Positions 1 to 64,000 of a DNA stretch of 64,000 nt are shown here, in pieces. Under the pieces are notes generated by a model that was given only the letters and a program-made list of their open reading frames with translations, had not been told where the DNA came from and did not search any database. The stretch's first letter is position 1, and each line of letters starts with the position of its first letter. The position numbers and the translations under genes are program-made. The stretch lies in NCBI RefSeq assembly GCF_003751085.1, contig NZ_RJJY01000002.1:2480001-2544000 (forward strand), read 5' to 3'. The DNA is from Micromonospora sp. Llam0 (lineage in GTDB: Bacteria > Actinomycetota > Actinomycetes > Mycobacteriales > Micromonosporaceae).

Positions 1-1
1 G

Positions 2-706
2 ACCAGGTTCTGGCTCGACGCCCGCCGCGCCCGAGGCCACGAGCTGCCCTACTACCAGCACGGCAACGACAGTGGCTGGGACAACGCCACCACCTTCGAC
101 GGGGGCCGGGTCGTCCAGACCGCCGACCTGGCCGCGTTCCTGGTCTCCCAGCTACGCTGCCTGGCCGACCTCGCCGACGAGCTGGGCGAACCCGCCGACC
201 GGTGGTCCCAGGAAGCCGACCGGATCCGCGCAGCCATGATCCGTGACCTGTGGGACGGCGAGCGCTTCACCACCCGCAACCCGCGCACCGGACAGCTGAC
301 GACGAGCCGTAGTCTGCTCGGCCTGATGCCCGTCGCGCTCGGCGCCGACCTGCCCGTCGCTATCGCCGCCGCGCTGGCCCGGGGGGTCGAAGCCCACCTG
401 ACCACGCACGGGCTCGCCACCGAGCCGACGGTTTCGGCCCACTACGTCGCCGACGGCTACTGGCGCGGCCCGATCTGGGCGCCTTCCACCGTCCTGGTCG
501 AGGACGGCCTACGCCGGGCCGGGCACACCGGTATCGCTGACGACATCGGTCGGCGCTTCCTCGCGCTGTGCGAGAAGTCCGGCTTCGCGGAGAACTTCGA
601 CGCCGAGACCGGAGCCGGGCTTCGGGACCGCGCGTACACCTGGACCGCCAGCAGTTACCTCATCATCGCCGCGGCCCAGACGCAGCGACGGGTCAACGAC
701 GGGTGA
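2..706 (+). CDS. Glycoside hydrolase, (alpha/alpha)6 type (GH63/debranching-like), 5' truncated by window edge
   Basis: The reading frame is open from base 2 to a TGA at 704-706; the start lies outside the window. The visible 234 residues carry the SGWDN motif (visible residues 24-28), a YWRGPIW motif and a late ENFDAETG stretch. This pattern is typical of the C-terminal halves of GH63/GH37-like (alpha/alpha)6 hydrolases, in which the Asp of SGxDN and a Glu of the late motif are the catalytic acids. The substrate cannot be told from the sequence. It converges on the LacI-type repressor gene with a gap of 9 bp, and the neighbouring GH54 genes suggest plant-polysaccharide breakdown. The fragment shows no frameshift. 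The family level is fairly sure, the exact GH family is not. Confidence 0.75.
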   Translation, partial: TRFWLDARRARGHELPYYQHGNDSGWDNATTFDGGRVVQTADLAAFLVSQLRCLADLADELGEPADRWSQEADRIRAAMIRDLWDGERFTTRNPRTGQLTTSRSLLGLMPVALGADLPVAIAAALARGVEAHLTTHGLATEPTVSAHYVADGYWRGPIWAPSTVLVEDGLRRAGHTGIADDIGRRFLALCEKSGFAENFDAETGAGLRDRAYTWTASSYLIIAAAQTQRRVNDG

Positions 707-715
707 CCGGAGCGG

Positions 716-1729
716 CTAGCGGTTCCGGACCGGGCCGGTGCTGGAGCGCAGCGAGATGGGCGGGCTGTACAGGCGGTGGCGTGCCGTGGCCCCGGGCGCG
801 GCGATGATCTCCAGCAGCAGTGCCACCGCCTCGGCTCCCATGTCACCTGTCGGAACGTCCGCAGCGGTCAACGGTGGGCGGAAATCCTCCGCCCAGTGCT
901 GGGCGGCGACCCCGGTGACGGAGAAGTCACCCGGCACGGACAGCCCCGCGCCGGTCAGGGCCCGCTGGATTCCGGGCAGTGCGGCCTCGTTGATGGTGGT
1001 CACGGCCGTGACGTCCGGGTGTGTCGCGAGCAGTTGCTCCATGCACGCCTCGCCGGATGCCGTGTCGTCGCCGCAGCAGACCTCGACGCCGGTCAGGGCC
1101 CGATCCGTCACCGCCGCTCGGAAACCAGCCAGCGCTCGATGGCCGGGGCCGTAGCCGGCGGCCACCAGCTCGGCGGAACGATTCACCAGGGCCACGTGCC
1201 GGTGGCCCAGATCGGCCAGATGGTGCACACACCGGGCGGTCAGTCCGGCGTAGTCGACGTCGATCCAACTCATACCGTGTGGCTCGACGGTCCGGCCGAT
1301 CATGACGAACGGCACACCTGTCTTGGCGAGCCGTGTCACCCGCTCGTCGTCCAACCGGATCTCCATCAGGACCACACCGTCCACCCGACGCCCCGTCACG
1401 ATCCGTTCGAAGGACCGGTCGTGGTCACCGCCGGACGGGGACAGCAGCACATCGAGGTCGTGGCGGGCGGCCGCCTCGACAACGCTGGCCACGAAACCCA
1501 ACTGCATGTCGGTCAGCCGCTGACTCGCCGGCGGGATCACCAGGCCGAGGGTGCGGGTGCGTCCTTCCTTCAGGGCACGGGCACTGGCGTTCGGCCGGTA
1601 GCCCAGCTCGTCGATAACCGCCTGGATCCGCTCCCGCGTTGCCTGCGACACGGTCCGCTTGCCGCTCAGCACATAGGAGACGGTGCTACGGGACACACCC
1701 GCGCGCCGGGCGATCTCCCCGATGTTCAT
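716..1729 (-). CDS. LacI-family transcriptional repressor
   Basis: The protein has 337 residues. The first 25 residues are a LacI-type helix-turn-helix (MNIGEIARRAGVSRSTVSYV), followed by the hinge helix region and a periplasmic-binding-protein-like sugar sensor domain (residues about 60-335). A longer frame opens at 1780, but the ATG at 1729 is preferred because LacI proteins begin a few residues before the HTH and the extra 17 residues look non-coding. A perfect GAATCGATTC palindrome lies 12-21 bp upstream of this start, and the same palindrome occurs three more times in front of the arabinofuranosidase genes. I infer that this protein represses itself and those genes, releasing on an arabinose-containing sugar. 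The ligand is a guess from context. Confidence 0.9.
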   Translation of the reverse strand: MNIGEIARRAGVSRSTVSYVLSGKRTVSQATRERIQAVIDELGYRPNASARALKEGRTRTLGLVIPPASQRLTDMQLGFVASVVEAAARHDLDVLLSPSGGDHDRSFERIVTGRRVDGVVLMEIRLDDERVTRLAKTGVPFVMIGRTVEPHGMSWIDVDYAGLTARCVHHLADLGHRHVALVNRSAELVAAGYGPGHRALAGFRAAVTDRALTGVEVCCGDDTASGEACMEQLLATHPDVTAVTTINEAALPGIQRALTGAGLSVPGDFSVTGVAAQHWAEDFRPPLTAADVPTGDMGAEAVALLLEIIAAPGATARHRLYSPPISLRSSTGPVRNR

Positions 1730-1740
1730 CCACCGCCCCC

Positions 1741-1750
1741 GAATCGATTC
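1741..1750. promoter_or_regulatory. Candidate LacI-type operator, copy 1 (GAATCGATTC)
   Basis: This is a perfect 10-bp palindrome with a central CG, the usual form of LacI-family operators. It sits just upstream of the repressor gene start at 1729, a position suited to autoregulation. Identical cores occur at 3694, 4163 and 4317, all within 2.6 kb. Confidence 0.6.
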
Positions 1751-1899
1751 CTGCCCCGACACGGAGGCCCACCAGCTCACTCGAGAGCATAGCCGGCCTT
1801 TGATCTCAAGGCTGAATCAGAACGTGGTGCGGGGGTGGACGGCTTGCGCCGGCCGCAGGCCGGCGCAAGCCGCGTTGAAGCTGGGAGTTCCTGCCCGGC

Positions 1900-3432
<1,533 letters not shown>

Positions 3433-3652
3433 TTACGCAATAGGTGAAGGTTCTTCGCGTCGAGTTTCGTTGGTGCCGAGAGGTGGTCGGGTCGGGCGCC
3501 GTCTCCTGATGGCCGCTCCCGACCGGGCCGTCGACGTCCAGAACACGGCCGAGGTCCGAAACGCGGCGTCCGCCGCGACAAGCGGTCAGCTCCGTAATTG
3601 CCATCACGCAGCGTCACGTCGATGCGCTCCTGGTCCCGTGGCCTGCGCAGTC

Positions 3653-3681
3653 AGCATGCGACAGGCATCGTGACAAGTCAA
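3653..3681 (-). promoter_or_regulatory. Candidate promoter of the CBM13-GH54 gene
   Basis: Reading the minus strand, TTGACT (3681-3676) is followed after 17 bp by CATGCT (3658-3653), a reasonable -35 and a weak -10. The operator-like palindrome at 3694-3703 lies 12 bp upstream of the -35. The leader to the start codon would be about 220 nt. Confidence 0.35.
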
Positions 3682-3693
3682 TACGTGCTGCTG

Positions 3694-3703
3694 GAATCGA
3701 TTC
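3694..3703. promoter_or_regulatory. Candidate LacI-type operator, copy 2 (GAATCGATTC)
   Basis: Perfect copy of the palindrome found before the LacI gene. It lies between the divergent GH54 genes, close to the candidate promoter of the minus-strand gene. Confidence 0.55.
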
Positions 3704-3989
3704 GATGAGTAGTCCACCGGTCAAGAGAAAGCCGTGCAGGTCCTGATCATCCTGGTGACCGCAGAGCCAGACCGCCGCCCTCGCCCTCTAGCTCATAGTG
3801 ACCCGCAGTGCAAAAACAGCATTTTCACTCCAATCTTCCAGGATAAACTACAAATCAGTAAAGAATGTCGAGAAGTGCATAATAAGGGGGTAAATGGTCC
3901 AGCTGAACTATCCATGTCCGTGACTGCAGAAACGATTCGACTCGTCGCGAGAACCGTGTCACCGATACCCTGTGTAAGGAGTCTCTGGA

Positions 3990-4285
3990 TGTCCACCCCA
4001 TCGTCGTCGCCCATCGACGCGCCTCGCCGTCACGGGTACGGCAAGGAGCTGGTGCGCGACCTGACGTGCGCTCGGGGCCGGCCTCGCGCCGGTCCAGCGC
4101 AGCGCGCAGTGAGACCGGTGGACTGTAGAACCAGACCGAGCCCGTTAGGTCGAACCCTCCGCGAATCGATTCGCCATGCCGGGCCGGGTGGGCAGAGGTT
4201 CATCCGAGTCTCCCGCTACCAAAGCCACCAGTACATCAAGGATTGGCTGAGAAGCAAAGGTCCCACGTCAGCGGCAGCTCATTGA
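3990..4285 (+). other. Possible short or degenerate ORF in the GH54 intergenic region
   Basis: The region 3424-4372 has no convincing gene. The only candidate is this frame: an AAGGAG-like site (3976-3981) precedes an ATG at 3990, and 98 codons follow (MSTPSSSPIDAPRRHGYGKE at the start). The beginning looks like a translated start, but the rest is Arg-rich and resembles random high-GC frame, and operator copy 3 lies inside it. The stretch 3785-3960 is clearly lower in GC than the surroundings. It may be the start of a decayed gene or just leader DNA; I do not recognise it. Confidence 0.22.
4161..4174. promoter_or_regulatory. Candidate LacI-type operator, copy 3 (14-bp palindrome)
   Basis: GCGAATCGATTCGC is a perfect 14-bp palindrome containing the same 10-bp core as the other three sites. 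It lies about 110 bp upstream of the promoter at 4282-4311 and 143 bp before operator copy 4, a spacing compatible with looping between two operators. Confidence 0.6.
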
Positions 4286-4326
4286 CATGTCTCAGTTTCT
4301 TGGCCTACCATCGGTCGAATCGATTC
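4282..4326 (+). promoter_or_regulatory. Promoter with LacI-type operator copy 4 over the start site
   Basis: TTGACA (4282-4287) is followed after 18 bp by TACCAT (4306-4311). The palindrome GAATCGATTC at 4317-4326 (12 bp if flanking C and G are counted) lies where transcription should begin, the classical position for a repressor block. The first open frame downstream is the ruined GH54 gene starting at 4373, and the next intact gene starts at 4974, so this promoter may now serve the latter. Confidence 0.6.
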
Positions 4327-4372
4327 GCCGCCCCGGCCGGAGATCGTCTTTACGCGCTACAAGGAACCGTCC

Positions 4373-6446
<2,074 letters not shown>

Positions 6447-6456
6447 ACACGACGCG

Positions 6457-6490
6457 GTCGGGGCGGTGGGCGGTCACCCGCCGCCCCGAC
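6457..6490 (+). terminator. Hairpin terminator after the GH54-CBM13 gene
   Basis: A 14-bp stem (6457-6470 with 6477-6490, one G.T pair) closes a 6-nt loop eleven bases after the stop codon. There is no T-run, as is common in actinomycetes. It lies between convergent genes and may also help the methyltransferase gene end. Confidence 0.65.
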
Positions 6491-6604
6491 ACGAAACCCC
6501 GACCCCACCGCACCTGCGGTAAGCATTCACCCTTTCAGGGGTGTTCCGGCGGTGTGTTGGAGTACCACCTGCCCTCGCTGCTGAATAGCGTCGAGGGACT
6601 TAGC

Positions 6605-7411
6605 TCAGCCGATGCGACCGACGCCGCCGAACAGGTAGACCTCGGGCTCGTCGGACTCCGGGTCGGGGCGCCAGCGCGAGCACGTGACGACGCCGGGCTC
6701 CAGCAGATCCATCCCGTCGAAGAAGCGTTCGAGCTCGATCTTGGTCCTGGCACGGATCGGCGTGCCGCCGCGCTCGGTGGTCTCCCGCATCACGCGCAGC
6801 ATCGGCTCGCCGTGGATCTCCGCGGTGGAGTGGGTGAGCACCAGGTAGCTGCCGGTGGGCATCGCCTGCACCAGTTGCGCGACGGAGCCGTACGCCACGT
6901 CGTCGTCCATGAGGTGGTTGACGACGCCGAGGAGCATGAGCCCGATCGGCTGCGAGAAGTCGAGCGTCCGCCGCGCGGACGCGAGGATCGCGTCCGGCTG
7001 TCGTAGATCGGCTTCGATGTAGTCGCAGCTGCCCTCCGGGGCGCTGGTCAGCAGCGCCCGCGCGTGTGCCATGACGAGCGGGTCGTTGTCGATGTAGACC
7101 ACCCGGCAGTGCGGGTCGAGGGACTGCGCGACTTCGTGGGTGTTGTCGGCCGATGGGAGCCCGGTGCCGACGTCGAGGAACTGACGGATACCGGCGTCCT
7201 GGACAAGGAACCTGACCACCCGTTTGAGGAACGCGCGCTCGGACTTGGCTCCGATAGGGATGTCCGGGATGTGGGCGATCACCTCATCGCCGGCGGCCCG
7301 GTCGACCGCGAAGTGGTCCTTGCCGCCGAGCCAGTAGTTCCAGATCCGGGCCGAGTGCGGAACCGCGGTGTCCAGCTTGGAGCCTGAAGGGAGCTCCCAG
7401 TCCTCGGTCAT
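6605..7411 (-). CDS. SAM-dependent methyltransferase, SAV2177/DUF574 family
   Basis: The protein has 268 residues. It shows the family hallmarks: IWNYWLGGKDHFAVDRAAG near the N-terminus, a glycine-rich FLDVGTGLPSADNTHEVA motif for SAM, VYIDNDPLVMAHARALL and a late RWRPD motif. This family is very common in actinomycetes and its substrates are mostly unknown. The frame extends to 7492, but the ATG at 7411 (MTEDWELPSGSKLDT) fits the family start and has a GGGAG upstream. It stands alone between the arabinofuranosidase locus and the DeoR gene, all in tandem on the minus strand. No operon partner is evident. Confidence 0.88.
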   Translation of the reverse strand: MTEDWELPSGSKLDTAVPHSARIWNYWLGGKDHFAVDRAAGDEVIAHIPDIPIGAKSERAFLKRVVRFLVQDAGIRQFLDVGTGLPSADNTHEVAQSLDPHCRVVYIDNDPLVMAHARALLTSAPEGSCDYIEADLRQPDAILASARRTLDFSQPIGLMLLGVVNHLMDDDVAYGSVAQLVQAMPTGSYLVLTHSTAEIHGEPMLRVMRETTERGGTPIRARTKIELERFFDGMDLLEPGVVTCSRWRPDPESDEPEVYLFGGVGRIG

Positions 7412-7517
7412 GAGGGGATTCTCCCGTACGAAAGGGGTGGCGACGCAAGTGGGGGTGGCGGTCCGACGGCGCGGCGGGCTCCAGCAGGGCACCCGTTGGG
7501 AGCGGAGATCGTGGACG

Positions 7518-8363
7518 TCAGACCGGGTTGCGAGCTCCTCGCTGTCGTGGTGAGGCCGGCGGGGTGATGACCTTCACCTCGTTCGCGTCGAGGGCCTCCC
7601 GCAGTTCGGCGGGCGGCGGGGTGTCGGTGATCAGGTAGTCCGCGCTGCCGAGCTCGGAGACCTGGGCGAAGAGCCGGCGACCGAACTTGGAGGAGTCGGC
7701 GAGGATGGCCACTCGACCAGCGCGGGAGATCATCTCCTGCATCATCGCGGCTTCGGCGAGGTTGCTTGTCGTGTAGCCGGCCTCCGCGTCGACCGCGCCG
7801 ACGCCGATCAGCGCCAGGTCGCAGCTGATGTCCAGTTCGGCGCCGCTGGTGGCCTGGAACCGCACCGGTCCGATGGTGGCGAGCGTCAGGGTGCGTACCG
7901 CACCGCCGAAGACGTAGATGTCGCGGATCGCCGTGGGCGGCAGCGCCCCGGGCACCAGCAGGTTGTTCGTCGCCACGGTGAGATCGCGGTGCTGACCCAG
8001 GTTGCGGGCGACCGCAAGGGTCGTCGTTCCGCCGTTGATCATGATTGTCGAGCTGTCCTGGACCAGCGCCGCGGCCAGTGCCGCGATCTTCTCCTTCTCC
8101 TGCTCCTGCAGGCTGAGCCGCTGGTCGACGGCGCGGTCGGTACGGGAGACTGTGGACAGACTGACCGCTCCGCCGTAGGTGCGTACGAGCGCTCCGTCGG
8201 CACTGAGCTGGTCGAGATCCCGCCGCACGGTGTCGATCGAGACGCCGAAGCGTTCGGCCAGCTCGTTCACCGTGACCTGACCGGTGTCGGCGACGTACGC
8301 GGCCAGCTGGGCCTTGCGCCCGGCGGGCAGGTTGCGCTGCCGCTCGTCCTTGTCGACGTTCAT
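7518..8363 (-). CDS. DeoR-family transcriptional repressor
   Basis: The protein has 281 residues. The N-terminal DeoR winged helix (about 15-70, with VNELAERFGVSIDTVRRDL) leads to the sugar-phosphate sensor domain (about 85-260) with the conserved INGGTTT loop and LIGVGAVD. GGGGGAA precedes the ATG. It is divergent from the sugar transporter operon that begins at 8669, so I infer that it represses that operon and is relieved by a phosphorylated sugar intermediate. The family normally binds phosphosugars, which agrees with the kinase, aldolase and isomerase in that operon. The C-terminus after about 262 is an Arg/Pro-rich tail. Confidence 0.9.
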   Translation of the reverse strand: MNVDKDERQRNLPAGRKAQLAAYVADTGQVTVNELAERFGVSIDTVRRDLDQLSADGALVRTYGGAVSLSTVSRTDRAVDQRLSLQEQEKEKIAALAAALVQDSSTIMINGGTTTLAVARNLGQHRDLTVATNNLLVPGALPPTAIRDIYVFGGAVRTLTLATIGPVRFQATSGAELDISCDLALIGVGAVDAEAGYTTSNLAEAAMMQEMISRAGRVAILADSSKFGRRLFAQVSELGSADYLITDTPPPAELREALDANEVKVITPPASPRQRGARNPV

Positions 8364-8586
8364 GCTTCCCCCTTGTCAATGCGGGAGTATGCCACAACCT
8401 GCGTTTCCTGCCGAGTCTGCTGTATGGAACAGCATCGACCGGCAGTGGCGTGCCTCGGGTCAGAGAGCCGTCGGCGTGACCTCCGGACCAGCGTCGACGG
8501 GCTCCAGGGGTCGCCACGGAGGCGTGCCGGACCCTGGCGCTGGCGCAGGAGTCTGCGGTGCTCCGCGTTTTTTTGCCGTTCTACTC

Positions 8587-8617
8587 TTGTCCTTGCCCGT
8601 AACACGTTGCTAACGTG
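8587..8617 (+). promoter_or_regulatory. Candidate promoter and operator of the sugar ABC operon
   Basis: TTGTCC (8587-8592) and TAACGT (8611-8616), 18 bp apart, make a plausible promoter. A 15-bp inverted repeat, CACGTTGCTAACGTG (8603-8617), overlaps the -10, a good place for a repressor. The rest of the 305-bp divergent region 8364-8586 shows nothing else that I can support. Confidence 0.5.
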
Positions 8618-8668
8618 ACGCCAACATTCGCACAGAATCGAATGACCTCCATATAGAAGGAGTCCGCC

Positions 8669-9958
8669 ATGGTGTTTCGTGTCAGCCGGCTGAGCAGACT
8701 GGTGGGGGCGGTGACCGCGGCGACGACAGTCGCGTTCGTCGCGGCGTGTGGTGCGGACGACGGCGGCTCGGACGGGGACGGCACCGTCACGCTGGAGTTC
8801 GCCCAGTGGTGGGGTGCCGAACTGCCGGCGGGGGAGTTCGACCGGATCATCGACGAGTTCACCGCGCAGAACCCGAACATCGAGATCGAGTTGCTGAGCG
8901 CGCCGTACGCCTCGACCAAGCAGCAACTGCTCACCGGCGCCGCCTCGAAGACCCTGCCGGACGTGGTCGGTCTCGACGGTGCCTGGGTCAACGACTTCGC
9001 CAAGCAGGGCGCGATCACCGACCTGTCCAGCCTGATGGCCGAGGCGGACTACGACGACAGCGAGCTGGCCAGCCAGATCCAGATCGACGGCAGCACCTAC
9101 ATGATCCCGGTGGTCAACTTCGTCTACCCGCTGTTCGTCAACAAGGAACTGCTCACCGAGGCGGGCGTCGCGGACGTGCCCACCACCCGCGGTGAGTTCC
9201 TCGACGCGGCCACGAAGATCAGCGCGAGCGGCGGCGACGTCAAGGGCTGGGCGCTCCCGCTCGACACCGCCGTGCCCAACGGCATCCAGAACGACGTCAT
9301 GTCCTGGCTCTGGGCCTCCGGCGGCAGCATGCTCACCGCCGACGGCAAGCCGAATCTGACCAGCCCGGAGGTCAAGGACACCGTCGAGTACGTGAAGAGC
9401 CTGAACGACGCCGACGTCATCGCACCCGGCGCGCTCACCATGAAGGAGCAGGACAAGGTCGAGAAGTTCAGCAACGGCCAGATCGGCATGATGATCGACT
9501 CGCTCGCGCACATCAACCTGATCCGGGAGAACCAGCCGGACATGGAGTTCGAGGTGGCTGCCCTGCCGGCCGCCGACGGCTACACCGGCGAGCGCGGCAT
9601 CCCGTACGCGTCGTGGGGCATCGGCATCTCCGACTCCAGCGAGCACAAGGCCGAGGCGTTCAAGTTCGTGTCGTACCTGATGAGCCAGGAGACGAACGCG
9701 CAGCTGAGCACGATCGCTAACGGCTTCCCCGGCAACAAGAACGCCGAGCCCGACTTCGGCAGCAGCGACCCGCTGTTCCGGACCGCCTTCGAGATCTACC
9801 AGCAGGGCTACCCGGCCAACGAGTTCGTCGGCCTACCCAAGTCCGAGGACCTGATGCGTAGCTTCGCCGAGCAGCTTCAGCTGGTGCTGACCGGCGGGAC
9901 GAGCGTTGACGACGCACTCGCCGCAGCGCAGGAGAACTGGTCCTCGGTCATCGAGTAG
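8669..9958 (+). CDS. Sugar ABC transporter substrate-binding lipoprotein (family 1)
   Basis: The protein has 429 residues. A short signal peptide ends at a lipobox (FVAAC, Cys about 27), so it is an anchored lipoprotein. The rest is a MalE-like extracellular solute-binding protein (FAQWWGAELPAGEFDRII, then aromatic-rich sugar-binding region). GAAGGAG at 8657-8663 sets the start. It heads a sugar operon: two permeases follow at 60 bp and by overlap, then sugar enzymes. The bound sugar is not evident; the downstream aldolase, kinase and isomerase suggest a hexose, ketose or sugar alcohol. Confidence 0.92.
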   Translation: MVFRVSRLSRLVGAVTAATTVAFVAACGADDGGSDGDGTVTLEFAQWWGAELPAGEFDRIIDEFTAQNPNIEIELLSAPYASTKQQLLTGAASKTLPDVVGLDGAWVNDFAKQGAITDLSSLMAEADYDDSELASQIQIDGSTYMIPVVNFVYPLFVNKELLTEAGVADVPTTRGEFLDAATKISASGGDVKGWALPLDTAVPNGIQNDVMSWLWASGGSMLTADGKPNLTSPEVKDTVEYVKSLNDADVIAPGALTMKEQDKVEKFSNGQIGMMIDSLAHINLIRENQPDMEFEVAALPAADGYTGERGIPYASWGIGISDSSEHKAEAFKFVSYLMSQETNAQLSTIANGFPGNKNAEPDFGSSDPLFRTAFEIYQQGYPANEFVGLPKSEDLMRSFAEQLQLVLTGGTSVDDALAAAQENWSSVIE

Positions 9959-10017
9959 TCCCGCCCGGGTGCCGCGCCGGGACGCACCCCGGCGCGGCAC
10001 CCGACCAAGGAGAAGGC

Positions 10018-10953
10018 ATGACACTGACGGCACCCCGGGCCTCGACCCGCGCCGCACCGGCCGCCCCTGGGCGGCCCCGATCCACGCTGGCCCGGCGCCT
10101 GGTCCCGTACGGCTATCTGTCCCCGACGGTGCTGCTGATCGTGGTCCTGATGGTGGTCCCCATCGTCATGGTGGTCGGCTACTCGTTCCGGGACAACGTG
10201 ATCGTCCAGGAGAACTCGGTCTTCGCCGGGTTCGCCAACTACACCAGGGTGCTCACCGACCCGGACTTCCTGGCCGCGCTGCGCAACACCGCCGTCTTCA
10301 TCTCGGTCAGCACCGTGGCGCACCTGGTCCTCGGCCTCACCTTCGCGATGATGCTCAACACCCAGCTGCTGAGCGGGGTCACGAAGGCCATCTTCCGGAT
10401 CGTCTACATCCTGCCCTGGCTGTTCACGATCGCGGTGATCGCCGTCATCTGGCGGCTGCTGTTCGACCCGTCCGGCGTGGTCAACTACGTGCTGCAGACG
10501 GTCGGCCTGGTCCAGCAGGGCGTGAACTGGTTCGGCGACCCGGCCACGGCGCTCTGGGCGGTGACGTTCGTCAACATCTGGTCCGGCTATCCGTTCTTCA
10601 TGATCAGCCTGCTGGCCGGGCTGCAGGGGATCCCCGCCGACCTGTACGAGGCCGCCGCCGTGGACGGCACCAACTGGTGGCAGCGGTTCCGCCACGTGAC
10701 GCTGCCCCAGCTGCGGCCGGTGATCGTCAGCATGGCGGTGCTCGACCTGATCTGGACCTCCCACCAGTTCGCGTTGATCTGGATGACGACCGGCGGCGGG
10801 CCGCTGAACTCCACCGAGATGCTCAGCACCTTCACCTACAAGCAGGCTTTCAGTGAGTACGAGTTCGCCACGGCGTCCGCCGCCGCGGTGATCGTGCTGC
10901 TGCTCACGATGGTGCTGGCCTTCTTCTACGTACGCTCGCAAAGGGAGCGGTGA
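10018..10953 (+). CDS. Sugar ABC transporter permease, MalF-like
   Basis: The protein has 311 residues and about six membrane helices. The cytoplasmic EAA loop is readable as DLYEAAAVDGTNWWQRF, which docks the ATPase. AAGGAGAAGG precedes the ATG. Its stop codon overlaps the GTG of the next permease (GTGA), so the two subunits are translationally coupled. No ATPase gene is present in the operon; in actinomycetes such CUT1 transporters usually share an MsiK-type ATPase encoded elsewhere, which I assume here. Confidence 0.92.
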   Translation: MTLTAPRASTRAAPAAPGRPRSTLARRLVPYGYLSPTVLLIVVLMVVPIVMVVGYSFRDNVIVQENSVFAGFANYTRVLTDPDFLAALRNTAVFISVSTVAHLVLGLTFAMMLNTQLLSGVTKAIFRIVYILPWLFTIAVIAVIWRLLFDPSGVVNYVLQTVGLVQQGVNWFGDPATALWAVTFVNIWSGYPFFMISLLAGLQGIPADLYEAAAVDGTNWWQRFRHVTLPQLRPVIVSMAVLDLIWTSHQFALIWMTTGGGPLNSTEMLSTFTYKQAFSEYEFATASAAAVIVLLLTMVLAFFYVRSQRER

Positions 10954-11801
10954 GGCACATGGCCGCCGTCAAGACTCGGCGTACCCTCGCGAAAGTCGGC
11001 GTCGTCACCGGGCTGGTCCTCGGCGGGCTGTTCGCCGGCCTGCCGGTGCTGTGGATGCTCTCCACCTCGTTGAAGCGCAACGGCGAGGTCTTCCAGAGCC
11101 CGCCGCAGCTGTTCACCGAGGGCTTCTCGTTCGACGCCTACCGCGAGATCCTGGGCAACGGCACCCAGCTGCGGTTCTTTCTCAACAGCTACATCGTCGC
11201 CTTCGCGGTGACCATCCTGACCCTGCTGGTTGCGGTTCTCGCCGGGTACGCATTCAGCCGGTTCAGGTTTCCCTTCCAGAAGACCATCAACGCGGCGATC
11301 ATCAGCGTTCAGGCGGTGCCGCCGATCACGCTCGTCATTCCGTACTTCGGGCTCATCGTCGCGCTCGGCCTGTACGACACCTACGCCGGACTGATCCTGA
11401 CGCACATGGTGTTCACCCTGCCGTACGCGATCATCATGATCACCGCGTACCTGAACACGCTGCCCCGGGAGCTGGACGAGTCCGTCAAGATCGACGGCGG
11501 CACCGGGTGGACAGCGCTGTGGCGGATCCTGGTGCCGGTCTCGGTTCCCGGCCTGGTCGCGGTCGGTGTCTACACGTTCATGATCTCGTGGAACGAGTAC
11601 CTGTTCGCCCTCACGCTGACCCGTACCGACGACATGCGGACGGTACCGATCGGGATCCAGCTGCTCATGGGGCAGCACTCGTACGAGTGGAACCAGATGA
11701 TGGCGATGAGCATCCTCGGGTCCGTTCCCGTCCTCGTTCTCTTCCTCCTCTTCCAGCGTCGCTTCGTCGGCGGACTGACCGCCGGCGCAGTGAAGACCTG
11801 A
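10950..11801 (+). CDS. Sugar ABC transporter permease, MalG-like
   Basis: The protein has 283 residues with six predicted membrane helices and an EAA loop (ELDESVKIDGGTGWTALW). The GTG at 10950 overlaps the stop of the previous gene by 4 nt; an ATG at 10959 is an equally good start and would remove three residues. With the MalF-like partner it forms the membrane pore of the importer. The C-terminal FQRRFVGGLTAGAVK is typical of this family. Confidence 0.92.
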   Translation: MRHMAAVKTRRTLAKVGVVTGLVLGGLFAGLPVLWMLSTSLKRNGEVFQSPPQLFTEGFSFDAYREILGNGTQLRFFLNSYIVAFAVTILTLLVAVLAGYAFSRFRFPFQKTINAAIISVQAVPPITLVIPYFGLIVALGLYDTYAGLILTHMVFTLPYAIIMITAYLNTLPRELDESVKIDGGTGWTALWRILVPVSVPGLVAVGVYTFMISWNEYLFALTLTRTDDMRTVPIGIQLLMGQHSYEWNQMMAMSILGSVPVLVLFLLFQRRFVGGLTAGAVKT

Positions 11802-11840
11802 CCTCCGAACGTCAACCAGCAACCAAGGAGAAAATCGGAA

Positions 11841-12704
11841 ATGCTGACGACCGGCAAGGCGATCCTCGATGTCGCCAACGCGCACAGCTTCGCCGTGCCC
11901 GCCTTCAACATCAGCGACTGGGCGATGTTCAAGGGCATCGTGGAGATCAGCGAGGAGACGAACGCACCGCTGATCGTCGGGATCCACCCCGACGAGATGC
12001 GGCACATCGGCCGCGAGATGATCCGCGGCATCGCCGAACGCGCGCACAACTCGAGCGTCCCGATCGCGATCCACTGGGATCACGGCGCCACCTACGAGCA
12101 GATCCTGCAGGCGGTCCAGTTCGGCTTCACCTCGGTGATGATCGACGGGTCGCTGAAGCCGTTCGAGGAGAACATCGCGATCACCCGGAAGGTGACCGAC
12201 TCGGCGCACGTTCTCGGCGTGTCGGTGGAGGGCGAGCTCGGCACGATCGGCGGCAACGACAGCTACGCCGAGGCCGGTGCCGCCGAGATCATCTACACCG
12301 ACCCGGACGACGCCGTCACGTTCATCGAAGAGACCGGCGTGGACAGCCTCGCCATCGCGATCGGCACCTTCCACGGCCTCTACCCGGCCCATCTGAAGCC
12401 GGAGTTGAAGCTCGACCTGCTCAAGGAGATCAAGAGCCGGGTACAGATCCCGCTGGTGCTGCACGGCGGCTCCGGCAACCCGGACGACGAGATCCGCGAG
12501 GCGGCGCGGATCGGCATCAACAAGATCAACATCTCCACCGACATCAAGGTCGCCTACCACGACAAGATGCGCGAGGTCCTCGGCAGCGACCGCAAGGTAC
12601 GCGAGCCGAACGCCATCCAGCCCGCCTGCATCGAGGCCATGAAGGTGGTAGCCGCCCAGAAGATCGAGCTGTTCGGTGCCGCCGGCAAGGCATCGCTCTA
12701 CTGA
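11841..12704 (+). CDS. Class II ketose-1,6-bisphosphate aldolase (tagatose/fructose-bisphosphate type)
   Basis: The protein has 287 residues and spans the full family. Zinc and catalytic motifs are visible: HWDHGAT (usual HLDHG), VSVEGELG, GTFHGLY (usual GTAHG) and LHGGSG, then NISTD for phosphate binding. It cleaves a ketose bisphosphate to glyceraldehyde-3-phosphate and dihydroxyacetone phosphate. The GatY/KbaY/FbaA families cannot be told apart safely by eye, although the operon context argues for a peripheral sugar rather than glycolysis. AAGGAGAAA precedes the ATG. The kinase gene begins one base after its stop. Confidence 0.85.
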   Translation: MLTTGKAILDVANAHSFAVPAFNISDWAMFKGIVEISEETNAPLIVGIHPDEMRHIGREMIRGIAERAHNSSVPIAIHWDHGATYEQILQAVQFGFTSVMIDGSLKPFEENIAITRKVTDSAHVLGVSVEGELGTIGGNDSYAEAGAAEIIYTDPDDAVTFIEETGVDSLAIAIGTFHGLYPAHLKPELKLDLLKEIKSRVQIPLVLHGGSGNPDDEIREAARIGINKINISTDIKVAYHDKMREVLGSDRKVREPNAIQPACIEAMKVVAAQKIELFGAAGKASLY

Positions 12705-12705
12705 C

Positions 12706-13953
12706 ATGGCGGACCCGTCCCGCGTCGTCCTCGGCCTCGGCGGCTGCGTCGACTACGAGCTGAAGCTGACCGCCGACGTCCTGGCACAGCTGGTCGCCGA
12801 CTACGGCATCGCCGCCGCGGAACTGACCTCGCCGGTCACGGTGACCAGCGAGCGGGATCTCGTGGTGTCGATCCTCGGGTACGTCGCCCGGGGCGGCGGC
12901 GGCGAACATTACGTCGCCTCCGCCCCGGCGCTGGAGCACTTCGCCAACCGGTTCCCGCACCGGGTGGCGCTGGGCGGCACCTCGGTGCGGGCCGGGATCC
13001 TGCTGAGCCGCCTCGGCGTGCCGTCGACCCTGCACCTGGTCAGCGTCGACGACACCGTACGCCGGCTGCTGCCACCGGACGGCGCGTACCTGTCCAGCGG
13101 TGCCGAGGACACCCTGCACCCGCACCTGATCGTCCAGTACGACCAGGGTCTGCGGATCCGCGCCGACGGACTCGACCTCACCGCACCGTTCCCGAACCGG
13201 CTGATCTACGTCAACGACCCGGCCAACGGCACGATGCTGCTCAGCGGCGAACTCGGCGACCGGCTCAGCCGGGCCGACGTGTTCCTGATCTCCGGATTCA
13301 ACGCCATGCGCTCCGCCGAGCAGCTCGACCGCCGACTCGCCGAACTGCGCGTACACATGCGGCGGTTGCCACCCGGGGCGGTGACCTACTTCGAGGACGC
13401 CGCCTACCACGAGCCCGCGCTCAACCGCCGGGTCCTGGCCGCGCTGCGCGACGCGATCGACGTGTACGGCCTGAACGAGGACGAGATGCAGTCCTATCTC
13501 GGGCACCCGGTCGACCTGCTGTCGGCGGCGGAGGTCGCCGACGCGCTGACGGCGCTGCACGCGCTCGTGCCCGTACCGATGCTGGTCCTGCACACCAAAT
13601 ACTGGGCCGCTGCCTTCGGCGCGCAGGCCGCCAGCTACGCCGCGGCCCTCGACACCGGCACCGTCATGGCCGCCCTGCGCTACCGCCACGGCGACGACTT
13701 CACCGACTCCGACATCGAACGGCTGCGCCGGCAACCGCGACGGCCCGAATCCGCCACCTTCGCCGCCGAGCTGCGGGCCCGGCTCGGCGACCGGGTGCAC
13801 TGCGTACCCGCGTTCGCGCTCGACGTCACGAACCCCACCACGGTCGGGCTGGGTGACACGTTCGTCGGCGGCTTCCTCGCCGCGCTCGCCCGCCGGGGTA
13901 CGGCCGCGGCCACCAGCTCGTCCCCGCGCCAACGATCGGACCACGGCCGATGA
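12706..13953 (+). CDS. ADP-dependent phosphofructokinase/glucokinase family protein
   Basis: The protein has 415 residues. It resembles the ADP-dependent sugar kinases (ribokinase-like fold): GGTSVRAGILLSRLG near 95 for the sugar site, LISGFNAM, GLNEDEM (the NxxE motif for magnesium) and the terminal TVGLGDTFVGG with the catalytic Asp. The HxE motif of characterised members reads YFE here. Characterised members phosphorylate glucose or fructose-6-phosphate with ADP; activity of this divergent bacterial member is inferred. Together with the aldolase it could make and split a ketose bisphosphate. The ATG is 1 nt after the aldolase stop, and its own stop overlaps the next ATG. Confidence 0.75.
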   Translation: MADPSRVVLGLGGCVDYELKLTADVLAQLVADYGIAAAELTSPVTVTSERDLVVSILGYVARGGGGEHYVASAPALEHFANRFPHRVALGGTSVRAGILLSRLGVPSTLHLVSVDDTVRRLLPPDGAYLSSGAEDTLHPHLIVQYDQGLRIRADGLDLTAPFPNRLIYVNDPANGTMLLSGELGDRLSRADVFLISGFNAMRSAEQLDRRLAELRVHMRRLPPGAVTYFEDAAYHEPALNRRVLAALRDAIDVYGLNEDEMQSYLGHPVDLLSAAEVADALTALHALVPVPMLVLHTKYWAAAFGAQAASYAAALDTGTVMAALRYRHGDDFTDSDIERLRRQPRRPESATFAAELRARLGDRVHCVPAFALDVTNPTTVGLGDTFVGGFLAALARRGTAAATSSSPRQRSDHGR

Positions 13954-14912
13954 CCGTCGACGTACTGCCCGCCAACCAGCCGGAGACGTTCTACCGGGGT
14001 GCCGGCCGGATAGCCGGATTTCGCAACGTACCCGCGCTGCCCGACCGCCCCGAGGACTGGGTGGGCTCGGTGAGCACCCGGTTCGACCTCGGCCCGTCCG
14101 GGTTGTCCACCCTGTCCGACGGGCGGGTGCTCGCCGACGCGATCGCCGCCGACCCGCGCTGGTGGCTCGGTCCGCACCGCACCGACACCGGGGTGCTCGT
14201 GAAGCTGCTCGACGCCGGCCAGCGACTACCGCTGCACGTACACCCGGACCGCCGCTTCGCCACGACGCACCTGGCGTCGCCGTACGGCAAGACCGAAGCC
14301 TGGGTGATCGTCTCCGCCCGCCCCGACGCGTACGTCCATCTCGGTTTCGCCCGGGACGTCTCGGCCGACGAACTCGCCGGCTGGGTGGCCGGCCAGCAGA
14401 CCGGGCAGCTGCTCGCCGCCACCAACAAGGTCCCGGTGTCGGCCGGCGACGCGATTCTCTGCCCCGCCGGCCTGCCGCATGCCATCGGCGACGGCATCCT
14501 GCTGGTCGAGGTCCAGGAGCCGACCGACTTCTCCGTGCTGCTCGAGTACGCCGACTTCGGCCTCGCCGACGGCCACCTGGGCCTCGGCTACGACCTGGCC
14601 CTGCAGTGCGTCGACCGCAGCAAGTGGACGCCGGAGCAGCTCGACCGCCTGCGCGGCGGGCGACACCTGTTGCCCGATGCCGCTGACGAGTTCTTCACCG
14701 CCCGCCGGCTGCGCGGCGGCGACCGTCTGGAGCAGGGGTTCGGCGTCCTGGTCGGGCTGGCGGGACAGGGGCGGCTCACCGGCGAGCACGACGACGTGCC
14801 GCTGCGGCGCGGGGACACCCTGCTGGTGCCGTACGCTGCCGGCCCGCTGCGGCTGGCCGGCCCGGTCGAAGCGATCCGGCTGGCCGGGCCGCCGCAGCCC
14901 TGGTCACGGTGA
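13950..14912 (+). CDS. Class I mannose-6-phosphate isomerase-like protein
   Basis: The protein has 320 residues, in the short class of bacterial PMI type I enzymes. Zinc-site motifs are present: LPLHVHPD (about 93), GKTEAWVI and PHAIGDGILLVEVQ. It interconverts an aldose-6-phosphate and ketose-6-phosphate, usually mannose-6-P and fructose-6-P. The ATG overlaps the kinase stop (ATGA). As last gene of the sugar operon it suggests that the imported sugar enters as a mannose-type or related aldohexose phosphate, then is phosphorylated again and cleaved by the two preceding enzymes. Confidence 0.85.
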   Translation: MTVDVLPANQPETFYRGAGRIAGFRNVPALPDRPEDWVGSVSTRFDLGPSGLSTLSDGRVLADAIAADPRWWLGPHRTDTGVLVKLLDAGQRLPLHVHPDRRFATTHLASPYGKTEAWVIVSARPDAYVHLGFARDVSADELAGWVAGQQTGQLLAATNKVPVSAGDAILCPAGLPHAIGDGILLVEVQEPTDFSVLLEYADFGLADGHLGLGYDLALQCVDRSKWTPEQLDRLRGGRHLLPDAADEFFTARRLRGGDRLEQGFGVLVGLAGQGRLTGEHDDVPLRRGDTLLVPYAAGPLRLAGPVEAIRLAGPPQPWSR

Positions 14913-14979
14913 CCTCGACAGACGGGCTCTTCCCGAGCACGGTGACCTCGACCAACGGCTCCGGCCTGCCGAACGATCG

Positions 14980-15543
14980 CTACCGGGACGCGGTGGTCAG
15001 CGCGGGCATCGGGATCTCGAAGTGCACGACCCGGGAGGCGTGCGGGCTGCCGTCGCGGGGGTCGTGCACCACGTCGGCCACGCTCCGCCAGAACGCCTCT
15101 GCGCCGGGGACGCCGGTGTCGGTGTGCAGGTAGACCGCCTGGTAGCCGGGTTGCCCGGCGGCGAACGCGACGGCCCGTCGGACCAGTGCGCGGGCGAGCC
15201 CGTTGCGGCGGTGTTCCGGGCGTACGTAGACCCGGAACAGCTGGGCGGTGCTCGCCGCCGGGTAGCGGTCGACCAGCCATCGGGGATGCGGCGGGCTGTT
15301 CGGCGCGGCGGCGCGGACGGCGGTGGTGGCGACCACCTCGTCGCCCTTGACCGCGACGAACAGCGCATTCCGCGCAGGCCGTAGGTAGGTGCCGGCGAGG
15401 TCGATGACGTCGGCGTGCCACTGCGGCTGGTAGCCGTAGCCGAACACCTGGTAGAAGGTGTCGAGCATGACGCTACGGGCACCGTCGAGGTGCTGCGGCG
15501 TGGCGGTACGGATGTCGTACGGGCCGATGTTCTGGTCGTTCAC
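14980..15543 (-). CDS. GNAT-family N-acetyltransferase, last gene of the metallophore-like operon
   Basis: The protein has 187 residues with the GNAT core: VYVRPEHRRNGLARALVRRA is the acetyl-CoA binding motif A (RxxGxA). The GTG start at 15543 overlaps the ABC ATPase stop by 4 nt (GTGA), so it belongs to the same translation unit. It could acetylate the small molecule made by this operon or detoxify an intermediate; the substrate is unknown. It converges on the mannose-6-phosphate isomerase gene across 67 bp, where a 15-bp direct repeat (14905-14919 and 14938-14952) is the only notable sequence. Confidence 0.8.
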   Translation of the reverse strand: MNDQNIGPYDIRTATPQHLDGARSVMLDTFYQVFGYGYQPQWHADVIDLAGTYLRPARNALFVAVKGDEVVATTAVRAAAPNSPPHPRWLVDRYPAASTAQLFRVYVRPEHRRNGLARALVRRAVAFAAGQPGYQAVYLHTDTGVPGAEAFWRSVADVVHDPRDGSPHASRVVHFEIPMPALTTASR

Positions 15544-17177
15544 GTGGTGCTCATCTCTCCGGTGCTGGACGTGGTTGCGGGTCGTGGCAGATGTCGCGGC
15601 AGGTCGGGGTCGCGCGGTCGCGGCAGGTCAGGGTCGAGAAGGGCACGGGTCAGCGGTTGCCGGCCGGCGGTCAGCAGGGTGGCGGCGGGACCGTGTTCGA
15701 TGCCCCGGCCGTCGTCGAGCACGGTGACGTGGTCGGCGAGCCGGTCGACCACGTCCGGGTCGTGCGTGATGACCAGCAGCGCGAGCCGGTGGGTGCGGCA
15801 CAGTTCGTCGAGCAGGCCGAGGATCCGGTCCTGGTTGGCGTGGTCGAGACCGGACGTGATCTCATCGCAGACCAGCAGCCGGGGTCGGGCCACCAGGGCG
15901 CGGGCGAGAGCGGCGCGTTGCAGTTCACCGCCGGAGAGCCGGTTGGGTCGGCGGGCGGCGAGAGCATCACCGATCCCGACCTGACGCAGCAGGTCGTGGG
16001 CGGTCCGCAGCGCGTCGGTGGTCGGTTGGCGGTGCAGCCGTACGGCGGGGCGGGCAACCTGGTCGAGCAGGGCGGCGTACGGCTGGAAACTGGCCCGTGG
16101 GTCCTGGAAGACGTACTGCACGGCGGCGAGGTCGGCCCGCTGCCGGCGGTCGATCGAGCAGGCGAGCCGGCGGCCGTCGAGTTCGATACTGCCGCCGCTG
16201 GGCGGGTGCAGGCCGGCCAGGCACCGGGCGACGGTGGTCTTTCCGCTGCCGGAGCGGCCGACCAGGGCGAGGCGCTGGCCGGGGCCGATGACCATGTCGA
16301 TGTCGTGCAGCACGGTGCGGCCGTGGTGCGCCGCGGTGAGCCCGGTGACCCGCAGCAGCTGGCCGGCACCGTCCGCCCGGTCGGCGGTCTGGGTTGACTG
16401 TGGCCTGTCGGTGATAACAGTCGACTGTGGTTGGTCGGTCGGGGTCGGCGCTGGCCGGGCCGGGCCGGTGTGGTCGAGGACCGTGTCCGGCGGACCGGAG
16501 GCGACGACGGTGCCCCGGTCGAGCACGAGAGTGCTGTCGGCGACCGCCCGGGCCAGGTGCAGGTCGTGGGTGAGCAGGACGACCGCGACGCCGGTGGCGG
16601 CGAGACCGCGCAGTTCGGTGGCGACGTCGCGGCGGTTGAGGCTGTCCTGCCCGGTGGTCGGTTCGTCGGCGACCAGGACGCGGGCACCGGCCAGCAGGGC
16701 GTGCGCGATGACCAGCCGCTGCTGCTGGCCGCCGGAGAGTTGGTGCGGGTAGCGCCGCAGCAGGTCGCGGTCGTCCGGCAGGCCGACCCGGGCCAGCACC
16801 GCCCGGACCGCCTGCCGGATGGCCGCGCGCCGCGTCCGGCGCGACGGTGCCGGGGTGTGCCGGCGGGCGATCTCGCGCAGCACCGGGCCGATCCGGCGTA
16901 CCGGGGTCAGCGCCGCCGCCGGTTGCTGCGGAATGTAGCCGACGGTGCTGCCAGCCGGCGGCATGTCGGGGGTGACCGGGCGACCGTCGATCTCGATGTC
17001 GCCGGTGAGCCGGACGCCGGGGCCGGCTTCGCCGAGCAGCGCCCGCCCGAGCGTGGTCTTGCCGCTGCCGGACGGACCGACGACGGCGAGGACGTCGCCG
17101 GCCGGCACGGCGCACGACACGTCGCGCAGCAGCCGCTGTCCACCGGCATCGGCGCACAGCCCGTCGACCCGGATCAC
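15540..17177 (-). CDS. Opp/Nik-type ABC transporter ATPase, two fused nucleotide-binding domains
   Basis: The protein has 545 residues and two complete ATPase domains. The first has GPSGSGKTT (34-42), LSGGQQQR and VLVADEPTTG; the second has GRSGSGKTT, LSGGELQR and LLVCDEITSGLD. A Thr/Asp/Gln-rich linker joins them (about 260-290). This is a DppD-DppF or NikD-NikE fusion that drives one importer with the two permeases upstream. The GTG at 17177 overlaps the permease stop by 4 nt; the longer frame up to 18044 is a shadow of that permease gene. Its role is import of a peptide-like or metal-chelate substrate. Confidence 0.9.
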   Translation of the reverse strand: MIRVDGLCADAGGQRLLRDVSCAVPAGDVLAVVGPSGSGKTTLGRALLGEAGPGVRLTGDIEIDGRPVTPDMPPAGSTVGYIPQQPAAALTPVRRIGPVLREIARRHTPAPSRRTRRAAIRQAVRAVLARVGLPDDRDLLRRYPHQLSGGQQQRLVIAHALLAGARVLVADEPTTGQDSLNRRDVATELRGLAATGVAVVLLTHDLHLARAVADSTLVLDRGTVVASGPPDTVLDHTGPARPAPTPTDQPQSTVITDRPQSTQTADRADGAGQLLRVTGLTAAHHGRTVLHDIDMVIGPGQRLALVGRSGSGKTTVARCLAGLHPPSGGSIELDGRRLACSIDRRQRADLAAVQYVFQDPRASFQPYAALLDQVARPAVRLHRQPTTDALRTAHDLLRQVGIGDALAARRPNRLSGGELQRAALARALVARPRLLVCDEITSGLDHANQDRILGLLDELCRTHRLALLVITHDPDVVDRLADHVTVLDDGRGIEHGPAATLLTAGRQPLTRALLDPDLPRPRDPDLPRHLPRPATTSSTGEMSTT

Positions 17178-18037
17178 TTCGCGACCTTCGGTCGGGCGGC
17201 CAGCAGCTGGTCGGTGACCAGGTTGACCCCGACGGCGAGCGCGACGAGCAGCGCGGCGGGCACCACGACCGCCCACGGCTGCAGGAAGATCCCGGCGCGG
17301 TTGCGGTCGACCATGACGGCCCAGTCGGCGGCGTCCGGGGCGACGCCGATGCCCAGGAAACTGGCGGTGGCGACCAGGTAGACGGCGCCGATGAACCGGA
17401 CCCCGGCGTCGGCGAGCAGGACCCGGCGGATGTCCCGGGCGACGTACCCGACCGCCCGCCGCCACCATGTCTCCCGGTAGAGCCGCATCGCTTCCATCGC
17501 GGGCCCGTGGGCCAGCGGCAGGGCCGCGGCGCGGGTGATCCGGGCGATCTCCGGCAGGGCGATGACGGCGACGATGACCACCAGTGTCACCGGCCCCCGG
17601 GGTGCGGTGGCGGCGAGCAGGATGAGCAGCAGCAGCGACGGGACGGCGAGGAGCAGGTCCAGCGGGCGCATCAGCACCTCGTCGAGCCAGCGACGGCGGG
17701 TGAGGGCGGCGAGCAGACCGACGGGTACGCCGACCAGGTAGGCCAGGGCGGTCGCGGCTGCGGCGACCGCGACGACGGACCGGCCGCCGAGCAGGATCTG
17801 CCCGGTGACGTCCCGGCCGACGAAGTCGGTGCCGAGCAGCCCAGCCTGGTCGAACGGCCGGGTCCGGTCCGCGCCGTCGCCGACCAGGGCCAGATCGACC
17901 AGGGCCGGACCGGCGAGAGCGAGCAGCAGCGGTACGGCGAGCAGGACGACCCCGGTGACCAGGCGCGGAACCCGGCCGGTCCGCCGAGCCTGGCTGGTCG
18001 TCGGAACCCGGCCGGTCGTCGGAACCCGGCTGATCAT
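17174..18037 (-). CDS. ABC transporter permease, DppC/NikC-like
   Basis: The protein has 287 residues. After a short polar N-terminus it shows one hydrophobic helix, the family motif LLGTDFVGRDVTGQILLGG, then about five more helices with the ATPase-docking loop around HGPAMEAMRLYRETWW. The ATG at 18037 overlaps the stop of the partner permease (ATGA). Longer frames upstream are antisense-like and rejected. It forms the membrane channel with the DppB-like subunit encoded upstream. Confidence 0.9.
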   Translation of the reverse strand: MISRVPTTGRVPTTSQARRTGRVPRLVTGVVLLAVPLLLALAGPALVDLALVGDGADRTRPFDQAGLLGTDFVGRDVTGQILLGGRSVVAVAAAATALAYLVGVPVGLLAALTRRRWLDEVLMRPLDLLLAVPSLLLLILLAATAPRGPVTLVVIVAVIALPEIARITRAAALPLAHGPAMEAMRLYRETWWRRAVGYVARDIRRVLLADAGVRFIGAVYLVATASFLGIGVAPDAADWAVMVDRNRAGIFLQPWAVVVPAALLVALAVGVNLVTDQLLAARPKVAK

Positions 18038-18984
18038 CGGGCACCGGCCGTGCGCGGGGCGAGCCGGAACGCGACCAGGTCGGCGACCAGGTTGACGACC
18101 ACGGTGGTGACCGCCACGATCACGCACAGCCCTTGGACGGTGGGGACGTCCCGGGCGGCGACCGCGTCGACCAGCGCGGTGCCCAGACCGGGGATGACGA
18201 AGACCGCCTCGACGACGATGACGCCGCCGAGCAGCCAGTCGGTGGTACGGGCGAGCTGCTGCACGACCGGCGCGGCGGCGGTGGGCAGTGCGTGGGCCAG
18301 CCACCGCCGACCGGCACCGAGGCCGAGCCGGCGGGCGTGGGCGACGTACTCGGACCGTAGCGCGTCGACCATGCCGGCGCGGGTCAGCCGGCTGAGTGAG
18401 CAGATCGGTCGGGCCAGCAGCACCAGCAGCGGCAGGACCAGCACGGCCGGCTGGGCGAGCAGGTTGGGGCCGGTGCCGACGGCGGTCGGCGGAAACCAGC
18501 CCAGCTGTACGCCGAAGACCGCGACCAGCAGGATGGCCAGGGCGAACTCCGGCACCGCGTAGAGACCCACGGCGACGGCGCTGATGGCGCGGTCGAGCCG
18601 GCCGCCTTCGCGCCAGGCGGCGAGCATGCCGAGGCCGATCGCGAGCGGGACCAGGACGAGCAGCGTCGCGCCGGCCAGCAGTACGGTCGCGGCGGCGCTG
18701 CCGACGATCATGTCCAGGACCGGCCGTTGAGAGATCAGCGAGACGCCGAAGTCTCCGTGCAGCAGCCCGGCGAGCCAGTCGAGGTACCGCTGCCAGGGCG
18801 GCTGGTCGAGGTCGAGCTGTTCGCGGATCAGCGCGATCCGCTCCGGGTCGGGCTGGTCACCGGCAATCACCACCGCCGCGTCGCCGGGCAACGCCTCGGT
18901 GAGCACGAACACGATGGTGGTGATGCCGGCGACCTGCCCGACGCCGAGCAGTAGCCGCCGTACGGTGTAGCGGGCCAGGCTCAA
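18034..18984 (-). CDS. ABC transporter permease, DppB/NikB-like
   Basis: The protein has 316 residues with six membrane helices. It begins SLARYTVRRLLLGVGQVAG, typical of DppB, has a large periplasmic loop with GDFGVSLISQRPVLDMI, and a C-terminal docking loop (RSEYVAHARRLGL). The start is a TTG at 18984 that overlaps the stop of the binding-protein gene by 4 nt (TTGA); no ATG fits. It pairs with the DppC-like permease in the importer. Confidence 0.9.
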   Translation of the reverse strand: MSLARYTVRRLLLGVGQVAGITTIVFVLTEALPGDAAVVIAGDQPDPERIALIREQLDLDQPPWQRYLDWLAGLLHGDFGVSLISQRPVLDMIVGSAAATVLLAGATLLVLVPLAIGLGMLAAWREGGRLDRAISAVAVGLYAVPEFALAILLVAVFGVQLGWFPPTAVGTGPNLLAQPAVLVLPLLVLLARPICSLSRLTRAGMVDALRSEYVAHARRLGLGAGRRWLAHALPTAAAPVVQQLARTTDWLLGGVIVVEAVFVIPGLGTALVDAVAARDVPTVQGLCVIVAVTTVVVNLVADLVAFRLAPRTAGAR

Positions 18985-20543
18985 GCCAGCCACACCTTGT
19001 CGAAGCGGGCCCAGTCGAGGGTGTTGGCGGGTGCTTCGGCGGACACGCCGCCGACCTGGGGCGCGGTGGCGACGAGGAAGTCGGCGAAGCCCCACACCAG
19101 CAGCCCGCCCTCGGCGTGCAGCATCCGCTGCATCTCGCCGTACGCCTGCCGCCGGCCCGCTTCGTCGGCGCTGGACACGGCGGTGGCGTAGAGGTCGTCG
19201 AACTCGGGCCGCATCCACTTGGTGGCGTTTGTCGTGGAGGTGCTCAGCAACCGCTGCGAGATGTGGGTCTCGATCGGCATGGCGCCGGAGCGGAAGCAGG
19301 CCATGACTCCGTTGTCGAGCACCTCCCGCCAGTAGGTGTCCTTGTTGCGCTGCACCGGTTCGACGTTCAGCCCGACCGCGCGGGCCTGGTCGGCGAAGAC
19401 GCTGGCCGCTTCGACGAACCCGGCGGCCACCGGCGCGGTGTCCAGCGGGATCCGCAGGCCGCTTGCGCCGGCCCGGTCGATGAGCGAGCGGGCGCGGTCG
19501 AGGTCGGGTTCGCGCTGCGGGATGTCGTCGGCGTAGTACTGGTAGCCCTTGCCGAACAGGTCGTTGCCGACCTGCCCGGATCCGGACAGGACCGTCTCGA
19601 CCAGTTGCTGCCGGTCGGTGAGCAGGAACATCGCCTCCCGTAGGTCCCGGTTGTCGAACGGGGGGCGGTCCAGCTTCATGGTGAAGCCCTGCAGGCCGCT
19701 GTTGGCCATCCGGGTGATGGCGATCCGGTCGTCGGCGGCGTAGCTGCGGGCCGTGGTGGGGCTGATGTCGTGCGCGTACTCGACCTGCCCGGCGAGCAGC
19801 GCGTTGACCCGCGCCGACTCCTCGTTGGCGATCACGTACTCCAGCTCGTCGAGGTGTGCGGCGCCGTCCCAGTAGTCCGGGTACCGGGCCAGCAGCAGCG
19901 ACGTACCGGGGGTGAAGCTGCTGACGGTGAACGGCCCGGAGCCGATCGGCTGGTCGAACGACTCGCTGCCCTCGGGCACGATGTACGCGCCGAACGCGGC
20001 GAGCACGTTGCCGAACTCGGCGAACGGACGGGTCAGCGCGAATTCGACCGTACGGTCGTCGACGGCCCGGCTCGCCCGCAGATCGATCAGGGACAGGCTG
20101 GCCTTGGCGCGGAAGGCCCGGTCCGGGTCGGTGATCCGGGCGTAGCTGGCCAGTACGTCGGCAGCCCGCACCGGCCGGCCGTCGTGGAAGGTCGCCTCCC
20201 GCAGCGGCACCCGCCAGCGGGTGAGGTCGGCGTTGGGCTCCCAGCTCAGTGCGAGCCGGGGCTGGATCGACACGTCCGGGCCGTAGTCGGCGAGCTTGTC
20301 GAAGATCGCCTTGGCCCGGGACGCCTCGTTGAACAGGTTCGCCAGGTGCGGGTCGAGGCTCTCGGCGGCACCGCCACCGGCGAACGCGACCCGCAGCCGG
20401 CCGCCCCGCTTCGGGGTGGCGGAACCTGCGGCGTTGTCGGAACCAGCGGGAGCGTCGGCACCGCAACCGGCGAGCAGCGCGGCGGTCACGGCGGCACCGC
20501 CGCCGAGCAATGTTCGGCGGCGTAGTCGGGCAGCAGTCGACAT
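18981..20543 (-). CDS. ABC transporter substrate-binding lipoprotein, family 5 (OppA/NikA/CntA-like)
   Basis: The protein has 520 residues. The signal has a twin-arginine-like RRRTLLGG and a lipobox (LLAGC, Cys about 27). The remainder is a family 5 solute-binding protein, which binds peptides, nickel chelates or metallophores. GGAAGGAAAG precedes the ATG. The gene follows the methyltransferase gene after 40 bp, the only real gap in the operon, so it may have its own ribosome entry for higher output. Given its neighbours I infer that it captures the metal-loaded product of the upstream biosynthetic genes. Peptide uptake is the main alternative. Confidence 0.88.
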   Translation of the reverse strand: MSTAARLRRRTLLGGGAAVTAALLAGCGADAPAGSDNAAGSATPKRGGRLRVAFAGGGAAESLDPHLANLFNEASRAKAIFDKLADYGPDVSIQPRLALSWEPNADLTRWRVPLREATFHDGRPVRAADVLASYARITDPDRAFRAKASLSLIDLRASRAVDDRTVEFALTRPFAEFGNVLAAFGAYIVPEGSESFDQPIGSGPFTVSSFTPGTSLLLARYPDYWDGAAHLDELEYVIANEESARVNALLAGQVEYAHDISPTTARSYAADDRIAITRMANSGLQGFTMKLDRPPFDNRDLREAMFLLTDRQQLVETVLSGSGQVGNDLFGKGYQYYADDIPQREPDLDRARSLIDRAGASGLRIPLDTAPVAAGFVEAASVFADQARAVGLNVEPVQRNKDTYWREVLDNGVMACFRSGAMPIETHISQRLLSTSTTNATKWMRPEFDDLYATAVSSADEAGRRQAYGEMQRMLHAEGGLLVWGFADFLVATAPQVGGVSAEAPANTLDWARFDKVWLA

Positions 20544-20583
20544 GTCAGTTCTTTCCTTCCAGCGGGGATTCTCAGCGGGGATG

Positions 20584-21435
20584 TCAGGCCGCGTCGTCGC
20601 GGCGGCGGGCGACCAGGTGCAGGCGGTCGCCGCCTAGGCCGGTCGCCAGCTCGGCGCCGGGATGCCAGGGCGGTTCGGTACGCGGGCCGGGGGAGTCGAA
20701 CAGGGCGAGGACGTCGAACCCGGCGTGGTCCAGCAGGTGGCGCAACTCCTGCGGGAAGAGCAGCCGCCACGCGGAGGTCCGCACCAGCGCCTGCTCGGCA
20801 CCCGGCCAGGTCCACACCCGACGGCGACGTAGCAGCTGCGCGGCGGCGTCGATCCACAAGGTGGTACGGGACGTGTAGGTGACGCCCTGCCAGCGCACCG
20901 ACCGGATGCTGGGCCCGTCGAGCAGGTCGGTGTTGCCGAGGAAGTACGCGCCGTTGCGCATCTCGGCGACGAGCAGCCCACCGGGGGCCAGTTGCCGCCG
21001 GCAGTTGGCCAGCGCGGCGGCCAGGTCGGCGTTGTCGTGGCAGTACAGCAGGGCACTGTCCAGGCAGGTGATCACGTCGAAGTGGCCGCCGAGGGCGAAG
21101 GTACGCAGATCACCCTCGACGAACCGGACCCGCCGGTGGCGGCGGCGGGCGTAGGCCAGCATCCGGGCGGACAGGTCCAACCCGGTGACGTCGTAGCCGA
21201 CGCCGGCGAGGTACCCGGCGTCGCGGCCGGTGCCGCAGCCGAGGTCGAGCAGCCGCCGGCCGGGCGGGCCGGGCGCGAACCGGTCGACCAGGTCGGCCAC
21301 GAACCTCGCCGCCCGGTGCTGCGGGTCGGGGAACTGGGCCTCGTACAGCTGCGGGTTGTCGGTGAGCAGGTTGCCGCCCGCCACCACCGGTCCACCCGTG
21401 ACCACCGGTCCGCCTTCGACCACCGGCTCGCTCAC
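20584..21435 (-). CDS. Class I SAM-dependent methyltransferase in metallophore-like operon
   Basis: The protein has 283 residues. The SAM site motif RRLLDLGCGTGRDAGYLA lies at about 60-77 and is followed by VTGLDLSARML, VEGDLRTF and FDVITCLDSALLY. The N-terminal Gly/Val-rich stretch is unusual and low in complexity. The GTG at 21435 overlaps the stop of the MFS gene by 4 nt. It probably N- or O-methylates the small molecule made by this operon; the target is unknown. Confidence 0.85.
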   Translation of the reverse strand: MSEPVVEGGPVVTGGPVVAGGNLLTDNPQLYEAQFPDPQHRAARFVADLVDRFAPGPPGRRLLDLGCGTGRDAGYLAGVGYDVTGLDLSARMLAYARRRHRRVRFVEGDLRTFALGGHFDVITCLDSALLYCHDNADLAAALANCRRQLAPGGLLVAEMRNGAYFLGNTDLLDGPSIRSVRWQGVTYTSRTTLWIDAAAQLLRRRRVWTWPGAEQALVRTSAWRLLFPQELRHLLDHAGFDVLALFDSPGPRTEPPWHPGAELATGLGGDRLHLVARRRDDAA

Positions 21436-22694
21436 CGGGCCGCCTTTCCGGCGGCGGCCGGCACCGCACGTGGGGCGAGCAGGCCCCGGCGGTGCAGCGC
21501 CCACACGGCGGCGCCGGAGGCCAGGCCAAGCCCGGCGCAGAGCAGCCACGCCCCGGCGGGTACGCCCGGCGCCGCCCCGTCCGGCTGGCCACCGGTCTGC
21601 ATGAACCGGCCGACGGCGGTGGTGGCCAGCGCCGCTACGACCCCGGAGGCCAGGTAGAACACCCCGAAGTAGGTGCCGGTCAGCCCGTCGCGGGCAAAGC
21701 CGGGCACCAGTTCCAGCACGAACGGCTGCGCCATCATCACCCCGACCGCCAGCGCCAGCGCGGCGGCCAGCGTCGGCAGCGCCCGCACCGGAGGCGGGCC
21801 GGTCACCGGCAGCAGCGGCAGCAGGAAACCGAGACCGGCCACCGCCATCCCGGCCGCGATGGACACTCCACGGCTGTGCCGCTGGCGCAGCCACCCGGTC
21901 AGCCGCACCTGCCAGCCGAGGGTGACCACCGTGGACACGACGAAGAGTGTCGCCACCGCCAGCGCGGTGCCGGCGGCGGCCTCGGCCTGCACCGGCAGCA
22001 CCAGGTAGAGCTGGGTCTGCAGGGCGAACAGCGCGCTCAACGCCACCGTGAATGCCAGGAACCGTCCGTCGGTCAGGGCCTCCCGCCAGTCCCGGCCGAC
22101 GCTCTGCCCGCTGCGGGTCACCGGATGCGGCGGCAGCACCAGCAGCTGCGCAACGGTCAGCGCGGCGAACACCACCGTCGCGCCGATCGCGGCGGCCCGG
22201 AAGTCGACCAGCAGCAGCGCGCTGCCGAGCAGCGGACCGAGCAGCGCACCCGCGCTGGCGAAGACGTTGAACAGGGCGAACGCCTCGGCCCGGCGCTCGG
22301 GTGCGGCCTGGGCGAGGTAGGCGCGTACCGCCGGGTTGAACAGCGCCCCGGCCAGCCCGGTCAGCACCGAGGCGGCCAGCAGCGCGGGCAGCGACCCGCC
22401 GACCGCGAACACCGCGAAGCCGACCGCCCGCAGCCCGCATCCGGCGATGATCACGCCGCGGGCGCCGAGCCGGTCGGCGGCCGACCCGCCGACCAGGAAC
22501 AGCCCCTGCTGGCTCAGGTTGCGCACGCCGAGGACCAGGCCGACCAGGGTGGCCGACAGGCCGATGTCGTCGCGCAGGTAGCCGGCCAGGTAGGGCAGCA
22601 GCATGTAGAAGCCGACGTTGACCCCGAGCTGGTTGACCACCAGCAGCCGGATCGCCGGCGGGAAACTGGTCAGCGTCGTCCAGGTCGCCCTCAC
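21432..22694 (-). CDS. MFS efflux transporter, probable exporter of the operon's product
   Basis: The protein has 420 residues and about 12 hydrophobic helices. A major-facilitator motif A variant (GGSAADRLGARGVI) follows helix 2. The GTG at 22694 overlaps the stop of the epimerase gene (GTGA). Transporters of this kind export siderophores and staphylopine-like metallophores (for example CntE), and the placement between biosynthetic genes and a dedicated importer supports that role here by inference. Drug efflux is an alternative. Confidence 0.85.
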   Translation of the reverse strand: MRATWTTLTSFPPAIRLLVVNQLGVNVGFYMLLPYLAGYLRDDIGLSATLVGLVLGVRNLSQQGLFLVGGSAADRLGARGVIIAGCGLRAVGFAVFAVGGSLPALLAASVLTGLAGALFNPAVRAYLAQAAPERRAEAFALFNVFASAGALLGPLLGSALLLVDFRAAAIGATVVFAALTVAQLLVLPPHPVTRSGQSVGRDWREALTDGRFLAFTVALSALFALQTQLYLVLPVQAEAAAGTALAVATLFVVSTVVTLGWQVRLTGWLRQRHSRGVSIAAGMAVAGLGFLLPLLPVTGPPPVRALPTLAAALALAVGVMMAQPFVLELVPGFARDGLTGTYFGVFYLASGVVAALATTAVGRFMQTGGQPDGAAPGVPAGAWLLCAGLGLASGAAVWALHRRGLLAPRAVPAAAGKAAR

Positions 22695-23764
22695 CGCGCC
22701 GCCTCCGCCGTGCCGGGCCGGTCCGCCTCCGCCAGGCCGGATCCGGTCGTCTCCGTCGGCGTCACGCCGAGCCCGGGGGTGTCCGCCAGGCGCAGCACGC
22801 CGTCGTGGCCGCCGATCCCGGTCCACGGGTCGTCGGCGACCAGCAGGTGCCCGTCCAGGTCGACCCAGCGGGCGAGGCCGGCCAGGTGCACGGCCGGTGC
22901 GACGCCGAGTGTGCTGGCGACCAGGCAGCCGAGCATGATGTCCAGGCCGCGTTCCCGGGCCGCGTCGGCGATCCGGGTGGCGGCGGCGATCCCGCCGCAC
23001 TTGGCCAGCTTGATGTTGACCCCGGCGACCGCGCCGGTGAGCCGGTCCAGGTCGGCCAGGCGCTCGGCGTCCTCGTCGGCGACGACCGGGACCGCGGTGC
23101 GGGCGGCCACCCGGGCCAGCAGGTCGGGCCGTCCCGGCGGGATCGGCTGCTCGACGGCGTCGATCCGGTACGGGGTGAGCGCGTCGAGCCGCCGGACCGC
23201 CTGCTCGGCGGACCAGCCGCCGTTGGGGTCGAGCAGCAGCCGGGCCGTCGGGGCCTCCGCGCGTACCGCCGCCACCCGGGCCACGTCGGCGTCGTCACCG
23301 GCTTTCACCTTCAGCACCGCGAACCCGGCGGCGACCAGCCGCCGCGCGGTCGCCGCCGCGTCCGCGACCGGCACCAGCCCGATCGTGTACGCCGTGGCGA
23401 CCGGCGTGGGCGCCGGCGCTGCCAGCAGTCGGTGCACCGGCAGCCCTCGGGCCTGGCCGAGCAGGTCGTGCACGGCGGTGTCCAGCGCCGCGAGCACCCC
23501 GGCGGGACCGTCGAACGTGCTCAGCTCGTCGCGCAACGCCGCCGGATCCGCACAGCCGGCGAGCCGGCCGGTCCAGCCGGCACAGGTACGTTCGATCGCC
23601 GCCCGGTCGAGTCCGTAGTAGCCGCTGGTGACGACCTCGCCGTGGCCGGTGAGCCCGTCGCGGGTGACGGTGAGCCGGACCGCTTCGCGGTGCGCCATCA
23701 CCGACCGGGAGATCCGCAGCGGTTCGCGCAGCACCAGCCGGTAGGAGTGCCAGGACAGTTTCAT
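22691..23764 (-). CDS. Enolase-superfamily dipeptide epimerase-like enzyme (MLE subgroup)
   Basis: The protein has 357 residues. All catalytic elements of the muconate-lactonizing-enzyme subgroup can be read: the KxK pair (K152, K154 in LKVKAG), metal ligands D179 (LLLDPNGG), E205 (DAVEQP) and D230 (VVADED), and the opposite base Lys in NIKLAKCGG (K252 or K255). Relatives epimerise L-Ala-Glu type dipeptides or cycloisomerise acids. Next to an ATP-grasp ligase it could invert a stereocentre in a dipeptide-like product. The ATG overlaps the preceding stop (ATGA). Specificity cannot be read from the sequence. Confidence 0.85.
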   Translation of the reverse strand: MKLSWHSYRLVLREPLRISRSVMAHREAVRLTVTRDGLTGHGEVVTSGYYGLDRAAIERTCAGWTGRLAGCADPAALRDELSTFDGPAGVLAALDTAVHDLLGQARGLPVHRLLAAPAPTPVATAYTIGLVPVADAAATARRLVAAGFAVLKVKAGDDADVARVAAVRAEAPTARLLLDPNGGWSAEQAVRRLDALTPYRIDAVEQPIPPGRPDLLARVAARTAVPVVADEDAERLADLDRLTGAVAGVNIKLAKCGGIAAATRIADAARERGLDIMLGCLVASTLGVAPAVHLAGLARWVDLDGHLLVADDPWTGIGGHDGVLRLADTPGLGVTPTETTGSGLAEADRPGTAEAAR

Positions 23765-24813
23765 GCCGGCACCCGCTCGTGGCGCAGCGGGTCGCCGACC
23801 ACCCGGCAGCGGCTCCACCGGGTGACCTCCACCGCACCGGGGTGCGGTATCTCGACCGGATGGCCCGGGGTGGGGCCGAGCAGGCCGTGCCGGACGCACC
23901 AGCCGTCGTCGAAGATGGAGTCGAGGTAGCGGTGCGGGCCGTCCGGGAAGACCGCCAGCACCCGGGTGTCCGGCTGGGTGCGGGCCACCCAGGCGGCCAC
24001 CCTGGCGACCGCGCCGGTGGACCACCCGCCGGTGACGAACGCCGTACGGGCCAGCCGTCGGCAGGTGTCCACCGCCTCCGCCGGGCCCAGCCAGTGCACC
24101 TCGTCGAACGCCGGATAGTCCACGTTGTCCGGGTAGATGCTGCTGCCCAGCCCGCGCATCACCCGCCGCCGGGCCGGCTGGCCGAAGATCGTCGAACCGA
24201 TGGTGTCCACGCCGATCATGCGCAGCTGCGGCCAGTGCCGGCGTAACGTCCGGGCCAGCCCGGCGCTGTGCCCGCCGGTGCCGACGCTGCAGACCAGCAC
24301 GTCGACCGCGTCGACCTGGGCGGCGATCTCGTCACCGAGGCTCGCGTACCCGGCGACGTTGTCGGGGTTGTGGTACTGGTCCGGCCAGTACGCGCCGGGC
24401 AGCGTCGCCAGCACCTGCGTCAGCCGTTCCCGGCGGGCCTGCTGCCAGCCACCTGTCGGGTGGGGCCGGTCGACCACCTCCAGCCGGGCCCCGTACGCGC
24501 GCAGCAGCGCCCGCATCGACGGCTCCAGCTCCCGGTCGACGACCAGCACCACCGGGTGGCCGAGGGCCTGCCCGGCGAACACCAGCCCGATGCCGAGGGT
24601 GCCGCTGGTCGACTCCACCACCGGTGCGCCGTCGCGGAGCTCGCCGCGCCGCCGCGCGCCGGCCAGCATCGCCACCGCCGCGCGGGCCTTCATCCCGCCC
24701 GGTGCGGCGGACTCGACCTTCGCCCAGAAGCCGCCGTGCGGGTGCGGCAGCGGCGCGTCGACGTAGATCAGCGGGGTGTGTCCCAGCAGGTTCAGCAGCT
24801 GCGGCGCGCTCAC
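23761..24813 (-). CDS. PLP-dependent cysteine-synthase-like enzyme (SbnA-like)
   Basis: The protein has 350 residues of the fold-type II PLP family. The Schiff-base Lys is K42 (APGGMKARAA), the substrate loop is STSGTLG (68-74, usual STSGNTG) and the PLP-phosphate loop is SVGTGGHSAGL. In siderophore pathways such enzymes (SbnA) replace the side chain of O-phosphoserine to build 2,3-diaminopropionate precursors. No SbnB partner is present here, so the product may differ. The GTG at 24813 overlaps the DUF364 gene stop by 4 nt. Plain cysteine synthase is less likely given the changed loop and context. Confidence 0.85.
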   Translation of the reverse strand: MSAPQLLNLLGHTPLIYVDAPLPHPHGGFWAKVESAAPGGMKARAAVAMLAGARRRGELRDGAPVVESTSGTLGIGLVFAGQALGHPVVLVVDRELEPSMRALLRAYGARLEVVDRPHPTGGWQQARRERLTQVLATLPGAYWPDQYHNPDNVAGYASLGDEIAAQVDAVDVLVCSVGTGGHSAGLARTLRRHWPQLRMIGVDTIGSTIFGQPARRRVMRGLGSSIYPDNVDYPAFDEVHWLGPAEAVDTCRRLARTAFVTGGWSTGAVARVAAWVARTQPDTRVLAVFPDGPHRYLDSIFDDGWCVRHGLLGPTPGHPVEIPHPGAVEVTRWSRCRVVGDPLRHERVPA

Positions 24814-25691
24814 CCGGACACCCCGTACCGGTAAAGGGTCGTCGGGCCGCCGTCGAGCCAGAAGAACGGGTACGGTTCGGCCGACACCGCCGTCAGCCCG
24901 GTGCCGAGGAACCACGGCAGCACCGCGCTGCCGGTCTGTGCGAACGCCACGAACGGCTTGCCCTCGGCGGCGGCGTGGGCAAGCAGCGGCTCGAAGGTGC
25001 CGTTGCCGAGCGTCATCCCCGAGGCGAGGATCGCGTCGCAGCGGTCCAGCAGCGCCGCCGCGTCGGGCAGACACGGCTCGTCCCATTCGGTGTGGCCGCC
25101 GGCCAGGTCGCACGGCAGGTACCGCCGGTCGGCGGCGCGGAGCCGGGCCAGCAGCGAGTTCACCACCCCGACGACCAGGACCGGGCCGCTGGTCGGCGGC
25201 AGCAGGTCGACCACGGCGGCGGCCCGGGCCTGCGACTTGGCCAGCGAGCTGCCGGCGGGCACGGTGACCACCGTGTCGGCCGCCTCGGCGTGCGGGCGCT
25301 GCGCCATCAGGTACGCGTCCAGCGCGGCCACCCGCACCGGCAGCAGCGGATGCGCGAGCAGATCGGTGACCGAGGCGCCGACGCAGTCGTAGACGACCTC
25401 GTCGGGCAGCTCGCCGGGCTCGATCGCGCAGGAGCCGACCGCCGCGTCGACCCGCAGACTCAGCACCTGGTTGCGGTAGCTGCGCAGCCGGGTCGCGTGC
25501 CGGGCGCCCTGCCTGGTCACGAACCCGACGCTGACCTGGCAGCGGGTCGGGTCCACGCCGTGCCGTCCGGCCCGTACCGCGTCGATCAGTGCGGCGAGGG
25601 ACGGGTACGCCGGCCGGGTCGGCGATACGGGCGCGGCCGGACGGGCCGACGATAGGGATGCCGCCGGGGTGCTGTCGGTGGACGCCGTCAT
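24810..25691 (-). CDS. DUF364 (PF04016) protein, putative heavy-metal chelation
   Basis: The protein has 293 residues. The C-terminal half matches the DUF364 Rossmann-like domain: SSLAKSQARAAAVVDLLP, ASGMTLGNGTFEPLL and FAQTGSAVLPWFLGTGL. The N-terminal part (about 30-130) corresponds to the enolase-N-like DUF4213 region. The first solved member, Dhaf_4260, was proposed to act in heavy-metal chelation. The ATG overlaps the ATP-grasp gene stop by 4 nt. The biochemical reaction is unknown. Its position as second gene of a biosynthesis-transport operon suggests a direct role in making the product or loading it with metal. Confidence 0.82.
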   Translation of the reverse strand: MTASTDSTPAASLSSARPAAPVSPTRPAYPSLAALIDAVRAGRHGVDPTRCQVSVGFVTRQGARHATRLRSYRNQVLSLRVDAAVGSCAIEPGELPDEVVYDCVGASVTDLLAHPLLPVRVAALDAYLMAQRPHAEAADTVVTVPAGSSLAKSQARAAAVVDLLPPTSGPVLVVGVVNSLLARLRAADRRYLPCDLAGGHTEWDEPCLPDAAALLDRCDAILASGMTLGNGTFEPLLAHAAAEGKPFVAFAQTGSAVLPWFLGTGLTAVSAEPYPFFWLDGGPTTLYRYGVSG

Positions 25692-26998
25692 ACCACCGCT
25701 CCGGCCGGCGCGGCGGCGGACCGGTGCCGGTCGGTGCTGCCGCCGTCGTCGACGTACCCGACCCGTACCTGTGCGGCCAGGCCGTCAGCGATGGTCCGCG
25801 CGCCGGGCCCGGCCGTGTCGACCACCATCACGTGGCCCAGGTAGTCGTTGTTGCTGCTGCTGTCCCCGGCCCGGTGGCCGGCGGGTTTCACCGACCAGTC
25901 GACGACCCGTGGGTCGGTCTGCCAGGCCCCGGTTCCGTCGACCCGGGCGATGACACCGGGGCGCGGCGGCAGCACGAACGCGATCGCGGCGCTGCGTACG
26001 CCGGTGTCGGCGGGTGCGAGGTCGGCGGTCTCGCCGAGCGCCAGCTGCGCGTACACCATGGGCAGGTCGATGCCGGTGACCCGGCGCACCAGCTCGGTGA
26101 TCTGGTTGCCGGCCGGCCGGGGGTTGACCTCGACCACCCGGGGCCCGGCCGGGGTCAGCCGCAGCTCGGTGTGGGCGACGCCGCGGTCCAGCCCGACCGC
26201 CGCCAGCGCGGCCACCGCCACCTCACTGGCCCGGCGGGTGGTCGCCGGGTCGAGCAGCGCCGGAAACATGTGGCCGGTCTCGACGAACCCCGAGGCGCCG
26301 CCGAGGCTCTTGTCGGTCACTCCGACGACCGTCGTGTGCCCGTCCACGGCGACCGTCTCCACGCTCACCTCCGGGCCGGACAGCAGCTCCTCCAGCAGCA
26401 CCGTCGGCACCCGGGGCTGGTGTCGGGCGTTGACCGGGAACCCGGCGAGGGCGTCGAACGCCGCTCGCAGCCCGGCCTCGTCGGCGACTTCGCGCACGTA
26501 CATGCCGGCGCAGAGGTCGACCGGTTTGACCACCAGCGGGAATCCCAGCTCCTGAGCGGCCTGCGAGATTTCGGACCAGCTCCACGCGAGCGCATACCGG
26601 GGTTGCGGCACGCCGGCTGCCTCCATCGCCGCCCGGGCGAGGTCCTTGCGGTACGCCCGCCGCACGGCCGCCGGGTCGGTGCCCGGCAGACCCAGGTGGG
26701 CGGCCAGCTGGGCGGCGGTGTCGAGGTAGTAGTCGCAGGAGGTGAGTACGCCGTCGAAGCGCAGCGCCCGGTGCAGCTGTTCCGCGTGCTCCAGCAGAGC
26801 GGGCAGGTCGTTGGTCTCGGCGGTCAGCACGTTGTGGGCGGCGAGCAGCGGATGCGCGCCCCCGGCCGGCGCGCTGCGCAGGTAGTGGTGCAGGTCGCGG
26901 GTCAGGAAGGAGAACCGGTGCCCGGCCTCCAGCACCGCCCTGGGCAGCAGATGCGCCATCGCACCGACCCAGCTCTCCACCAGCAACACATGCGCCAT
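25688..26998 (-). CDS. ATP-grasp ligase, first gene of the metallophore-like operon
   Basis: The protein has 436 residues. An N-terminal pre-ATP-grasp Rossmann domain (MAHVLLVESW start) leads to the ATP-grasp fold with GFPLVVKPVDL for the nucleotide, LLEELLSGPEVSVETVAVDG and the magnesium motif VVEVNPRPAGNQ. Such enzymes form an amide between a carboxyl-phosphate and an amine. GAGGAGG, 6 nt before the ATG at 26998, rules out the upstream ATG of the longer frame. The Fur/Zur-like palindrome at 27031-27047 lies 33 bp upstream. It probably joins two amino-acid units of a small metal-binding product; the substrates are unknown. Confidence 0.88.
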   Translation of the reverse strand: MAHVLLVESWVGAMAHLLPRAVLEAGHRFSFLTRDLHHYLRSAPAGGAHPLLAAHNVLTAETNDLPALLEHAEQLHRALRFDGVLTSCDYYLDTAAQLAAHLGLPGTDPAAVRRAYRKDLARAAMEAAGVPQPRYALAWSWSEISQAAQELGFPLVVKPVDLCAGMYVREVADEAGLRAAFDALAGFPVNARHQPRVPTVLLEELLSGPEVSVETVAVDGHTTVVGVTDKSLGGASGFVETGHMFPALLDPATTRRASEVAVAALAAVGLDRGVAHTELRLTPAGPRVVEVNPRPAGNQITELVRRVTGIDLPMVYAQLALGETADLAPADTGVRSAAIAFVLPPRPGVIARVDGTGAWQTDPRVVDWSVKPAGHRAGDSSSNNDYLGHVMVVDTAGPGARTIADGLAAQVRVGYVDDGGSTDRHRSAAAPAGAVV

Positions 26999-27030
26999 CG
27001 ACGCCTCCTCGCTCGGCAACCGGCATGGTG

Positions 27031-27047
27031 ATGATAACGGTTATCGT
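27031..27047. promoter_or_regulatory. Fur/Zur-family-like operator upstream of the ATP-grasp operon
   Basis: GATAAC-G-GTTATC (27033-27045) is a perfect 6-1-6 inverted repeat, 7-1-7 with one mismatch when flanks are counted, inside an AT-rich patch in otherwise GC-rich DNA. Size and form fit Fur-superfamily boxes (Zur, Fur). They do not fit the IdeR/DmdR iron box or the nickel-dependent Nur site known from Streptomyces. It overlaps the expected promoter of the operon that starts at 26998. Confidence 0.6.
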
Positions 27048-27110
27048 TTACTGAAGATAGGCGCCGTCGTCCGGCAGTTGGTCAGCGAGTGTGGCAGCGA
27101 CCCCGATGGC

Positions 27111-28013
27111 TCACCGCCGCGACTGGCCTGCCTGGGACCGGGCGGTGGATGTCGGCGGGTGGAAACCGGTCAAGCCCGTGACGAGCAGCAGGTACGCGGC
27201 CAGCTCCAGCAGCGCGGTGAGCGCCGCGACAGGGGACGGCGTCCACGGCGTGGACGCGATGGCGTAGGCGGCGGACCAGGCGAGCTGGTCGCCCGCGTAC
27301 AGGGGCAGCGGCACGGCTCGGATGGCCGTATCCACATGGGACAGCGCGGTCACGGCGAGCAACGTCGCGCCGGCCGAGGCGAGCCACCGGCGGTGGCCGG
27401 CCAGTGCCGTGGCGAGCGCCAGCGCGGCCAACCCGAGCCCGAGTGGCGGCAGCACGGCCAGGCTCACGGCGATCACCGAACCGGCCAGGTCCGCCCCGGT
27501 CGGGTGGTCACGCTGGGCGGTCGCCAAGGTCAGCCAGATGGCGAGGATCCGGACCGCCGCGTACCCGGTGATCAGCACAGCCGCCAGCGCTGCGGTGACC
27601 GTTGTCCGCCGCCGCCGGGGGTGTACACCCGGTCCCAGGTGGCGATTACCCCGTCGGTGCCACGCCGCGAGCAGCAAGGCCACTGCGGTCAGCGACGCCC
27701 AGCAGATGGCGAGGCCCGCCTCGAAGCCGGCGAGTCGGTCGACGCCGGCGGTATCCGGCCGCAGCACCTGCCAGCCGTGACCCTCGGCCCGGTCGGCGGG
27801 CATCGTCCAGAGGGCGTCCAGCAGCAGTACGGCGAGCGCCGCCGGCACCGCCCACCGTGGCGTCGGCAGCCCGCTGGCCACGGCATAGATGATGAGCAGG
27901 CCGATCGCCAGCACCTCGGCGTAGCGCCAGGCCGGGCTGGCCGTCAGGACGCCGGCGGCGTGGATCACGGCGCACCCGCCTGCGGCGGTCAGGAGAACCG
28001 GTCCGCGACGCAC
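27111..28013 (-). CDS. Multi-pass membrane protein of unknown function
   Basis: The protein has 300 residues with about seven to eight hydrophobic helices separated by short Arg-rich loops. No catalytic or binding motif is recognised. The start is a GTG at 28013 without a clear ribosome binding site, so it might be leaderless or begin slightly later. A second, truncated copy of its 5' end and upstream sequence lies at 32118-32252, showing local duplication. It stands alone between the Fur-like box of the metallophore operon and the DUF397 gene. The function is unknown. Confidence 0.7.
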   Translation of the reverse strand: MRRGPVLLTAAGGCAVIHAAGVLTASPAWRYAEVLAIGLLIIYAVASGLPTPRWAVPAALAVLLLDALWTMPADRAEGHGWQVLRPDTAGVDRLAGFEAGLAICWASLTAVALLLAAWHRRGNRHLGPGVHPRRRRTTVTAALAAVLITGYAAVRILAIWLTLATAQRDHPTGADLAGSVIAVSLAVLPPLGLGLAALALATALAGHRRWLASAGATLLAVTALSHVDTAIRAVPLPLYAGDQLAWSAAYAIASTPWTPSPVAALTALLELAAYLLLVTGLTGFHPPTSTARSQAGQSRR

Positions 28014-28130
28014 CGGGTGAATCTAGCCCGGCCCTCCGTCAGCGGTCGGATCGCTCACCAACGCTCCAGGCAAACATCGACGGAGCAGCACCGCTGGCAT
28101 TCGCTTGTAGGGCCAACGGTCGGACGGGTA

Positions 28131-28325
28131 TCAGGCTTCGAACCTGCCGGTCTTGATCTCCTGGACGAAGCCGGTCCACCGGGTCGGGGTGAAGGACAGA
28201 ACCGGCCCAGCCTGATCCTTGCTGTCACGCACCTGGGCGGCCTGGTCGACGTACCGCGCCTCCACGCAGGCACCGTTGTGGCCGCTGCGGCTGCTCGTGC
28301 GCCACTGGTTGTCGAGTGCCTTCAT
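28131..28325 (-). CDS. DUF397 protein
   Basis: The protein has 64 residues with the typical WRTSSRSGHNGACVEA motif and a late WTGFVQEIKTGRF motif. DUF397 proteins are paired with XRE regulators in actinomycetes and are thought to modulate them. The ATG overlaps the regulator's stop codon by 4 nt (ATGA), which is the usual arrangement. This pair type includes BldB/WhiJ-like developmental systems; which process is controlled here cannot be told. Confidence 0.9.
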   Translation of the reverse strand: MKALDNQWRTSSRSGHNGACVEARYVDQAAQVRDSKDQAGPVLSFTPTRWTGFVQEIKTGRFEA

Positions 28326-29161
28326 GGTGTCTCCCTATCCCGGAGGTCCTTGATCATCTCGGCCGATGCTGCGGGTGACAGGGCAGATGCCCGTAGGTCG
28401 TCGAAGACCCTGGCGCATCTCTGCACATCCTCACCTTCAGCGTAGAGGTCTCCGGTCAGCCCTTCGATGTAGACCACCCCTGGCCCCTCGTCGAAGCTGA
28501 GGATGTGGAAGCTCGACAACATCGAGGCGTATGCACCCTCCCCGAACGGGATGACCTGAATGATCACGTTCCACCGGTCCTGGGCTTCGAGCAGCGCTGT
28601 CAGCTGGTTGGTCATTACCTCCGGTCCGCCGATCCGGCGGTGCAGCACTGCCTCGTCGATGACCGCGACCAGGCGAAGCTTCTCCTCGGTGAGTAGCTTC
28701 TGTCGCTCCACGCGGACCGCGACCCGTTCCTCTACGGCCTGCGGCGTGGGCTGCTCAACGGCGGCGGCGGCGATCGCACGGGTGTAGTCGACGGTCTGCA
28801 GCAGGCCAGGCACCACGAGCGTCTCGAAGTTCTGGATCGTCGTCGCGGCGGACTCCAGTCCGATGTACTGCCGGTACGAGTTCGGCAGGTCTCCGTACTT
28901 CGCCCACCAGCCGCGTTGCTTGCCGCTCCGCGCCATCGACAGCAGGGTCTCGCGCAGCTCGGCGTCGGCGACGCCGTACAGGTCCAGTAGGGCGTTCAGC
29001 GCCGGACCCTTCAGCCCTACCCTGCCCTGCTCGATGCGGCGCAGGGTGCTTGCCGAGACTTCGATGGTGTCAGCTGCCTTCTCGGTGGTCACGTTGGCTT
29101 CCTCGCGTGCTCGGCGGAGCTGCACGCCGAGCTGGAACCGCACGAAGGTCGGGCTCGTCAT
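28322..29161 (-). CDS. XRE-family regulator with DUF5753 domain (WhiJ-like)
   Basis: The protein has 279 residues. An N-terminal XRE helix-turn-helix (about 10-65, with TIEVSASTLRRIEQG) is followed by the DUF5753 domain common in actinomycete regulators (YIGLESAATTIQNFETLVVPGLLQT and later RIGGPEVMTNQL). The frame is open up to 29278, but the ATG at 29161 begins right before the HTH as in relatives. It forms an operon with the DUF397 gene and is divergent from a set of small genes starting at 29302, which it may control. Confidence 0.9.
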   Translation of the reverse strand: MTSPTFVRFQLGVQLRRAREEANVTTEKAADTIEVSASTLRRIEQGRVGLKGPALNALLDLYGVADAELRETLLSMARSGKQRGWWAKYGDLPNSYRQYIGLESAATTIQNFETLVVPGLLQTVDYTRAIAAAAVEQPTPQAVEERVAVRVERQKLLTEEKLRLVAVIDEAVLHRRIGGPEVMTNQLTALLEAQDRWNVIIQVIPFGEGAYASMLSSFHILSFDEGPGVVYIEGLTGDLYAEGEDVQRCARVFDDLRASALSPAASAEMIKDLRDRETP

Positions 29162-29301
29162 GCCCACATTCTGCTCCTGACGCCTCGTTCTCGGCCATCC
29201 ATATTTCGTCAATCCTAGATGGCTGCCAATCCTTGACTCCACAAAAGTGCGCGCGCAAACTGGACGCACGAGCCACACCGCGCAGATGCGAGGGAGCGGG
29301 C

Positions 29302-29355
29302 ATGTCTCAACACGTCCCTGTCAACCGGGGGCACTGGCCGAAGGAAGCCCAGTGA
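29302..29355 (+). CDS. Possible 17-residue leader ORF
   Basis: GGGAGCGGGC precedes an ATG at 29302 that opens 17 codons (MSQHVPVNRGHWPKEAQ). The stop overlaps the GTG of the next gene by 4 nt, so it could serve as a coupling leader. A TTGACT at 29233 followed by CAAACT is a possible promoter. The coding status is uncertain because the frame is so short. Confidence 0.35.
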   Translation: MSQHVPVNRGHWPKEAQ

Positions 29356-29570
29356 GCACGCACACTCCGGATCGTCCCCACTGGATGTGTGCGAAGTGCG
29401 GACTTCCATGGCCGTGCGACGCGCGCCGTCAGGAGCTACTCGCCGAGTACACCGGTGCACGGGTGTCGCTGTCGGTCTACATGGCCACGTGCCTGATAGA
29501 CGCCATGACCGACCTGCCGCTGCACAGGTCCGGGTACCTGTACTGGCGGTTCATTGGGTGGTGGCGCTGA
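29352..29570 (+). CDS. Small CxxC protein of unknown function
   Basis: The protein has 72 residues and begins with a GTG that overlaps the upstream 17-codon frame. The motif WMCAKCGLPWPCDARRQELL has three cysteines (CxxC plus one) and could bind zinc. Similar short proteins are common beside XRE/DUF397 genes in Micromonosporaceae and are sometimes misnamed flavin reductases; I do not support that name. The C-terminus is rich in Tyr and Trp. The function is unknown. Confidence 0.55.
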   Translation: MSTHTPDRPHWMCAKCGLPWPCDARRQELLAEYTGARVSLSVYMATCLIDAMTDLPLHRSGYLYWRFIGWWR

Positions 29571-29601
29571 TGCTGTGTCGATGCCACAGGAGGGGATGTC
29601 G

Positions 29602-29739
29602 ATGATGGAAGTGGGAGCGTTGTTCAGCGCGGCGCTGCTCGGCTTCTGTGCCGGGTTGTGGTCGTTCAAGGTCAAGTCTAGGTGGTGCCCGGACTGCGGG
29701 CGTACGACCTACCCGATAGCGGATCGGCGTGACGGGTAA
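29602..29739 (+). CDS. Small membrane protein with CxxC motif
   Basis: The protein has 45 residues: one hydrophobic helix (GALFSAALLGFCAGLW) followed by RWCPDCG, a possible zinc knuckle. AGGAGGGG at 29588-29595 favours the second ATG of an ATGATG pair at 29602, although ATGs at 29581 and 29596 are in frame. The stop overlaps the next gene. It belongs to the small-gene set divergent from the XRE regulator. The function is unknown. Confidence 0.5.
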   Translation: MMEVGALFSAALLGFCAGLWSFKVKSRWCPDCGRTTYPIADRRDG

Positions 29740-29989
29740 CCGACTACTCGCCACACCGGAGCCGAAACCCGGCGACGTCCTGATCATCGGCCGGGAAGCC
29801 AGCGTCCAGTTCGCCGATGACCGCGCCATCCGACTCCGGGTCATCGCCGTCGACTGCAAGTGGACCTACGACGGGTGGATCTGGCTAACCGGATACGTCA
29901 TTGACCGTTACGGCAACGCAGCCGAACGGCGAGAGATCTTCGTCCAGCGCCACGGACTCTACCGACTGCCCCGGCGCACAGAAACCTGA
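29729..29989 (+). CDS. Small hypothetical protein
   Basis: The protein has 86 residues and starts at a GTG inside the end of the previous small gene. Composition is balanced with beta-rich segments (VLIIGREASVQFADD, GWIWLTGYVIDRYGNAAERR) and codon use looks coding. No family is recognised. It is the third member of the divergent small-gene set and probably co-transcribed with its neighbours. Confidence 0.5.
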   Translation: MTGNRLLATPEPKPGDVLIIGREASVQFADDRAIRLRVIAVDCKWTYDGWIWLTGYVIDRYGNAAERREIFVQRHGLYRLPRRTET

Positions 29990-30017
29990 CCATCGACCAA
30001 TTGATCAAGGGAGAGAA

Positions 30018-30281
30018 ATGATCACCGAGATGCTACGTGACTGGTGGCTACGCTGGCTCGACTGGCGCTCCGGCCGGTCCACGGCGTCCCAGCGGCTGCA
30101 CCACCTGCGCCGCGAGTTGCGGCGACAACGGCAGACGACACCGGTCCGCCACCACAGACTCGACGGCAACCGGGGACACCACTGGTCCACGCAGGCCACC
30201 GAACTCGTCCCGACCCTGCGCCCGTTGATGACATACGGCCAGCAACTCGGCTACCGGGTCGTCCTGCACGGCTCACCCTGA
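30018..30281 (+). CDS. Small basic hypothetical protein
   Basis: The protein has 87 residues with AAGGGAGAG before the ATG. The N-terminus is amphipathic (MITEMLRDWWLRWLDWRSG) and the middle is very Arg/His-rich, so nucleic-acid or membrane contact is possible. No family is recognised. It closes the small-gene set, and the IS element begins 30 bp after its stop. Confidence 0.45.
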   Translation: MITEMLRDWWLRWLDWRSGRSTASQRLHHLRRELRRQRQTTPVRHHRLDGNRGHHWSTQATELVPTLRPLMTYGQQLGYRVVLHGSP

Positions 30282-30310
30282 CCGACGCACGCCCCGACAC
30301 CCACCAAGCC

Positions 30311-31973
30311 GCAATGCCACGTAGCCTAGGTTGATCTTGATGGTGGCTGGACCCGATGGATGTGGATGGTCGGTGGACGCTGGTGGCGGATGCTGGCCGG
30401 TTCGTGGGGTTTCTTGACCCGGTACTGGTTGTGGCGGGCGCGTTTGACCGCGCGGGGGCAGGTGCGTTCGCGTCGGGTGGGGATCAGGAGAGCGGCGATC
30501 CGGGCGAGGTGGGTCGGTAGCTGGTCAGCCCAGTCCTGAGGGGGGAATGTCCGCCGTGCCGGTGGCGGTGCGGCGGATCAGGCGCAGGGCTCTGGTGAAG
30601 GAGATCCTGTCCGGATCGAGGTCGGCGGCGGCGGACGCTTTCGCTGTCAGCGCGCTGATCGCGTGGTGGACGATCAGGTAGGCCCAGATCTCCTGATGGG
30701 CCAGGTCCGGCAGACGGGACCGCAGCACCCGTCCGGGACCACGGAGGTGGGTTTTGAGCTGGTCGTTGGCGGTTTCCTCCTCCCACCGCTCGTGGTAGCC
30801 GCCAGCTAGTTCGTCGGCGTGGGCGTCGGCGGGGTCGACGATGGTGGTGATCAGGGCGATCAACTCGCCGGTGCCGTCGCCGACGCGGTCGGGAATGTCG
30901 TACTCGACCACCCGGGCGAGGTGGACGACCGGCAGGCCCCGGTCGTCGAACGCGTCGGGAACGCTGTTGATGTCGGTCAGGTCAGCTCCGGCGCGGGCGG
31001 CCGCGAGCAGTCGTTCCCGTCGACCGCCACGGACGGTCGGTTTGATCAGGACGGTGAGATAGGTGCCGTCGGACAGGATCTTGACCACGGGCAGGTCGAG
31101 CTGGGTCGGGGCCCGCCACAGCAGCGCGGCGCCGGTCGCGGCGGCGGTGTCCCACGCCTGCCAGGAGTAGAACCCCCGGTCGGCGGTGAGTAGTTCGTCG
31201 GACCGTAGCCGTGGGTACAGCCGCTGCGCGAGGGTCTTCTCCCCTTCCGGGTAGGCGCCGATCTCGGCGGCGACGAAGGCGTGGGTGCCGCACTCCGCGA
31301 GGGCCACGACCCGGGCCTTCGGAAACGCGGAACGGTTCCCCCCTGACCCGGCGTAGCCGAACTCGGCCGCGTTGGCCGTGCTGTCGGGCACATCGACGGT
31401 GAACCCGTCGATCGCCAGCAGCCGCCACCGGCGTAGGAACGACCCCCGCGCGGTCCCCAACGCGCCCGCCGGCGCTGTCGGGCCCGCCTCGCCCGCGACC
31501 GGCCCGCACGTGCGCTCGAACAGCTCGGCGAACACCCGGCGGCCCAACCGTTTCCGCGCCTGGCTGATGGCACTCGAGGTCGGCACGCTCCACGCCGCGT
31601 CCCAGCACCCGAACCGGTCCAACGACCCGGTGACCCTGGTCGCGACCTCGGTGTAGTCATCGTCGGGGAACAACGCCAACCCCAACGTCAGGTAGGTGCT
31701 CACGTGCGCCGGCAGTTTCCCGTCCGACCGCTGCTCCCGCACCCCGCACACCTCGATCGCGGCGTCGACCTCCTCCCGCGACACCTGCGAGATCAGCACC
31801 CCGAGCGTCACCTGATCCGGCCGTACCACTGGACGGTCCACCACATCCACCGACATGACCCGTGATCAAAACAGTCAGCCGAGCCGTGGTCGTCCCGCCA
31901 CGCCGCACCGCCCAGGAGTCCACATCAAACCCGCAGGTCAAACCCAAGATCAACTTAGGCTACGTGGCATTGC
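30311..31973. mobile_element. Complete IS4-family insertion sequence with target duplication
   Basis: The element of about 1.66 kb has terminal inverted repeats of 29 bp (30311-30339 and 31945-31973) with one mismatch, beginning GCAATGCCACGTAGCC. The direct repeat ACCAAGCC lies immediately outside both ends (30303-30310 and 31974-31981); with one end base ambiguous the duplication is CACCAAGCC, 9 bp, in the range known for IS4-type elements. One intact transposase gene fills it. The left 185 bp (30340-30524) between terminal repeat and transposase stop hold no gene. Intact ends, duplication and gene suggest a fairly recent insertion. Confidence 0.92.
30525..31856 (-). CDS. IS4-family DDE transposase
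   Basis: The protein has 443 residues. The catalytic acids are visible: the first Asp in LLAIDGFTVDVPD, the second in LTADRGFYS, and the Glu in the signature Y-(2)-R-(3)-E-(6)-K read as YHERWEEETANDQLK. That signature defines IS4-type transposases. An N-terminal DUF4372-like helical region precedes it (about 10-100). The frame is intact, so the enzyme is probably active. It starts at an ATG about 90 bp inside the right terminal repeat. Confidence 0.95.
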   Translation of the reverse strand: MSVDVVDRPVVRPDQVTLGVLISQVSREEVDAAIEVCGVREQRSDGKLPAHVSTYLTLGLALFPDDDYTEVATRVTGSLDRFGCWDAAWSVPTSSAISQARKRLGRRVFAELFERTCGPVAGEAGPTAPAGALGTARGSFLRRWRLLAIDGFTVDVPDSTANAAEFGYAGSGGNRSAFPKARVVALAECGTHAFVAAEIGAYPEGEKTLAQRLYPRLRSDELLTADRGFYSWQAWDTAAATGAALLWRAPTQLDLPVVKILSDGTYLTVLIKPTVRGGRRERLLAAARAGADLTDINSVPDAFDDRGLPVVHLARVVEYDIPDRVGDGTGELIALITTIVDPADAHADELAGGYHERWEEETANDQLKTHLRGPGRVLRSRLPDLAHQEIWAYLIVHHAISALTAKASAAADLDPDRISFTRALRLIRRTATGTADIPPSGLG

Positions 31974-32018
31974 ACCAAGCCGGGGTCACACGCCCGCCCG
32001 GCCGGGATCACCAAGATC

Positions 32019-32071
32019 AGTTGAAGGTGAGATACCTTTCAACCGGCGGGAAAGGTATCTCACCTTCAACT
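32019..32071. repeat. Perfect 22-bp inverted repeat with 9-nt loop
   Basis: Arms at 32019-32040 and 32050-32071 are exact reverse complements, with the loop AACCGGCGG. Outside the arms GGATCACC and GGTGATCC (near 32006 and 32081) extend the symmetry imperfectly. There is no T-run and no nearby gene end that needs a terminator. It lies 46 bp from the IS element and beside the truncated gene copy, so a small mobile element, a recombination product or a processed RNA hairpin are all possible. Confidence 0.75.
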
Positions 32072-32117
32072 CGTGGCGCCGGTGATCCGCGAAGCCGGGG
32101 AAGAGCGGGTCTGTATC

Positions 32118-32252
32118 GTCGGCGTAGGCGACGAGCAGACCGATCGCCAGCACCACGGCGTAGCGCCAGGGTGGACTGGTCGTCAGGACGCCGGCGGCAT
32201 GGACGACGGCGCACCGGCCTGCGGCGGTCAGGAGAACCGGTCGGCGACGCAC
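32118..32252 (-). pseudogene. Truncated duplicate of the membrane protein gene at 27111-28013
   Basis: From a GTG at 32252 about 44 codons read as a close copy of the N-terminus of the 300-residue membrane protein (VLLTAAGRCAVVHAAGVLTT against VLLTAAGGCAVIHAAGVLTA), and upstream DNA is also similar. After about 32120 the similarity stops abruptly and the frame runs into the hairpin region. It has lost about 85% of the gene and cannot make a functional product. Confidence 0.75.
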
Positions 32253-32368
32253 CGGGCAACTCGGTGGTCCCCGGGCCCGCGTTGCGACGTCGAATCTGGC
32301 CCGACCCCGGTCGACCTCGTCCGTCGGCGGTCTCCGACCGTGGGTGACCGGGTCGACCTCTGTGGATA

Positions 32369-32418
32369 TTGACAGAAGTTTGTCAATTAGTAAACTTTCC
32401 TATCTGAGAGCGCTCTCA
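32369..32418 (+). promoter_or_regulatory. Promoter and CebR-like LacI operator of the secreted protease
   Basis: TTGACA (32369-32374) and TAAACT (32391-32396), 16 bp apart, form a good promoter. The perfect 14-bp palindrome TGAGAGCGCTCTCA (32405-32418) covers the likely start site. It differs at two symmetric positions from the CebR/CelR operator TGGGAGCGCTCCCA of actinomycete cellulose genes. An additional inverted repeat, ATTGACA...TGTCAAT (32368-32387), overlaps the -35. Confidence 0.65.
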
Positions 32419-32453
32419 CGACTTGCTCACATCGACCTCTCGGAGGTATGCAG

Positions 32454-34040
32454 ATGAACCGCAAGCTGGGTGCGCTGCTGGGCCTGACCCTGAGCGCCAG
32501 CCTGCTCGCCGTACCGCCACCGGCCGCCGCCGCGCCGACCGTCGGCATCCCCGGCCCCGCCACGACCGCGCCGGCCACCACCGCCGAGATCGCCGATCCG
32601 GCCGACTCCGCCGCAGCCGCCGACGTGGCCGCGCTGCCCGCCGGCCAGCTCGCCGCACTGCGCCGGGATCTCGACCTCACCCCGGACCAGCTGGCCACCC
32701 GGCTCGCCGTCGAGGCGGCCGCCGTACCGATCGAACACCGCCTGCGTACCGAACTGGCCGACGCGTACGCCGGCACCTGGGTCGCCGACGACGGCCGTAC
32801 CGTCGTCGTCGGGGTGACCGATCCGGCGCAGGCCGCCCGGGTCCGCGCGGTCGGGGCCGAACCCCGGACCGTCACCCGCAGCCTCGCCGAGCTGGACCGG
32901 CTCGCAGCCGGACTCGACCGGCGGGCCGCCAGCGCCGACGCCGCCGTGCACTCCTGGTACGTCGACCCGGTCACCAACACCGTGACCATCGAGGCCGCCG
33001 ACGTCGCGGCGGCCACCGGCTTCGCCCGCGCCGCCGGGCTGCCCACCACCGCCACCTCGGTGGTACGCAGCGACGACGCCTACCGCCCGGTGTACGACAT
33101 CCGGGGCGGTGACCAGTACGTGATCAACAACAGCGTGCTCTGCTCGGTCGGCTTCGCCGTCGCCGGCGGGTTCGTCACCGCCGGCCACTGCGGCGGCGTC
33201 GGTGCCTCCACCGCCGGCAGCGGGGTCGCGCAGGGCACCTTCCGGGGGTCGTCGTTCCCCGGTGACGACCTGGCCTGGGTGCAGACCAACGCCAACTGGG
33301 TGCCCCGGCCGTGGGTGAACAACTACGGCGGCGGCACGGTCAACGTCACCGGCTCCCGGGAGGCAGCGGTCGGTGCCGCCGTCTGCCGGTCCGGCCGGAC
33401 CACCGGCTGGCGGTGCGGCACGATCACCGCCAAGAACGTCACCGTCAACTACTCGGGCCAGCTCGTCTACGGACTGGTCTCCAGCAGCGCCTGCGCGCAG
33501 CCCGGTGACTCCGGCGGCTCGTTCCTCGCCGGCACCCAGGCGCAGGGCGTCACCTCCGGCGCCGGTGGCACCTGCAGCTCCGGTGGCACCACCGTCTACC
33601 AGCCGGTCAACGAGATCCTGTCCCGCTACGGGCTGTCGCTGACCACCACCGGCGGCGGCTCGACCAGCCGGATCATCGGGCTCGCCGACAAGTGCATCGA
33701 CGTGCCGAACTCCAACGGAGTCGACGGCCAGCACCTGCAGCTGTACCGGTGCAACGGCACCAACGCGCAGAACTGGACCTTCCCCGGCGACGGCACCATC
33801 CGGGCGCTGGGCCTGTGCATGGACGTCGCCTGGGGCTCGACCGCCAACGGTGCCGTGGTGCAGCTCGCGAACTGCAGCGGCAACCCGGCCCAGCAGTGGG
33901 TGCTCTCCGGCGCCGGTGACCTGGTCAACCCGCAGGCCAACAAGTGCGTCGACGTGGTCGACTGGAACACCGCCGACGGTGCCCGGCTGATCATCTACGA
34001 GTGCCACGGCGGCGCCAACCAGAAGTGGCGGCGCGGCTGA
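32454..34040 (+). CDS. Secreted S1-family serine protease with C-terminal ricin B lectin domain
   Basis: The protein has 528 residues. CGGAGG sits 7 nt before the ATG at 32454; the ATG at 32448 is too close. A signal peptide (to about 28) is followed by a pro-region of the alpha-lytic protease type (about 60-210), then the chymotrypsin-like domain with catalytic His (TAGHC), Asp (GDDLAW) and Ser (QPGDSGGS), and a ricin-type beta-trefoil of about 125 residues at the end. It is a self-processing extracellular endopeptidase held to a polysaccharide by the lectin. Its promoter carries a cellulose-type LacI operator, suggesting it is made on plant debris. Confidence 0.92.
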   Translation: MNRKLGALLGLTLSASLLAVPPPAAAAPTVGIPGPATTAPATTAEIADPADSAAAADVAALPAGQLAALRRDLDLTPDQLATRLAVEAAAVPIEHRLRTELADAYAGTWVADDGRTVVVGVTDPAQAARVRAVGAEPRTVTRSLAELDRLAAGLDRRAASADAAVHSWYVDPVTNTVTIEAADVAAATGFARAAGLPTTATSVVRSDDAYRPVYDIRGGDQYVINNSVLCSVGFAVAGGFVTAGHCGGVGASTAGSGVAQGTFRGSSFPGDDLAWVQTNANWVPRPWVNNYGGGTVNVTGSREAAVGAAVCRSGRTTGWRCGTITAKNVTVNYSGQLVYGLVSSSACAQPGDSGGSFLAGTQAQGVTSGAGGTCSSGGTTVYQPVNEILSRYGLSLTTTGGGSTSRIIGLADKCIDVPNSNGVDGQHLQLYRCNGTNAQNWTFPGDGTIRALGLCMDVAWGSTANGAVVQLANCSGNPAQQWVLSGAGDLVNPQANKCVDVVDWNTADGARLIIYECHGGANQKWRRG

Positions 34041-34287
34041 CCGGCCCTTCCTCGGCCGGCGTCCCGACAGGGTTCCTGGTCACGGCGATCCCGCGCCCGG
34101 TTCCTGGCAGTCCACCGCGCCGGAACCGGGCGCGTGCTTGTCCGCCCCGAGGCGGTCGGACGGCTGCGGCGGCCTATGTTGGCAGGTGGGTGCGGTGTGC
34201 ACTCGCGGCGGCCGACCATGGACACGTCGCCTACCTGCACGACGGCCGGCCGGTGTGCGAGCACCGGGCGGGAGAGAGGATCGAGAC

Positions 34288-34776
34288 GTGGGGATCTACG
34301 ACATTCCGCTCACCACCCTGGCCGGGCAGCCCGGCTCGCTGGGGGACTACGCCGGCAAGGCACTGTTGGTGGTCAACGTGGCGTCGAAGTGCGGGCTGAC
34401 CCCGCAGTACGGCGGCCTGGAGCAGCTGCACGAGCGGTACGCCGACCGGGGCTTCTCGGTGGTCGGCTTCCCGTGCAACCAGTTCGGTGGTCAGGAGCCG
34501 GGCAGCGCCGAGGAGATCCAGGAGTTCTGCTCGGCGACGTACGGGGTGACGTTCCCGATGTTCGCCAAGATCGAGGTCAACGGGCCCGGCCGGCACCCCG
34601 TCTACGCCGAGCTGACCGAAACCGCCGACGTCGACGGCACGGCCGGTGACATCCAGTGGAACTTCGAGAAGTTCCTGATCGCGCCGGACGGCCGGGTGGT
34701 CGGCCGGTTCCGGCCCCGGGTCGAGCCGACCGACGACGCGGTGGTCGCCGCGATCGAGGCACAACTGCCCGGCTAG
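34288..34776 (+). CDS. Glutathione peroxidase-family thiol peroxidase
   Basis: The protein has 162 residues. The peroxidatic Cys is C35 in NVASKCGLTPQYG, with the Gln of FPCNQFGGQEPG and Trp of WNFEKFL completing the site. Selenocysteine is not used. Actinomycetes lack glutathione, so thioredoxin or mycothiol systems are the likely reductants (inference). The start is a GTG with GAGAGAGGA 8 nt upstream; upstream in-frame sequence is not coding-like. It stands alone and converges on the lectin-bearing gene, with a strong hairpin between. Confidence 0.92.
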   Translation: MGIYDIPLTTLAGQPGSLGDYAGKALLVVNVASKCGLTPQYGGLEQLHERYADRGFSVVGFPCNQFGGQEPGSAEEIQEFCSATYGVTFPMFAKIEVNGPGRHPVYAELTETADVDGTAGDIQWNFEKFLIAPDGRVVGRFRPRVEPTDDAVVAAIEAQLPG

Positions 34777-34805
34777 GGACTGACCTGGCACCGCCGTGCG
34801 GTCGC

Positions 34806-34830
34806 GGCCGGCCCCGGGCTGGGGCCGGCC
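34806..34830. terminator. Bidirectional hairpin terminator between convergent genes
   Basis: A perfect 10-bp stem (34806-34815 with 34821-34830) closes the loop GGGCT, between the stops of the peroxidase gene and the convergent lectin-protein gene. No T-run is present. Confidence 0.6.
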
Positions 34831-34840
34831 GGCCGTACGG

Positions 34841-36526
34841 TCACCGCTGGTTGAAGGTCTGCTTCGGGTGACCCACGCAGTACCAGATCATCAGCGGCGC
34901 GCCCACCCCGTGACCGTCGACGTCCAGACACTTGCCGGTCAGCGGGTTGACCAGGGTGCCGCTGCGGCCCTGCCACTTCTGCCAGTTCTGCGCCGGGTTG
35001 CCGCTGCAGTACGCCACCTGTACTGCGGTGCCGTCCTCGCTGGCGCCCCAGGCCACGTCCATGCAGAGCCCGTTGGCGCGGATCGTGCCGTCGCTGCGCA
35101 ACTGCCACCACTGCGACTTGTTCTCGGCGCAGCGCTGCAGGGTGAGCCGGGTCCCGTCGGAGCCGGCACCGGCGCTGACGCACAGCCCGGTCTCCTTGCC
35201 GACCAGTTGGTAGGTGTTGGACGGGCGTGCCGGGGCGGGCGGTGCGGCCGGGGTGGTCTGCTTCGGCGGGTTCTTCGTGGCGCGCGGGCTGGGTGGCGGC
35301 GCCGCCGGCCGGGTGCTGGCCGTACGCGGCGGGGTCGTCGCTGACCGGGGTTTCGGCGAACCGGTCGGGGAGGCGGCCGGGGTCGGCGACGCCGAAGGCG
35401 AGGGCGAGGGCGTGGCCGACGCTGACGCCGAAGGCGACGGCGACGCGTCGGTGGTCATCCGGGCGTCCATCGCGTAGAAGTCGGTGAGCCGCTGTACCGA
35501 CTCCAGCAGGTTCTCGGTCTCCTTGTCGAGCGGGCCGTCGGTCTGCCGTACCGCGTCGACCCCGGCGTGGTACGCGGCCAGCGCCATCAGGTAGACGTCG
35601 CCTTCGGTGTCGCCGAACGACTCGACCAGCGCGCACATCGCGGTGCCGAACGCCGGGATGGCCGCCGCCGGCACCATCGGTGACGCGTCGGCCGACCCGT
35701 GCTCCTGCCACAGCTCGGCGGTGAACTGGGCGATGCCCTGCCGGTCGTCGGCGCCGACCAGGGTCGCGTCGAACCCGGACAGCGCCATCAACGAGGCGGC
35801 GACCGCCGGGGCGGTGACCGCCGGGCAGGCCGATCCGGCCTCGACGATCAGCTCGACGTACTCGGTGGGGATCGCCTTCGGCTGACGGTTCGTGTCGGCC
35901 GGCTCGTCGCCCGACCCGCCGAACTGCGGCAGCTTGCTGTAGTACGCCGCGTAGCCGCTGGCCTGGCCGACGTAGGTGAGCGCCGGATCGGGCACCCCGC
36001 CGGCGTCGGTGACCGTGTCCAGCCCGGTGTGGAACGCCGCGAGCGCCAGCCACCACTGGTCACCCGGCACCTCCGCCACCCGCAACTGGCCGCTGAGCTG
36101 GCACATCTGGCGGGCCAGGGCGATCACGTTGGCCTCGACGTCGGCGCGCTCCGCCGCCGGCCACGGGGCCCAGTCCTGCCAGTCCTGTGCGTCGAGCCCG
36201 GCGATGCCCTGCCCACCGGAGGTGGTGGTGTCCGCGCCGGCGTCCAGCCCGGACTCGGCCATCAGTTGGCCGGCGACCCGGGCCGGGTTGAGCATCGGGC
36301 ACGACTCGGCGGCGGCGGCGATGACCGCCAACTGCTCGTCGGAGACCGGCTGGCCGATCAGGTCGTCGTCGCGGGCGGATGCCGCACCGAACCCGATGGT
36401 CGCGACGACCGTGGAAAGCGCGGCCAGCCCGGCGATGATGCCTGCCGTGGTGCGTCGCGGGAGCCGGTCGAGCAGGCGTCGGAACAGGTCGAGCAGGCGT
36501 CGGAACGGCAAGGATCCGGGCATCAT
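34841..36526 (-). CDS. Secreted two-domain transglycosylase-like protein with C-terminal ricin B lectin domain
   Basis: The protein has about 561 residues from the ATG at 36526; ATGs at 36523, 36550 and 36589 are alternatives without a clear ribosome site. After a basic, repeated RRLLDLFRRLLDRLPRR stretch and one hydrophobic segment, two similar helical domains follow (about 55-215 and 220-350). Each carries an ESCP/GSACP start, a GQGIAG or RQGIAQF loop and an ALAAFHTG or ALAAYHAG end, which resemble lytic transglycosylase repeats. A Ser/Pro/Thr linker (about 365-435) leads to a beta-trefoil CBM13. It probably acts on or binds cell-wall or environmental glycans. Catalytic activity is not proven by visible residues. 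Confidence 0.65.
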   Translation of the reverse strand: MMPGSLPFRRLLDLFRRLLDRLPRRTTAGIIAGLAALSTVVATIGFGAASARDDDLIGQPVSDEQLAVIAAAAESCPMLNPARVAGQLMAESGLDAGADTTTSGGQGIAGLDAQDWQDWAPWPAAERADVEANVIALARQMCQLSGQLRVAEVPGDQWWLALAAFHTGLDTVTDAGGVPDPALTYVGQASGYAAYYSKLPQFGGSGDEPADTNRQPKAIPTEYVELIVEAGSACPAVTAPAVAASLMALSGFDATLVGADDRQGIAQFTAELWQEHGSADASPMVPAAAIPAFGTAMCALVESFGDTEGDVYLMALAAYHAGVDAVRQTDGPLDKETENLLESVQRLTDFYAMDARMTTDASPSPSASASATPSPSPSASPTPAASPTGSPKPRSATTPPRTASTRPAAPPPSPRATKNPPKQTTPAAPPAPARPSNTYQLVGKETGLCVSAGAGSDGTRLTLQRCAENKSQWWQLRSDGTIRANGLCMDVAWGASEDGTAVQVAYCSGNPAQNWQKWQGRSGTLVNPLTGKCLDVDGHGVGAPLMIWYCVGHPKQTFNQR

Positions 36527-36619
36527 GATCAACCACCGTCCCAGGTGCATCCGCCGAGGTGATTCCGGTCGACATTGAATCGATCGCACTCGGGCACGGT
36601 CAATGCCGGTTGGTGAAAG

Positions 36620-36922
36620 CTAGGAATCCTCCCGGGACTTGCCGACCGAACCGGGCTTGCCGACCGTACCGTCGGTCTGGTCCTCGCCGGCCAGCGCGGA
36701 CCGCAACCGTTCCTTCTCGGACCGGCGGCGCTCGGCGGACTCGGCGATCTGCTGCGCCATCTCGTCCCGCCAGCCGCGCATCAAAAACCAGGACAGCGCG
36801 GCCGAGAAAATGACCGCGATCATAAGTTTAAGAAAAATGTTTATGTCGACCGGCCAGAGGGCCAGCACGACGATCACGAACAGCCCGATCCGGCCGAGCG
36901 TGTACTTCACCGCAGGGCTCAT
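36620..36922 (-). CDS. DUF4229 small membrane protein
   Basis: The protein has 100 residues: two hydrophobic helices (YTLGRIGLFVIVVLALWPVD and a second after NIFLK), the motif SWFLMRGWRDEMAQQIAE and a charged Lys/Arg/Glu tail. It matches the actinobacterial DUF4229 family, which is often found near menaquinone and cytochrome genes. The longer frame up to 38089 is a shadow of other genes. It starts 8 bp after the preceding membrane-protein gene ends, so the two are probably one operon. Confidence 0.85.
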   Translation of the reverse strand: MSPAVKYTLGRIGLFVIVVLALWPVDINIFLKLMIAVIFSAALSWFLMRGWRDEMAQQIAESAERRRSEKERLRSALAGEDQTDGTVGKPGSVGKSREDS

Positions 36923-36930
36923 GCTTCTCC

Positions 36931-37350
36931 TCACCGGCCGTCCAGCCACCGGACGCCATGGAACCAGACCGCCGCGTACACCAGGGCGAAGACCGCCGCC
37001 CCGATCCCGCCGCCGGCCGTCGCCGGCAGCTCGGCCGCGATCCCGGCGGCGAGTAGCCCGGAGGCGACCCCGACCCCGGTCGCCACCGCGGCGGCGACGA
37101 ACCGAGCGGAGCCGCCGGCCCAGGCCCGGAAGTCCTCGGCGAACAGCCACGCCGGCAGGATCACCGCCAACCAGCCGTTCGACTGGCCGAGCCGGCCGTC
37201 GCCGATCAGCGTGAACACGCCGTCGAACAGCAGCAGCACGACCAGGCCGATCACCAGGCCGGCGCCGACCACGCCGAGTAGATCCGGCAACGCGACGACC
37301 CGACCTGCGGCGTCCCGGCGCGGAAGACTGTCGCTCTTCGATTCCGTCAT
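36931..37350 (-). CDS. Small multi-pass membrane protein of unknown function
   Basis: The protein has 139 residues with about four hydrophobic segments (VVGAGLVIGLVVLLLFDGVF, then WLAVILPAWLFAEDF, and two C-terminal Ala/Gly-rich helices). The ATG at 37350 (MTESKSDSLPRRD) is preferred to the one at 37458 because the intervening residues look non-coding. No family is recognised. It is probably co-transcribed with the DUF4229 gene. Confidence 0.65.
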   Translation of the reverse strand: MTESKSDSLPRRDAAGRVVALPDLLGVVGAGLVIGLVVLLLFDGVFTLIGDGRLGQSNGWLAVILPAWLFAEDFRAWAGGSARFVAAAVATGVGVASGLLAAGIAAELPATAGGGIGAAVFALVYAAVWFHGVRWLDGR

Positions 37351-37493
37351 GACCACTTGAGGGTACGCCTGGGCTGGTGCCGCACCCGGACCAGGTTTGG
37401 CGGGCCGGCATCCGGACAACCGGCCGAGGTGACGGTGTCCGGAGTGCATCCGCTGCACCTGAGCTACGCGCTGCCGGTCGCCGCTGGTACTCC

Positions 37494-38714
37494 TCAGCGA
37501 CGACCCGGGGCGTCGGCGGCCGGTGACGCCGCCCGGCAGCGCTGAATGTCCGGCCGGTGCTCGGGCCGGGCCGCCGTGGCCAGATCGGCGAGGATGCTGT
37601 CGACCAGCTCGATGACCCTGGGCTGGTCAGCGGCTGCCTGCCGGATGTCGGTGATCGAGGTGGCGAGGTGGCTGGCGAACGACTGCCGGCGGACGTGGAC
37701 CCGGACCGTCCCGTCGTCGTCCCGGACGATCCTCGGCCGGTCCGGCCGGTCGGCCAGCCGGCGTAGCAGGTCGTGCGACTCCTGCAGGGCACGGACGGCG
37801 GTGGTGGCGTCGTTGATGCCGGGCGAGAGCGCCCGTTCGACGATGTCGGCGAGCTGCCGTAGCCCGAAGCCGACGTCCTGGCCGGGTACCCGTTCGACGC
37901 CGACCTCGACCGCCTGCGCCGCCTTCGTCGCGTCGATCGGGCCCGGCGGTGTGTCTCCGACGGCGTGTACGGCGACCAGCGGCATGCCTGCCACGACGAA
38001 CTCGCCGGGGATCCGCTCGACGGTGAGGGCGCAGCGGTGCCGGCGGGCGAGCCGCGCCAGCGATTTGATGTCGACCTCGATGACCACACCGGTGGCCGGT
38101 GCGGCCAGCACGTCGACGACCGGGCCGTCCGGCGTACCAGCCGGATCGGTCGGCCGGGGCGCCCACCGGTCGATGCTACGCCTGCTCTGGACCCCGATCG
38201 CCGCGATCATGTGCGAGACCCGCATCAGAGCGGTCATGTGGTGCAGGTAGTAGATGAACATTCCGGTGCTGCCCAGTACCAGGGCCATCGACACGGCCAG
38301 CGACAGCGCCGGCAGCCGGGCGTCGGACTGGTCCGGCAGCGCGGCGAGGACCACCATGGCGAACAGGAACGTCGCGACGAACGTGCCCAGGGTGGCCTGG
38401 GGGATCCGGTCGCTCAGGAACGTCCGCAGCACCCGGGGCGAGTACTGGCTGGAGGCCAGCTGCACCGCGACCACCGTGATGGAGAAGACCAACGCGGTGA
38501 ACGAGATCATCGCGGTGATCACCGACGACAGCAGCGACCTGGCGCCGGCCGGCCCGCTCGGCAGGAAGCCGTCCAGCGGCAGTCGTAGCCGCAGCTCCAG
38601 GGCGGTGAGCAGGATCGCGCCGAGTACCGCACCGGTCGCGAACGTCGCCGGTACCGCCCAGAAACTGCCCCACACGCCACGGAGGCGGGACAGCGTCTCA
38701 CGCGGCGGACTCAC
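37494..38714 (-). CDS. DUF2254 membrane protein
   Basis: The protein has 406 residues. The first 140 hold four hydrophobic segments with the family motif ITVVAVQLASSQYSPRVLRTF between helices two and three; the rest is a soluble domain ending in a variable tail. DUF2254 proteins are widespread predicted integral membrane proteins without known function. The ATG at 38714 is in a good context for the first helix. It lies between the mqnE gene and the small membrane-protein genes on the same strand, and no operon partner is obvious. Confidence 0.85.
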   Translation of the reverse strand: MSPPRETLSRLRGVWGSFWAVPATFATGAVLGAILLTALELRLRLPLDGFLPSGPAGARSLLSSVITAMISFTALVFSITVVAVQLASSQYSPRVLRTFLSDRIPQATLGTFVATFLFAMVVLAALPDQSDARLPALSLAVSMALVLGSTGMFIYYLHHMTALMRVSHMIAAIGVQSRRSIDRWAPRPTDPAGTPDGPVVDVLAAPATGVVIEVDIKSLARLARRHRCALTVERIPGEFVVAGMPLVAVHAVGDTPPGPIDATKAAQAVEVGVERVPGQDVGFGLRQLADIVERALSPGINDATTAVRALQESHDLLRRLADRPDRPRIVRDDDGTVRVHVRRQSFASHLATSITDIRQAAADQPRVIELVDSILADLATAARPEHRPDIQRCRAASPAADAPGRR

Positions 38715-38807
38715 CGCAGGGCCTTTCCCGTCTCGTGCGGGTCGACACCTGCCGGCCCGCTAAAGTCGGCTCAGGCCCCGGCACCGGTGTTGGCCGGGCC
38801 GGCTCGC

Positions 38808-39986
38808 TCAGGCCCAGATCTGCTGCGGCTCGGCCCGCCGGTCGGCCAGTGCCGGCGGCCGGTCGTACTCGCGTACCACCTGGTAGCGGGTGTCCCGCTC
38901 GACCGGCTGGAAGCCGGCGTCCCAGATCAGGTGCAGCAGGTCCTCGCGGTGCATGGTGTTCGGTGTGCCGTAGGAGTCCGCGTCGTGGGTGATCTTGTAC
39001 TCGACCACTGACCCGTCGAGGTCGTCGACGCCGAAGTTGAGCGACAACTGCGCCACGGACAGCCCGTGCATCACCCAGAAACACTTGACGTGCGGCACGT
39101 TGTCGAACAGCAGCCGGGACACCGCGAAGGTCTTCAACGACTCGGCCGGTGCCGCCATCGTGGTGCGCTCCTGGATCCGGTTACGGATCTTGCCGTCCGC
39201 CGAGTCGACGAAGTCGTGCTGGTAGCGCAGCGGGATGAAGACGGTGAAGCCGCCGGTCTCGTCCTGCAGTTCGCGCAGCCGCAGCACGTGGTCCACCCGG
39301 TGGCGGGGCTCCTCGATGTGCCCGTACAGCATGGTCGACGGGGTGCGCAGCCCCTTGCTGTGGGCCAGCCGGTGAATCCGTGACCAGTCCTCCCAGTGGC
39401 AGGCGTGGTCGACGATGTGCTGACGGACCTCCCAGTCGAAGATCTCCGCACCACCACCGGTCAGCGACTCCAGACCGGCGTCCATCAGCTCGTCGAGGAT
39501 CTCGTCCGCCGGCAGCCCGCTGATCTTCTCGAACCACTGCACCTCGGTCGCGGTGAACGCCTTGAGCTTGACGTTCGGCAGCGCCGACTTGAGCTCGCGC
39601 AGCACCTTCGGGTAGTACCGCCAGGGCAGGGTCGGGTGCAGACCGTTGACGATGTGCAGCTCGGTGAGCTGCTCGTCCTCCATCTCCTTGGCCTTGCGGA
39701 CCGCTTCGTCGATGCGCATCGTGTACGCGTCCTTCTCGCCCGGCTTACGCTGGAACGAGCAGTACGCGCAGGAGGCGCTGCACACGTTGGTCAAATTCAG
39801 GTGCCGGTTGACGTTGAACATCACCCGGTCGCCGTTGAGCTCGGTCCGCCGGTGATGCGCCAGCCGGCCCAGCCAGGCCAGGTCGTCGCTGGCGTACAGG
39901 TCCACCCCGTCGGTGTGGTCCAGCCGCTCCCCGGCGTACACCTTGTCTTCGAGCTCACGCTTGCGACCAGCGTCCACGTCCGCCAC
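38808..39986 (-). CDS. mqnE: Aminodeoxyfutalosine synthase MqnE
   Basis: The protein has 392 residues of the radical-SAM superfamily. The cluster motif is C69-x3-C73-x2-C76 (NVCSASCAYCSF). Further hallmarks are LHIVNGLHPTLPWRYY, SLTGGGAEIF and STMLYGHIEE. MqnE joins the chorismate-derived enolpyruvyl benzoate to adenosine in the futalosine route to menaquinone. The start is a GTG with GAAGGGG upstream. The downstream ubiX-, ubiA- and ubiD-type genes on the same strand about 8 kb away complete late steps; mqnA, mqnC and mqnD are not in the window. Confidence 0.95.
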   Translation of the reverse strand: MADVDAGRKRELEDKVYAGERLDHTDGVDLYASDDLAWLGRLAHHRRTELNGDRVMFNVNRHLNLTNVCSASCAYCSFQRKPGEKDAYTMRIDEAVRKAKEMEDEQLTELHIVNGLHPTLPWRYYPKVLRELKSALPNVKLKAFTATEVQWFEKISGLPADEILDELMDAGLESLTGGGAEIFDWEVRQHIVDHACHWEDWSRIHRLAHSKGLRTPSTMLYGHIEEPRHRVDHVLRLRELQDETGGFTVFIPLRYQHDFVDSADGKIRNRIQERTTMAAPAESLKTFAVSRLLFDNVPHVKCFWVMHGLSVAQLSLNFGVDDLDGSVVEYKITHDADSYGTPNTMHREDLLHLIWDAGFQPVERDTRYQVVREYDRPPALADRRAEPQQIWA

Positions 39987-40272
39987 GCCCCTTCCCGGCC
40001 GGCCACGCCGACGACCCGCCGTCGACGACCATCAGCCGTGATCCGCGTTCGAGCGTACGTCCCGGGCCCGCCGGTCGGCTCGTCGCCCGGCGGCACAGCG
40101 ACCTGCGTCATGCCCGGGTCGCCAACCTCTCAGCTTCTCGTTACCTCAGGAAACATCGACATCAGCAGCCCCGTGCGGTAAGACCGATGTGGGACAGGCG
40201 ACACCAGGCGACGCTACTCGGTTCCGGCGCATCAGCACCGGGACAAATGCGCCGTACGGGGAGCGAGCGGGC

Positions 40273-41889
<1,617 letters not shown>

Positions 41890-42051
41890 CCGTACGTCCA
41901 CCGGTCGGACCGTTGCGACCAGGACCGGACAGACGGCCACGGTCGGTACGCCGATACTCCGGCTGTGCCGAGGTGCATCGGTATGGCACGGTAAACCGGC
42001 GGACTCCTCACCGGCCGGAGGTGTTCCGGTGAGCTGGCACGGGAGGCAGTG

Positions 42052-43419
42052 ATGGACGAAGCTCGGCCCTGGTCGTCGGTGGACCAGGTCGATGGTGGTC
42101 AGCGGCGGGTGCCCGACCAGGTCGACCGGTCCGGATCGGCGCCGCCACCGGCGGAGGAGTTGCCGGCTCCGTTCAGTCCACCGCCACCGCCACCGGACGG
42201 GGCGCTGTGGGCGTCGCCGGTCGGCACCGGCTCCGGTGCCGACGTCCCGGTCGTCCCTGGTGCGTCTTCCCCGTCGGCGGCCGCGCCGTCGGCTCCGACC
42301 TCGCCAGCGGCCGCGTCGCCGGCGTCCGCATGGTCGGCGTTCGCCTCGCCCTGGCAGCCGCCGGCCACGACTGACCGGCCGCCGACCGACCATGCCGCGT
42401 CGGCGTCCGCAGCCGCCGCGACCGAGCCACCCGCCGCGGCGTCGTCGCCTCCGGCGGCCAGCGGGGAGGCCGCGGCGGCCCGTGCCCGCGCCACGGTGGC
42501 CGGAGCGCAACGGATCTCCGCCAGTGACGTCGGCGCGCTCCGGGTGCCGACCGGCGGGACCCGGGTCTACGGTGCGCGTCGTACCGAGGAGCCCTCGCCC
42601 AGCGATCCGGCCCTACCCCCTGACCCGGTACAGCCGCCTGCACCTGCGGAACCGCCGTCCGGGCCGACCTCACCCGAGCCGGAACCCGCCCCGGCCCCGG
42701 CTCCGCCGTTGCCGCCACGGCCGACCTCACCCGGTCCGCCACCAGGCCCGTACCCACCGGCCCCGGGTCCGAACCCACCGGGCCCGACTCCGCCACCGCC
42801 GTTCCCGCCGCCGGCCGGGGCCGCATACCAGATGACCCAGGCGGCCGGTGGCTACACGATCCCGCCGGCGGTCCCACCGTCGCCGTGGCGCGAGTCACCG
42901 CCGACGCCCTGGCACGAGCCACCGGCACCGCCGGAGCCGGTCGTGCCGCCGGAGCCTCCGCCGGCCTACGGGCAGTGGCCGCGCACCAGCCCCGCCCCGG
43001 CGGCCGGGCGGGTGTACGGGGCCCGCCGGCCCGACAGCGACGCGCCCGGACCCGGCCCGGCCGGTGTTTCCGGCGTACCTCCCCGGGCCGGTGCTTCCGG
43101 CGTACCTTCCCAACCCGGTGCGGCCGGCCGGCCAGCGGCCGATCCGACGATGGGTCTGCCGATGGGGGCACGTGGCGGCATGTCCGGGGCACCGGGCGGC
43201 GTGGCGTTCAATCCCGCGGTGGAAAATTCCGGCTCGCTGACCGGCCACATCCTGGCCCAGGGCTGGGCGGACCTGCCTGAGCGGGAGGACCGCAGTACCA
43301 CCAAGGTGGTGCTGGCCATGGTGGTCGGCCTGGCCGTGATGGTGGTGGTCGGCGTCGTCGCGGTGCTCCTCGTGGGTAACACCTTCGCCGACATCTTCGA
43401 CGGGCTGCTGGGCGGTTGA
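42052..43419 (+). CDS. Proline-rich single-pass membrane protein of unknown function
   Basis: The protein has 455 residues. Nearly 400 residues are Pro/Ala/Ser-rich and likely disordered. One hydrophobic helix near the C-terminus (VLAMVVGLAVMVVVGVVAVL, about 417-440) leaves a short tail. The motif VYGARR occurs twice (RVYGARRTEEPS and GRVYGARRPDS), as does ASGVP/VSGVP. GGGAGG precedes the ATG at 42052 by 5 nt; a GTG one codon earlier is less good. The long cytoplasmic Pro-rich arm suggests a scaffold or phosphorylation target. No family is recognised. Confidence 0.75.
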   Translation: MDEARPWSSVDQVDGGQRRVPDQVDRSGSAPPPAEELPAPFSPPPPPPDGALWASPVGTGSGADVPVVPGASSPSAAAPSAPTSPAAASPASAWSAFASPWQPPATTDRPPTDHAASASAAAATEPPAAASSPPAASGEAAAARARATVAGAQRISASDVGALRVPTGGTRVYGARRTEEPSPSDPALPPDPVQPPAPAEPPSGPTSPEPEPAPAPAPPLPPRPTSPGPPPGPYPPAPGPNPPGPTPPPPFPPPAGAAYQMTQAAGGYTIPPAVPPSPWRESPPTPWHEPPAPPEPVVPPEPPPAYGQWPRTSPAPAAGRVYGARRPDSDAPGPGPAGVSGVPPRAGASGVPSQPGAAGRPAADPTMGLPMGARGGMSGAPGGVAFNPAVENSGSLTGHILAQGWADLPEREDRSTTKVVLAMVVGLAVMVVVGVVAVLLVGNTFADIFDGLLGG

Positions 43420-43614
43420 CGCCGGATCGGCGGGGGTGAGCCGGCCCACCGGTCAGACGGGTCAGGTGGCAGCGGCGCGGCAAACCCGTACACTTGTCAC
43501 TCGATCATCAACCCGGCGCGCTACCGCGTGCTCATGGGCGATCTTGCGGGCGATTCAACGGTGCACACCGGAACGGGCCATTCGCGAAGATCCGCCCCGC
43601 TCTGAGAGGTTTTC

Positions 43615-45165
43615 TTGACCACCTTCGCTGATCCCAGCACGTTCCCCTCCGTTCTCGACACCGTGCCCGAAGCCGCCGACCTGCCGGTGGAGCAGGCGAC
43701 CAGCCAGGTCGCCGAGCCGGTCGTGGCGGCCGCGGCCGCCGAGCCGGTCGCCGACGAGCCTGACTTCGCGGCGCTCGGGTTGCCCCGGCAACTGGTCCGG
43801 ACCCTCGCCCGGGAGGGCATCACGACTCCGTTCGAGATCCAGCGCGCCACCGTGCCCGACGCGCTGGCCGGCCGGGACGTGCTCGGCCGGGGCCAGACCG
43901 GCTCCGGCAAGACCCTCGCGTTCGGCCTGCCGTTGCTGGCCCGGATCGCCGACGGTCGCCGGGCCCGCCCACTGCGGCCCCGGGCGCTGATCCTGGTCCC
44001 CACCCGCGAGCTGGCGATGCAGGTCAACGACGCGTTGTTCCCGCTGGGCCGGGCGGTCGGGGTCTTCCTCAAGACGGCGGTCGGCGGCGTCCCGTACGAC
44101 CGGCAGATCGATTCGCTGCGTCGCGGTGTGGAAATCATCGTGGCCACCCCGGGGCGGCTCGGTGACCTGATCCAGCGCGGCGTCTGCCAGCTGGACGACA
44201 TCGAGATCACTGTCCTGGACGAGGCGGACCAGATGGCCGACATGGGCTTCCTGCCGGAGGTCACCGAGCTGCTGGCCAAGACTCCGGCGGACGCTCAGCG
44301 GCTGCTCTTCTCGGCCACCTTGGACAACGACGTCGACACGCTGGTCCAGCGGTTCATGACCGACCCGGTCACCCATTCCACCGCGCCGGCCACCGCTGCG
44401 GTGACCACCATGGACCACCATCTGCTGCTGATCCCGCCGAACGACAAGTTCGCCGTGGCCGCCTCGATCGCCGCGCGCTCCGGGCGGACCATGATGTTCG
44501 CCCGTACCCAGCTGGGCGTGGACCGGCTGGTGGACCAGTTGGCGTCGGTCGGGGTGCGGGCCGGTGCCCTGCACGGCGGCAAGACCCAGCGGGTACGCAC
44601 CCGTACCCTCGCAGAGTTCAAGGAAGGGCGGACGAACGTCCTGGTCGCCACGGACGTGGCCGCCCGGGGCATCCACGTCGACGGGGTCTCGTTGGTGGTG
44701 CACGTCGACCCGCCGAAGGATCCCAAGGACTACCTGCACCGGGCGGGGCGGACCGCGCGGGCCGGCGAGTCCGGCGCGGTTGCCACCCTGGTGCTGCCGA
44801 AGCAGCGGCGCAGCACCCTGGCCATGCTGGAGAAGGCCGGGGTGGAGCCGGCCCAGACTCGGGTACGCCGCGGCGACGCGGCGCTGTCCGAGCTGACCGG
44901 AGCGACCGAGCCGAGCGGCGTACCGATCGTGAACGAGCCGGAGCCGCCCCGGCAGTCCCGCCCCCGGGGGGACCGGTTCCGACCGGACCGCCCCGACCGC
45001 TTCCGAGGGCGGGGCGACCGCTCCCGGGCCGACGGGCCGGACCGCTTCCGGGCCGACGGCGAGCGGGGTGCCCGGGGCGGTGCCGACCGGGCCGGCCGGG
45101 GCGGTGCCGACCGCGCCGGCGGTGACCGGCGCTTCACCGACCGGCGGCCGAGCCGCAGCTACTGA
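43615..45165 (+). CDS. DEAD-box ATP-dependent RNA helicase (RhlE/DeaD-like)
   Basis: The protein has 516 residues. Conserved motifs appear in order: Q motif (ITTPFEIQ), GQTGSGKT, PTRELAMQ, VLDEADQMADMGF, SAT, and the C-terminal domain ATDVAARGIHVDGV and HRAGRTARAG. The last 80 residues are an Arg/Asp/Gly-rich repeat (DRFRPDRPDRF), a typical RNA-binding tail. The start is a TTG with GAGAGG 5 nt upstream. It is probably involved in RNA unwinding, ribosome assembly or cold adaptation. The first 45 residues are an Ala/Val/Glu-rich extension. Confidence 0.95.
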   Translation: MTTFADPSTFPSVLDTVPEAADLPVEQATSQVAEPVVAAAAAEPVADEPDFAALGLPRQLVRTLAREGITTPFEIQRATVPDALAGRDVLGRGQTGSGKTLAFGLPLLARIADGRRARPLRPRALILVPTRELAMQVNDALFPLGRAVGVFLKTAVGGVPYDRQIDSLRRGVEIIVATPGRLGDLIQRGVCQLDDIEITVLDEADQMADMGFLPEVTELLAKTPADAQRLLFSATLDNDVDTLVQRFMTDPVTHSTAPATAAVTTMDHHLLLIPPNDKFAVAASIAARSGRTMMFARTQLGVDRLVDQLASVGVRAGALHGGKTQRVRTRTLAEFKEGRTNVLVATDVAARGIHVDGVSLVVHVDPPKDPKDYLHRAGRTARAGESGAVATLVLPKQRRSTLAMLEKAGVEPAQTRVRRGDAALSELTGATEPSGVPIVNEPEPPRQSRPRGDRFRPDRPDRFRGRGDRSRADGPDRFRADGERGARGGADRAGRGGADRAGGDRRFTDRRPSRSY

Positions 45166-45242
45166 CCCGCTACGACCCGCGTGCGTGACCGGCGCCGACG
45201 ACCCGCTCCGCGGCGGCTCGTCGGGCCGGTACGGTCGGAAGC

Positions 45243-45863
45243 ATGCCGACGTTGCCGAAATCGATCGTCTGGACGCGGACGGACACCGGCGGTGCCGATC
45301 AGGTCCTCTTCGACGACCAGCGCGGGCTGACCGCTCGCGGGGTGGCGGTGGCGGCGGCGCCGCTGCCGTACAGCTGCCATTACGAGCTCGCCACCGACGA
45401 GCAGTGGGCCGCCGTGCGGCTCACCGTCACCGTCGAGGGTGCCGGCTGGCTGCGGACCGTACGGATGGAACGGGCGCTCGGCCGGTGGCGGGTGAGCACC
45501 GCCGAACAGGGTGACCTGGACCGTGCTCTGCGGTCGGCCGGGCGCAGCCCGGTCGGCCTGCCCGGCACCGAGGAACCGGGTCGGCTCGACGCGGCGCTCG
45601 ACGTCGACCTGGACGCCGCACCGCTGTTCAACACCCTGCCGGTCCGCCGGCTGCGGTTGTCGGAGCAGCCGGTCGGGCAGGAGCACCGGCTGGTCGCGGC
45701 CTGGGTCCGGGTGCCGAGCCTGGAGGTGATGCCGATGGAGCAGACCTACACGGTGCTCGGCACCGATCGGGTCCGGTACCGCAGCGGCAGCTTCACGGCC
45801 GAGGTGACGCTGGATCCGGACGGTTTCGTGCTGCACTATCCGGGGCTGGCACAGCGGGCCTGA
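45243..45863 (+). CDS. Putative glycolipid-binding family protein (PF06475-like)
   Basis: The protein has 206 residues. It begins with IVWTRTDTGGADQVLF and has the LDAALDVDLDAAPLFNTLPVRRL motif and a late YRSGSFTAEVTLDPDGFVLHYPGL, which fit the putative glycolipid-binding family. That function rests on remote similarity and is unproven. It converges tail to tail with the cysteine desulfhydrase gene, only 6 bp apart, and a small CCCGAT-ATCGGG hairpin (45865-45877) covers both stops. Confidence 0.75.
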   Translation: MPTLPKSIVWTRTDTGGADQVLFDDQRGLTARGVAVAAAPLPYSCHYELATDEQWAAVRLTVTVEGAGWLRTVRMERALGRWRVSTAEQGDLDRALRSAGRSPVGLPGTEEPGRLDAALDVDLDAAPLFNTLPVRRLRLSEQPVGQEHRLVAAWVRVPSLEVMPMEQTYTVLGTDRVRYRSGSFTAEVTLDPDGFVLHYPGLAQRA

Positions 45864-45869
45864 TCCCGA

Positions 45870-46970
45870 TCATCGGGCGTCGGCCGGCCACTCGCCGGTA
45901 CGCAGGAACTGTTCGGCCACGGCCCGGTACGGGGCCAGATCGATGCCGTGCCGGGTCAGCCAGTCGGACGAGTAGTAGCTGGCGGCGTACCGTTCGCCGC
46001 TGTCACACAGCAACGTCACCACCGAGCCCTGCTCGCCGGCGGCCCGCATCTGCGCGATCAGCGCGAACGCGCCCCACAGGTTGGTGCCGGTCGATCCGCC
46101 GACCCGCCGACCCAGCAGTTCGCTGGCGATGCGCATGGCGGCCAGTGAGGCGGCGTCCGGGACCTGGATCATCCGGTCCACCACGGACGGCTGGAAGGAC
46201 GCTTCGACGGTCGGCCGACCGATCCCCTCGATCATCGACCCCCGGCCGGTCGAGGTCGACCAGTCACCGCTGCACCACGCCGGGTAGAAGGCGGAGTTCT
46301 CCGGATCGACGACGCAGACCTTGGTGCGGTGCCGCTGGTAGCGGACGTACCGGCCGATGGTGGCGCTGGTGCCGCCGGTGCCGGCACCGACCACGATCCA
46401 GTGCGGGACCGGGTGTCGTTCCAGCGCCAGCTGGGCGAAGATCGATTCGGCGATGTTGTTGTTTCCCCGCCAGTCGGTGGCCCGTTCGGCGTAGGTGAAC
46501 TGGTCCATGAAGTGCCCGCCGAGGTCCTCGGCGAGCCACCGTGCCTCGATCACCACAGCGGCCGGGTCGCGGACCAGGTGGGGGCGGGCACCGTGGAACT
46601 CGATCTGGGCGATCTTCTCCGCCGAGGTGCTGGCGGGCATCACCGCGACGAACGGCAGGCCGAGCATCCGGGCGAAGTACGCCTCGGAGATGGCGGTGGA
46701 GCCGGAGGACGCCTCGACGATCGTGGTCTGCGGCCCGATCCAGCCGTTGCACAGGCCGTACAGGAAGAGCGAGCGGGCCAGCCGGTGCTTGAGCGAGCCG
46801 GTCGGGTGCACCGACTCGTCCTTGAGGTAGAGGTCGATGCCCCAGGACGGGGGGAGTGGGAACGGCAGCAGGTGGGTGTCGGCGGACCGGTTGGCGTCCG
46901 CCTCGACCTTGGCGATCGCGTCGGTCACCCAGGCCCGGCCGGCGTCGTCGTACCGGTCCAGTTGATTCAC
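45870..46970 (-). CDS. cds1: PLP-dependent L-cysteine desulfhydrase, Cds1-like
   Basis: The protein has 366 residues of fold-type II PLP enzymes. The Lys lies in [14 protein letters not shown], the substrate loop is [15 protein letters not shown] and the phosphate loop is [12 protein letters not shown]. The overall pattern, with [11 protein letters not shown] and [12 protein letters not shown], matches mycobacterial Cds1, which turns cysteine into pyruvate, ammonia and hydrogen sulfide. The regulator gene upstream lies 30 bp away on the same strand. It is distinct from the SbnA-like enzyme at 23761-24813. Confidence 0.85.
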
Positions 46971-47000
46971 TCGCAGACGGTAACAAGTGACGTCGCCGAA

Positions 47001-47450
47001 TCACCCGGTCAGGGGGCGGGGCCGGTTCTCCCATTTGGTGGAGAGCGTGACGCTGGTCCGGGTGTTGGCGATCCCCGGTGTCCGGTTCAGCCGCATGATG
47101 AGCTGTTCCAGCTCGGCGATGGTGCCGACCCGGGCGAGGCAGAGGAACGACTCGGTGCCGGCCATGAAGTAGCACGACTCGATCTCCGGCATGTCGCGCA
47201 GCGCGTCCAGCACCGCCTCGGTGTCGGCACCTGAGTCTTCGACCAGTCCAATCAGGGCGGTGACGCCGAGGCCGACCGATTCCGGCTGTACGTCGGCCCG
47301 GTAGCCGCGCAGCACGCCGGCGGTTTCGAGCTTGCCGATCCGTTCGTGTACGGCGGGTGCGGAGAGTCCGACCTGGCGGGCGAGTTCGGCGTAGGAGAGC
47401 CGGGCGTTACCGCGCAGCAGGTCGACGAGCCGGAGGTCGATGGCGTCCAC
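47001..47450 (-). CDS. Lrp/AsnC-family regulator
   Basis: The protein has 149 residues. The N-terminal helix-turn-helix (about 5-55, SYAELARQVGLSAPAVHERI) is followed by the RAM effector domain (about 65-145). The gene precedes the cysteine desulfhydrase gene in an operon, so it is probably a cysteine- or amino-acid-responsive activator of it, like CutR/DecR-type regulators. Upstream, an AT-rich patch with TTACAACATAG (about 47558-47568) is a candidate binding region. Confidence 0.9.
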   Translation of the reverse strand: MDAIDLRLVDLLRGNARLSYAELARQVGLSAPAVHERIGKLETAGVLRGYRADVQPESVGLGVTALIGLVEDSGADTEAVLDALRDMPEIESCYFMAGTESFLCLARVGTIAELEQLIMRLNRTPGIANTRTSVTLSTKWENRPRPLTG

Positions 47451-47741
47451 GGGATGTAGACCCTAGTGCCTGCCGCCCGCCCGGGTGGCCCGCAGTCGTC
47501 CGCGCCGATGTCAGCCTCGTTCCCCATCCGGATCCGCTGGTTGATGAGCTGGGGTAAATTACAACATAGGGCGCAAATCCTACCGGGTAACTGCCCAGTC
47601 GGGTAGCTTTCCTCATTTCCCGGACACGGCGGTCGGCCGGTGCTCTAATGGCCGTACGTCTGGCACTACGGCATCTGGCACATGGTCCATCGGGGGGCTG
47701 ACTGGCCACGCCAGAGCCGTCGTGGACGCGAGGAGGGGACC

Positions 47742-48005
47742 GTGGACACTGGAGATCGTCTGCTGACGCCGGGCGAGGTGGCCGCGCTGTTCCGCGTCGA
47801 CCCGAAGACCGTCACACGATGGGCAGCGGCCGGCCGGATCGGCAGTATCCGAACTCCCGGAGGCCATCGTCGGTTCCGGGAGTCCGAGGTGCGTGCGCTA
47901 CTCGAAGGCGAAGGCGTGCTGGAAGAGATGCAGGCGGAAAGCGCGGAGACCACCCGGCCGCCCCGGCACACCGAGAACGGATCAGGAGGAGCCGGGTCGT
48001 ACTGA
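47742..48005 (+). CDS. BldC-like MerR-type DNA-binding protein
   Basis: The protein has 87 residues. The DNA-binding part reads LLTPGEVAALFRVDPKTVTRWAAAG then RIGSIRTPGGHRRFRE, the BldC/MerR winged-helix pattern. BldC in Streptomyces is a developmental regulator that binds DNA cooperatively. AGGAGGGG precedes the GTG at 47742. A 20-residue polar C-terminal extension follows the conserved core. It stands between the divergent Lrp operon and the convergent ubiX-like gene. Confidence 0.88.
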   Translation: MDTGDRLLTPGEVAALFRVDPKTVTRWAAAGRIGSIRTPGGHRRFRESEVRALLEGEGVLEEMQAESAETTRPPRHTENGSGGAGSY

Positions 48006-48020
48006 CCGCCGGGCCGTACT

Positions 48021-48047
48021 ACCACCGGGCCGAACCAAGCCGGTGGT
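48021..48047. terminator. Hairpin between the convergent bldC-like and ubiX-like genes
   Basis: ACCACCGG (48021-48028) and CCGGTGGT (48040-48047) form an 8-bp stem with an 11-nt loop, touching the ubiX-type stop. It could end transcription from both sides. Confidence 0.45.
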
Positions 48048-48676
48048 CACGCCCGGTCCGCGCCCAACTCGCCGGACCACCGCCGGAACAGATCGTGCGG
48101 TACGCCGAGCGCGTCCAGCACCTTGCCGGCGACGAAATCGATCAGCTGGGCGGCGGTGGCCTCGGCACCAGCGCCGTAGAAGCCGGGACTGGCCGGCAGC
48201 ACCACCGCTCCCGCATCGTGCAGGGCGAGCAGGTGCTCCAGATGACTGCGGGTCACCGGGGTCTCCCGGGGGACCAGCACGACCGGCCGGCGTTCCTTGA
48301 GGTTCACCTCGGCGGCCCGCTGCAGCAGATCCTTCGACAGCCCGATGGCGATACCCGCGCAGGCCGCCGTGCTGGCCGGCACGACCACCATCCCGCGTAC
48401 CTGGTATGAGCCGCTGCTCGGCCCGGCGGCGAGATCACCCGCCGGCCAGAACCGTACGTCCGCGTCGTCCAACCCACGGCCGAGCCAGCGGGCCAGGTCG
48501 GCCCGCCAGTGACTGTCCCGCAGTGGCGCGCCGGTCTCGTCGAGCAGGGTGAGCCGGGCCGCCCGGGACACCACCAGGTCGACCGGATGGCCGGCGTCGA
48601 GCAGCGCGCGGAGCACTGCGGCCGGGTACGGCGTACCGGACGCCCCGGAGACGCCGATCACCCATGGTCTTCTCAT
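48047..48676 (-). CDS. ubiX: UbiX-family flavin prenyltransferase
   Basis: The protein has 209 residues. It opens with the flavoprotein motif WVIGVSGASGTPYP and has VVVPASTAACAGIAIGLSKDLLQRAAEVNLKERRP, the family core. It makes prenylated FMN, the cofactor of UbiD decarboxylases, and serves the UbiD-type enzyme encoded at 50812-52275. The ATG at 48676 has AGGGA upstream; the longer frame to 48760 is rejected. The terpene synthase gene is divergent from it, with about 110 bp between the starts. Confidence 0.92.
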   Translation of the reverse strand: MRRPWVIGVSGASGTPYPAAVLRALLDAGHPVDLVVSRAARLTLLDETGAPLRDSHWRADLARWLGRGLDDADVRFWPAGDLAAGPSSGSYQVRGMVVVPASTAACAGIAIGLSKDLLQRAAEVNLKERRPVVLVPRETPVTRSHLEHLLALHDAGAVVLPASPGFYGAGAEATAAQLIDFVAGKVLDALGVPHDLFRRWSGELGADRA

Positions 48677-48786
48677 CAAGATCCCTGTTCGCGTGGCTGG
48701 TCGCGGGCTGTCACGGCGCCCGGTCACCCCATAGGGTAAGACGACCCGCCTTACGGACACATTGGCAGCAACTTCGCAGGCAGGCC

Positions 48787-49830
48787 ATGGACTCCCGCAA
48801 ATCCACCCCGCCGCCGCCCCGCCCCGACGTCCCGGACAACTCTGCCTGCCTCGACCAGCCGACCGTCGAACTGCTCGGCGAACTGCTCGTTGCGCTGCGC
48901 GCCGCCTGCCCGCTGTCCGCCGTGCTGTCCCCGTACGCGGCGCAGGCCGACGCCTGGCTGCCCGGCTGGCTGCAGCGGTGCGGACTGCCGCCGGGCACCG
49001 CCACCCACCGTCGGCTCGCCGGGGCCCGGATCGGCCGGTACGCCGCCCGGCTCTATCCGGGCGCGCCGGTGGACCGGCTGCGGGTGCTGGCCGCCTTGTT
49101 CGCCTGGTTCTTCCTGCTCGACGACGAGTTCGACGGGGTCGCGGATCCGCAGGAGGGGACGTTGCGCCGACTCGCCGACGAGGTGCTGACGGTGCTGCGC
49201 GCCGACCCCGAGCCGCGCGTAGAACAGGCCTTTTCCGGGCCGCTGCGCCGGATGCTCGCCGGTCCGTGGCAGGCCGTGCGGCAGTCGATGCCCGACTGGT
49301 GGCGCCGGCGGTTCGTCGAGGCGGTGGCCGAGCACCTCGACGGAGCGGTACGCGAGGCGGCGAACAAGGCGGCCGGTCACCGGCCCGGCCCGGACGAGTA
49401 CGTCGAGCTGCGCCGGGCCACCTCGGCGGCGCATGTGGCGTACACCCTGGTCGAGTACGCGACCGGCGACCCGGTGCCGGACGCCGTCTTCCACCACCCC
49501 CGGGTGCGCGATGTCCGGGTCGTCGGCAACGACCTGCTCTCCTGGTACAACGACCTCTTCTCGCTGCCCCGCGACCTGACCACCGCCGGCGGTCACAACC
49601 TGGTGGTGGCGGTCGCCGAGACGCGGCGGGTGCCGATCGGCGACGCGCTGGTCACCGTCGCGCACCGGTGGCGGGCCGAGATGGCGGCGTTCGACGCACG
49701 CCGGGCCGAGGTGCCGTCGTTCGGGCCGGACCACGACCGGGCGGCGCACGGCCTGCTGGCCGGGGTCGGGTACGCCGTCCGCGGCACCATCGACTGGTCG
49801 TTCGAGAGCGCCCGCTACCGGCAGCCCTGA
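48787..49830 (+). CDS. Class I terpene synthase-family protein
   Basis: The protein has 347 residues. The metal motifs of terpene cyclases are visible: the Asp-rich DDEFD (residues 112-116) in WFFLLDDEFDGVAD, and the second motif N248-D249-x2-S252-x3-D256 (NDLLSWYND), where the usual last residue is Glu. A C-terminal RY pair (ARYRQP) is also typical. It should cyclise a prenyl diphosphate, probably C15, but the product is unknown. The first 25 residues are Pro-rich. It lies on the opposite strand, inside the menaquinone gene group. Confidence 0.85.
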   Translation: MDSRKSTPPPPRPDVPDNSACLDQPTVELLGELLVALRAACPLSAVLSPYAAQADAWLPGWLQRCGLPPGTATHRRLAGARIGRYAARLYPGAPVDRLRVLAALFAWFFLLDDEFDGVADPQEGTLRRLADEVLTVLRADPEPRVEQAFSGPLRRMLAGPWQAVRQSMPDWWRRRFVEAVAEHLDGAVREAANKAAGHRPGPDEYVELRRATSAAHVAYTLVEYATGDPVPDAVFHHPRVRDVRVVGNDLLSWYNDLFSLPRDLTTAGGHNLVVAVAETRRVPIGDALVTVAHRWRAEMAAFDARRAEVPSFGPDHDRAAHGLLAGVGYAVRGTIDWSFESARYRQP

Positions 49831-49888
49831 CGCCGGGCCGGCGGTCGGTGGCTCCGCGCCGGCCTGGCCCCGACCCGACCCGGTGCGG

Positions 49889-50815
49889 TCAGCGCAGGCC
49901 GAGCCGTACCACCAGGTCGACCAGGGCGAACGCGAACAACGCGATGCCGACGAAGCCGTTGGCGGTGAAGAACGCCCGGTTGACCCGGGACAGATCGGTC
50001 GGTGTCACCACCAGATGCTGGTAGCCGAACGCCACCGCGGTCAACGCCAGCCCGATCCACCACGGCCAGCCGAAGCCGACCAGCACGCCGAACCACCCGA
50101 ACAGGGCGAACGTCACCAGGTGCGCCACCGTCGAGGCGTGCAGCGCGAAGCGTCGACCGTACCGGGCGGGTACGCTGCGTACCCCGATCTCGCGGTCGAC
50201 CTCGGCGTCCTGGCAGGCGTAGATCAGGTCGAACCCGCCGATCCACAGCCCGACCGCCGCGCCGAGCAGGATCGCCGGCCCGGCTCCGTCGAAGGTGCCG
50301 GTGACCGCCAGCCAGGCGCCGACCGGGCCGACCAGCTGGGCCAGCCCGAGCACCGCGTGCGGCCAGTCGGTGAACCGCTTGGCGTACGGGTAGACCACCA
50401 GCGGGACCGCCGCCAGCGGGGCGAGCACGAGGCAGAGCGGGTTCAGCGCGGCGGCGGCGCCGAGGAAGACCACCAGGGCGACCACCGCACCGGTCCAGGC
50501 CGTCCGGACACTCACCGCCCCGGTCACCAGCTCCCGCCCGGCGGTACGCGGATTGCGCGCGTCGATGTGCCGGTCGATGATCCGGTTCGCGGCCATGGCG
50601 AACGTCCGGGCACCGACCATCGCCACGGTGATCAGCAGCAGGTCGAGCCAGCGGACGCCACCGTCGAGGCGGGCCATCACGGTCAGCGCGGACAGGTACG
50701 CGAACGGCAGCGCGAAGACCGAGTGCTCGATCGCGACGAGCCGTAGGAAGGCCTGGATCTTGCCGACCGGGGCGGCGGGCGCGCCGGCCGCCCCGGCAGT
50801 GGCTGCGGCGCTCAC
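49889..50815 (-). CDS. mqnP: UbiA-family prenyltransferase of menaquinone synthesis (MqnP-like)
   Basis: The protein has 308 residues and about nine membrane helices. The two Asp-rich motifs are NRIIDRHIDARN and YACQDAEVDREIGVRS, which bind magnesium prenyl diphosphate. It attaches the isoprenoid tail to the naphthoate ring precursor of menaquinone. The GTG at 50815 overlaps the ubiD-type gene stop by 4 nt; another GTG at 50836 would add seven residues. Together with the UbiD-type gene it forms a coupled pair. Confidence 0.9.
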   Translation of the reverse strand: MSAAATAGAAGAPAAPVGKIQAFLRLVAIEHSVFALPFAYLSALTVMARLDGGVRWLDLLLITVAMVGARTFAMAANRIIDRHIDARNPRTAGRELVTGAVSVRTAWTGAVVALVVFLGAAAALNPLCLVLAPLAAVPLVVYPYAKRFTDWPHAVLGLAQLVGPVGAWLAVTGTFDGAGPAILLGAAVGLWIGGFDLIYACQDAEVDREIGVRSVPARYGRRFALHASTVAHLVTFALFGWFGVLVGFGWPWWIGLALTAVAFGYQHLVVTPTDLSRVNRAFFTANGFVGIALFAFALVDLVVRLGLR

Positions 50816-52275
50816 GAGATCCCGTACTCCCGCCACCGCTTGTCCACCAGCGAGACGATCTCCGGCGACATGGTCATCTCCTGCGGCCAGCCCCGGGTGT
50901 AGCCCTCGGTGGGCAGCTTGCGGGTCGCGTCGACGCCGGCCTTGCCGCCCCAGAACTGCTGGTACGACGAGTGGTCGAGGTGGTCCACCGGGCCCTCGGT
51001 GAGCAGCAGGTCGCGGGCGTAGTCGACGTTGCCGAAGGCGCGGAACGCCACCTCGTGGTAGTCGTGCACGTCGCAGTCGTCGTCGACCACGACGATCAGC
51101 TTCGACAGCGACAGCAGGTGGGCGCCCCAGATCGCCGACATGATCTTCTGGGCGTGCTTCGGGTAGCGCTTACGGATCGACACGATCACGCAGTTGTGGA
51201 ACACCCCGGCGGCCGGCAGGTCGTAGTCGACGATGTCCGGGATCAGCATCCGCAGCAGCGGCAGGAAGATCCGTTCGGTGGCCTTGCCGAGCCCGTGGTC
51301 CTCCTGCGGCGGCTTCGAGGTGATGATCGAGTGGTAGAGCGGGTCGCGCTGCGTGGTCATGCATTCGATGTGCAGCACCGGGAACGGCTCGACCGGGGTG
51401 TAGAAGCCGGTGTGGTCGCCGAACGGGCCCTCCGGCAGCCGCTCGCCCGGCTCCAGGTAGCCCTCCAGCACGATCTGGGCGTGCGCCGGCACCTGCAGCG
51501 GTACGGTCTTGCAGTCGACCATCTCGACCCGCTGGCCGCGCAGGAACCCGGCGAACAGGTACTCGTCGATGTCGCCGGGCAGCGGCGCCGACGCCGAGTA
51601 GCTGACCACCGGATCGCAGCCGATCGCCACCGCGACGGGCAGCCGTTCGCCGCGCCGCTCGGCGACGGCGTGGTGGGCGGTGGAGTCCTTGTGGATCTGC
51701 CAGTGCATGCCGAGCGTGGTCGGCGAGTGCTGCTGCAGCCGGTAGAGGCCCAGGTTGCGCTTGCCGGTCTCCGGGTGCTTGGTGTGGGTCAGCCCGTAGT
51801 TGTGGAAGATGCCGCCGTCGCCGGGCCAGACCTGCAGCCCGGGCAGCCGGTTCAGGTCGACGTCCGCGCCGGTGTAGACGACCTCCTGGCAGGGCGCGGT
51901 CTTCACCTTGCGCGGCGGCAGCGAGGTGAGCTGCATGACCTTGCCGAGCCCGTCGCGGATGCCGGACCAGCCGACCGGCAGGTCGGGCTTGATCATCGCC
52001 CCGATCCGGTCACCGATCTCGTTCAGGTTCTCGACGCCGAGCGCCATCGCGGTGCGCCGTTCGGTGCCGAACAGGTTGATCGCCACCGGCATCTCGCCCC
52101 GGGTGGGCCGGTCGAACAGCAGTGCCGGTCCGCCGGCCCGCACGGTCCGGGTGACGACCTCGCTGATCTCCAGCGTCGGATCCACCGGTACGTCGACCCG
52201 CCGCAGCTCACCGGCCGCCTCCAGCGCCGCGACGAAGTCCTTCAGATCCTGGTACGGGAAACCTGGAGCCGCCAT
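50812..52275 (-). CDS. UbiD-family decarboxylase of menaquinone synthesis (MqnL-like)
   Basis: The protein has 487 residues of normal family length. Key stretches are LGMHWQIHKDSTAHH, the substrate-site EGPFGDHTGFYTPVEPFP and FHNCVIVSIRKRYP. With prenylated FMN from the UbiX-type enzyme it removes the ring carboxyl group of the menaquinone precursor after futalosine processing. The ATG start fits MAAPGFPYQDLKDFV, the usual beginning. Its stop overlaps the prenyltransferase start. Confidence 0.92.
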   Translation of the reverse strand: MAAPGFPYQDLKDFVAALEAAGELRRVDVPVDPTLEISEVVTRTVRAGGPALLFDRPTRGEMPVAINLFGTERRTAMALGVENLNEIGDRIGAMIKPDLPVGWSGIRDGLGKVMQLTSLPPRKVKTAPCQEVVYTGADVDLNRLPGLQVWPGDGGIFHNYGLTHTKHPETGKRNLGLYRLQQHSPTTLGMHWQIHKDSTAHHAVAERRGERLPVAVAIGCDPVVSYSASAPLPGDIDEYLFAGFLRGQRVEMVDCKTVPLQVPAHAQIVLEGYLEPGERLPEGPFGDHTGFYTPVEPFPVLHIECMTTQRDPLYHSIITSKPPQEDHGLGKATERIFLPLLRMLIPDIVDYDLPAAGVFHNCVIVSIRKRYPKHAQKIMSAIWGAHLLSLSKLIVVVDDDCDVHDYHEVAFRAFGNVDYARDLLLTEGPVDHLDHSSYQQFWGGKAGVDATRKLPTEGYTRGWPQEMTMSPEIVSLVDKRWREYGIS

Positions 52276-52359
52276 GCCGCCAAGTCTGGCCTACCCGGCG
52301 GCCGGTGCCACCACCCGGGGCGGTGATTCGCGCCGCGTCCGGACTCGGGCCGGTGCCGG

Positions 52360-53361
52360 TCAGGCGTAGGAGTGCAGGCTCTCGAAGAAGTAGTTGACCC
52401 CGAACAGGTTCATCAGCATGGTGAGGAAGCCGAGGATCGCGATCCAGGTGACCGTGGTCCGCCGTACGCTCGGGGTGGCCCGGGCGTGCAGGTAGCCGGC
52501 GTAGATCACCCAGGAGATGAACGCCCAGGTTTCCTTCGGGTCCCAGGCCCAGGCCCGGCTCCAGGCGTGTTCCGCCCAGATCGCCCCGGCGATCACCGCG
52601 AAGGTGAACACCGGGAAGCCGATGGCGTGCAGACCGAAGGTGAGCCGCTCCAGCGAGGCGGCGGCCGGGACCCGCTTGGCGAGCAGGTAGGGGAAGCCGC
52701 GCCGGCCCTGCTCGTAGCCGGACCGGAGCAGGAACATGGCGGCCGGGACCGAGCCGAGCAGCAGCAACCCGGAGGAGGCCATGATCGTCGAGACGTGGAT
52801 GCCGTACCAGTAGGACTGCAGGGCCGGCAGCAGCGGCGCGATCGGGGTGTAGAACACCAGGCCGGCCAGGCCGAGCAGGGCCACCATGACGAGCGCGACG
52901 AACAGGCCGAGCAGCCGCAGCGACGGCCGGCGGTAGACCAGCACCAGCCAGGCGGCCACCCCGACGAAGGTGATCGCCAGCACGTACTCGTACATGTTGC
53001 CCCACGGCAGCCGATCGGCGGCGATCCCCCGGGTGACCAGGCAGGCCAGGTGGAACAGGGCGCCCAGCACGGTGGCGCCGACGGCGAACCAGCCGGCGAG
53101 TCCGACCGCCGACCAGCCGGTCCGCTCGTCGCCCGTACCCGTGGTCTTGCCGATGGCCGGATCGGTCAGGTCGGATCCGGGCACCGGCGCAGCGGGCCCG
53201 CCGCCGGTGCCGGCCGCCGCGACGGCGGCGAGCTCACGGTCGGGCACCGTCGCGGCGGCGGTACGCCGGGTGCCGAACCCGGCTTCGACCGCGTGGCAGA
53301 TCATCGCGAGCAGGTACGCGAAGATCGCCACCACCAGGAGTTGATCCGACAGTGCTGACAT
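52360..53361 (-). CDS. ccsB: Cytochrome c biogenesis protein CcsB (CcsA-type heme transporter)
   Basis: The protein has 333 residues and about eight membrane helices. The tryptophan-rich heme motif is AWAWDPKETWAFISW, with His residues in flanking helices (GNMYEYVLAITF, GIHVSTIMAS). It delivers heme across the membrane with ResB. The ATG overlaps the resB stop by one base (TGATG). A long acidic Pro/Gly loop (about 40-85) separates the first two helices. Confidence 0.93.
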   Translation of the reverse strand: MSALSDQLLVVAIFAYLLAMICHAVEAGFGTRRTAAATVPDRELAAVAAAGTGGGPAAPVPGSDLTDPAIGKTTGTGDERTGWSAVGLAGWFAVGATVLGALFHLACLVTRGIAADRLPWGNMYEYVLAITFVGVAAWLVLVYRRPSLRLLGLFVALVMVALLGLAGLVFYTPIAPLLPALQSYWYGIHVSTIMASSGLLLLGSVPAAMFLLRSGYEQGRRGFPYLLAKRVPAAASLERLTFGLHAIGFPVFTFAVIAGAIWAEHAWSRAWAWDPKETWAFISWVIYAGYLHARATPSVRRTTVTWIAILGFLTMLMNLFGVNYFFESLHSYA

Positions 53362-54980
53362 CAGTGCCGTCCTTCCCGTGGCCCGGCGTCGCCGCCGAGT
53401 GCCCGGATGAGCTCCCGGAACTCGTCGCCGAACCCGGGATGGTCGGTGCGCGGCAGCCCACCGGCCTCGACCAAGCTACTACCGGGTGTCGTTGACGCTG
53501 CGTCGGGGCCGGTCGGTGTGACCCGGAACCACACCCGGCGGCGCCGGCCGAACAGCGCCGGCATCAGCCCGAACAGCAGCGCCGCCGAGCTGGCCAGCAG
53601 CAGGCCGCTGCCGGGATCGTGCCGGACCGACAGGGTCACGTACTGCGAAATGTCGAGAAACTCGATGGTGCTGCCGTCGTCCAGGGTCATGGTTTCGCCG
53701 ACCCGCAGCAGCTGCGGGTCACCGACCGGCAGCAGCCTGCCGGCCTCCACCTGCCGCTGGTCGATCTGGTAGACCGAGCCGGGGATGCCGGCGTCCAGGC
53801 CGAGGTTGCCCCGGTACGCCCACAGCATCACCGCCGGGTCGCGCAGCTCCGGGTGGGTGGAGCGGACGTACGGCGGCTGCTGCGGGGCGGACGGCAGGAA
53901 GAGCCCCTCGAAGGCCACCTGCAGCTGCGGATCGCGTTCGCCGGTCGCCGGGTCGACGTTGGCGTCCGGGAAGCTGGCGACCCCTTCGCTGGTCAGCATC
54001 CCGTCGACGGCCAGGAACGGCGCGGAGACGGTCTGCGCCTGCCCGTAGCGGTCGGTGTAGCGCAGCACCGGCACGTAGCCGTGCCCGAGCAGGTAGACGT
54101 TGGCGTCGTCGAGGCGCAGCGGGGAGTTCACCGAGAACGTCTCGGTCCGGGCGGCACCGCCGTCGGCGTCGACCTGTACCTCGGCGGAGTAGCTGGCCGG
54201 CTGTCCGGTCTCCAGGAAGGTGGCGGTGAAGTCGGTCAGCTCCAGACAGAACCGGGGCAGGTCACCGTCGGAGATCCGGGGGCCGAGCCGGTACTCGTCG
54301 TACTGCTGCACGGTGTTGCAGAACGCGGTGTCCGGCCCGGCGACCAGCAGCCGGTTGCCGTTCCAGCCGAACCAGCTTCCCACCGCGACCCCGAGCAGGA
54401 CGCCGATCAGCGACAGGTGGAAGACCAGGTTGCCGGTCTCCTTCAGGCGGCCCTTCTCGGCGGCGACGCTGTCGTCGGCGACGGTGACCCGCCAGCGGCG
54501 GCGGCGCAGTTCGGCGGCGATCGCGTCCCGCGCGGCGGCGGGTGCGTCGCCGGCCGTGGCGTCGCCGGCCGCAGTGTCGCTGGCCGCAGTGTCGCCGACG
54601 GTGGTCCAGCGGGCGTGCTGCGGCAGCCGGTCCAGCCGGCGCGGCGCGGCCGGTGGCGCCGCCCGCAACGCCCGTACATGCTCGCGCAGCCGGGGCACGA
54701 TGCAGCCGACCAACGAGGTGAACAGCAGCAGGTAGATCGCCGCGAACCAGGTCGAGGCGAACACGTCGAACATGCCGAGCCGGTCCAGCACCGGGGCCAG
54801 CCGCGGGTTCGCCGCGAAGTACGCGTCGACGTTTTCGATGTTGACGTCGCGTTGCGGCAGCAGCGAACCGGGGATCGCCGCCACCGCCAGCAGGAAGAGC
54901 AGGATCAGCGCGGTCCGCATGCTGGTCAGCTGCCGCCACGAGTTGCGCAGCAGAGCCAGCGCCGGATTCGGCCGGGACAT
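53361..54980 (-). CDS. resB: Cytochrome c biogenesis protein ResB
   Basis: The protein has 539 residues. Three N-terminal helices, with the SWRQLTSMRTALILLFLLAV start typical of ResB, enclose a variable loop containing an Asp/Thr/Ala repeat (about 120-145). A large extracellular domain follows, then one C-terminal helix. It works with CcsB in heme attachment to cytochromes c. The ATG at 54980 overlaps the ccdA stop; the longer frame to 55670 is antisense to ccdA. Confidence 0.92.
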   Translation of the reverse strand: MSRPNPALALLRNSWRQLTSMRTALILLFLLAVAAIPGSLLPQRDVNIENVDAYFAANPRLAPVLDRLGMFDVFASTWFAAIYLLLFTSLVGCIVPRLREHVRALRAAPPAAPRRLDRLPQHARWTTVGDTAASDTAAGDATAGDAPAAARDAIAAELRRRRWRVTVADDSVAAEKGRLKETGNLVFHLSLIGVLLGVAVGSWFGWNGNRLLVAGPDTAFCNTVQQYDEYRLGPRISDGDLPRFCLELTDFTATFLETGQPASYSAEVQVDADGGAARTETFSVNSPLRLDDANVYLLGHGYVPVLRYTDRYGQAQTVSAPFLAVDGMLTSEGVASFPDANVDPATGERDPQLQVAFEGLFLPSAPQQPPYVRSTHPELRDPAVMLWAYRGNLGLDAGIPGSVYQIDQRQVEAGRLLPVGDPQLLRVGETMTLDDGSTIEFLDISQYVTLSVRHDPGSGLLLASSAALLFGLMPALFGRRRRVWFRVTPTGPDAASTTPGSSLVEAGGLPRTDHPGFGDEFRELIRALGGDAGPREGRH

Positions 54981-55765
54981 CAGATGCCGACCTCGCCGGC
55001 CCCGACGGTGGCCTGGAACCAGATGACGAAGTCGGTCCAGGCGCCGGTGACCAGCGCCGCCCCGACCAGGATCAGCATCGCCCCGCCGACCCGGGTGACC
55101 CAGCGGCTGTTGCGCCGGATCACCGTGAACACGCCGAGCAGCCGGCGGAACGCCAGGCCGAAGATGACGAACGGCAGACCGAGCCCAAGGCAGTACGCCA
55201 CGGCGAGCGCCACCGCCCGGTCGGTCTGGCCGCTGACCGTCGCCATCCCCATCACCGCGCCGAGGGTGGGGCCGACGCACGGTGTCCAGGACAGCGCGAA
55301 GACCGCGCCGAACACCGGGGCGCCGACCAAACCGGCCTCCGGCAGCCGGCGTACCCGCACCTCGCGCTGCAGGCCCGGCACCAGACCGAGGAAGGCCAGC
55401 CCGAACAGGATGATCAGCAGACCGACGCCGATCTCCACCGGCCGCTGGTAGACGAACAGGTGGCGGCCGACGCTGGCCATCAGGATCGCGGTGAGGGTGA
55501 AGACCACGGTGAACCCGCTGATGAACAGCAGGGTCCCGGCCAGCACCCGGCCGTGCCGGCCGCCGAACGAACCGCCAGCACTCGCGCCGCCGCTGCCGCC
55601 GGCGTCGAGGTCGGAGCCGGCCAGTCCGGTGACGTACGACAGGTAGCCGGGGGCAAGCGGCAGAATGCACGGGGAGAGGAAGCTGACCAGCCCGGCCAGC
55701 GCGGCCAGGCCGAGAGCCAGCAGCACCGGACCGCCCCGGGCGATCTCGGCGAACGTCTCACCCAT
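54980..55765 (-). CDS. ccdA: Thiol-disulfide interchange protein CcdA
   Basis: The protein has 261 residues and six helices. The redox cysteines lie in SFLSPCILPLAPGYLSY and SWTPCVGPTLG. It passes reducing power across the membrane to the thioredoxin-like lipoprotein encoded just upstream. A Gly/Ser-rich loop (about 50-70) is longer than usual. The start overlaps the end of the resA-like gene by 8 bp. Confidence 0.93.
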   Translation of the reverse strand: MGETFAEIARGGPVLLALGLAALAGLVSFLSPCILPLAPGYLSYVTGLAGSDLDAGGSGGASAGGSFGGRHGRVLAGTLLFISGFTVVFTLTAILMASVGRHLFVYQRPVEIGVGLLIILFGLAFLGLVPGLQREVRVRRLPEAGLVGAPVFGAVFALSWTPCVGPTLGAVMGMATVSGQTDRAVALAVAYCLGLGLPFVIFGLAFRRLLGVFTVIRRNSRWVTRVGGAMLILVGAALVTGAWTDFVIWFQATVGAGEVGI

Positions 55766-56384
55766 CGGCCGGGTCCGGCTCGGTGCCGGTGCCGGTGCCG
55801 GTCGCCTCGGCGGCGACCTGTTCGACCAGCGGCTGCAGGTCGTCCTGACGGATCTCGGCGCGTACGACGGTGGCGATCCGGCCGCTCCGGTCGATGATCA
55901 TCGTCGCGGGGATACTGTTCGGCGGGATGTTGAAGTCCAGGGCGAGCCGGCTCGCCGGGTCGAACAGGCTCGGATACGTCACCCGGCCCGCCTCGAAAGC
56001 GCGGGCCTTGTCCCGTTCGTCGCGGACGTTGATGCCGAGGAAGCGCACCCCCTGGTCCCGGGTCGCCTGGTAGGTGGCCTCCAGGTCGGCGGCCTCGGCC
56101 CGGCAGGGCGGGCACCAGGAGCCCCAGAAGTTGACCACCAGGACCTGACCCCGGTACGCCGCCGGATCGAACGCGGAGCCGTCGAGCAGCTCGGCGTCCA
56201 GCTCCGGTGCCGCCGGCCGGTCGTCACCGGTGCACCGGATCACGCCCTGCGGGTCGGTCTCGCAGTCGGTCGCCCAGTCGCTGGCCGCGCAGCCGGTCAG
56301 GGCGAGCGCGGCGACCAGCGTACCGGCGACAAGGGCGGCCGCCCGGCGGCCCGGCGCGATCAGCCCACCACGTGCCGACCGCAT
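55758..56384 (-). CDS. resA: ResA/TlpA-like thioredoxin lipoprotein
   Basis: The protein has 208 residues. A lipobox (LALTGC, Cys about 32) anchors it outside. The thioredoxin domain has the active site WGSWCPPCRAEAADLE and a cis-Pro region (PPNSIPATMIIDRSG). It reduces apocytochrome c cysteines before heme ligation, fed by CcdA. It starts the cytochrome c maturation run resA-ccdA-resB-ccsB and is one base from the phosphatase gene, so all may form one long operon with hemL. Confidence 0.92.
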   Translation of the reverse strand: MRSARGGLIAPGRRAAALVAGTLVAALALTGCAASDWATDCETDPQGVIRCTGDDRPAAPELDAELLDGSAFDPAAYRGQVLVVNFWGSWCPPCRAEAADLEATYQATRDQGVRFLGINVRDERDKARAFEAGRVTYPSLFDPASRLALDFNIPPNSIPATMIIDRSGRIATVVRAEIRQDDLQPLVEQVAAEATGTGTGTEPDPADG

Positions 56385-56385
56385 C

Positions 56386-57033
56386 TCAGGCCCCCTTGGC
56401 CGTCCGCGCCGACGGCGACATGGCGATCAGGTGGGCGGCCGGCTCGGAGTAGCCGATACCGACCACCTTCGCGTCCTCGAAGTGGATCGCGGTCAGGCTG
56501 GCCAGGCCGCACTGCCGGCGGCGCGGGTCGTGCCAGAGCCGCTTGCGTTCCAGGTAGCGGCGCAGCGTCCAGATCGGCAGCTGGTGGGAGACGCAGACCG
56601 CCTCGTGGCCCTCGGCGGCGACCCGGGCGGCGTGCACCGCGGCGAACATCCGCTCGGCGATCGCGGTGTAGGCCTCGCCCCACGACGGGGTGACCGGATC
56701 GCGCAGCACCCACCAGTTACGCGGGTCACGGAACGACCCGTCGCCGGGGGAGACCCGCCGACCCTCGAACCAGTTGGCCGACTCGATCAGCCGTTCGTCG
56801 ACCGACACCGGCAACCGGAACTGGGCCGCGATCGGCTCGGCGGTCTCCTGGGCGCGTTCCAACGGACTGGCGACCACGTGCACCACGTCCCGGTCGGCGA
56901 GGGCCTGGCTGGCCGCCTTGGCCATCTGCACACCGAGTTCGGAGAGCCGGAAACCGGGCAGCCGGCCGTACAGGATCTTCTCCGGGTTGTGGACCTCGCC
57001 GTGTCGCAGTACGTGGACGACCGTCCGTTTCAT
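56386..57033 (-). CDS. Histidine phosphatase family protein
   Basis: The protein has 215 residues. The phosphohistidine motif is VLRHGEVHN, followed by [14 protein letters not shown] and the second His in VSHQLPIW. It is a phosphoglycerate-mutase-like phosphatase whose substrate is unknown. The ATG overlaps the hemL stop by 4 nt (ATGA), and it is conserved between hemL and the cytochrome c genes in many actinomycetes, which hints at a link to heme supply. Confidence 0.9.
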
Positions 57034-58400
57034 GCGTTGTCCCTCAGCGTCGGTGCCCGCAGCGCGCCGTCCGCCGCAGCGGCGGCGGCGGCCGCGGCCC
57101 CGGCCGGCAGCGCCGCCGCGAGCTGTTCCAGGGCGGCGTCGTCGATCGCCGCCGAGACGAACCATGCCTCGAACGCACTGGGGGGCAGGTAGACGCCGTG
57201 CGCGAGCATCGCGTGGAAGAAGGCGCGGTACGCGTCGACGTCCTGCAGGCGGGCGCCAGCGTAGTCGGTGACCTCGGCGTCGGTGAAGAAGATGGAGAAC
57301 ATGGTGCCGGCGGTGGAGAGCCGGTGCGGCACCCCGGCGGCGGTGAGCGCCCCGGTGGCCAGCTCGGCGACCCGGGTCGCGGCGTCGGCCAGCCGCCGGT
57401 ACAGGTCGGTGTCGGCCAGCCGGAGCGTGGCCAGCCCGGCGGCGCAGGCCAGCGGGTTCCCGGAGAGCGTGCCGGCCTGGTAGACCGGGCCGGCCGGGGC
57501 CAACTGCCGCATGATCTCGGCCCGGCCACCGAACGCGGCGGCCGGCAGGCCGCCACCCATCACCTTGCCGTACGTGTAGAGGTCGGCGTCGACCGGCTCC
57601 AGCTCGGCCCAGCCGCCCCGGGCGACCCGGAACCCGGTCATCACCTCGTCGACGATCAGCAGCGCGCCGTGGGCGTGGGCGATCCGGGCCAGCGCGGCGT
57701 TGAAGCCGGCGGCGGGCGGCACCACACCCATGTTGCCGGCGGCCGCCTCGGTGATGATCGCGGCGATCTGGTCGCCGTGCTCGGCGAAGGTCGCCTCCAC
57801 CGCCGCCACGTCGTTGTACGGCAGCACGATCGTCTCGCTGGCGGCGGCACCGGTCACCCCGGGCGAGTCGGGCAGCCCGAGGGTGGCCACCCCGCTGCCG
57901 GCGGCGGCGAGCAGAGCGTCGACGTGGCCGTGGTAGCAGCCGGCGAACTTGACGATCCGGGGCCGGCCGGTGTGGCCGCGGGCCAGCCGGATCGCCGACA
58001 TCGTCGCCTCGGTGCCGGAGTTGACCAGCCGGATCTGCTCCACCGGGGTGCGGTCGACGATCTCGGCGGCCAGCTCCACCTCGCCGGGTGTCGGCGTACC
58101 GAAGCTGGTGCCGTGCGCGGCGGCCGCGCTGAGCGCGGCGACCACCTCGGGGTGAGCGTGGCCGAGGATCAGCGGTCCCCAGGAGCAGACCAGGTCGAGG
58201 TAGCGCCGGTCGTCGACGTCGAACAGCCACGGGCCGGACCCCCGGGCCATGAACCTGGGTGTCCCGCCGACCGCCCGGAAGGCGCGCACGGGCGAGTTGA
58301 CCCCGCCAGGGATGATCCTGGTGGCGCGGTCGAACAGGGCCTGGGATGCGGGCGCGTGCGCCGGGTACGGGCGGGCGCCGGCAGTTTCGGTGGCAGTCAC
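57030..58400 (-). CDS. hemL: Glutamate-1-semialdehyde 2,1-aminomutase HemL
   Basis: The protein has 456 residues. PLP enzyme features are [26 protein letters not shown] and the Lys of [16 protein letters not shown]. It makes 5-aminolevulinate, the first heme precursor of the C5 route. The start is a GTG at 58400. It leads the phosphatase and cytochrome c genes, so heme synthesis and heme use are probably co-expressed. The C-terminus has an Ala-rich stretch. Confidence 0.95.
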
Positions 58401-58548
58401 GGCCCTGCCATTGTGGCAGCGTCACCAGGGGACCGCACATCCGACCCTGCCCAGCGGCCGGGTCGCGGCGACCGCCGGGCCCAGCGGCCGGGGTTGCGGC
58501 GACCGCCGTACCAGGGCCGGGCTCGCGCTGTCGCGATACGCTGGCCGG

Positions 58549-58878
58549 GTGGAGCGGGCGGAGTTGTCGATCGCGTTGCGGCGCACTCCCGACGAGGCTG
58601 TGCTACGCCTCGTCGGCGAGATCGACATGCTCACCGCCGCCCAGCTGTCCACCACCGTCAACGATCTACTCGGTGACGCGCCGTCGCGGATCGTGCTGGA
58701 CATGGCCGGTGTCACCTTCTGCGACTCGCAGGGGCTGGGCACCCTGGTGGTGCTCACCCGCAAGGCCAGCCACGCGCAGAGTCTGCTGCTGCTCACCAAC
58801 GTCGGCGAGTTCCTGCACCGGGTGTTGAACATCACCGGGCTGCGGTCGGCGCTCACCATCCGTAACGGCGCCGGCTGA
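58549..58878 (+). CDS. STAS-domain anti-anti-sigma factor
   Basis: The protein has 109 residues covering one STAS domain. The phosphorylatable Ser is S60 in VTFCDSQGLGTLVVL, the usual DS-x-G-L-G pattern. It should bind and release an anti-sigma kinase when dephosphorylated. The start is the GTG at 58549; longer frames upstream overlap hemL and are rejected. It converges on the response regulator gene, which belongs to the hybrid-kinase operon, and may share that stress or sigma-factor pathway. Confidence 0.88.
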   Translation: MERAELSIALRRTPDEAVLRLVGEIDMLTAAQLSTTVNDLLGDAPSRIVLDMAGVTFCDSQGLGTLVVLTRKASHAQSLLLLTNVGEFLHRVLNITGLRSALTIRNGAG

Positions 58879-58885
58879 CCCGGGC

Positions 58886-58942
58886 CGGCCAGCCCGGCGC
58901 TGCGGTCAGCCAGGGGCGGCCAGCCCGGCGCTGCGGTCAGCC
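58886..58942. repeat. 26-bp direct repeat pair, period 31 bp
   Basis: Two exact copies (58886-58911 and 58917-58942) lie between the convergent STAS and response-regulator genes. The second covers the response-regulator stop codon. Each contains CCCGGCGCTGCGGTCAGCC. They look like a small local duplication, perhaps of a terminator region. Confidence 0.7.
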
Positions 58943-59481
58943 GCCCCAGCGGGCCGCCTCCAACTCGTCGGCGACCTCGGCCGGATTCACCTCGCCGTCG
59001 CGCAGCCGGGCGGTCGCCCGGTCGATGGCCGCGCACAGTTGCCGTACCTGTTCGTCCCGCTGCCGGACCAGGTCCGCCTGGGTGGCGAGCTGGCGGTTCT
59101 TCACCCAGAGGTCGACGAAGACGCCGACCTTGGCCCGCAGCACCCACGGGTCGAACGGCTTGATCAGGTAGTCGACCGCGCCGGCGGCGTACCCGCGCAG
59201 GGCGAGTTGGGCGTCGCGGTCCGCGGCGGTCAGGAACAGGATCGGTACGTGCCGGGTGCGTTCGCGACGCTTGATGTGGTTGGCCGTCTCGAACCCGTCC
59301 ATCTCCGGCATCTGCGCGTCCAGCAGGATCACCGCGAAGTCGTCCACCAGCAGCTTCTTCAGCGCGTCCTCGCCGCTCTCCACCGCCACGGCCTGCACCG
59401 GCATCCCCTGCAGGATCGCCTCCAGGGCGAGCAGATTGTCCCGCCGGTCGTCCACCAGCAGTACCTTCGCCGATCCGGCAG

Positions 59482-59485
<4 letters not shown>
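58937..59485 (-). CDS. Response regulator with receiver domain and coiled-coil tail
   Basis: The protein has 182 residues. The receiver domain (about 5-125) has the acidic pair DD (12-13), phospho-acceptor D56 (VILLDAQMPEMDGFE) and Lys in YLIKPFDPWVLRAK. A helical, charged tail (about 130-182) has no DNA-binding or enzyme domain. The ATG overlaps the stop of the hybrid kinase gene by 4 nt, so it is most likely phosphorylated by that kinase and passes the signal by protein contact. Confidence 0.92.
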
Positions 59486-63846
<4,361 letters not shown>

Positions 63847-63957
63847 AACTCCTCGCTCAGCTCTGGGAGTGGGCTGACCTCATCATTGCTCGACTACCGT
63901 GGCAGATGCGAGGCGCATGCCCGCACCAATCTGTCAGGGGATCGGAGGAACCGGCAG

Positions 63958-64000
63958 GTGACAGCTAGGGCCGAGCGTTCCGCCACCGGTACCGGGAGTG
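63958..64000 (+). CDS. Possible start of a gene running off the window
   Basis: CGGAGGA (63943-63949) precedes a GTG at 63958 that opens an unbroken frame to the window end (VTARAERSATGTGS). It is divergent from the hybrid kinase gene with 111 bp between the starts. Fourteen codons are too few to identify it or to be sure that it is coding. Confidence 0.3.
   Translation, partial: MTARAERSATGTGS

Follow-up and report, generated by a model that had tools for sequence, protein, structure and literature searches.

An operon of eleven genes in Micromonospora sp. Llam0 very probably encodes a Zur-repressed zincophore system, through which a zinc chelator would be made, exported and re-imported under zinc shortage. 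Gene content, conserved gene order, Zur-type boxes, retained catalytic residues, the DUF364 fold and the existence of sister clusters, all read from sequence, point to this function. In the window (the whole 64,000-nucleotide stretch of DNA that was analysed), the operon and its predicted promoter element have the following layout; counts refer to 80 related loci:

27031-27047, minus strand: predicted Zur-like box, ATGATAACGGTTATCGT on the plus strand, lying 32 bases ahead of the start codon of the ATP-grasp gene
25688-26998, minus strand: ATP-grasp, L-amino-acid-ligase-like protein with LAL_C2 domain (Pfam/NCBIfam; best solved relative 3vot; 80/80)
24810-25691, minus strand: DUF364 protein, probable metallophore-biosynthesis enzyme (Pfam)
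23761-24813, minus strand: SbnA-like PLP enzyme (Pfam PALP, NCBIfam, sequence and structure relatives)
22691-23764, minus strand: dipeptide-epimerase-like enzyme of the enolase superfamily (Pfam MR_MLE, catalytic residues)
21432-22694, minus strand: predicted MFS exporter (Pfam/NCBIfam; 76/80)
20584-21435, minus strand: SAM-dependent methyltransferase (Pfam/NCBIfam; 72/80)
18981-20543, minus strand: family-5 substrate-binding protein (SBP_bac_5), a lipoprotein by its N-terminus as judged by eye (74/80)
18034-18984, minus strand: Opp-type permease 1, BPD permease (Pfam/NCBIfam; 74/80)
17174-18037, minus strand: Opp-type permease 2, its name taken from a syntenic gene annotated as a permease subunit (75/80)
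15540-17177, minus strand: fused double ATPase of the importer (two ABC_tran stretches)
14980-15543, minus strand: accessory GNAT acetyltransferase (Pfam; 47/80)

The eleven open reading frames, spanning 14980-26998, each have their terminal stop as the sole stop; the likely start of the ATP-grasp gene is 26998. Adjacent frames overlap by 4 bases, the exception being a 40-base gap ahead of the binding-protein gene. The earlier note had described eleven co-directional genes with named functions behind a Fur/Zur-like box: the frames and a palindromic box are present, and Pfam/NCBIfam agrees for the ten proteins scanned, that is, all except the second permease.

The earlier note named a block not conserved together among the findings that would refute it; the block is in fact conserved, with its importer, across many actinomycete genera. 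Nine genes (those for the ATP-grasp protein, DUF364 protein, SbnA-like PLP enzyme, dipeptide-epimerase-like enolase and MFS exporter, and the four Opp-importer genes) hold the same order on a single strand in 73 of 80 loci. This set was chosen by DUF364 alone and is biased to close relatives, because 304 loci were confirmed and only the 80 best of them retained. Gene calls in the relatives are heuristic, and genes or starts may have been missed. The binding protein is absent, with no gap to explain it, from five of the 80 loci (L027, L040, L055, L078 and L086). The GNAT gene is the weakest member of the operon, lying on the operon strand in 30 of its 47 loci and on the opposite strand in 17. 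Gene identities correlate across 56 loci with r = 0.87-0.94, a range that fits joint inheritance without telling it apart from plain descent.

The promoter element, previously called Fur/Zur-like, can be narrowed to the Zur type, with zinc the likely metal, on the evidence of near-copies in the host genome and of a published motif in the relatives. Scanning the genome with the box (three or fewer mismatches) yields 15 matches at 14 places, the window's own box being counted on both strands; a reversed control yields none. Gene context was inspected at seven of the 13 other places, and at four of these seven the near-copy sits upstream of zinc-type genes. The targets are a TIGR03772 (zinc/manganese-type) transporter gene, whose box differs from that of the window by 1 mismatch; a surface protein gene adjoining that transporter gene; an MRF/ZigA-like GTPase gene, where the box lies inside the called reading frame and upstream of its family-matching part only; and a Fur-family (Zur-type) gene. 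The best solved relatives of this regulator include 3mwm (E 4.1e-42) and 2o03 (E 9.9e-42), and the first structure match outside their group has E 9e-17. At the remaining three places nothing points to zinc: a plausible gene start is missing nearby at L004 and L013, and the near-copy at L014 overlaps the start of a binding-protein gene. The operon, by its predicted box, and zinc-type genes of the same genome have a Zur-type promoter motif in common, as members of a Zur regulon do.

In the relatives, the actinobacterial Zur motif given in PMC5472717 precedes the ATP-grasp gene at 69 of 78 loci, and each of nine other operon genes at 0-2 loci (two or fewer mismatches, a level seen in 1.5% of shuffles). 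The ChIP-derived second motif described in the same source discriminates less: at two or fewer mismatches it lies before the ATP-grasp gene at 54 of 78 loci, and it is also found before the second permease gene (8/73) and the ATPase gene (3/76).

The biosynthetic enzymes have recognizable relatives. The ATP-grasp protein carries the LAL_C2 domain of L-amino-acid ligases (53 bits against a Pfam cut-off of 29.4), and its nearest solved structures are L-amino-acid ligases, best among them 3vot, with BacD a further relative by NCBIfam and solved-structure comparison; ligase activity is predicted. The DUF364 protein scores 29 bits against the Pfam cut-off of 23 (PF04016) and has the fold of its family. 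The PLP enzyme conserves the catalytic Lys42 and has SbnA of staphyloferrin B (PDB 5d84) as its nearest solved relative, yet it scores 251.6 bits with TIGR03945, below the cut-off of 349.95, and reads GGMKAR and SGTLG where SbnA has GGSMKDR and SGNLG; the operon also lacks SbnB. The enolase-type enzyme retains K152, K154, D179, E205, D230, K252 and D302-L-D304. These correspond to the signature of dipeptide epimerases, a DxD motif together with catalytic residues in the pattern KxK, D, E, D, K. The enzyme reaches none of the NCBIfam epimerase cut-offs, and its top score there is with the N-acetyl-D-Glu racemase DgcA (235.8 bits, below the cut-off of 400); syntenic genes in loci L105 and L106 are annotated 'dipeptide epimerase'. 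Since these residues are kept and the ATP-grasp protein is nearest to L-amino-acid ligases, the pair is consistent with a dipeptide-like product.

The reported absence of SbnB stands for the operon, where Pfam/NCBIfam finds no match among the ten proteins scanned, and falls for the genome: one SbnB over cut-off is encoded on another contig with its own SbnA, in a cluster that by eye is of NRPS/PKS type. Diaminopropionate may therefore be supplied in trans by this distant SbnB. Pfam likewise matches none of these ten proteins to the nicotianamine-synthase-like, opine-dehydrogenase or NRPS families, whose genes were also reported absent; a whole-genome search with PF10100 returned zero matches, its control searches being silent too.

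How the system would work can be proposed from these parts. When zinc is scarce, Zur would come off the predicted box (27031-27047), allowing transcription of the entire operon. By analogy with SbnA and AMA synthase, the PLP enzyme would join an O-phosphoserine or O-acetylserine acceptor to the amine of a second amino acid, generating an amino-polycarboxylate. The ATP-grasp ligase may then attach an amino acid through an amide bond, the dipeptide-epimerase-like enzyme may invert one centre, and the SAM methyltransferase could methylate the product; DUF364 presumably supplies an essential step. The chelator would be exported by the MFS protein and, once loaded with zinc, recaptured by the importer, made up of the binding protein, both permeases and the fused ATPase.

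Peptides are the usual cargo of Opp-type importers, a point against the zincophore reading, and the ligands of family-5 binding proteins are mostly peptides. The solved relatives of the binding protein include peptide-binding proteins, AgaA (6hlx) and the nickel-binding 3t66. The binding protein, permease 1 and ATPase resemble nickel-transporter families in NCBIfam, all below cut-off, and the fused ATPase has NikD/NikE- and CntD/CntF-like scores under the respective cut-offs. With the precedent of staphylopine, which transports several metals, these likenesses favour a metallophore of broad spectrum, or one mainly for nickel, cobalt or iron, that is merely controlled by Zur. That reading is nonetheless unlikely: the promoter motifs follow those of Zur-type genes in the same genome, and a scan of five loci, L105-L109, with an iron-box consensus gives no match. 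The preference of family-5 proteins for peptides, together with the DgcA score of the enolase, could instead suggest salvage of peptides or D-amino acids, with ordinary peptides imported and expression in zinc starvation incidental. No peptidase matches among the ten operon proteins scanned, and the MFS exporter, ATP-grasp ligase and SbnA-like synthase appear anabolic, which makes salvage very improbable.

An ATP-grasp ligase together with an exporter is also a recipe for dipeptide antibiotics, and the kinship with BacD is in keeping with it. Retention of the binding protein in 74 of 80 loci, the Zur motifs and the FecCD-type importers of sister clusters argue against secretion of an antimetabolite of dipeptide type, or of a weapon that withholds metal, for which the importer would serve recapture or self-protection, and leave this reading improbable. 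The proposal in PMC2954201 that DUF364 acts on flavin or pterin derivatives would suit an intracellular zinc buffer or cofactor route, with the transporters handling other compounds. It is hard to credit when exporter and importer lie within the block in most loci and when the importer type switches while the DUF364-PLP pair persists.

This switch is seen in sister clusters. They show that the probable zincophore system is no isolated case and belongs, as a single branch, to a broader DUF364/SbnA-like family. Of 394 genomes of the class, 30 encode a DUF364 relative. Among the 29 of these loci that were examined, nine have the window's architecture (ten with the window itself) and 20 are built differently; the SbnA-like enzyme is paired with DUF364 in all 20, a FecCD-type importer and a GHMP kinase are each present in 15, and 18 have a Zur-type motif (two or fewer mismatches) before a leading cluster gene. 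At 0-1 mismatch the motif precedes 39 of 78 leading genes of sister clusters (a motif between divergent genes being scored for both) and none of 139 control leading genes, from which cluster-adjoining genes are excluded. Four of the 29 loci have no importer alongside, and five have no motif with two or fewer mismatches in the stretch tested. Most sister clusters have an importer of another type; the DUF364-PLP pair is constant.

The best reading of these clusters is a family of NRPS-free zincophore systems with DUF364 and the SbnA-like enzyme as the common core. A further step, towards which the evidence leans slightly, is that DUF364 and the divergent PLP enzyme are the core of a large undescribed actinomycete zincophore class, in which DUF364 would form the chelator in place of the nicotianamine synthase and opine dehydrogenase of the staphylopine family. 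The lineage add-ons would be ATP-grasp/epimerase or PhyH dioxygenase, each with an Opp importer, or GHMP kinase with FecCD. A literature search, at the level of its listings, showed no description of such a DUF364/SbnA-like zincophore system.

One sister cluster, L141, adjoins genes for ribosomal proteins S18, L28 and S14, with 0, 1 and 0 cysteines, respectively; an MRF-like GTPase and four perfect Zur-type motifs in gaps are also found in its surroundings. Ribosomal-protein paralogues of this kind are typical of Zur regulons.

Staphylopine-type (Cnt) opine zincophores likewise require few enzymes and no NRPS and have their own exporter and importer; Cnt systems are under metal control, as is predicted for the operon. 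They differ in their chemistry: nicotianamine-synthase-like and opine-dehydrogenase matches are absent from the ten scanned operon proteins, and DUF364, SbnA-like, ATP-grasp and epimerase-like proteins are present instead. According to PMC7438024, the importers of opine zincophores are Opp-type or FecCD-type, and histidine-racemase clusters go with MFS and Opp-type transporters. The aminopolycarboxylic chelators EDDS and EDHA (aes) are described from actinomycetes, EDHA as independent of NRP synthesis and EDDS as zinc-repressed through Zur (PMC9252823, PMC6103462, PMC10702961). Compared by description only, they are like the system predicted here in these respects; the EDHA operon, presented as four iron-responsive genes, aesA-D (PMC10702961), is unlike it. 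AMA synthase, reported to join O-phosphoserine to Asp on its own, yielding a chelator that binds zinc tightly (PMC8319579), is likened to the operon PLP enzyme by its described reaction and not by sequence. In Streptomyces coelicolor the coelibactin zincophore cluster is controlled by Zur (PMC5472717), as is predicted for the operon, but its product is reported as a non-ribosomal peptide (PMC3430247) and none of the ten operon proteins scanned has an NRPS match. The DUF364 protein of known structure, Dhaf4260 (3l5o), has 14% identity with that of the operon, which differs in its context of SbnA-like enzyme, exporter and Zur motif.

Zinc is described as influencing how Streptomyces differentiates and produces antibiotics (PMC5472717), and natural zinc chelators like AMA as being of interest against metallo-beta-lactamases (PMC8319579). 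If the zincophore reading of the operon is true, its compact enzyme set, which is directly testable, would give a function to DUF364, a family of unknown role, and would define a zincophore class that, as we read it, lies beyond the reach of NRP-metallophore mining of the kind described in PMC12971057.

All eleven genes of the operon are intact, co-directional open reading frames on the minus strand (the sole stop in each is the terminal one), and neighbours overlap by 4 bases, except that 40 bases separate the binding-protein gene from its predecessor. Pfam and NCBIfam scans of ten of the eleven proteins name an ATP-grasp enzyme with an L-amino-acid-ligase C-terminal domain, DUF364, a PALP-family (SbnA-like) PLP enzyme, an enolase-superfamily protein, an MFS protein, a SAM methyltransferase, a family-5 binding protein, an Opp-type permease, a double ATPase and a GNAT protein; the second permease is named by synteny. 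The eleven co-directional genes read by the earlier note are thus borne out. The operon and other features of the window are:

14980-26998, minus strand: the operon, ATP-grasp gene first, GNAT gene last
27031-27047: near-palindrome of 17 bases, 32 bases upstream of the likely ATP-grasp start codon
30525-31856: IS4-type transposase gene, ~3.5 kb upstream of the operon
12706-13953: ADP-specific phosphofructokinase/glucokinase family match (97 vs 27 bits), with a class-II aldolase gene next to it and a gene for a sugar-type binding protein upstream
59482-63846: hybrid histidine kinase of 1454 residues whose GAF, kinase and receiver domains are joined by many weak HAMP repeats

Archaea are the best-known source of ADP-dependent kinases.

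A DUF364-alignment search, with one genome per species, gave 304 confirmed relatives, of which the best 80 loci were kept; every record title among these is that of an actinomycete (Micromonospora, Actinoplanes, Streptoalloteichus, Lentzea, Saccharothrix, Saccharopolyspora, Streptomyces, Kitasatospora, Nonomuraea, one Frankia and others). The ATP-grasp, DUF364 and PLP genes are each present in 80/80 of these best loci, the epimerase in 79, MFS and ATPase in 76 each, the second permease in 75, the binding protein and first permease in 74 each, the methyltransferase in 72 and GNAT in 47; five core and four importer genes share one strand and one order in 73/80. The binding-protein gene was not found in six loci: a run of N covers its position in L025, and it is absent from L027, L040, L055, L078 and L086 without any such gap. 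In L086 (Nonomuraea), permease and ATPase matches come straight after the PLP match; the genes that lie between them elsewhere are missing, which looks like a deletion. The same gene arrangement is also seen on plasmid records from Streptomyces angustmyceticus and from Rhodococcus sp. ZPP; each has 'dipeptide epimerase' as the annotation of its fourth gene, neither has an annotated GNAT, and the second permease is not in the incomplete gene table of the former. Pairwise identities of nine genes follow those of DUF364 (r 0.87-0.94, 56 loci), as expected of a unit, although plain descent would give the same. A related alpha/beta hydrolase gene is found in 21/80 loci, on the minus strand and adjoining the ATP-grasp gene in the twelve listed; the copy in L030 (6979-8460) matches TAP-like proteins.

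The 15 matches to the box pattern in the organism's own genome (≤3 mismatches) fall at 14 places because the operon's palindrome is matched on either strand; a reversed control pattern gives none. Seven of the thirteen other places were inspected, and four point to zinc. A one-mismatch box is located 55 bases ahead of a gene assigned to TIGR03772, an anchored-repeat ABC binding protein (784.9 vs 350.45 bits), for which the next-best families are zinc and manganese binding proteins; another lies upstream of the surface-protein gene adjoining this transporter; a third is within a called ORF, upstream of a part matching MRF and ZigA GTPases below the cut-offs; the fourth is just upstream of a Fur-family gene (L017/L024). 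The best solved relatives of this Fur-family protein are 3mwm, 7vo0 and 2o03 (E 4.1e-42 to 9.9e-42; next match 9e-17); 2o03 bears the name zinc uptake regulation protein, and 3mwm we take to be Zur of S. coelicolor. Of the remaining three places, L004 and L013 are without a plausible nearby gene start and L014 is on a binding-protein gene start. By eye, the own-genome stretches L015, L016 and L017 hold three Zur-like Fur-family proteins, the latter two nearly alike.

The actinobacterial Zur motif core, as given in the part of PMC5472717 consulted, occurs with ≤2 mismatches between -250 and +20 of the ATP-grasp gene in 69/78 loci, against 0-2 of 71-80 loci for each of nine other operon genes and 1.5% for single-base shuffles; the ChIP motif of the same source gives 54/78 before ATP-grasp and 0-8 loci before other genes. 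The sequence at 27031-27047 thus looks like a predicted Zur box, and the Fur/Zur-like box of the earlier note is narrowed to the Zur type by its near-copies beside zinc-type genes and by the published motif in relatives.

DUF364 proteins 38-42% identical to the window's also occur in differently built clusters. Three such clusters are plasmid-borne (Streptomyces melanogenes, Streptomyces sp. SGAir0924 and Tsukamurella tyrosinosolvens). In these, DUF364 is accompanied by an SbnA-like enzyme (29-30% identity to the window's), an MFS exporter and an ABC importer of the iron-siderophore type; Pfam names FecCD and Peripla_BP_2 in S. melanogenes, the one scanned, and the two Streptomyces clusters have an annotated GHMP kinase. 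Each of the three has a Zur-like site with 1 or 2 mismatches in a promoter gap, and a few further two-mismatch sites occur elsewhere in the stretches. This DUF364 group is present in 30/394 genomes of an even draw of the class. The 29 loci fetched (the window's own excepted) comprise 9 of the window's type, with a PLP gene called in 8 (L139 is a gene-caller miss; L043, apparently on the same contig, has the match), and 20 built differently. These last have an SbnA-like enzyme in 20/20, a GHMP kinase in 15, a methyltransferase in 15 and a labelled MFS gene in 16; the importer is FecCD-type in 15 and Opp-type in L127 (45-52% identical to the window's, with a PhyH dioxygenase gene), and none was seen in four within stretches of 12-20 kb.

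The Zur motif precedes a leading cluster gene in 24/29 loci at ≤2 mismatches (18/20 differently built, 6/9 window-type) and in 21/29 at ≤1. Outside the tested stretch, L137 and L138 carry sites at 0 and 1 mismatches, respectively; the sites of L115 and L139 are at three mismatches, and the contig end truncates L140. Counted by gene, with sites between divergent genes counted twice, 39/78 leading cluster genes have a site at 0-1 mismatch vs 0/139 other leading genes (46/78 vs 3/139 at ≤2). Beside the L141 cluster are genes for S18 (0 cysteines), L28 (1 cysteine) and S14 (0 cysteines) and for an MRF-like GTPase (below cut-off), and the gaps contain four perfect motifs; this arrangement resembles the ribosomal-protein and GTPase members of Zur regulons, as far as PMC6103462 was consulted.

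Beyond gene identity and predicted regulation, we infer the following steps. Loss of zinc would take Zur off the promoter and free the operon for transcription. The PLP enzyme would join a serine-derived acceptor to an amino acid, yielding an aminopolycarboxylate; the precedent from which this step is drawn is AMA synthase, which needs no partner enzyme to turn O-phosphoserine and Asp into a zinc chelator (PMC8319579, in the part consulted). DUF364 would take the next step or act on the same intermediate; it is likely essential to the chelator, because it and the PLP enzyme are common to every one of the 20 clusters built differently, each of which also has a kinase and/or a methyltransferase. 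In the window's type, the ATP-grasp enzyme would add an amino acid, the epimerase invert a centre and the methyltransferase methylate, with MFS exporting the chelator and the Opp importer recovering it.

The likeness to staphylopine-type zincophores is in the way of working: in the part of PMC7438024 consulted, their clusters too use Opp- or FecCD-type importers, mostly MFS and Opp where a histidine racemase is present. Their defining enzymes, however, are absent among the operon proteins scanned. The operon may also be related to the aes clusters: in the partial accounts consulted, EDDS is linked to zinc and Zur, and the EDHA operon is described as iron-responsive, with four genes. Two side observations concern other clusters: in L110 (Streptomyces globosus plasmid), an annotated PLP-dependent enzyme gene at 6368-11098 also holds an ATP-grasp match and has a kinase and a lyase-family protein as neighbours, in a stretch flanked by NRPS genes; L146 (own genome, C1:4566500-4586300) is by eye an NRPS/PKS-like cluster with its own SbnA-SbnB pair.

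Among the matches listed, the open-access literature searched held no description of this system, and its enzyme core, likewise without description there, is its most interesting feature. The conserved block with its importer and the Zur-type motifs support the metallophore interpretation of the earlier note and sharpen it to zinc.
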